Positions 1-27,694 of a DNA stretch of 27,694 nt are shown here, in pieces. The notes beneath the pieces were generated by a model, which was not told the origin of the DNA, did not search any database, and was given only the letters and a program-made list of their open reading frames with translations. Each line of letters starts with the position of its first letter. Positions within the stretch are counted from its first letter, which is position 1. Made by a program: the position numbers and the translations under genes. The stretch lies in IMG/VR virus record IMGVR_UViG_3300008954_000222, positions 1-27,694 of that record; one strand, 5' to 3'. This DNA comes from a virus.

Positions 1-2079
1 CTTTCTGATTGGGGGCAAAAATACAGCATAATAAATAACAAGAAATTAGTAGGCAACGATGCTTATGGTGGCTTAGAGCAAACTGTAGCCAGAAATGTTG
101 TAGTTGAAGTTATAAGGACGCTAAAAAAAGTTAACGCTATTGCTAATGGGGTCTATGATGAAGCAGGGCAAAAAACTCCAAGCAAATTTGATTTAATTTC
201 TACAAGGTCTGATTTAGCTTCTTTTCACAATAATCCAGACGCATATATAGCTAAAAGGTTAGTAAAGAAAATATTGAAAAACGGAAAAAGCCTAGATGCA
301 AATGATGCTGAATTAAGAGCTCTAGGGAGTCTTTTTATTGATGGCTTTGATAGTTATACAGCTCCAGAAGGGTCTAAGCTGGTTAAAGATAAATTGCTTT
401 CTCTGTTATTTAAACATAAAGCAGATGCAAATAATTTTTCAAAAGGCTTGGATTTTATACGACTAAGTCCAGATATAAAAGATTTTAAAGAGTTTTTGCA
501 TTCTTCACAAGGTGGATATATCCTAGATAAGGTTTTAGATTTAGGGGTTATGAAGGGGTATGAGGCTACTCCTATGGGAGTTACTAATGATAAAAAGGCG
601 GCTTATTTAATGAATACAGCTGAAGCTATGCAAGAAATAAATTTAAGGATATTGTTCGGTGGAACTGAGTTTGATCATTCTAATTTTAATCTTCGCGACA
701 TCTATGACCCTCAAGCTTTACCAGTAGCTATAATTTCTAAGCATGTTGAAAATAAAAATATGACAGCTGCTATTAGAGAAGCCGAAGTGCACGGGCAATA
801 TTATGCTATAATGAAAAAACAACAGTCAGAATTGCAAAAATCTATAAATAAGAATACAGGCAAATATGATATGTCGAGCCAGATAGCTGCCTTAAATGAG
901 GTAGATAATTCAATAGCTGTAATGGGGGAGATGCTAAAAGCTGGGGGCTTATTGTTAAATAAAGGCAGTGTAACTAAAAAATATATAGGAAAAGATGACA
1001 AATCTTCTTTTAAAGTCGTTAGAGCTGAAAAGGGGAGACGTAAAATAGTATATGAAGTCAAGGGGAATCTAACAACTGAGGGGGTTGATGGCGTAATAGA
1101 CTTAAACTCTGTTAAATTTAAAAATATAAAATATATTAAAACATTAAAAGGAGACCCTAAAGATTATAAAGACAGCTACACTATGAAGAAAAATTATGTG
1201 TATTATGAAATGGACAACCCCTTAATATATGAAGCTCCAACAAAGAAAGATATTATAGAAGGGACGGCTTTATTTTCAGCTTTTGGTGGAAGGTCATTTA
1301 ATGCCGAGAATATGTTTAACGACATAGGCAGAGCTGTGGAATTTAATGAAGCCGTAGGGCAGCTAAAACAAGCCATACGAGAGCAGTTTAGTGAGGACAT
1401 AGAGTTATTAAAAAATGACCGAGCCTTACAAAATTCCGTAGACAGAAGACCTGAGATGAAAAAACTATTCAATGAGTTTTTATATAACGAAAAGGAACCC
1501 CTAGTTTCTACTTCTAATGAGGTTATGACTGAAGGGAGAGGTACTACTAATGCTGACAATATAAAATGGTTAATTGGTATGACTGAAGCTGCAAAAGATA
1601 ACGCTTTATATCATATATTTGGAGCTATATTAAATCCAGATGTATTGACAAGTAAAGTTGTAAATACAGCTTACGGAGAGGCTTTACCTGCTTTTAGAGT
1701 AGATACAAACCTTATGGAAAAGACGTTGAATTATCTAGGGAGTAATGGACATCGAGGGGTCCTTACTGAATTAGTACAGCATTGGGAAGCGGCTAGGGGG
1801 AATAATGACCCGGCTGTTGCAAATAGGGTTAGGAGGAGTCAGCTGCCATTTAATTCTAGCGGTTCTTATGATTTAAATTTACAAGGGAACGTACAAAATA
1901 TGTTAGATTATTTAAGCCCATACTCTGTAGAATCTAGGCATATAAAGAGCAATGCTCCTGCGATACCTACTGGAGATATTGAGAAAAAAATATTACCAGA
2001 TGGAAGTAAGGCGAAAATTAGATTAAGAAAAGAGAAATTAAATAATAATGAAACTTCGCAAAAAGGGGGTGGGTGCTAA
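1..2079 (+). CDS. Large late-type phage protein, 5' end outside window
   Basis: The reading frame is open from base 1, so this is the C-terminal 692 residues of a longer protein; the TTG at 274 is an internal codon, not the start. I do not recognise a domain. The sequence is mostly helical and charged, with a Lys/Tyr-rich stretch about two thirds through the first half, and it ends in a basic tail closing with Lys-Gly-Gly-Gly-Cys. The stop overlaps the next start (TAATG), so the two genes are translationally coupled. Size, plus-strand orientation and position at the end of the late block suggest a structural or internal virion (ejection) protein. That is inference from context only. Confidence 0.75.
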   Translation, partial: LSDWGQKYSIINNKKLVGNDAYGGLEQTVARNVVVEVIRTLKKVNAIANGVYDEAGQKTPSKFDLISTRSDLASFHNNPDAYIAKRLVKKILKNGKSLDANDAELRALGSLFIDGFDSYTAPEGSKLVKDKLLSLLFKHKADANNFSKGLDFIRLSPDIKDFKEFLHSSQGGYILDKVLDLGVMKGYEATPMGVTNDKKAAYLMNTAEAMQEINLRILFGGTEFDHSNFNLRDIYDPQALPVAIISKHVENKNMTAAIREAEVHGQYYAIMKKQQSELQKSINKNTGKYDMSSQIAALNEVDNSIAVMGEMLKAGGLLLNKGSVTKKYIGKDDKSSFKVVRAEKGRRKIVYEVKGNLTTEGVDGVIDLNSVKFKNIKYIKTLKGDPKDYKDSYTMKKNYVYYEMDNPLIYEAPTKKDIIEGTALFSAFGGRSFNAENMFNDIGRAVEFNEAVGQLKQAIREQFSEDIELLKNDRALQNSVDRRPEMKKLFNEFLYNEKEPLVSTSNEVMTEGRGTTNADNIKWLIGMTEAAKDNALYHIFGAILNPDVLTSKVVNTAYGEALPAFRVDTNLMEKTLNYLGSNGHRGVLTELVQHWEAARGNNDPAVANRVRRSQLPFNSSGSYDLNLQGNVQNMLDYLSPYSVESRHIKSNAPAIPTGDIEKKILPDGSKAKIRLRKEKLNNNETSQKGGGC

Positions 2080-4835
2080 TGCCTATTATTTGTAATAAAG
2101 ATTATGACAATCAAAACTTTGATGCTATTTTAAGAGATTGGAATTTAAAGATTGGACCTCATTACGGTAAGGCTTTTAACGCTATGGATTCAAATGGAGT
2201 TGAGGGCTCAGGAAGCATGAAATTACTACAAACCTTAGTAACTACTCAAATAGAAAAGCCATTCCATCAGAATTGGCAGTTAGATAAAGGGCAGACAAAA
2301 AGGATAACTGACGAAATAGATTTTTTATCAAGAAGAATAAAGAATAAAGGTTCATATATAAATCCTTTAACAGATGTGCTATTTAGCAGTGAGACTACAT
2401 CAAGATTTGATCCTATAGCGAGAAAGTTTGTAAATGAATTAGATAATTCCGATAATTTTAAAAGAATACATGAAGTTACTCAGTCAAGAGCAATGGATGG
2501 AATTACTAAAAATTTAAGAGATGAATTTATTGACAGAAATTTACAAGGTAGATATACTTCATTGGGGATTCCACATTTAAGAAATATAGATAAACACCAA
2601 TTTGATATTACCTCTGAGACTTCGGATGCCGAGATAGCTACACAGCGTAATTTAATGGCTGATTTTATGAAAAGTGATAAAGCTTTAAATGAGAATCAAG
2701 TATTAACTCAGTTTATAATGGCCTCTGAAATTAAATCATATAAAAAGGGAACGCCTCAGGCAAGGGCGGCAAGAAAAAGCGGAGAAATATATTTTGAACA
2801 ATCTTCAATAGACGGAATCTATGGAGGGAAATTTAGGAATGTAAAAGATAGTGGTTATTCTCAAAACATATTAGATGCAGCTCAAAAAACAAAATTATAC
2901 TTAAATGATATGGGTAATGTAAGCTTAAAGGGGCTTAGTTTCCTATCTAGCGCGATAAAAGAAAAATATACACTAAAGGGTGGATCTATACAGCATCGCT
3001 CCGTAGATAGGCTTTTAAAAAAAATAGATGAAGCTGAAAGTAGATTGAAAATCGGCATAGAAGATGGCAATTACTTCCCTAGAGAGAATCTAATGCTAAT
3101 GTATAGTTTAAGGGAAGCTGTATATGATCAAATAAGTAATGTTAATCTCAATATAGGAACCGGTGATTTATCTAAACTAGACTTAAGTAAGATAAGCAAG
3201 ACAGAAGCTATAATAGAAAGCATAGGAAATGTTAATGCTATTCCTGATCATCTAAAAGGAAGAAGCAGTGAAATTAATAAATTACAAAATCAAAATCCTC
3301 TAGCCGTTTTGGAAGCTTATGGCACCGAGGCTATTGCTTTTAATAAAATAAATCATATTAAATATCAATATATAAAGGGGGTTAAGAATATTAAAAATGC
3401 TGATTTGCCATATTTAAAAGGCTTACAGCAATATCTAACTGATATGTACACAATATCTACAGAGGGAATTAGCCAAAGAACTCCATGGGTTAATGAAATT
3501 AATAATGTACTAACAACATTAATGACTGTAAAGACTATGGCTTTAAACGCAACGGGCGCTGTTAAAAATCTTGCATCTGTTATAAATTATCATGCAACGG
3601 TAGGGCTAAAAGAAGTACAAGAAAATAACAAGTTATATGAGAGCGATCCTCAAATAGAAGCATGGACCAATAGAGCTCAAAGGGAAGAAGGATTTTTATT
3701 CCAAGATATAGGAAAGTCTTTATTAGTAGAAGGCTTAGTGTCTGAAGAGCAGGCAAAAAGTGGCCTTATACAATTTGATCAAAAAACTGGAAAAATAACT
3801 TATGATGGAAGTCCTATTAAGAGGAATGCAGGGATAGCTAAAGACTGGGCTTTAGATAAATTACTAGTACTTCACCAGATTACGGAGAATATTGTAAGAT
3901 CTCATATATATAAAAACTCATTTATAGGGCAACTGAAACGATATAAAAGCCAAGCTGAGTATTGGGATGAAGTGCCTGAAAAAGATCACATAGAAAATTC
4001 TAAAAGATTTGCCTTAAATATGGTTAATAATACAGCTTTTGGGTACGCGATTCATAATAAATCAAAGCTTAGCAGAGGTGCATCTATAATAGATAAAGAT
4101 GGATCGGGGAACGTCCTAGTGAGAAGCTTGCTATCAGTAGCAACAACACAAACATTTCACATGATGCACTATCCTTTCTCTTTGGCTGAAAGGCACATGA
4201 GGACTTTTATAGGAGCTGGTAAGTCTTTAAAAGCTGGGCAATTTTCTAATTCAGATGAACTTAATCACATGATGAGATATGCTGTTGCCTATGCCGGGTT
4301 ACAGTTAACAGATATATTGATGAATGCCAATTTAAGCAGTCTCGCCGATAATACAACTATAGAGATGATTAAAGGAATGTATTCTGATTTAACTCAATAT
4401 AATAAAAAAGATAAAAAAACATTCGGAGTATTAAATAGAGTTACTGGACCAGCTCCAGGAGCTCTTGAGCATGCTTTAAATTTAGCCGGCATTCACGGAA
4501 TGAGTAAGACAGATTTAGCTAAAATGCTTTTGGGTAACGCCGAACTACAAAATAAAGATATAAATGAAAAAACATTATACACAATTGCTACAATTTTAGG
4601 ACAAGGTTATTCTAAATATTATCCATCTGTAAAAGCAGGGGCTGGATGGGAAGTTACTAGGCATATTTTCAATGCATATCCTACTAAGTTTACAGGAAAA
4701 TATAATTCAAAAATAATGGGTAAGAAGTCTAAGCCCGCTAAAAAAACAAACAATCCTTTTAATGTGAAAAGTCCTTTTTCTAGCAAGTCATCGTCTTTAA
4801 TGGCTGATTTAGAAAAAATAAAAGGGACAGCTTAA
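2079..4835 (+). CDS. Large late-type protein, possible internal virion protein
   Basis: 918 residues from the ATG at 2079; the frame is open from a GTG at 2073, but the ATG sits directly behind a G-rich Shine-Dalgarno (AAGGGGGTG) and overlaps the upstream stop as TAATG. No domain is recognised. The protein is largely helical, with a moderately hydrophobic helical zone around residues 700-760 and a low-complexity Lys/Ser/Pro tail over the last 45 residues. Coupling to another giant ORF at the end of the late block resembles the internal core/ejection proteins of podoviruses. A tail or head-completion protein is equally possible. The last codons form one arm of a terminator hairpin serving the convergent minus-strand operon. 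Confidence 0.75.
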   Translation: MPIICNKDYDNQNFDAILRDWNLKIGPHYGKAFNAMDSNGVEGSGSMKLLQTLVTTQIEKPFHQNWQLDKGQTKRITDEIDFLSRRIKNKGSYINPLTDVLFSSETTSRFDPIARKFVNELDNSDNFKRIHEVTQSRAMDGITKNLRDEFIDRNLQGRYTSLGIPHLRNIDKHQFDITSETSDAEIATQRNLMADFMKSDKALNENQVLTQFIMASEIKSYKKGTPQARAARKSGEIYFEQSSIDGIYGGKFRNVKDSGYSQNILDAAQKTKLYLNDMGNVSLKGLSFLSSAIKEKYTLKGGSIQHRSVDRLLKKIDEAESRLKIGIEDGNYFPRENLMLMYSLREAVYDQISNVNLNIGTGDLSKLDLSKISKTEAIIESIGNVNAIPDHLKGRSSEINKLQNQNPLAVLEAYGTEAIAFNKINHIKYQYIKGVKNIKNADLPYLKGLQQYLTDMYTISTEGISQRTPWVNEINNVLTTLMTVKTMALNATGAVKNLASVINYHATVGLKEVQENNKLYESDPQIEAWTNRAQREEGFLFQDIGKSLLVEGLVSEEQAKSGLIQFDQKTGKITYDGSPIKRNAGIAKDWALDKLLVLHQITENIVRSHIYKNSFIGQLKRYKSQAEYWDEVPEKDHIENSKRFALNMVNNTAFGYAIHNKSKLSRGASIIDKDGSGNVLVRSLLSVATTQTFHMMHYPFSLAERHMRTFIGAGKSLKAGQFSNSDELNHMMRYAVAYAGLQLTDILMNANLSSLADNTTIEMIKGMYSDLTQYNKKDKKTFGVLNRVTGPAPGALEHALNLAGIHGMSKTDLAKMLLGNAELQNKDINEKTLYTIATILGQGYSKYYPSVKAGAGWEVTRHIFNAYPTKFTGKYNSKIMGKKSKPAKKTNNPFNVKSPFSSKSSSLMADLEKIKGTA

Positions 4836-4845
4836 AAGCTATCCC
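4824..4845 (-). terminator. Intrinsic terminator of the minus-strand block
   Basis: Inverted repeat of 10 bp (gggacagctt / aagctatccc, loop of 2 or more). Its single mismatch is a U-G wobble when read as minus-strand RNA but C-A as plus-strand RNA. On the minus strand it is followed by CTTTTATTTTTTC, a good U-tract. On the plus strand no U-tract follows. It therefore ends the long leftward operon and overlaps the last codons of the converging plus-strand gene. Confidence 0.8.
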
Positions 4846-4861
4846 TAATATTCCCGTTTAA

Positions 4862-5032
4862 CTAGAAGCGATGCTCCTTATCTATTGTAAATGTAAAATT
4901 TATTATAAGAAAAGTCACAGTGAAGCTTACTTCAAAATGATTTGATATAAATTGAAATGAAAATGGAAATATCTTTATTACGAAAAAAGTAGTTCCTAAT
5001 AAATTATCCGAAAACCAGTCAATCATCTTCAC
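4862..5032 (-). CDS. Small hydrophobic protein, GTG start
   Basis: 56 residues. GTG start (5032) at ideal distance behind GAGGAGG, overlapping the upstream stop as GTGA. The first residues are Val/Met-Lys-Met-Ile-Asp-Trp-Phe. Two hydrophobic aromatic stretches (about residues 13-29 and 35-49) separated by a short polar turn could be membrane segments or buried beta strands. It is the last gene of the leftward operon before the terminator. Function unknown. Confidence 0.6.
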   Translation of the reverse strand: MKMIDWFSDNLLGTTFFVIKIFPFSFQFISNHFEVSFTVTFLIINFTFTIDKEHRF

Positions 5033-5193
5033 GCGTCAGCCTCCTCTTGTGTATTAGTTAATACCCAAGCTAAACCTTGATTCCATCCTGTAAAAAATTC
5101 TAAGTCTTTATCGTTCGTCCCATTCAATTTCATCTTCTCTAGTGTCATATCCGTTTCCTCGATTTCTCTTATTATTTCTTGTTTTGTTCTCAT
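5029..5193 (-). CDS. Small hypothetical protein
   Basis: 54 residues behind an AGGAG Shine-Dalgarno (spacing 6). N-terminal charged helix, then a Trp/Gly-containing segment (GWNQGLAW) and an acidic end. No family recognised. Its stop overlaps the GTG of the next gene. Confidence 0.65.
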   Translation of the reverse strand: MRTKQEIIREIEETDMTLEKMKLNGTNDKDLEFFTGWNQGLAWVLTNTQEEADA

Positions 5194-5221
5194 TATCACT
5201 CCTGTGATAGATTTTTATACC

Positions 5222-5305
5222 TCAGTCATCCTCATATCCACAATAAGGACAAATAATGCATACATTAAAGTTCATTAATTTTCCGCACTTAGCGCATTCA
5301 AGCAT
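5222..5305 (-). CDS. Tiny zinc-ribbon-like protein
   Basis: 27 residues with five cysteines arranged CxxC ... C, CxxC (C4, C7, C16, C19, C22), like a single zinc ribbon. Start lies 5 nt past the upstream stop. The Shine-Dalgarno is poor, so it probably depends on coupling. One of several small Cys-rich proteins in this operon. Confidence 0.5.
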   Translation of the reverse strand: MLECAKCGKLMNFNVCIICPYCGYEDD

Positions 5306-5309
5306 TTTT

Positions 5310-5510
5310 TCACGCAAAATCAAACTCCTTTGAACCTCCCAACTCCTTATATCTTTTATATACTACTTTTAAACTTTCATCGTCAAGGTGGAAATATATA
5401 CCTTTTTTTGTAAGAATACCTAAATAAAGCTTTAAAATATCTTTAGGCGTTAATGCTGATCTTCCTTGCCAATTTCCATTAATATCATCCTTCGGTACTA
5501 ACGTCTTCAT
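5310..5510 (-). CDS. Small hypothetical protein
   Basis: 66 residues, overlapping the end of the upstream gene by 26 nt, with AAGGAG 10 nt before the start. Soluble, mixed charge, with a Tyr/Lys-rich middle. No family recognised. Confidence 0.6.
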   Translation of the reverse strand: MKTLVPKDDINGNWQGRSALTPKDILKLYLGILTKKGIYFHLDDESLKVVYKRYKELGGSKEFDFA

Positions 5511-5691
5511 CTTCTACTTTCTCCTTTACTACTTTAGCTATTTCTACTCTTCCATTTAAACTTAACCAATTCCATAAGCCATATCTATCTTCAGCCCATT
5601 CAGCAACTTTATCCCCAGCCTCAACTAGGGACTCAGCTTCAACTTCTTTACTACATCCATTAACTTCTAAACTAACTAACCACTTCTTCAT
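5485..5691 (-). CDS. Small hypothetical protein
   Basis: 68 residues with a good ribosome site (CAGGAGG) and a start overlapping the upstream stop as ATGA. A predicted beta-alpha fold with a Trp-rich middle (AEWAEDRYGLWNWL) and an acidic tail. No family recognised. Confidence 0.65.
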   Translation of the reverse strand: MKKWLVSLEVNGCSKEVEAESLVEAGDKVAEWAEDRYGLWNWLSLNGRVEIAKVVKEKVEDEDVSTEG

Positions 5692-5849
5692 TCAACCTCC
5701 TGTACTCTTAAAACTTGCCTACCTCTTATTCTACTCATTGCTATTTTTTCTGTTGGGGCTTCTATTTCTATCCACATATCTCTGTCTTGCAGTTCGTCCC
5801 AATAAGTTATCCGATAGGTTTTTGGAGTCTTCTTTTCTTCTTTGCTCAT
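5688..5849 (-). CDS. Small hypothetical protein
   Basis: 53 residues, preceded by AAGGAGG at spacing 6, the strongest ribosome site nearby, and stop-start coupled (ATGA) to the next gene. Reads MSKEEKKTPKTYRITYWDEL at the start, then alternating polar/hydrophobic residues. The junction pattern makes this frame more credible than the longer overlapping frame at 5731-5928. Confidence 0.65.
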   Translation of the reverse strand: MSKEEKKTPKTYRITYWDELQDRDMWIEIEAPTEKIAMSRIRGRQVLRVQEVE

Positions 5850-5928
5850 CTTCTTCCTCCTTTATAAAGTTATATAATTCAGGATATAACATCATATCCT
5901 CTAAAAGTCTATTTTTTACTGTGCTCAT
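5731..5928 (-). CDS. Doubtful overlapping ORF
   Basis: 65 residues, starting inside the end of the 110-aa upstream gene with only a polypurine run as ribosome site. The first half (up to a Glu-rich stretch) looks protein-like. The second half, rich in Arg, Asn and Ser, lies over the better-supported 53-aa gene in another frame. Either the two genes overlap, or only the first part once had meaning. Confidence 0.35.
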   Translation of the reverse strand: MSTVKNRLLEDMMLYPELYNFIKEEEDEQRRKEDSKNLSDNLLGRTARQRYVDRNRSPNRKNSNE

Positions 5929-6241
5929 TCTCTCTTCTTTCTTCTTCTATCATAGCCCATAGTAAATTAAGGTATACAATAGAATCTGTTATTCTTCCAC
6001 CTATGTCTTCTCGCTGCGACACATGCCCTTTAACGAAGGAGCTAATACCATCTATATGTTTTAGCAGATAAGTCATAATAACGAGCTTAGAGTTAATATT
6101 TAAGCTTTTAGCCACTCTTTTAAAGTTAGCAAATATATCGTTATCATCCATAGCATATTCTTTTTGTCCTTCCTGCCGCATCTTAGACACAGCAGGATTG
6201 ACAACTTTAGTTAAAAACTCTACATATTCAACTTGTTTCAC
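5909..6241 (-). CDS. DUF1599/Nmad1-like small phage protein
   Basis: 110 residues with GTG start overlapping the previous stop (GTGA) and AGAAGG at spacing 6. The core (KEYAMDDNDIFANFKRVA, a basic helix, then DSIVYLNLLWAMI) resembles the short all-helical family DUF1599, also called nucleotide-modification-associated domain 1, common in phages and related in style to MazG-like folds. That family is thought to act on nucleotides, but no activity can be read from this sequence. Family recognition is from memory of the motif order. Confidence 0.6.
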   Translation of the reverse strand: MKQVEYVEFLTKVVNPAVSKMRQEGQKEYAMDDNDIFANFKRVAKSLNINSKLVIMTYLLKHIDGISSFVKGHVSQREDIGGRITDSIVYLNLLWAMIEEERRENEHSKK

Positions 6242-6522
6242 AGAACACCTTCTCTCCTAATTACTGGAGTAATAAGCTTGCCACTAATACTGCATTTCCT
6301 GCGTTTAGTTTCAAGTACTTTACCTTCTTTCTTTAAGCTATTTACTCTAGCGCAAATAGAAGGCATTTCTATACCTCCCACCTTACGCTTTAACTCTCTT
6401 AAAGAATAATTAGCTAAATCAGCCATAGAATTTAATATTCTTTCTTTTTGACTCAAAGGTTTCCCGGTTTTATTAATCTCTCTATAAGCTATTATAGAAG
6501 TTTCTTTTACATTAGTCCTCAT
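6238..6522 (-). CDS. Winged helix-turn-helix DNA-binding protein
   Basis: 94 residues; GAGGAAG ribosome site. The pattern 'tSIIAYREINKTGKPLSQKERIL ... SLRELKRKVG.IEMPSICARVNSLKKEGKV' is the classic phage winged helix: helix 1, HTH with Ser-Ile-Cys-Ala-Arg-Val recognition helix (about 52-66), then a wing containing Cys and Gly. Likely a small transcription regulator. The operator is unknown. Confidence 0.75.
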   Translation of the reverse strand: MRTNVKETSIIAYREINKTGKPLSQKERILNSMADLANYSLRELKRKVGGIEMPSICARVNSLKKEGKVLETKRRKCSISGKLITPVIRREGVL

Positions 6523-6542
6523 AGTCTTCCTCTTTTCTTAGT

Positions 6543-6812
6543 TTAAAATGGCATATCGTTATAAACAGTGCAATTTGTCTCATTTTTCTTCAGCTTCTTC
6601 ACTGACATAGATCTAGATACTCTTATTCCTAAATGGTCAAGAAGGCCATTTACTCTATGTTTTGTTTCCATCATATCATCTCTTAGATATTCCAAAGGCT
6701 TTATACTTTTTACTCCAGCAGAAGATAGATATATTACTCCTGCCGCTGATAAAGCTTTTTCTAGCATATCTATTCTCTTCTCTAATGCTTCTATTTTTTT
6801 ATTATTAAACAT
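6543..6812 (-). CDS. Small coiled-coil protein
   Basis: 89 residues beginning with a heptad-like helix (KKIEALEKRIDMLEKALSAAG), followed by a Gly-containing linker and a basic segment. Its start overlaps the upstream gene. Probably oligomeric. Function unknown. Confidence 0.6.
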   Translation of the reverse strand: MFNNKKIEALEKRIDMLEKALSAAGVIYLSSAGVKSIKPLEYLRDDMMETKHRVNGLLDHLGIRVSRSMSVKKLKKNETNCTVYNDMPF

Positions 6813-7032
6813 TTACTTTCTTTTCCTTTTCTATGCATAGTTTGCATTTTTTCTTTTTTAATCCATAAGTTGGGAAATCTGAATGCGTTACTGTATACTT
6901 CCAATGCATTTCCCATGCATACCCACATGCTTCACACAGTTTAACTGGGAAACCTTTAGTTGTAGGCATGTCTAACTTCTTATTCCTAATTGGCGGACCT
7001 TGTATAGTCCAATGCGCCTTATAGTCTTTCAT
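6805..7032 (-). CDS. Small CxxC/CxxC protein
   Basis: 75 residues, ATGA-coupled to the upstream gene and behind GGAGG. Two CxxC knuckles (CEAC near residue 33, CKLC near 64) separated by a Trp/Tyr-rich segment, and a Lys-rich tail; a likely zinc-binding fold. No family recognised. Confidence 0.65.
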   Translation of the reverse strand: MKDYKAHWTIQGPPIRNKKLDMPTTKGFPVKLCEACGYAWEMHWKYTVTHSDFPTYGLKKKKCKLCIEKEKKVNV

Positions 7033-7208
7033 TTATCAAATCCTCCAAATATATCTTTAAAACTATCAGGTAAATCGTAATTAACTGGTTTATCACATTT
7101 TTTACATATAGCTTTAAATGGTTTTATTTTACCTTTAACTAACTCTAATACAAGAGTTCCACACTCGGCACAATATACCTTTTTTCTTATCTTAGTTGTA
7201 GCGTTCAT
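7029..7208 (-). CDS. Small zinc-ribbon protein
   Basis: 59 residues behind GGGAGG. Contains CAEC (13-16) and CKKC (35-38), spaced like a zinc ribbon with an intervening beta pair. Stop-start coupled on both sides (ATGA). Resembles the small Com-like zinc proteins of phages in layout only. Confidence 0.65.
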   Translation of the reverse strand: MNATTKIRKKVYCAECGTLVLELVKGKIKPFKAICKKCDKPVNYDLPDSFKDIFGGFDK

Positions 7209-7357
7209 TCTTCCTCCCAGTAATATTCACATTTCTCCTCTTCTCTAGGAGATTCAACGAAATATGATTGCATATACTTATGAGGTTTAACTTTAAAGCG
7301 ATGGCAAGTATCTTTTTGAGGACACTCGCTATCTGTACACATGCATATATCAGGCAT
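7205..7357 (-). CDS. Small Cys-rich protein (MPDICMC type)
   Basis: 50 residues with a perfect AAGGAGG at spacing 6. Five cysteines (C5, C7, C12, C18, C43) in the order MPDICMC...CP...C...C. Similar short Cys-rich ORFs are common among environmental phage small genes. It probably binds a metal. Function unknown. Confidence 0.65.
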   Translation of the reverse strand: MPDICMCTDSECPQKDTCHRFKVKPHKYMQSYFVESPREEEKCEYYWEEE

Positions 7358-7526
7358 ATTTAACCTCCTTTATAAGCATAAAGCCATCATCTTCTTCAGC
7401 TACCCAACAAATGTCTTTATCCATACCTTGATAAACCTGATAACCTATTTTATATAATGCGAAGACCATCTCTTTAATTTGGTTTTCATTCAAATTTTCA
7501 GTTTGAAGCCTGATTTCTGCTTTCAT
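7350..7526 (-). CDS. Small hypothetical protein
   Basis: 58 residues with an alternating strand-helix-strand pattern (KAEIRL, then a helix, then GYQVYQ and ICWVAEED), overlapping the next start. AAGGAG ribosome site. No family recognised. Confidence 0.65.
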   Translation of the reverse strand: MKAEIRLQTENLNENQIKEMVFALYKIGYQVYQGMDKDICWVAEEDDGFMLIKEVKYA

Positions 7527-7527
7527 T

Positions 7528-7698
7528 TTATTTCTCCTTTGCTTCTGTTTTCTCCTCTAATGAAGTTTCTTGTTCACACTGACAACACCAGACTACTTCC
7601 CCATCATCTGCCAATCCAGCTGACTTTCCTGTATTTATTTTCACCCATTGTTTTTCTTCAACATCAGAAGAGCCACATTTTTCACATACATATTTCAT
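7528..7698 (-). CDS. Small zinc-ribbon protein
   Basis: 56 residues: CEKC at 5-8 and CCQC at 38-41 around a beta hairpin with Trp, then a Glu/Lys-rich tail. AAGGAG ribosome site. A zinc ribbon by pattern; partner unknown. Confidence 0.65.
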   Translation of the reverse strand: MKYVCEKCGSSDVEEKQWVKINTGKSAGLADDGEVVWCCQCEQETSLEEKTEAKEK

Positions 7699-7711
7699 TT
7701 TATTTCTCCTT

Positions 7712-7891
7712 TTAATTTAAGCAGTTTTTTTCTAGTCCTATTTTAAATTCTATATGTGCTTTTTCTTTTTCTTGAATATATGCTATCCATTTATTTAATT
7801 CATTTCTATCGGTAACTTTTAATCCTCTACCTTCAAGGTAATTAATTAATGACCATAGTGAAAATTCAAATGTTCTTTTTTCCATACTCAT
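7712..7891 (-). CDS. Small hypothetical protein
   Basis: 59 residues from the ATG that overlaps the upstream stop (ATGA), with AGGAG 4 nt away, the spacing used elsewhere in this operon. Helical, ending in a Lys/Glu-rich helix. An alternative start two codons downstream exists. No family recognised. Confidence 0.6.
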   Translation of the reverse strand: MSMEKRTFEFSLWSLINYLEGRGLKVTDRNELNKWIAYIQEKEKAHIEFKIGLEKNCLN

Positions 7892-8136
7892 TCATCTCCT
7901 TTTAGTGCTTCGATTAACATTCTAACTGAGCCGACTGTTTTGTATTTAACTTTATTAATTCCATATCTCTCCATTGACAGCCTTCCTATACCGTTATTAA
8001 CAATTATCTCCAATCCATTTATTGTCAATTCATAATCACTATATTTGGTTTTCTCAAATCCTAATTCTCGCAAGGTTTCATCTGTCAATAGGCTTAAATC
8101 ATTAAAGCTATCAAGTGTTTGTATTCTGTCTTTCAT
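7888..8136 (-). CDS. Small hypothetical protein
   Basis: 82 residues, ATGA-coupled to its upstream neighbour. Pattern of a helix (LTDETLRELGFEKTK), two strands (YELTINGLEIIVNNG) and a final helix. No family recognised; the strands suggest a compact alpha/beta fold. Confidence 0.6.
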   Translation of the reverse strand: MKDRIQTLDSFNDLSLLTDETLRELGFEKTKYSDYELTINGLEIIVNNGIGRLSMERYGINKVKYKTVGSVRMLIEALKGDE

Positions 8137-8312
8137 CTTATTTCTCCTTTTAATTCCTTAAATGATATATCATAAACATCATCAGTTATATCCATACCCT
8201 GACCTGTCCATTTATAACCCTTACCCTCGAAAAAATCTCGGATTTCACCTATAAATCCTTCTTCTACTTTAGTGTTAAAAAACACTCTTAAACTACTTTC
8301 TTGTAGTTTCAT
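8133..8312 (-). CDS. Small hypothetical protein
   Basis: 59 residues. I start at the ATG at 8312 because AAGGAG lies 5 nt before it; the frame is open 7 codons further up without a ribosome site. Strand-helix-strand layout with 'FFEGKGYKWTGQG', a pattern seen in small phage proteins of unknown role. First gene after a 360-nt non-coding stretch. Confidence 0.6.
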   Translation of the reverse strand: MKLQESSLRVFFNTKVEEGFIGEIRDFFEGKGYKWTGQGMDITDDVYDISFKELKGEIR

Positions 8313-8375
8313 TCTTTCTCCTTCCGGCATCAATGTCGCTTACTCTTGTCGTAAAAACTATATACTTTTTCTAAC

Positions 8376-8522
8376 ACAATAAATGAGAGAGTGCAGTTTA
8401 TCAACACTGCATTTTCTTACTATCATCGCTCTTATTTAAAAGATAAGAGATAATTTCAGAGTCCTTTCACTTAAGCACTTATAAGGTGGATATTTAGACG
8501 AACTCTCTCTTTTGTTTATTGT
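8376..8522 (-). ncRNA. Structured RNA candidate in a gene-free gap
   Basis: The gap 8313-8676 holds no credible ORF. A long-range helix of 8+7 bp (8376-8383 with 8515-8522, 8385-8391 with 8503-8509) closes a domain containing two further hairpins: tgcagt/actgca (8392-8411) and ctctta/taagag (8429-8449). This could be a small RNA or the leader of the downstream leftward genes. The strand is assumed from the flanking genes. Confidence 0.5.
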
Positions 8523-8676
8523 TTTATATAATTACCCCTCTGTATAACAGGTTTTTTAGAATTAATTAATAATAACCAACATTCTTTGCGTTTGTTGTTT
8601 AAGTAGTTATACGACTAATTATATAGTATTAACCTCTCTTGCATTTAACAAATTCCTTTCGGTTCGTTAATAGAAG

Positions 8677-8862
8677 TTAATTTTTATTATAGAATGAATG
8701 GCAATCTTTATCAATACTATCTATTATAATATCATTTAAAGCTTTACTTATTAATATTTTTAAAGCCTCTTCTTGGATATTAAAACTAATATCAGCTGTA
8801 CCATTATCATTCTCTATTACATCTAGCACCTCTATCTGAGGTATAGTCTTTTTAGAAGCCAT
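8677..8862 (-). CDS. Small hypothetical protein
   Basis: 61 residues whose ATG lies inside the end of the nuclease gene, with TTAGGAGG at spacing 5. Strand-rich N-half (IEVLDVIENDNGTADISFNI), then a helix. No family recognised. Confidence 0.65.
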   Translation of the reverse strand: MASKKTIPQIEVLDVIENDNGTADISFNIQEEALKILISKALNDIIIDSIDKDCHSFYNKN

Positions 8863-9583
8863 ACGGGCCTCCTAAGCAATGATCTTTCCATTCACAGTAA
8901 TTACATTCCCAGCTTTCAGAAGGGCTGTCTCCAGGGCTAAGAGGAGGTAATCCTTTAGCGTGCAATTCATTTGTTTGCTTCCACCATTCTTTAGCTCTAT
9001 CCATCCAATATAAAGGAACATCAATCGTTTTCATAGCTGATGTATCTTTATTATAATAGACTAATCCCATACTATCTATTCTTTTAAACTTTTGCTCTAT
9101 TCCTACAGCATACATGCCCAATTGCATAGAGTAGCGCGGATCTTCTTTTGTTATGGGTCTGGTCTTCGTTCCTATCTTATATCTCCAAGAATTACTATTA
9201 GTAGTCTTGAAGTCATAAAGATGTATACTCCCGTCTTCACATTCCATAACACAATCAAAGAAGCCTCTGACATTGTAATCAGGCATTTGTAGCTCTTCTT
9301 CATAGTGGAACTTAACAGCTCTATCCTCTTTAGTATTGTAGAGCTTTAAGGCTTTCTCCATGTCATCATGGAAAATAGTTCCTAGCCTCATCTTCCGGAA
9401 AGATTCATTATCGATAGGATTAGTAGGCTTAGCATGCTCAACACACTTATAATATAGCTTCCTACGACAACTACCGCTACTAGAAGCTCCATACCACCTT
9501 TCGTTTCCTTCGTATCTCTCAAGTCTATTCTCCTCATTCTTGTGGTTAATCCACTCTTGATATACTCCTTCAAAATCTATCAT
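8852..9583 (-). CDS. Cas4/RecB-like PD-(D/E)XK nuclease with Fe-S cysteines
   Basis: 243 residues. Visible nuclease motifs: H72 (GTIFHDD), D110 (RGFFD), D124-F-K126 (LYDFKTT) and Q154...Y158 (QLGMY), the order of the RecB/Cas4 exonuclease family. Cys39 plus Cys227, Cys230 and Cys236 (CNYCEWKDHC) match the four-Cys Fe-S cluster that staples the N- and C-terminal ends in Cas4 and AddB. Expected role: ssDNA or dsDNA end processing for phage recombination. It sits with the resolvase, SSB and Sak4-like genes. No CRISPR array is in the window, so a phage recombination role is favoured over adaptation. Confidence 0.85.
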   Translation of the reverse strand: MIDFEGVYQEWINHKNEENRLERYEGNERWYGASSSGSCRRKLYYKCVEHAKPTNPIDNESFRKMRLGTIFHDDMEKALKLYNTKEDRAVKFHYEEELQMPDYNVRGFFDCVMECEDGSIHLYDFKTTNSNSWRYKIGTKTRPITKEDPRYSMQLGMYAVGIEQKFKRIDSMGLVYYNKDTSAMKTIDVPLYWMDRAKEWWKQTNELHAKGLPPLSPGDSPSESWECNYCEWKDHCLGGPYGF

Positions 9584-9810
9584 ATTAAATTTCCTTTAAA
9601 TGTTTTAATTACCTCTTTAAATAGAGGATGTCTTTGTCTTATAAAAGGTTTGTGAAAGTCACACCCTTTATCTACAATTTGTGCTGGTATTGGTTTAGGC
9701 TCTTGATTTATAGTTCTAAAATATAAACAATTACCTAAGAATTTTGTATTATGTAGAGCTTGGAAAGCACAATTCCAACACTCTCTATTCTTTATCTCCT
9801 GCTGTTCGAT
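9580..9810 (-). CDS. Possible Cys-containing small protein without ATG
   Basis: The frame between the 58-aa ORF and the nuclease is open from about 9810 to a TGA overlapping the nuclease ATG (ATGA), the usual junction of this operon. It encodes CWNC, a further Cys 16 residues on (LGNCLYF) and GCDFHKPFIRQRHP, which looks like real protein with a metal-binding flavour. No ATG, GTG or TTG is in frame upstream. GCAGGAG lies near 9800, so either a rare start (ATA/ATC class) is used, it is made by frameshift from the 58-aa gene, or it is a decayed gene. Given extents are the open frame, not a defined start. Confidence 0.4.
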   Translation of the reverse strand: MEQQEIKNRECWNCAFQALHNTKFLGNCLYFRTINQEPKPIPAQIVDKGCDFHKPFIRQRHPLFKEVIKTFKGNLI

Positions 9811-9961
9811 TTAATAACTCCAATAATAATAAATTAGTTCTCTCTTGTTCTTTAACAATAGCTACGATGGACTTACATATAAGCTCAACATTGGGCTCTA
9901 TACAGCCTTTATCTATCCATTGCTCTATTACTCTTTGGATTGAATCAGATTGAGAAATCAT
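9785..9961 (-). CDS. Small hypothetical protein
   Basis: 58 residues, ATGA-coupled to the resolvase stop. Helical (DSIQRVIEQWIDKGC, then a long helix ending in a Leu run). Poor ribosome site, so reinitiation is likely. No family recognised. Confidence 0.55.
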   Translation of the reverse strand: MISQSDSIQRVIEQWIDKGCIEPNVELICKSIVAIVKEQERTNLLLLELLNRTAGDKE

Positions 9962-10416
9962 TTTAAACTTGGGCCTAATGATGATAATTCCATCCCATAT
10001 TTAGCTATAAGTATAGCATCAGCTGTTGCTAATGTGCACTTAATTCCTGGATAATATTCACTAGCTAAATCTCTAAGCTTATGTTTTCTTGATTTCTTTT
10101 CTTTTGGTAGGGGATGATATTTCTTCATCCATTTTTGAGGTGACACCATCGATACTCCGATGTTTAAGGCATGTAGTATACCTAGCCATGTGCCGAAGTT
10201 TCTTCCAAAACTGAAAGCACTAACGACTCCATCTCTAGGCATACTATGAACATGCTCAATTATTGCTACTTTAACTCTGTAGCCTTTTGTTTCTTTCCTA
10301 ACAAGCGATACCATTTCTTCTATAGTTTCAGGGCACTTATAAGCTATCGCTTTATGCCTATCTTTTATAAAACAAATACCACCACCCTTACCGGGGTCTA
10401 TCCCTAAGTAAATCAT
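9958..10416 (-). CDS. RuvC-like Holliday junction resolvase
   Basis: 152 residues from the ATG at 10416, chosen because GGAG lies 7 nt upstream and the catalytic strand starts at once (MIYLGIDPGKGGG). RNase H fold residues: D7, E54 (AIIEHVHSMP) and D133 (TADAILIAKYG), the RuvC order. The usual length of phage RuvC-like enzymes is about 150-180 aa. It should cut branched intermediates made during recombination or before packaging. Its start overlaps a 55-aa ORF in another frame. A longer frame to 10452 lacks a ribosome site. Confidence 0.85.
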   Translation of the reverse strand: MIYLGIDPGKGGGICFIKDRHKAIAYKCPETIEEMVSLVRKETKGYRVKVAIIEHVHSMPRDGVVSAFSFGRNFGTWLGILHALNIGVSMVSPQKWMKKYHPLPKEKKSRKHKLRDLASEYYPGIKCTLATADAILIAKYGMELSSLGPSLK

Positions 10417-10555
10417 CCATTTTCTCCATCTCTTTATTAATATCTCTCTCACAATCTCTTATGTGATCTTCTATTAATTTTACGATGGAATGTTTAAGCG
10501 AAACAAGTTCTTTCTTAGCCTTACGATTTATAACTTCTTCAATACTTCTTGCCAT
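10388..10555 (-). CDS. Small helical protein overlapping the resolvase
   Basis: 55 residues; ATG overlaps the stop of the primase-helicase (TAATG). Highly charged amphipathic helix with heptad-like spacing (residues 5-52). It overlaps the first 29 nt of the resolvase gene, typical of coupled phage genes. Probably a small coiled-coil protein. Function unknown. Confidence 0.55.
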   Translation of the reverse strand: MARSIEEVINRKAKKELVSLKHSIVKLIEDHIRDCERDINKEMEKMDDLLRDRPR

Positions 10556-12399
10556 TATACATTCTCCATAGGTTTATATATCATTTTCTCTCCAATAAAC
10601 ATCATTCTTTGATTTAACAAACCTTCATTTCTATTCTTAGAAGAGATAACTATCCTCTCTCTTGCTGACTGCCCATGAGGTGTTGTTATAAATAATATTT
10701 TATCAGCTTTTTGGAATATAGCTCCATCTCCTGATATAGCATTATTATCATTGTTATAAAACTCACTATGAGTATCTGAAGCTGACTTAGTTTTGTGAGC
10801 TATAGCTACTACTATAACATCCATCTCTATTGCTAGTTTCTTTAAGTTAATTACTATTTCACGTTGCTGGTCTAATCTACTTCTAGCTCGACTTTGTATC
10901 ATGTCCATAGTATCTATAACTACTAACTCTGGTTCTATTAATGATAATTCTGATTTTATTTTATGAATGTTAGGTGATGCAGATTTAAAGTATATATTAT
11001 CAAATACTTTTTGACTTTCTATTAATTCTTCTCTAGACATAGTTGAAAAATATTCTTTTAATTCTTCATCATCTTTATCAAAATGCATTTTATTAAACCT
11101 AAGTCTATCTAATTCTTCACCCATTTCCATTTGATAGTATGCTGTTTTTAATCCAGAATGCATCATAAGATTTTGCATAAATGCACTCTTACCAGCCCCT
11201 GAATCCCCGCTTAATACTATTAACTCGGAAGGATTTGCCCACCAAGGCTTATTATCCCCGCAAAATGTTCCTATATCCAAGCTTTTATCATGGTTAAAGC
11301 CTACATACCAATCTATAAATTCGGAAGAAACTTCCGCATTATCTTTAAACTGCGCCATATCATCTCTTTGATTATAATAAACACATTTATCTGAGCAATG
11401 CTCTTTCATTATAGGATTATTACACCAATAATGGTAAGGTTTTTCATAAACTTGATTAGCAGGTCTAAGTACTTCAGCTGTATTCATTCTATCATTAGGA
11501 TCAGCTATTTCAGCTCTTAGCCAATGAACTAGCATCCACCCAGCTAATTCCTGAGCTATTCCTGCTCTTCTCATCCAAGAAGCTAAAACCATAACAGTTT
11601 TATGCCTATTCCCTTTAACTGGGCCTTGATTAAATATCTTTTGGCAACATGTTACAAAAGCTGAAGGGGGAGCATAGTCTGTTTTCTCAAACATAGCTGT
11701 AAAATTTGATGTTTTAGGCGTTGTAACTATAACAGTTTTATTTTTTATTTTATCCATGTGAAAAGGTTTATAGTCTTGCCACTTAGTAATAAAAGTTTCA
11801 CTTAATCTCTTATTTTGAGCTAAACCTTTTATTCCTATTGGATTTAATTCCATTAATTCAGAAATTCTTAAAGGTATTTTAAATAAACCACTACCCGCAT
11901 GTTTACTATTCCCCATTCTAAGGAGCCGTGTCTTATCATAGACTACTGGGTCAATATCTTTGAAATAGTGCGTTAGAGTAGCTTTTACTTTTGTAGGAAT
12001 ATCCTTTCCATCCCCAAACCCAAAGAAATCTGGTGTAATAATATGATAACCTCTTCCACTAAACCAGGGTTGAATATATTTATCTTCTAACCCCCATTTA
12101 GTTTGTAATTCTTTAACTAGAGATCGAGCTCTATTTAAACACATCTCATCAGTTATTGCATCTTCACCTTTTCCTAAATCTATATCAAAGAAAAGTTTAG
12201 ATATGGAAACAGATCCATCATAACCTGCTATTGACTTCTTTTCTTCTGCATATTCTTTATAGTCTTCACTAAAATCATAAACAGACATAAACATAGCCTC
12301 TCCATTAGCAACACTAGCTTTTAAAGCTATTTCATCTATCTTAAATATATCAGCTGTGTGTCTAATTGAGCCACTAACAAACTCTTTATATACTTCCAT
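10555..12399 (-). CDS. Fused AEP primase and DnaB-like helicase
   Basis: 614 residues. N-terminal archaeo-eukaryotic primase domain: D72-I-D74 (LFFDIDLG), S114-G-R-G-Y-H119, and D155...R158...R161 (DKTRLLRMGNSKH), the three AEP motifs. A helical linker (about 245-345) carries C251, C252, C326, C335 and C339, possibly a metal or Fe-S site. C-terminal RecA/DnaB helicase: Walker A GDSGAGKS (398-405), Walker B LVVID (492-496), then a VVAIAH strand. It should prime and unwind DNA at the phage fork. GGAG lies 7 nt before the ATG. Downstream genes are coupled. This pairing replaces the DnaG-type primase seen in T7 gp4. Confidence 0.88.
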   Translation of the reverse strand: MEVYKEFVSGSIRHTADIFKIDEIALKASVANGEAMFMSVYDFSEDYKEYAEEKKSIAGYDGSVSISKLFFDIDLGKGEDAITDEMCLNRARSLVKELQTKWGLEDKYIQPWFSGRGYHIITPDFFGFGDGKDIPTKVKATLTHYFKDIDPVVYDKTRLLRMGNSKHAGSGLFKIPLRISELMELNPIGIKGLAQNKRLSETFITKWQDYKPFHMDKIKNKTVIVTTPKTSNFTAMFEKTDYAPPSAFVTCCQKIFNQGPVKGNRHKTVMVLASWMRRAGIAQELAGWMLVHWLRAEIADPNDRMNTAEVLRPANQVYEKPYHYWCNNPIMKEHCSDKCVYYNQRDDMAQFKDNAEVSSEFIDWYVGFNHDKSLDIGTFCGDNKPWWANPSELIVLSGDSGAGKSAFMQNLMMHSGLKTAYYQMEMGEELDRLRFNKMHFDKDDEELKEYFSTMSREELIESQKVFDNIYFKSASPNIHKIKSELSLIEPELVVIDTMDMIQSRARSRLDQQREIVINLKKLAIEMDVIVVAIAHKTKSASDTHSEFYNNDNNAISGDGAIFQKADKILFITTPHGQSARERIVISSKNRNEGLLNQRMMFIGEKMIYKPMENV

Positions 12400-12423
12400 A
12401 TATATACTCCAATTTTAAATTAA

Positions 12424-12455
12424 AATAGCGCTACAACATAAGAAGCAGCGCTATT
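12424..12455 (-). promoter_or_regulatory. Strong hairpin between SSB and primase-helicase
   Basis: Stem of 11 bp (aatagcgctgc / gtagcgctatt as minus-strand RNA, one G-U) with a 10-nt loop, followed by UUUUAAUUU. It could act as a leaky terminator lowering primase-helicase output relative to the SSB-like protein, or as an RNA processing or stability element. The U-tract is interrupted, so full termination is unlikely. Confidence 0.5.
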
Positions 12456-12468
12456 AATTACTACTTAT

Positions 12469-13056
12469 TTAAAATGGCACTGCGCTAGCTTGTTCTGCAG
12501 GGGCTTGTGTAAAACTATTATTCATTTCAAAATCAGCTTTATCACTGTTTGAAAATCCTTTAAAGTCTTTAGGCCACCACATTTTCTTTTTAGCGCGCTT
12601 TGTCCAGTATGAATGTTGTTCTTTAAATTTATCTACAAGAACACTATCATCGTCTTCAGGACTACCAATTATTTTAGATGTTCTAGATTTATTATCTTCA
12701 TTTAAGTAAGATATAAACTTAAAACTCTTCTGTAAACAATCAGCTATACATCCTGTAACACCTGTTTCATCCATTTTCTTTAAGGTTTCTTCTGGTACAC
12801 CTAAAGCTTTGAAGAATGGTAAGATTTCTCTACTCATTGCTCCCCAGCCTATGATATTACCAGCTTGATCTCGTTCCCATCCACCGTTAAAGTAGAATGT
12901 TCGCTCCCATTTCTGCTCATTATCCATAACAGCTTTAACTATTAAAGACACTTCAGAAAACTTACCTTTCTCAGCTTTTACATCAGTAACCATAGCTGCA
13001 TTTACATACAGTGGTCCACTACCTGAACCCGTTCGTTGTGTTGGTATATCTAACAT
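12469..13056 (-). CDS. SSB-like single-strand DNA binding protein
   Basis: 195 residues. A beta-rich N-half with aromatics (RTFYFNGGWERDQAG), a Lys/Trp-rich middle (HSYWTKRAKKKMWWPKDF) and a flexible tail ending Ala-Val-Pro-Phe. A terminal -PF after a disordered tail is the docking tip of many bacterial and phage SSBs, although here it lacks acidic residues. Its position between the Sak4-like ATPase and the primase-helicase supports an ssDNA-binding role. No OB-fold match can be proved by eye. Confidence 0.65.
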   Translation of the reverse strand: MLDIPTQRTGSGSGPLYVNAAMVTDVKAEKGKFSEVSLIVKAVMDNEQKWERTFYFNGGWERDQAGNIIGWGAMSREILPFFKALGVPEETLKKMDETGVTGCIADCLQKSFKFISYLNEDNKSRTSKIIGSPEDDDSVLVDKFKEQHSYWTKRAKKKMWWPKDFKGFSNSDKADFEMNNSFTQAPAEQASAVPF

Positions 13057-13068
13057 AACGTTCTTCCT

Positions 13069-13764
13069 TTATTTATATATGTTTTTCCACTCAAAGTCTA
13101 CTACTTTACCCTTTAAGTGTTCACATCTACTACCAGCTTCTAATGCATTACTAGCTTTAAATGAAACTTTTAACTTATCTGTTTCACTATCTCTAAATAC
13201 ATAGCCTATGCTATCACATTTTGCCATTATCTGACTCTTTAACTTTCCAGTTAAATTGAGGGATTCTGGATCTACAATAGTACTATTTTCACTGATTGCT
13301 GATGCTAATTTATTATGGCCAATAAGTATAAAATGAGGTGTCATTTTAATAAATGTCTCAATTAACTTATCAACCTTCTCTCTAACCAATCCATAACCTT
13401 TACCAAATGCTAAATCTCCAAAATATGTTATTTTGTCTGAATTACTTGCATTATAGCTTATAACTATAGATTCTTCTACCCATTCTACTACCTTATTAAG
13501 AGTATCTAAAGCAATATATTTATATTCATTGCCTTTTTCTTTTTCTGATAAAAGAATACCAACTAAGTCTCTTAAATCAGTTAAAGAAGATACTGATACT
13601 ACATCTCCAGTAATAAAATTTGCTCCTCTTTCCGTATCTATAACTAAGCAGTCTTTTAACTCTCCTAGTTTAGTGGTTTTCCCCGCTTTTCTACTACCAT
13701 ATAGCAGCGTTAAACTTGGATTTACAGATAGAGGTTTTTTTCGTTTTTCTATTTTGATAGACAT
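13069..13764 (-). CDS. Sak4-like RecA-fold ATPase
   Basis: 231 residues. Walker A GSRKAGKTT (23-31), Walker B YIALDT (83-88), and a HFILIGHNK strand (about 143-151) as in the phage AAA_24/Sak4 single-domain RecA paralogs, which have the same length. Sak4 proteins anneal single strands together with an SSB encoded next door, which is the arrangement here. Likely role: homologous strand annealing in phage recombination. Confidence 0.82.
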   Translation of the reverse strand: MSIKIEKRKKPLSVNPSLTLLYGSRKAGKTTKLGELKDCLVIDTERGANFITGDVVSVSSLTDLRDLVGILLSEKEKGNEYKYIALDTLNKVVEWVEESIVISYNASNSDKITYFGDLAFGKGYGLVREKVDKLIETFIKMTPHFILIGHNKLASAISENSTIVDPESLNLTGKLKSQIMAKCDSIGYVFRDSETDKLKVSFKASNALEAGSRCEHLKGKVVDFEWKNIYK

Positions 13765-13822
13765 TAATGTCCCTTCTCTATTGGATTAAATTTCTTCAAG
13801 GCGAAGGTGTAAATATACAAAA

Positions 13823-14047
13823 TTATAACATTAAAATCTCAGACATTTCTACTTCATAAGAAGGATTAACGCTGAGTCTTTGTCCGTTTAATTGTTTAAA
13901 TATATATTTAGGTTTTGCCACTCCATTACTATAACCTTGAAACTGTATATGTTTATGAATATTCCCTTGATTTGTAGTAACATCATAAACTTTACCAGCT
14001 ACAGGCCATTCTATCGTTTTTGGTGTGTCTTTTTTTACTTCCAACAT
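13823..14047 (-). CDS. Small protein following the ubiquitin-like gene
   Basis: 74 residues from the ATG at 14047, chosen because AAGGAA lies 6 nt before it; the frame is open 26 codons further but without a start signal. Beta-rich (TIEWPVAGKVYDVTTNQGNI, KPKYIFKQLNG) and soluble. Unknown family. It lies between the ubiquitin-like gene and Sak4, separated from the former by two hairpins, so membership in the cassette is uncertain. Confidence 0.6.
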   Translation of the reverse strand: MLEVKKDTPKTIEWPVAGKVYDVTTNQGNIHKHIQFQGYSNGVAKPKYIFKQLNGQRLSVNPSYEVEMSEILML

Positions 14048-14074
14048 AGATTTCCTTTTATATAATGAGCACAA

Positions 14075-14147
14075 AGAGAGAAAAGTTTTGTCTAATTCTC
14101 TTCTCTCTATTGTCCTCGTTCTCAACTTACAAGTAACTTATATGTTA
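14075..14147 (-). promoter_or_regulatory. Two hairpins after the ubiquitin-like gene
   Basis: gtaac/gttac (14132-14147) overlaps the stop codon of the ubiquitin-like gene, and agagagaa/ttctctct (14075-14108) precedes the ribosome site of the 74-aa gene. Neither has a proper U-tract. They may mark a processing or attenuation point closing the cassette. Confidence 0.35.
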
Positions 14148-14354
14148 CTTTCCACCTTTTTTGTCTTTTGCAACAATCGCAACTAAAGCACCTTCATATA
14201 GAGGGGTGTCATTACCTACTACAGTACCATTGATATTAACAGTAGTTCGAGCTTCGCTAGAAATCTCTAATTCTACTAATAAGTCTGCAATAGTTGCCGC
14301 TTCTGTTGTTGTTAGAACAAATGAATCTGTATTATACATCAAATGGATGTTCAT
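14145..14354 (-). CDS. Ubiquitin-like beta-grasp protein ending GGK
   Basis: 69 residues, ATGA-coupled to the E1-like gene, AGGAG ribosome site. The pattern is that of the ThiS/MoaD/ubiquitin fold: strand (MNIHLMY), strand (SFVLTT), helix (TIADLLVELEI), strand (TVNINGTVV), DTPLYEGALVAIVA, then a flexible DKKGGK tail. The Gly-Gly near the C-terminus is the site that E1 enzymes adenylate. Here one Lys follows it, so the protein needs trimming before activation, a job for the JAB peptidase encoded two genes upstream. It may be conjugated to proteins, or may carry sulfur like ThiS/MoaD. The target is unknown. Confidence 0.82.
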   Translation of the reverse strand: MNIHLMYNTDSFVLTTTEAATIADLLVELEISSEARTTVNINGTVVGNDTPLYEGALVAIVAKDKKGGK

Positions 14355-15088
14355 ACTTCTTCTCCTTTTATTATGGGATTAACCATGGTTAAACATTCCA
14401 TCCCCATAGACGGAATATGAAAACAAATCTCTCTAGTGTATGGATTATTACTAATTATTTTCTTAATTTGACTAGTAACTATCCCTCCTACGATTAAAGA
14501 GCAATAACTTGTACCTTTATTAGTACAATTTTCTTCAGAACTTTCACTATCTGGGTACCAATCTTCATGATAATCTTTAAAATTATGATGACTATATACT
14601 TGGATTTGTTCTGCACCCATTCTGGCATCAATTACAAATTCAATACCAGCTTTGAAGCATAAATTGGCTGCTTCAAGTCTACTAAACATATTATCAAATG
14701 CTAAAATAGCAATATTTTTACCTGTAGTTTGAAGTGTCAACTTATCATCTACAAATACATTATGCATATTTACCTCTTTAGCATCTACTAACATTAATTT
14801 CCGCTTTAATGCTACAACCTTAGCTTTATGTATATCGGCTATATTATAAGCACTAATTCCAACATTTTCTACTGACACAGTATCAGTATCATACAAACTA
14901 AATTTCTTACCATCCATCATAGCTATACCTAGGGCTGCAAAGCTTCCAATTGCTCCGCAGCCAAAGATATGATAATGATAGTCGCTGAAATTATTACATA
15001 ATGCCTGATACCTTGTGTTCATGGCGCCATAATCCCTCTTGGTGGCCATATCCATCTTTGGTTCTAACATAATCTCCTGCAAGTGCAT
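14351..15088 (-). CDS. E1/ThiF-like ubiquitin-activating enzyme
   Basis: 245 residues from the ATG at 15088. AGGAG sits 4 nt before it, the same spacing as the next gene; the upstream ATG at 15100 has no ribosome site. The start lies 95 nt inside the JAB gene. E1 adenylation fold: nucleotide loop GCGAIG (43-48), acidic LYDTDTV (66-72) and EN (74-75), Lys88/Lys90, and AFDNMFSR (130-137) where D132 would bind Mg-ATP. Cys188 and Cys196 lie in the segment where E1/MoeB proteins place their catalytic or metal-binding Cys. It is a single-domain, MoeB-sized form without a UFD or E2-recruiting domain. Confidence 0.85.
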   Translation of the reverse strand: MHLQEIMLEPKMDMATKRDYGAMNTRYQALCNNFSDYHYHIFGCGAIGSFAALGIAMMDGKKFSLYDTDTVSVENVGISAYNIADIHKAKVVALKRKLMLVDAKEVNMHNVFVDDKLTLQTTGKNIAILAFDNMFSRLEAANLCFKAGIEFVIDARMGAEQIQVYSHHNFKDYHEDWYPDSESSEENCTNKGTSYCSLIVGGIVTSQIKKIISNNPYTREICFHIPSMGMECLTMVNPIIKGEEV

Positions 15089-15911
15089 ATTTCTCCTCAT
15101 ATAATTTTTTAAATTCAGATTTACTAATATTTAAAATATTAATACCATCTTTTTCAGCTGATTCTTTTATATCCTTCCAGTTTTTCTTAAATTCATTATA
15201 ATCAATAACTGGGGATCCTGGAAATATAGTTTCCTCTAAATAGTCATCTACAATATCTAAATATTTATCATAAAGAGTATCGCTTGAATCTAGCAAGGTT
15301 CTATCTATATACCCTGGGCCATAATTTCCTGGCTGTTTAAATCGTGTCCTCCAATTAGCTTGATCAGAATACTTATAAGAATCTAATTTTGCTGTTGAAT
15401 GTTCAGGTTTTATTAATTCTTTAAATTCAGCTATCATTTCTTCTGTTATAACTGCAGGTTTTACTATAGTTAATTCAGCATCTATATGAGCCTCTGTAGG
15501 CTTCCACCAATTAATTCTAAACTTATATTCTTCCTTTAAGTTTATAACTAATGACATACTAAAAGCTGAGTTATTAAACTCTTTTATAGCAGTTAAGTCA
15601 GTCCCACTCCAAAATGCACCCATCGTATGATGACTATGCCACCATACAAACTTTACATTATTTGGCCCATGCTTCATAGCTGCAGTTGTATAGTATTCAG
15701 CTAATGCTTCTTTGTCTAATGTGCAATTACTTCCACTAACAACTTGTTTTAATATCACAGGTTCAATTAGAGTTACATCCTTCCCATCTGTTATAGCTGT
15801 TAAGATGCCTCCTATTTCACAATTAGATATATCACTACCTTTTACCCCTTTATATGCCATTGTAGCATATCCTTGGAGTTTATTCCAGTCTTTAACGTCT
15901 ATTTTAAACAT
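14994..15911 (-). CDS. JAB/JAMM metallopeptidase with long C-terminal extension
   Basis: 305 residues, start overlapping the upstream stop (TAATG) with AGGAAG 6 nt away. The JAMM zinc motif is intact: E32, then H92-S-H94, seven residues, S102, two residues, D105. This is the hallmark of deubiquitinase-like and prokaryotic Ubl-processing enzymes. Residues beyond about 160 form a charged helical extension of unknown fold that is absent from minimal JAB proteins. Likely role: trims the GGK tail and/or removes the Ubl from targets. The intact motif distinguishes it from pseudo-enzymes. Phage tail JAB-NlpC proteins lack such E1 and Ubl partners. Confidence 0.88.
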   Translation of the reverse strand: MFKIDVKDWNKLQGYATMAYKGVKGSDISNCEIGGILTAITDGKDVTLIEPVILKQVVSGSNCTLDKEALAEYYTTAAMKHGPNNVKFVWWHSHHTMGAFWSGTDLTAIKEFNNSAFSMSLVINLKEEYKFRINWWKPTEAHIDAELTIVKPAVITEEMIAEFKELIKPEHSTAKLDSYKYSDQANWRTRFKQPGNYGPGYIDRTLLDSSDTLYDKYLDIVDDYLEETIFPGSPVIDYNEFKKNWKDIKESAEKDGINILNISKSEFKKLYEEKYALAGDYVRTKDGYGHQEGLWRHEHKVSGIM

Positions 15912-16084
15912 TATTTCTTCCTGTTATTTTGAGCATGCAGCAAGGCTGTTAACCTTGCTACTTCTCGTTTAGATTGTCCTCTTCTAGAGCTTATAAGTTC
16001 TAATTGTTGCTCAATAGTCCTTTTATCTCTAGCTGCCTGTCTTTCAACAGCTTGCTCCTTTCGGAGTTCTTTTGTTATTTTCAT
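15911..16084 (-). CDS. Small basic coiled-coil protein of the Ubl cassette
   Basis: 57 residues from the ATG at 16084, which overlaps the 635-aa gene's stop (ATGA); the frame is open five codons further up. Almost entirely Arg/Lys/Gln/Ala helix. Its stop overlaps the JAB start (TAATG), so its synthesis is locked to the cassette. Possible adaptor or lysine-rich modification target, by position only. Confidence 0.6.
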   Translation of the reverse strand: MKITKELRKEQAVERQAARDKRTIEQQLELISSRRGQSKREVARLTALLHAQNNRKK

Positions 16085-17988
16085 ACTGTCCCTGCCCAAT
16101 TTGTCATTTCTGCCATTATTTCTCTTCTTCTAGACTCTTGATGCTCTTGCGCTGCTAAAGTTTGGTCATCTTCTTCAGATTCAGAAGAAAAACATTCATC
16201 ATAATCACTGACTCCATTATCTTCAGCCCAAACTAAACATTCATCACAACACTCGGATAGAACTACATCATGTACACAAGATGAGCTTTCTGGAATTTTA
16301 AGCCTGTCAAGACTTTCATCCCATTCACCTTCACTTTCTACTTGAGTAGCTTCTATTGTTTCAGATTCAACAAGTGGTAAATTAAGAGCTCCTAAAACAT
16401 ATTCTTCTAAACTACACGCCCCTTTTAATTTGCAATTATTACATTTATTATTTCTTAATATTTGTAAATCAAAATCAGAGATATAATCTAATTTTCTCAA
16501 TAAATATGCATCAGACATTATTTCTTTTTTCGAGAGATCTGCAACTGTAGTTCTATGCTTATCTTCAGATTGTATATCTATAGATAAGAATAAATTCGCA
16601 CAACTCCTAGGACTGCAATCATGCAATCCGTTATACCAATCAGGCATATCTTTAGGCAATCCGAAGAATATATCTTTAGGATGTCTATAAGGAGTTGTTC
16701 TCCCTGGTATATATCCTGTAGTCCAAGATCTCACATTATTAATTAATGAAAGGTATCCTCTTGATAAACTGTTAGTAGTAATACAAGATTGATAGTCACT
16801 AAAACAGCAATTATCCTTAGGAATTAACTGTCGATTATTTGTTTGATCATTAAAGAATGATCTCATAGATAAAGCTGTTGAAGAATCTGCAAGAGCTGTA
16901 TTGTAGGGAAAGGGGTGGTTTGTACTACTATTAGCTACAGTTGTAAAAGCATAAGGTTTCAAAACCCTATTTTTACTCCCTATTTTTTTCACTATATAAT
17001 ATTCCATACAGTATGGCTTATTATATAAATCTACAAATGGTCTAACAACTACTTCTTTATGTTTTTTGCTAGGATGCAAGATCCTAAGAGCTAGATCTTT
17101 AAATTCTATTTTAACAATAGAATACAGACCTGATTCATTTTTTAGAATAATACTATCAACTATTGTACTATTTTCAAATGCTTGATTAGCTGAATTTATA
17201 TGAAGTAATTCTTCTTCTATATACTGAGTTAATTCAGGATATTCTTGACTTTCTTCAACATCAGGGCATTCTCTAACTCGAGCTAAAGCTTGTTTTAAAA
17301 CTACTATTAAATTAGCTGCAAAATTCCTCGGATTTGTTATAACTTTCATACCGTAAAACATAGAGGATTCAACTCCGTTTTCATCAGTTATATGACTACT
17401 CTTTAAAGTTTCACTTCCTGCTTTAACGTAAAAAAGTCTTTTAATTGAAGAATCTATCCAAGAATTCCTTCCATTACTGCTATTATTTACTCCTTCAATA
17501 GCGAAATCCCAAAAATCATCAGCATCTAGTCTTAAAAATTCAGAATAATGCTCAATATCTGTAGAGACATTATAATTGTCTCTAGAGTTTATTGTTTTAT
17601 ACTTTGTAAGCTTTTTATTTAACTTTTCTGGGGTATTTTCCAGTGAAGCATTTACATAATAACTACAAGCCCATGTATTCTTAGTGGCAACTTCTAGTAC
17701 TTTATCTAGCCTTCTTGCCAATCTATCATTTTCTCCCGCACCTAATCTCCAAGTTTTAGTGATATTTAAAGGCACTAATTCTTCGTGATAGAATGATAGT
17801 GTATCTAATTCCGTTTGTAGGCGCTCTCTTGAATACCAGCCTAATATTTTATATAATACACTTTCTATAATCCTCAGCTGTGCCTTCCTTCTACCTTTTA
17901 AAGTAGCAGAAATAGGTCTAAACCTATCTAGGTCTGCTTCTCTTAAGGCAGGCTGTCCATCACGAAATACATTTAATATTTCATTCAT
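16081..17988 (-). CDS. Large Cys-rich protein heading the Ubl cassette
   Basis: 635 residues, good purine-rich ribosome site (AAGGAAAG). No family recognised. The N-terminal two thirds looks like a large mixed alpha/beta protein. The C-terminal third carries paired cysteines: DCSPRSC (about 455), C516-NNC519...C525, and C571-x-H573...C580-C581-x-x-C584...C599, the last looking like a CxH/CxxC zinc finger, with a very acidic stretch (SSESEEDD) beside it. Zinc fingers next to E1/Ubl genes invite comparison with E3 ligases, but a substrate, a scaffold or an unrelated replication protein are equally open. Tight coupling to the 57-aa, JAB, E1 and Ubl genes is the only functional evidence. Confidence 0.7.
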   Translation of the reverse strand: MNEILNVFRDGQPALREADLDRFRPISATLKGRRKAQLRIIESVLYKILGWYSRERLQTELDTLSFYHEELVPLNITKTWRLGAGENDRLARRLDKVLEVATKNTWACSYYVNASLENTPEKLNKKLTKYKTINSRDNYNVSTDIEHYSEFLRLDADDFWDFAIEGVNNSSNGRNSWIDSSIKRLFYVKAGSETLKSSHITDENGVESSMFYGMKVITNPRNFAANLIVVLKQALARVRECPDVEESQEYPELTQYIEEELLHINSANQAFENSTIVDSIILKNESGLYSIVKIEFKDLALRILHPSKKHKEVVVRPFVDLYNKPYCMEYYIVKKIGSKNRVLKPYAFTTVANSSTNHPFPYNTALADSSTALSMRSFFNDQTNNRQLIPKDNCCFSDYQSCITTNSLSRGYLSLINNVRSWTTGYIPGRTTPYRHPKDIFFGLPKDMPDWYNGLHDCSPRSCANLFLSIDIQSEDKHRTTVADLSKKEIMSDAYLLRKLDYISDFDLQILRNNKCNNCKLKGACSLEEYVLGALNLPLVESETIEATQVESEGEWDESLDRLKIPESSSCVHDVVLSECCDECLVWAEDNGVSDYDECFSSESEEDDQTLAAQEHQESRRREIMAEMTNWAGTV

Positions 17989-18018
17989 TTTTCTTTCCTT
18001 TTTTTTATTTAAACTAAA

Positions 18019-18110
18019 AGGGGTATTAAGCTTTTTATTATTGTTTGTGGATAAATTTTACTTGGAAGTAAATACACCATAATTACATTAATATAAGTTT
18101 TAACACCCCT
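18019..18110 (-). ncRNA. Structured RNA element C
   Basis: A 10-bp helix closes this element: 18019-18028 (aggggtatta) with 18101-18110 (taacacccct). The one non-Watson-Crick position is G-U as minus-strand RNA but C-A as plus-strand RNA, which supports minus. Inside is the hairpin tttac/gtaaa (18057-18072 region). It ends about 15 nt before the ribosome site of the 635-aa gene, so it may be that gene's leader. Confidence 0.5.
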
Positions 18111-18116
18111 AGTCTC

Positions 18117-18134
18117 ATACTGTACGTACAGTAT
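18117..18134. promoter_or_regulatory. Perfect 18-bp palindrome
   Basis: atactgtacgtacagtat, a perfect two-fold repeat between structured elements C and B. As DNA it is a natural operator for a dimeric repressor. As plus-strand RNA it is followed by CTTTTT and could be a terminator, though no plus gene runs here. Confidence 0.45.
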
Positions 18135-18150
18135 CTTTTTAGACAAATTT

Positions 18151-18251
18151 AATATATAAGATTATATCCGGTGTCACTTTAAGGTCTCCATCCAATAAAG
18201 AACTGCAACCTGCGGGCGGTTTTATTCCCGTCTTCAATAATCTTATATATT
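18151..18251 (-). ncRNA. Structured RNA element B (15-bp closing stem)
   Basis: 18151-18165 is perfectly complementary to 18237-18251 (15 bp, aatatataagattat). It encloses 71 nt that are noticeably richer in G+C than the surroundings, with an internal cggg/cccg hairpin near 18212-18230. No known riboswitch was recognised in the enclosed sequence. Strand is taken from flanking genes. Together with elements A and C it fills the gene-free gap 17989-18322. Confidence 0.55.
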
Positions 18252-18257
18252 TATAAA

Positions 18258-18314
18258 CAGTTATATCTCTTGTACTGGCTCTAGCGGATAAATGCTAAAT
18301 GTACTATATAACTG
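18258..18314 (-). ncRNA. Structured RNA element A
   Basis: 9-bp closing helix cagttatat/atataactg (18258-18266 with 18306-18314), then a possible gtac/gtac helix and a tagc/gcta hairpin inside. 57 nt in all. It directly follows a 36-aa zinc-type ORF and precedes element B by 6 nt, giving a tandem row of folded domains. Confidence 0.5.
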
Positions 18315-18322
18315 CTTATTTT

Positions 18323-18433
18323 TTAATTAAATTCAGCATGCTCTTTACATTCAGAGCAAATGCCTATATTATCCTCAATTGAAGTGGAGCTTAAAGCCCC
18401 ACAACAATCCGAAGATACTTCATTATAATTCAT
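18323..18433 (-). CDS. Tiny zinc-binding protein (CCGA...CSEC)
   Basis: 36 residues starting inside the end of the membrane-protein gene, with GGGAG 8 nt upstream. DCCGALSS ... GICSECKEHAEFN places CC and CxxC as in small phage zinc ribbons with the same wording. Function unknown. Confidence 0.6.
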   Translation of the reverse strand: MNYNEVSSDCCGALSSTSIEDNIGICSECKEHAEFN

Positions 18434-18611
18434 TCCAAGTACTCCCTAAGTAAAGTAGTCCTATTCCTACTAAACTTAGCAGTATACCTCCCGGTATGCT
18501 TTCTAACTTGGTGTAGTGGTATGCTGCTGCATGCTGCAACAACACACCCATCCCTAATACTACATACTTAAATACAGTATTTAATATAAATTCGGCTATT
18601 TTATCCAGCAT
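18423..18611 (-). CDS. Small membrane protein
   Basis: 62 residues with two hydrophobic segments: about 8-31 (FILNTVFKYVVLGMGVLL) and 42-57 (GILLSLVGIGLLYLG), joined by a His/Tyr-rich polar loop. Two-span topology. A holin is one possibility, but it lies in the middle block away from lysis genes, so this is unproven. It overlaps the end of its upstream neighbour. Confidence 0.65.
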   Translation of the reverse strand: MLDKIAEFILNTVFKYVVLGMGVLLQHAAAYHYTKLESIPGGILLSLVGIGLLYLGSTWNEL

Positions 18612-18960
18612 TAGTCTCTCCCATAGAAATACCTGCAGCCTTTAATAAGTTTGCTAATTCAGGACCAGTACTCATTTGATCTTGAATCTTATTTATTTCT
18701 ATTTGTATTGCCTCTTGAGACAGCTCATGGTCTATCAAATCATTGTCTAATTCACAAAGCTTTATATTATCATCCCAAGAAAGGACTTCCATTACTGCTG
18801 CAGCAAAAATCATAGTTATTCTACCCTCAGTAACAATTTCCTTATTAACTTTCCCGTCGCCCTTTATCACTTCAATGTGAAGTTTTGCAACGTGGTTACA
18901 AATTCCCCCTAATAGAGACTCTAATAAATCTCTACTTGGAGCTATGTATTTATCTCCCAT
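18601..18960 (-). CDS. Hypothetical protein, helical
   Basis: 119 residues from the ATG at 18960, chosen because AAGGAG lies just before it; a GTG 7 codons upstream opens the frame without a ribosome site. Helical and acidic, with 'GRITMIFAAAVMEVL'. No family recognised. Confidence 0.65.
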   Translation of the reverse strand: MGDKYIAPSRDLLESLLGGICNHVAKLHIEVIKGDGKVNKEIVTEGRITMIFAAAVMEVLSWDDNIKLCELDNDLIDHELSQEAIQIEINKIQDQMSTGPELANLLKAAGISMGETNAG

Positions 18961-19081
18961 TATAAACTCCTTTTTGACCACTTTTTGTGGTTTTCGTTCT
19001 CATTATATTTATCTTAAACTTCTTAAATTTTTTCATCAATTTAAAAAGTCTAACTCTTGTTTTAACGTTATTTAAACGCAT
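18950..19081 (-). CDS. Small, very basic peptide
   Basis: 43 residues with a near-perfect AAGGAGT ribosome site, ending inside the next gene. About a third Lys/Arg, no acidic residue, e.g. LMKKFKKFKINIMRTKTTK. Possibly a nucleic-acid-binding peptide or a leader peptide coupling translation of the 119-aa gene. Confidence 0.5.
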   Translation of the reverse strand: MRLNNVKTRVRLFKLMKKFKKFKINIMRTKTTKSGQKGVYNGR

Positions 19082-19116
19082 ATTACTCCTTATTTATGAC
19101 TCCATTTACTTAATAT

Positions 19117-19178
19117 TAAGAGCAACTACCGCCCAACAAGGAGTCTATTATTAAAACGGTCTTTTATTGTTGCTCTTA
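19117..19178 (-). ncRNA. Stem-loop RNA just 3' of the tRNA
   Basis: 10-bp helix taagagcaac/gttgctctta (19117-19126 with 19169-19178), with an internal accg/cggt helix. It starts 5 nt after the tRNA. Its loop contains ACUCCUU, fully complementary over 7 nt to the AAGGAGU ribosome site of the 43-aa gene about 30 nt downstream. It could be a tRNA-processing signal or a translational switch. Confidence 0.5.
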
Positions 19179-19183
19179 TCGTG

Positions 19184-19258
19184 TAGCGGGAACAAGAATC
19201 GAACTTGCTATCTCCAGATTATGAGCCTGGTGTGGTTATCCATTTCCACCCTCCCGCT
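19184..19258 (-). tRNA. tRNA with CAT anticodon (Met, or Ile2)
   Basis: 75 nt including the discriminator A. Acceptor AGCGGGA/TCCCGCT pairs fully; D-arm GTGG/CCAC; anticodon arm CCAGG-CTCATAA-TCTGG, anticodon CAT; T-arm GCAAG-TTCGATT-CTTGT. The 3' CCA is not encoded. The paired A1-T72 argues against initiator tRNA. With CAT it is either elongator Met or an Ile tRNA modified at C34 (lysidine). It is the only tRNA I can fold in the window. Confidence 0.92.
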
Positions 19259-19276
19259 ATTAAAACTAAAACCAAA

Positions 19277-19309
19277 GAGAGTGAGTCGTTAGTTTCGTAC
19301 TACACTCTC
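19277..19309 (-). ncRNA. Hairpin 5' of the tRNA
   Basis: gagagtg/cactctc (7 bp) capped by tagt/acta with a 5-nt loop. It sits about 19 nt upstream of the tRNA in the direction of transcription. It may guide processing of the tRNA precursor. Confidence 0.45.
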
Positions 19310-19365
19310 AATGATTTCACCATATAAATTTACTCTATATTTTTTACACCTGCCCGCTAATTAGA

Positions 19366-19617
19366 TTAAAGTGTTTCGATCTTTTCAACAAGATCTTTAA
19401 TAGCACCTATAATGTCTTTTTTTGAAGACCTTTGATCTACCCCTTTTAGAGTGATATTAATATATGAACTTACTTTATATTCATCTTCCTTTAAAGACGT
19501 TGGAAGATATAGTGATAAAATTAAATTATCACAATGTTGCTGGATGAAATGGGGCGCAATTTCTTCCCCTATATCTTTCTTTACAACATGTGGTCCATCG
19601 TAATATTCACGATCCAT
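19366..19617 (-). CDS. Hypothetical protein between large RNA and tRNA
   Basis: 83 residues behind AAGGAG. Beta-rich middle (NLILSLYLPTSL, KVSSYINITLKGV) and a final helix (SKKDIIGAIKDLVEKIETL). No family recognised. Confidence 0.65.
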   Translation of the reverse strand: MDREYYDGPHVVKKDIGEEIAPHFIQQHCDNLILSLYLPTSLKEDEYKVSSYINITLKGVDQRSSKKDIIGAIKDLVEKIETL

Positions 19618-19644
19618 TTTTTACTCCTTGTTTTATGTTTTATT

Positions 19645-20880
19645 AATTAAATTAAATTATCTATAGCCTGAGATTATAGCTATTAACAAAGATCTTTAAG
19701 AGTCATTATTTTTTCTACTCTATATCCACATACCCTTGCAGGTAGTAATCTTCAATGCCAATGAGTTACACTCATCACTCGTCTCGTTCAAGTTATCTTT
19801 GCAACTACTTACTCTATTAACCCTTATCAGGATCTTAACTACTGCTAAGTAGAATAAAGTTTTTATCACAATTATATAGCCTTGTGAGCTACATAATACT
19901 CCTTATTTCAGGAGCCAGAGGCATCTATACTCTTGAACGTCTATGCTATTTTACTTTTTCTATATAACCTAACTAGGTTTATGGTAAAAGTACGGAAAAT
20001 CAAGATGTCACATAGATATAGCGTCCTACTTTCGTAAGATATACTATACACCTTGATGTATTCTCTTCTGGTGAAAGAGTTTATACAGCTAATTAACATT
20101 GCCTTTTATTACTAAATGACAATCTATACTAGCTAGAATACGCAACAAACCACCACAGTCACTGCATAATTCCTTAGAGTTCTCTTATTGGCTATTAACC
20201 TCAACTAGCTTTGCCATTGCTAGTCATTGAAACCTTCACCACTTGGCGTTAGGTTTTAATGATACCTCTATTGCATACTTAACTACTTTACAGTAGCGCA
20301 ATTACATTCTTTTAGATGTAATCACTTTATTCCCATTGCTGGGTTTATTTAACGACTATATGCAGCCGTATTAATTATCATTTTTTATCTCCTTGTTATT
20401 TCTCTCAATAATATTTATCGCTTCCCATTGAGATAATGGAAGAAAATTTGTGTAAGTCTAAGGTTCAACTTACCGGGAGAACTCCACGTTTCAATCGAAA
20501 CGCCTCCTTTTGGGTGCAAATTAACTAGTTTAAAACTAGACGATGCCACCCCCATCATACATCGCAAATCTCGGTTTATTTCCGTGTTTGACGTAAGCTG
20601 ATTACACTTACAACTGGCTTAAGGTAATACCAGTATTATACCCCTTTCCGTGGAAAGTTAATTTGTGTGTTATAGCTGGCACTATAACGTTGTAGCAGAT
20701 TAATTCCATACTCCAGTTTCACTGAAGTTCTGCTACTTACTATTGAATATTCGCTAAGTAATTATACTTAGGTTTCTTCTAAGGTAGATAGTCGCTACCA
20801 TGAGTTCGACTTAAGCAGTTTACAATGCTTAGGTCAGTTGTTACGTTCCGAAAATTTTAGGGACTTACATCTTTCGAATG
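19645..20880 (-). ncRNA. Very large ornate structured RNA (GOLLD/ROOL-class candidate)
   Basis: About 1.24 kb without a convincing ORF on either strand. Stem-loops by eye (window coordinates): 19663-19682, 19901-19916, 20025-20038 (loop GAAA on minus), 20059-20077, 20204-20224, 20224-20262 (12 bp with an inner cgcc/ggtg hairpin), 20283-20296 (loop GUAA), 20303-20321, 20332-20343 (loop GCAA), 20452-20473, 20487-20502, 20669-20688, 20692-20736 (8-bp helix around a second hairpin), 20755-20772, 20784-20800 and 20813-20830. Three GNRA tetraloops appear only when read on the minus strand, the strand of all flanking genes. Size, density of helices and nearness to a tRNA are as known for GOLLD and ROOL phage RNAs. 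I cannot confirm family membership by eye. Confidence 0.72.
20831..20846 (-). repeat. 16-nt repeat copy R3
   Basis: Minus-strand ACGTAACAACTGACCT, followed at once by the hairpin aagca/tgctt. Near the 5' end of the large RNA. See R1 and R2. Confidence 0.55.
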
Positions 20881-20888
20881 CCCTTAAC

Positions 20889-21089
20889 TTAACTTACTTC
20901 AAATAAGGTATTCAGGTCGCTTTTAAACGCCTGAGATTCCCAGATTATTGAAGTTAATTTGGGTTTAATTACAAAAATATCATCTACTTCGCAGATTGCG
21001 GTAATAACCACTCCACGAGGTAAATCAGAACCATCCGCTCTCCAGCTGGATGATCCATTACTTTTTTGATAAATGATTATCTCATTCAT
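20889..21089 (-). CDS. Small hypothetical protein
   Basis: 66 residues from the ATG at 21089, where GGAG lies 5 nt before; the open frame reaches 21179 without a start signal. Beta-rich: EIIIYQKSNGSSSWRADGS, GVVITAICEVDDIFVIKP. No family recognised. Last gene before the large RNA. Confidence 0.6.
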   Translation of the reverse strand: MNEIIIYQKSNGSSSWRADGSDLPRGVVITAICEVDDIFVIKPKLTSIIWESQAFKSDLNTLFEVS

Positions 21090-21190
21090 TTTTACTCCAT
21101 TTGTTTTAATTTTAGTTATAATTGGAAAGGTTATCGTACTATCCACTCTTATCGTAATAAGAGACGCTGAACACTTCATCCTTGGTTCAA

Positions 21191-21206
21191 AGGTTAGTTG
21201 TCACGT
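21191..21206 (-). repeat. 16-nt repeat copy R2
   Basis: Minus-strand ACGTGACAACTAACCT, overlapping the start of the hairpin cctt/aagg. 52 nt from R1. Confidence 0.55.
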
Positions 21207-21242
21207 CAGAATGGATACCCGCGTTCAGAGCGGATTAAGACT

Positions 21243-21258
21243 AGGTTAGTTGTTACGT
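21243..21258 (-). repeat. 16-nt repeat copy R1
   Basis: Minus-strand ACGTAACAACTAACCT. It starts 5 nt after a TATAAT box (21264-21269) that lacks a recognisable -35, so it would overlap a transcription start. A ccgc/gcgg hairpin follows. Candidate operator or activator-dependent middle promoter. The gap 21090-21389 otherwise holds only hairpins and a terminator. Confidence 0.55.
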
Positions 21259-21336
21259 TTATTATTATAAAAGTACGCTATCTAACGCACTCTACTCTCT
21301 ACTTGAGAGAAGTATATAATAAATATAAATTTAAAA

Positions 21337-21369
21337 ATAATAAGCAGAAGAAAAACTCCTGCTTATTAT
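21337..21369 (-). terminator. Intrinsic terminator after the first minus-strand gene
   Basis: Perfect 11-bp stem ataataagcag/ctgcttattat with an 11-nt loop, followed on the minus strand by UUUUUAAAUUU. On the plus strand CCCTTTTT follows, so it may work both ways. It would isolate the 95-aa gene from the rest of the leftward block, implying another promoter below it (see R1). Confidence 0.7.
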
Positions 21370-21389
21370 ACCCTTTTTATAAACAGAAC

Positions 21390-21677
21390 TTAAAACTTAC
21401 TAAGAGGCTCTGACTTATCCTCTTCGATCCCACTCAGCACGGATCTCATTTTTTCCAATTCAGCCGGTGCTCCGGTAACTGAAAGGCTCAATCCCTTCAG
21501 TTCTTGGAGATTGACAGACAACCTGTCAATTTCCTTCCGCCCCCGTCTCTTGACTTTATAGTCACGAGAGGTAGCATTAGCAAAGGCGCCAGCATACTCA
21601 ACAACTATCTTAGCACAACAGTCTTTGAAGGCATCGAGAGTCATAGTAGCACGCAATATGTTCATAAATTCCCACAT
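21390..21677 (-). CDS. Hypothetical protein, first gene of the leftward block
   Basis: 95 residues behind AGGAG. N-terminal helix with two adjacent Cys, a basic patch (KVKRRGRKEIDRLSV), then Leu-rich helices. Noticeably richer in G+C in codon choice than its neighbours. Its own promoter and terminator bracket it, as expected for a very early gene. No family recognised. Confidence 0.65.
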   Translation of the reverse strand: MWEFMNILRATMTLDAFKDCCAKIVVEYAGAFANATSRDYKVKRRGRKEIDRLSVNLQELKGLSLSVTGAPAELEKMRSVLSGIEEDKSEPLSKF

Positions 21678-21723
21678 ACATTCTCCTAATTAAACGAAAA
21701 AACTTAAAAATACAAAATCAAAA

Positions 21724-21786
21724 TTAACGTAATCGTGTTAACGAAAAGTCCACCGATAGGGGGTGGGGAGGGAAATAAGACCTCAT
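21724..21786 (-). CDS. Possible 20-codon leader peptide
   Basis: Strong GGAGG 8 nt before an ATG. 20 residues starting MRSYFPPHPL, between the minus-strand promoter and the 95-aa gene. The Pro-rich start could stall ribosomes. It may be chance. Confidence 0.3.
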   Translation of the reverse strand: MRSYFPPHPLSVDFSLTRLR

Positions 21787-21867
21787 ATTAAAATCCTCCA
21801 TTTTTTGAAAGTACGACTTATAAAATTTTCCATTTTTTTTTAGGATAGTAGAACACACTACTCTTAT

Positions 21868-21896
21868 ATTATACCACTGAGGAAATGTCTTCAAAA
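21868..21896 (-). promoter_or_regulatory. Extended -10 sigma70-type promoter for the leftward block
   Basis: Minus strand: TTTTGA (21896-21891), 17-nt spacer, TATAAT (21873-21868), with TG one base before the -10 (TGGTATAAT). Predicted start near 21861, where an agtag/ctact hairpin begins. Drives the 95-aa gene and perhaps more. Confidence 0.6.
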
Positions 21897-21932
21897 CTAC
21901 CTTGTCAGTTAATAGTTAAAAAGCCAATATCA

Positions 21933-22198
21933 AGGGCTCGCAGGGTGCTAGAGAGGGGTAATCTACCAGACCAAACTTCGCTAGAACGTAGAAAAGTAAT
22001 AGGATCGTAAGCCTAATAAATTATAAAGACTAATAATTTCCTTCGGTTTGAGTGTAAAACACTCTAATGGGCTAGTTACATCCAAGAGGAGATCGGAGTT
22101 GAGCGCAAAAGGAAAGTTTAATATTTGGAAGTATAAACATACTAACGTATGTTAATGCTATAGTAAGTATGAATAATTATACATATAAGGAGAAAACA
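21933..22198 (+). promoter_or_regulatory. Folded leader RNA of the packaging operon
   Basis: No gene in 21933-22200. The core is a three-way junction: ggat/atcc (22002-22005 with 22080-22083), gtaa/ttac and gcc/ggc, enclosing hairpins aaattat/ataattt (22018-22039) and gagtg/cactc (22050-22064). The strand tagg/ccta (22001-22016) offers an exclusive alternative fold. A catac/gtatg hairpin lies near 22138-22151, and AAGGAG 8 nt before the ATG at 22201. No known riboswitch recognised. A weak promoter candidate TTGTCA-17-CAATAT starts at 21902. Confidence 0.5.
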
Positions 22199-22200
22199 GC

Positions 22201-22935
22201 ATGAGAGAATACACAGTTAAAGGGATAAAAAGGTTTGTATACGAGAGTGAAGACGAGCTACCTGCAGGCTTTACATTTATAGAAAACTGGAAAGAAGGAC
22301 AAGTAGGTGATTGGGTTAAAGCCGATGATGATTGCTATATAGAGATACTTAGAAGAAAAAGTATGCGCCCTCATAGAAAGAACATTAGACATGCTAGAGA
22401 GTATGTAGGTACTTGTACTGGAACATACATGATTAACCCTAGTAGTATTATGGATACAGTTAAAAAGCATAATATATATAGCTTTGGAGGCTCTAAGACA
22501 TCTAGTAAAGCATTGTTTGATAGAAAGCATTTAAATAGTAATGAAGAGTTATTTGCTCTATATATTGCGCAAGGTATGCCCCCTGTAGATGCCTATACGA
22601 AAGTCTATGAAACAAACAATAGGAAGTATGCCGAAGGAAAGGTTAAATTACTACTTAAGACAGAAAGGATAAAGAAGGCTGTGAAAGAAGAAATAAAACC
22701 TATATTAACAGAATTAGGTATAGATGAAGAGTTTATACTAAAAGGAATACGCAATGTAGCCCTAACAGCTAGACAAGATGGAGAGAAGCTAAAAGCATTA
22801 ATAAAATTATCTGATATTATGGAAATAGAAGATAAAGGAACTAAACAATCAGGAGTTGCTATGATAGGCTTTCAAGGTTTTCAAGGAAATACATTAGAAG
22901 AAGCTGTAAAAGTAACGGAAGAAATTACGGAGTAG
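22201..22935 (+). CDS. Terminase small subunit-like protein with extra N-domain
   Basis: 244 residues. From about residue 112 on it reads like a small terminase: NEELFALYIAQGMPPVDAY (helix-turn-helix), KYAEGKVKLLLKTERIKKAV, then oligomerisation helices ending near DIMEI. The first 100 residues are a separate Trp/acid-rich domain with a Cys, unknown to me. TerS binds the packaging site and loads DNA into TerL. First gene of the rightward operon, two small genes and one protease-like gene before TerL. Confidence 0.72.
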   Translation: MREYTVKGIKRFVYESEDELPAGFTFIENWKEGQVGDWVKADDDCYIEILRRKSMRPHRKNIRHAREYVGTCTGTYMINPSSIMDTVKKHNIYSFGGSKTSSKALFDRKHLNSNEELFALYIAQGMPPVDAYTKVYETNNRKYAEGKVKLLLKTERIKKAVKEEIKPILTELGIDEEFILKGIRNVALTARQDGEKLKALIKLSDIMEIEDKGTKQSGVAMIGFQGFQGNTLEEAVKVTEEITE

Positions 22936-22938
22936 GTT

Positions 22939-24042
22939 ATGCCGAATGATCCTACAGATAATGAGAGGATGACTCTTATTAGGCAAAATATGACTCCTCA
23001 CCCATCGTTGAGCGATACCGAAGAGGCAGCGTTATTAAGAAGAATATTCCCTGAGCTGCAGTTTCGATATAATGCTCAATTACATAGCTGGGGAGCTGAT
23101 GTTCAGAAATACGAAAATGAGCGGACGCGTTTAAGGGAGGAAAAGGCTAACTTAGGGCTTGAAGAGAAAAAAGCGCGAGATCGCAGGAGAGCTTTGTTGT
23201 CCAAGAAGAAGAATATATTAATAATAGCTGATAATTCTTATACGCCAGTGTCTGCGGACTCTGAAAAGTTACAAAAAACAGAGCCCTTTGAAGATGATGC
23301 TGAATTAATGAAAAAAAAATACAAAGAAACAGACCCTGATGACGTTAATATTGAAATTCTCAACTTTAGGGAGTATGGGGGTGGTGGTAGAGAAGCACTT
23401 AAAAAAATAATAGGAAGAGCAAGAGATTTATTCGGGGATGAGCCTGTCATGATACAAACTATAGGCCATAAAGGTACGACATGGGGAGGTGTTAGTGGAG
23501 GAGAGTGGGCAAAGTTAATTGCTGAAAATAATTTAAATGTTTCTGCTTTTTTGCAAGGTGGTTGCGGTGGAGATAGCTGTGATATAAAAGGTTATTCTAA
23601 ATCTAAAGAGAAGTTTACAAAAAACTTAAACGAAGGCTTAATTAGGGCTGGCGGAGTTGCAATACCTACTTACACAAAAGCTCATAGGGCTTGGGGATCA
23701 TCTCAAGTCTTTAGCCAATGGGAGCAAAAGATTAATGACTCAAATACAAGGGAGTACGTAAACTGGCAGGATCGCTGGATAGATTTTACTATCCCTGACG
23801 AAACACTGTTTTCAAAAGATGGAACGACTGCCATTCAAACTGAGAGCGTAAGATACTCTAAAGCTGCTTGGCCAAAGATGTTTTTAGGAAAATATAGCGA
23901 TAGGCCTGATGCTACGACTGATACAGGCACGGCGTATGTAGCCCCTGAAATTGATCATGATGCTGAAGCAAGGGCTGCTCACGGAGATGTTCCTCGTGAT
24001 TTTTTTATAGGCCGTAATGGCGTTTATAATTTTGATGAATAA
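22939..24042 (+). CDS. Putative caspase-fold (clan CD) protein
   Basis: 367 residues. After a charged coiled-coil (about 55-90) comes a caspase-like core: first strand ILIIADNSY (93-101), a His-Gly-type motif IQTIGHKGT with H177 after a strand, then strand SAFLQGGCGGDSC with C209 (or C214). Strand-H then strand-C 32 residues later is the catalytic dyad order of caspases, metacaspases and CHAT proteases. GGAG lies 6 nt before the start. Located between TerS and TerL, it could cut a virion protein or host factor. The core is small and the call rests on motif order only. Confidence 0.55.
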   Translation: MPNDPTDNERMTLIRQNMTPHPSLSDTEEAALLRRIFPELQFRYNAQLHSWGADVQKYENERTRLREEKANLGLEEKKARDRRRALLSKKKNILIIADNSYTPVSADSEKLQKTEPFEDDAELMKKKYKETDPDDVNIEILNFREYGGGGREALKKIIGRARDLFGDEPVMIQTIGHKGTTWGGVSGGEWAKLIAENNLNVSAFLQGGCGGDSCDIKGYSKSKEKFTKNLNEGLIRAGGVAIPTYTKAHRAWGSSQVFSQWEQKINDSNTREYVNWQDRWIDFTIPDETLFSKDGTTAIQTESVRYSKAAWPKMFLGKYSDRPDATTDTGTAYVAPEIDHDAEARAAHGDVPRDFFIGRNGVYNFDE

Positions 24043-24056
24043 CTAAAAGGATTATT

Positions 24057-24152
24057 ATGAAAAAAAACCATACATGAGCGGCGAATAAAAAGCCTCATCC
24101 AGTTGGGACGAAGCATAGAAAAAAAACTAAAACTAAAAAGAAAAAGAAATAA
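24057..24152 (+). pseudogene. Small basic ORF with an in-frame TGA
   Basis: AAGGA ribosome site, then ATG AAA AAA AAC CAT ACA TGA; the same frame then continues through KKPHPVGTKHRKK and a Lys-rich tail to TAA at 24150, just before the next ribosome site. It fits a 30-codon basic protein interrupted at codon 7. TGA is a normal stop elsewhere in this window, so recoding is not general. Sequencing error, decay, readthrough or slippage at the A8 run are the options. Confidence 0.35.
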
Positions 24153-24160
24153 GGATTATA

Positions 24161-24541
24161 ATGGCTGAACCAAAATCACCAGATTTTAATTTAAAACTAA
24201 AAGAAAGCGGCATTAGGGGTCGTGACTACGGGGTAAACCTAGTATCAATGTACCCTAATGAGCGATTGAATTTTAAGTTTGCAGCTATGGCATACGATGC
24301 TGCAAAGTTAACTAATTTTGAAGATAAGAATGAAGTAATTAGATACCAAGATAAAATCAATAATTTATTTACATCTTTGTGGAGTAGTGAAACAAATCCT
24401 AAAGATTACGGGTTATCATCACTTATTGTAGACGGGCAGCCGGGGCCAGCTACATGGAATGTAGTTAAGAATGTAGAAAACTATATAAAGAAACTCCAAG
24501 TAACCAACCCCGCTGAAGATTTAATTGAAGACGAGGACTAA
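24161..24541 (+). CDS. Hypothetical late protein
   Basis: 126 residues behind AAGGA. Contains 'SLIVDGQPGPATWNVVKNVENYIKKLQ', loosely like the helix-turn of peptidoglycan-binding domains (DG.xGP.T), and an acidic end. Not enough to assign. Located immediately before TerL. Confidence 0.6.
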   Translation: MAEPKSPDFNLKLKESGIRGRDYGVNLVSMYPNERLNFKFAAMAYDAAKLTNFEDKNEVIRYQDKINNLFTSLWSSETNPKDYGLSSLIVDGQPGPATWNVVKNVENYIKKLQVTNPAEDLIEDED

Positions 24542-24553
24542 TCAGAGGATTTT

Positions 24554-26137
24554 TTGTCTAATATTAATCTCCATAATGTATCTAGAGAGGAAGCATTATT
24601 AAAAGAGGCTTTTAACGACGTGATAGCTTTTGGTAAACTATTTTTACCTGAAGATTTCATGAGATCTGAAACAGCTCCCTTTCATTATGAGCTAGCTAAT
24701 AAGATTGATGATAAAGCAATAAGGCAATTAGCTGTAATTATGTCTAGAGGCCATGGGAAGACAGTTTTTACAAAAGCAGATATAGTAAGAGATTTCGCGT
24801 TCTCAGCTAAAGCTAAAGAATGGGGCTTTACAGATAAAGGTGGGCCATATTTCTATGGATGGGTATCAGCTACACAGAAGCTTGCTACTGGTAATATGGA
24901 TTATGTTAAACATCATTTAGAGTATAACGAAAAAATAAGATATTACTTTGGTGATATAAAGGGTAAAAAATGGACAGAACAGGATATTGAGCTAAAAGAT
25001 GGCTCAAAACTCATTTCAAGATCAAACATATCTGGTATACGTGGTGGAGCAAAACTCCATAAGAGGTACGATTTGGTTGTCCTCGATGATTTTGAAGATG
25101 AAAATAATACAATCACTGCTGAAGCACGTGACAAGAATAGTACTCTTGTTACTGCTGTTGTTTTTCCTGCTCTTGAGCCTGTTGATGGGCGTCTTCGTGT
25201 TAATGGTACGCCTGTTCACTTTGCTAGTTTCGTAAACCAGCTGATAATAGGTAATGACCTAGCTAAATCTAAAGGGGAAGAGTTTAGTTGGGATGTATTC
25301 TTTAAAAAGGCTATAGACGAAAAAGGAACTATCCTTTGGCCATCTTGGTTCCCTAAAGAAGAGCTAGATAGAAAAAAGAAGTTTTACGCTGACTCAGGGC
25401 AGCCACAGAAGTTTTACCAAGAATATTTAATGGAGGTGCAATCAGAAGATGATGCAATTTTTACTAGAGAGCATATTAAATATTGGGAAGGGGATTATCG
25501 TTATGATGATGATAGTGGTGTTAGCTATCTCAATATTAATGGTGAGCTTAAGCCTGTCTTTGTGTTCGGCGGTGTCGACCCTGCGACAGACTCGGTAAGG
25601 AGGGATAGTGACTATAGCGTTATTATCACTATTGCTGTTGATATGGATAACAATATTTATGTACTCGACTACCTTCGTAAGCGCAGTTTGCCTGTACTTG
25701 GTATACCTGGCTCTGATAAGAAGGGTATCGTTGACTACATGTATGAGAAAAATAAAATCTACCACCATAGATTGTTCACAGTCGAAGACACAACAATGTC
25801 AAAGCCTCTCTTCCAATCAATTAGAGCAGAGAGCCTTAGACGGAACGATTTTAGCCTTAGGTGGCGTGAAGAGAAACCTGGAAACAGGATGTCTAAAAGG
25901 GATAGAATACAAGAAATATTATCGCAAAGGTTTGCAGTTGGACAAATACATATTAAAAAGACGCATTATGACTTGCAAAGAGAGATTATACAATTTGGGC
26001 CAAGAATGGCTCATGACGACACGATTGATGCACTCGCGTATGCGTGCAAATTCGCCTATCCTCCTAAGGGGTTGGAAGAAGGCAAAGAAGGACTTAGTAA
26101 GAAAAAACGTAAAGCCAAAAAATGGGAACTGGCTTAA
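24554..26137 (+). CDS. Terminase large subunit
   Basis: 527 residues. TTG start behind AGAGGA; no ATG is near. ATPase: Walker A SRGHGKT (64-70) and Walker B VVLDD (175-179) with following Glu/Asp. Nuclease: VDPATDS with D342, D372 or E411 (VEDT), and D488-D489...D492 (HDDTIDALAYA), the metal-binding acids of the RNase H-like nuclease. The usual length of TerL is about 450-650. It powers DNA packaging and cuts the concatemer. An overlapping frame at 25608-26168 is only a shadow. Confidence 0.93.
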   Translation: MSNINLHNVSREEALLKEAFNDVIAFGKLFLPEDFMRSETAPFHYELANKIDDKAIRQLAVIMSRGHGKTVFTKADIVRDFAFSAKAKEWGFTDKGGPYFYGWVSATQKLATGNMDYVKHHLEYNEKIRYYFGDIKGKKWTEQDIELKDGSKLISRSNISGIRGGAKLHKRYDLVVLDDFEDENNTITAEARDKNSTLVTAVVFPALEPVDGRLRVNGTPVHFASFVNQLIIGNDLAKSKGEEFSWDVFFKKAIDEKGTILWPSWFPKEELDRKKKFYADSGQPQKFYQEYLMEVQSEDDAIFTREHIKYWEGDYRYDDDSGVSYLNINGELKPVFVFGGVDPATDSVRRDSDYSVIITIAVDMDNNIYVLDYLRKRSLPVLGIPGSDKKGIVDYMYEKNKIYHHRLFTVEDTTMSKPLFQSIRAESLRRNDFSLRWREEKPGNRMSKRDRIQEILSQRFAVGQIHIKKTHYDLQREIIQFGPRMAHDDTIDALAYACKFAYPPKGLEEGKEGLSKKKRKAKKWELA

Positions 26138-26167
26138 TTTTGACAATCATGACAAGGATATGATGTA

Positions 26168-27694
26168 ATGGCTAAGAAGAAAGCAGCAGATAGAATAAAA
26201 GATATATTCAATACTATAAATACAGGGACTAGAACCCAGTGGGAGTATATTAACCAAAAAGGTGAGGATTTTGCTAATGATAATCAAATCTCTAAAAAAG
26301 ATAGGATTGCGCTAGAGGAGGCCGGGATGCCTACGTTTACTATAAACAGGATAATCCCAATAGCTGAAATGTTGAATTTTTATGCAACTGCCAACAATCC
26401 TCGGTGGCAAGCCGTTGGAGCCGAGGGGTCGGATTCAGATGTAGCCGCTGTGTTCTCGGACATTGCAGACTATATCTGGTATCAATCTAACGGCTCTAGT
26501 TTATTGTCTAACGCGGTAAATGATTCTGTAAACAAATCTATAGGGTACTTGCAAGTCTCTGTAGATCCAGATGCAGATAGAGGCCTAGGAGAGGTTACTT
26601 TAATTCAACCTCATCCATTTGATGTTTATATTGACCCAAAATCTAGAGATGTTTTGTTTAAAGATGCGTCTTATATTATGATAAAAAAAGTACTCCCAAA
26701 ATCACATGTAAAGGCCTTGTTTCCAGGCATGGAAAAAAAGATAAGCAAAGCTTCATCTATGACTTATTCTGAAGCAAGTTATTCAGAAAAATCATACGAC
26801 AAAACTCAGAAAGATTTTACATACAAGGATATTGAAGACCCTGTGGATTTAGAAAATCCTAATAATACAGAAACAATGGTAGAACTATTTGAGCTATTTG
26901 AGAAAGTCAAAATGCCATTTATGTCAGTTTTCTATAGAATACCTCCATCACCTGAACAGCTAAAACAAATACAACAACAACTTCAAAAAGAAATGGCTGC
27001 ATTGCAGGCAGAGATGGAAGTTAAAATGATAGAAACGCAACAGCAGATACAACAAGCAGTACAAGCTGGGCAAATGATCGAACAAAGAGCTCAATTAGAG
27101 CTACGAAAAGCGCAAGATGAAGCTCAAACTCAATTGCAAGCAGCAGAGCAAGAAATGATGGCTAAATTGCAAGAAGCTACATCTAGAACAGAGAACGCTG
27201 TAATCCCTCGCGAAGAATTTAATAAATTAATTAAAGATGAGGAATTTGCTAAAAATGTTATACAAGCTCTCCCTTATCATACTACTAGGATTAGGCAGAC
27301 TTGCGTAGTATCTGATACTCTTTTATATGAAAAAATATTAGACGAAAAAATTACAGAATACCCCATAATCCCGTTTCATTATAAATGGACGGGCACACCT
27401 TACTCTATGTCGGCTATATCGCCTTTAATAGGTAAACAGCAAGAATTAAATAAAGCTCACCAGCTTATGGTCCATAATGCCTCCTTAGGTTCATCTTTAA
27501 GGTGGATGTATGAAGAAGGGGCTATAGACGAGGATGAGTGGGAACAGTATTCATCTTCCCCTGGAGCTATGCTTAAGTATAGACCGGGCCATAATCCTCC
27601 TACCCCGGTAATGCCTATGCCTTTACCAAATGCATTCTTTGGCCTTGTGCAACAAGGCAAAGGAGATATGGAATATCTCGCAGGAATTTATTCC
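26168..27694 (+). CDS. Portal protein (P22-like), 3' end outside window
   Basis: 509 residues in the window, open at the right edge. The N-part has the pattern of P22-type portals: MPTFTINRIIPIAEMLNF, then 'QPHPFDVYIDPKSRDVLFKDASYIM' split over 147-171. A Gln/Ala/Glu-rich coiled coil (about 262-345) interrupts the usual fold before FMSV...YKWTGTPYSMS resumes. Placement right after TerL is standard. Forms the dodecameric ring for DNA passage. Confidence 0.85.
   Translation, partial: MAKKKAADRIKDIFNTINTGTRTQWEYINQKGEDFANDNQISKKDRIALEEAGMPTFTINRIIPIAEMLNFYATANNPRWQAVGAEGSDSDVAAVFSDIADYIWYQSNGSSLLSNAVNDSVNKSIGYLQVSVDPDADRGLGEVTLIQPHPFDVYIDPKSRDVLFKDASYIMIKKVLPKSHVKALFPGMEKKISKASSMTYSEASYSEKSYDKTQKDFTYKDIEDPVDLENPNNTETMVELFELFEKVKMPFMSVFYRIPPSPEQLKQIQQQLQKEMAALQAEMEVKMIETQQQIQQAVQAGQMIEQRAQLELRKAQDEAQTQLQAAEQEMMAKLQEATSRTENAVIPREEFNKLIKDEEFAKNVIQALPYHTTRIRQTCVVSDTLLYEKILDEKITEYPIIPFHYKWTGTPYSMSAISPLIGKQQELNKAHQLMVHNASLGSSLRWMYEEGAIDEDEWEQYSSSPGAMLKYRPGHNPPTPVMPMPLPNAFFGLVQQGKGDMEYLAGIYS

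What the first reader, a model, noticed from the sequence alone, without database searches (positions are those of the whole stretch)
19645..20880. 1.24-kb hairpin-packed non-coding RNA, GOLLD/ROOL-like or new
No gene on either strand but at least 16 stem-loops, three GNRA tetraloops on the minus strand only, long-range helices, and a tRNA about 0.4 kb downstream. GOLLD and ROOL are established phage-borne giant RNAs often near tRNAs. At 1.24 kb this is longer than typical for either, so it could be a divergent or new class.
Basis: partly seen in the sequence, partly recalled or inferred. Interest (0 to 1): 0.92.

Follow-up and report, generated by a model that had tools for sequence, protein, structure and literature searches.

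The report
GOLLD RNA beside an unnamed phage RNA
A non-coding stretch of a marine phage genome is not one 1.2-kb giant RNA but two RNAs end to end: a normal-sized member of the known cage-forming GOLLD family, and in front of it a second folded RNA with no Rfam match, which three other phage lineages carry without a detectable GOLLD.

Summary
The stretch is non-coding and unusually folded on the minus strand: 22 hairpins against a shuffled mean of 13.7, and five GNRA loops on minus against none on plus. The GOLLD guess is right for about 60% of it. Rfam GOLLD (RF02032) matches 19665-20056 minus over its full model at 158.9 bits (cut-off 150). Alignment with two phage relatives places the whole GOLLD at about 20370-19655 (715 nt), an ordinary GOLLD length.

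The extra ~0.5 kb is a separate element. The GOLLD relatives lack it, but three other phage lineages carry its core (20841-20669 minus) without a detectable GOLLD. A model built from those three alone finds the window at 42.6 bits (E 2e-11, rough). 22 of 38 pairs show two-sided changes, against 1-5 when partners are slid. No Rfam family matches. Its 5' end is a pseudoknot whose near-exact form occurs alone in dozens of phages, usually upstream of genes.

So this is a new member of a known giant-RNA family next to a candidate new phage RNA. Cage formation is inferred from published cryo-EM of another GOLLD. The second RNA's function is unknown; a free-standing structured phage RNA is most likely. 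Expression was not tested.

The parts
19655..20370 (-). GOLLD RNA, whole (about 715 nt); 5' end at the ACGGCUGCAUAUAGUCGU hairpin
   Evidence: 70-73% nucleotide identity over this block, and only this block, to GOLLDs of two phage relatives L178 and L176; 205 consensus pairs, 59 with compensated two-sided changes; MFE z -6.9
19665..20056 (-). GOLLD conserved 3' domain
   Evidence: Rfam RF02032, model 1-416/416, 158.9 bits, gathering 150
20057..20370 (-). GOLLD 5' domain (not in the Rfam model)
   Evidence: conserved with L178 and L176; weak match to the same part of a high-scoring GOLLD phage (L187, 61% over 241 nt)
20669..20841 (-). Core of a second structured RNA ('element B'): pseudoknot, hairpin, three-way junction, outer stem around an invariant AUGGAAUUAAU, hairpin with invariant loop GUGCCAGC
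   Evidence: covariance model R1; leave-one-out model R2 42.6 bits, E 2.4e-11, 20668-20838; 22/38 pairs with two-sided changes vs 1-5 when slid
20812..20841 (-). Putative H-type pseudoknot ACAACUGACCUAAGCAUUGUAAACUGCUUA (ACAA/UUGU and UAAGCA/UGCUUA)
   Evidence: related near-exact pseudoknot in dozens of phages. On sequence alone the window copy does not stand out from chance pseudoknots; it rests on the alignment
20692..20736 (-). Outer stem GUAGCAG/CUGCUAC enclosing a hairpin and AUGGAAUUAAU
   Evidence: stem kept with different sequence in L202 (GGUAUCA/UGAUACC) and L204 (GAUAGUU/AACUAUC)
20669..20688 (-). Hairpin GUUAUA-GUGCCAGC-UAUAAC, loop invariant in all four lineages
20382..20668 (-). 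Variable 3' part of element B, then a hairpin shared with L101 (CUCAAU../AUUGAG vs CUGAAU../AUUCAG) and a Shine-Dalgarno site
   Evidence: 73% match over 20449-20378 to L101, E 1e-5; most stable tile of the window
20349..20381 (-). 10-codon mini-ORF (AAGGAGAUAAAAAAUG...UAA) running into the GOLLD 5' hairpin; at the same place L101 has a 52-aa ORF
   Evidence: sequence; L101 ORF 6175-6333 minus
21337..21369 (-). Terminator-like hairpin after the 95-aa ORF 21677-21390, upstream of both RNAs
   Evidence: the same arrangement in L204 (terminator 7918-7945)
19183..19258 (-). tRNA-Met(CAT) downstream of GOLLD
   Evidence: next to GOLLD also in L176 (9 nt 3') and L181 (5' side)

Best explanation
The stretch holds two adjacent RNAs on the minus strand, in a short intergenic region at the divergent junction with the terminase genes of a marine phage. 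(1) 20370-19655 is a full GOLLD RNA of ordinary size (shown). By homology to env-38 GOLLD it should fold into a 5' cap domain and a 3' ring domain and self-assemble into an RNA-only 14-mer cage during infection (inferred; not tested on this sequence). (2) 20841 to about 20400 is a separate structured RNA, element B, with a covarying core of about 170 nt (shown). It has no Rfam match and comes and goes independently of GOLLD (shown, within the limits of fragmentary records). The most likely mechanism is that B is a free-standing structured phage RNA acting as a folded RNA, transcribed just ahead of GOLLD (inferred, about 60%). A cis-acting leader is the main alternative (about 25%). Its pseudoknot belongs to a small RNA module used alone by many phages, mostly a few tens of nucleotides upstream of a Shine-Dalgarno site, which suggests a role in mRNA translation or stability (weak inference).
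For: GOLLD: RF02032 above cut-off; seven phage records of the terminase-relative set also carry it, one of them a near-identical copy of this phage; the block conserved with L178 and L176 ends at 20370-20377; 59 of 205 pairs compensated. Element B: four divergent versions share AUGGAAUUAAU, GUGCCAGC and covarying stems; leave-one-out detection; only those lineages match among 50 whole records and about 3 Mb of loci; GOLLD not detected in the eight records of the other B lineages and B not detected in the GOLLD relatives, so the two are separable; in L204 B lies between two terminator-like hairpins, which bounds a unit of about 0.53 kb. Pseudoknot: in 51 distinct contexts the free closing pair is complementary in 49 (shuffled mean 24, max 38 of 10,000). 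Cage formation of GOLLD: PMC12286853.
Against: No expression data. Only four distinct B sequences were found; the structure was drawn by eye from three of them plus the window, though leave-one-out detection supports it. The three-way junction is weakest in the window row. There is no terminator between B and GOLLD, so one long transcript is possible. The GOLLD bit score is only 9 bits above the cut-off. In one search the GOLLD model rang nowhere, so absence from the other B lineages may partly reflect divergence or fragmentary records.
Confidence: 0.87

Rival explanations
1. One 1.2-kb GOLLD with an unusually long 5' domain, B being a GOLLD peripheral domain.
For: Same strand, no terminator between the two, 5' GOLLD regions are known to vary (PMC12286853).
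Against: The two closest GOLLDs start at the same hairpin and have an ORF (L178) or unrelated sequence (L176) upstream. B occurs without a detectable GOLLD in three lineages. In L101 B is followed by a gene where the window has GOLLD.
Confidence: 0.08
2. B is a cis-acting leader (riboswitch- or attenuator-like) of a small gene that used to start at 20381; GOLLD later displaced that gene.
For: A Shine-Dalgarno site and ATG follow B at 20381, and L101 has a 52-aa ORF at that point. The pseudoknot alone usually lies upstream of phage genes.
Against: In L204 a terminator-like hairpin follows B before the next gene, and in L200 a tRNA-like sequence follows. The genes downstream differ between lineages. 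At 450-530 nt it is large for a leader.
Confidence: 0.25
3. B is the remains of a coding or mobile element and its folding is incidental.
For: Narrow distribution: four lineages.
Against: 22 of 38 pairs with two-sided changes, none of 500 shuffles reaching this; leave-one-out detection; no protein-coding frame of 60 aa or more.
Confidence: 0.03

Closest known systems
GOLLD RNA (Rfam RF02032; env-38 structure in PMC12286853)
   Same: Full-length model match above cut-off; 5' plus 3' domain layout; about 715 nt against 833 for env-38; phage; neighbouring tRNA-Met
   Different: Low score (158.9 bits) compared with 295-329 bits in typical GOLLD phages found here; a second structured RNA lies directly upstream
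ROOL RNA
   Same: Large structured phage RNA, near tRNAs
   Different: No match to the window region at E<=5
Phage pseudoknot GACCUNAGUAAGUC-N-UUAAACUGCU (unnamed; e.g. Staphylococcus phage 37 at 4081, Lactobacillus phage KC5a at 19195)
   Same: Near-exact match to the 5' end of element B in L202 (96% over 26 nt); same pseudoknot pairing
   Different: Stands alone there, between a head gene and the next gene; no Rfam family at E<=0.1

Membership tests
GOLLD (RF02032) | Covariance-model match above the curated cut-off over the whole conserved 3' domain | tested here: met
   158.9 bits vs 150, positions 1-416 of 416
GOLLD (RF02032) | Separate, less conserved 5' domain of about 300-420 nt | tested here: met
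   20057-20370 conserved and covarying with L178 and L176
GOLLD (RF02032) | Total length about 700-850 nt | tested here: met
   conserved block 19655-20370, 716 nt
GOLLD (RF02032) | Phage or prophage location, often near tRNA genes | tested here: met
   terminase, portal, helicase; tRNA-Met 0.4 kb away
GOLLD (RF02032) | Self-assembly into a 14-mer cage; intermolecular bridges | not testable with these tools
   shown for env-38 only (PMC12286853)
ROOL | Match to the Rfam ROOL model | tested here: not met
   no match at E<=5 in 18900-21800
GOLLD (applied to element B) | Element B is part of GOLLD: co-occurrence and conservation with it | tested here: not met
   not detected in six other GOLLD relatives, present without detectable GOLLD in three lineages
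Any Rfam 15 family (element B) | Match to a curated family | tested here: not met
   nothing credible in the window; nothing at gathering score over B in the B loci; nothing at E<=1 around B in L200

The most novel reading that the evidence does not exclude
Element B is an undescribed class of free-standing phage RNA, about 450-530 nt, that occupies the same early-junction slot as GOLLD and can be combined or swapped with it. Its 5' pseudoknot would be a widely shared, unnamed RNA module found across phages of unrelated hosts.
Probability: 0.55. Interest if true: 0.7.

Novelty: new variant of a known kind. Interest (0 to 1): 0.52.

Why it matters
GOLLD cages have no known function. A locus that pairs GOLLD with a second, independently distributed structured RNA gives a concrete partner to test. 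The pseudoknot, conserved almost letter for letter in phages of Staphylococcus, Lactobacillus, Anoxybacillus and uncultured marine hosts, is a short element whose role could be measured directly in laboratory phages.

Tried and rejected
blastn of the whole region against 50,697 phage records: no match. The conserved-GOLLD pattern scan brought 93 stretches, mostly chance; a minority proved to be GOLLD. ROOL and other Rfam families at E<=5: only chance-level scores. Element B in bacterial genomes: 49 pattern hits, none with the hairpin, none by model. Two further viral patterns gave no new B lineage. Weak B hit in L133: inside an ORF, rejected. Weak model hits in pseudoknot phages (L240, L263 and others): carried mainly by the shared pseudoknot, not counted as B. 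Free search for pseudoknots in the window: too many chance hits to be evidence. Small ORFs around the RNAs: no homologue in the fetched loci. Sigma-70 promoter scan: no more sites than shuffles. Host: the nearest annotated terminases are only about 25% identical, so the host stays unknown.

Full report
What is there. Between a 96-aa open frame (20889-21179 minus) and an 83-aa one (19366-19617 minus), the window has no ORF of 60 aa or more on either strand. The minus strand is rich in hairpins and has five GNRA loops against none on plus. Folding is more stable than shuffled sequence, more so on minus than on plus, and 20401-20800 minus is the most stable of 92 control tiles.

GOLLD. Rfam GOLLD covers 19665-20056 minus with its full model, 158.9 bits against a cut-off of 150. 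The Rfam model is only the conserved 3' domain, so the 5' limit was found by comparison. Terminase and helicase searches gave phage relatives; seven of 50 records carry GOLLD above cut-off, one of them (G001) a 99.97% identical copy of this phage. Against two of them (L178, L176) similarity of 70-73% runs from 20377/20371 to 19665 and stops. The alignment begins at a hairpin, GGCUGCAUAUAGUC, identical in the three. RNAalifold on this block predicts 205 pairs, 59 with compensated changes. GOLLD here is therefore about 715 nt, an ordinary size. Published cryo-EM of env-38 GOLLD (833 nt) shows a 14-mer RNA-only cage with a 5' cap and a 3' ring, and names a Met-tRNA neighbour (PMC12286853). In this phage group tRNA-Met(CAT) also sits beside GOLLD: 0.4 kb 3' in the window, 9 nt 3' in L176, directly 5' in L181. 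Cage formation by this sequence is inferred, not shown.

The other half-kilobase. In L178 an ORF ends shortly before the GOLLD 5' end, and in L176 the upstream sequence is unrelated. The window's 20378-20880 matched only L101 convincingly, a relative (85% terminase identity) without a GOLLD match. Reading those matches as RNA showed a stem with an invariant loop GUGCCAGC behind an invariant AUGGAAUUAAU. A pattern scan of IMG/VR for the pair returned 15 contigs; those with a 6-bp stem around the loop fall into four versions: window/L053, L101=L202, L197/L204/L208 and L200/L203/L205/L207. They share a pseudoknot, a hairpin, a three-way junction, an outer stem and the GUGCCAGC hairpin, with different sequence in most stems. 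Of 38 pairs, 22 have two-sided changes, against 2-4 (first alignment) or 1-5 (model-fitted alignment) when partners are slid. The structure was drawn partly from these same sequences, so a model was rebuilt without the window; it finds the window at 20668-20838, 42.6 bits, E 2.4e-11 (rough), as its only match there. I call this element B.

B and GOLLD are separate modules. B is not detected in six other GOLLD relatives, and GOLLD is not detected in eight records of the other B lineages. The GOLLD control rang nowhere and all records may be fragments, so absence is suggestive only. In L204, B lies between two terminator-like hairpins about 0.53 kb apart (sequence; the scan lists the upstream one, the downstream one was read from the sequence). 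In the window a terminator-like hairpin (21369-21337) likewise follows the 95-aa ORF upstream. All four B versions lie at a junction with terminase genes, 3' of an ORF of about 90 aa; these ORFs were not shown to be homologous. L101 has a 52-aa ORF where the window has GOLLD, behind a shared hairpin and Shine-Dalgarno site, as if GOLLD had entered or replaced a gene there.

The pseudoknot. The first 28 nt of B in L202 match intergenic sequence of Staphylococcus phage 37, Lactobacillus phages KC5a and Lj771 and Anoxybacillus phage A403 at 93-96% (E 0.04-0.2), each time between head-region genes. The pattern GACCUNAGUAAGUC-N-UUAAACUGCU occurs in 90 IMG/VR stretches. The two free positions that should close stem 1 are complementary in 49 of 51 distinct contexts (shuffled mean 24, max 38 of 10,000), and those of stem 2 in 40 of 51 (mean 32, 1 of 10,000). 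Five of 51 lie inside a long open frame. A Shine-Dalgarno-like site follows at a median of about 50 nt. I found no Rfam family in the four annotated phage loci and no paper describing it in the library searched, which misses most subscription journals. The window's copy is a divergent one and would not be recognised without the alignment.

Mechanism and verdict. GOLLD: an RNA made in infection that by homology assembles into a cage; what the cage does is not known. B: most likely a free-standing structured RNA of the same leftward transcript; a leader for a displaced gene is the main alternative. Neither transcription nor processing could be tested. The finding is real; its main part belongs to a known family, and its excess length leads to a candidate new RNA.

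Noticed in passing
window 20831-20847, 21191-21207, 21243-21259 (minus): Three copies of AACGTRACAACTRACCT, expected 0.08 by chance; the first forms the 5' side of the element B pseudoknot, the other two lie upstream of a 66-aa ORF with a Shine-Dalgarno site (about 21089-20889).
   Followed up: partly
L200 8140-8190, L385 (same contig as L184/L173) about 11100, L386, L387, L388, L389: A third conserved non-coding motif, GGUAUGUANGUACC hairpin then GAACUCUGAUCAGGGGAGCUAGCAUAAAUU, shared by at least six phages, one with GOLLD, one with element B; no Rfam match.
   Followed up: partly
L200 6865-8440: About 1.5 kb without a convincing gene: element B, a tRNA-like sequence, a GOLLD-like 5' hairpin (GGGCUGCUUAUGGUCC) and about 1 kb of unknown hairpin-rich sequence; a 30-nt repeat occurs twice.
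   Followed up: no
L263 (20.7-kb contig) 2006-10071: Several copies of the pseudoknot motif in one phage (two exact, others by weak model hits), apparently before successive genes.
   Followed up: no
L202 3332-3951: A 620-nt non-coding stretch with hairpins and a tRNA-like end in the L101/L202 phage; no Rfam match at gathering score.
   Followed up: no
window 21750-21766 (minus) and L202 1906, L200 6501, L178 61-77: Short hairpin followed by a T-rich TTTTC tail upstream of the ~90-aa first ORF in each phage; possible early promoter or terminator element.
   Followed up: no
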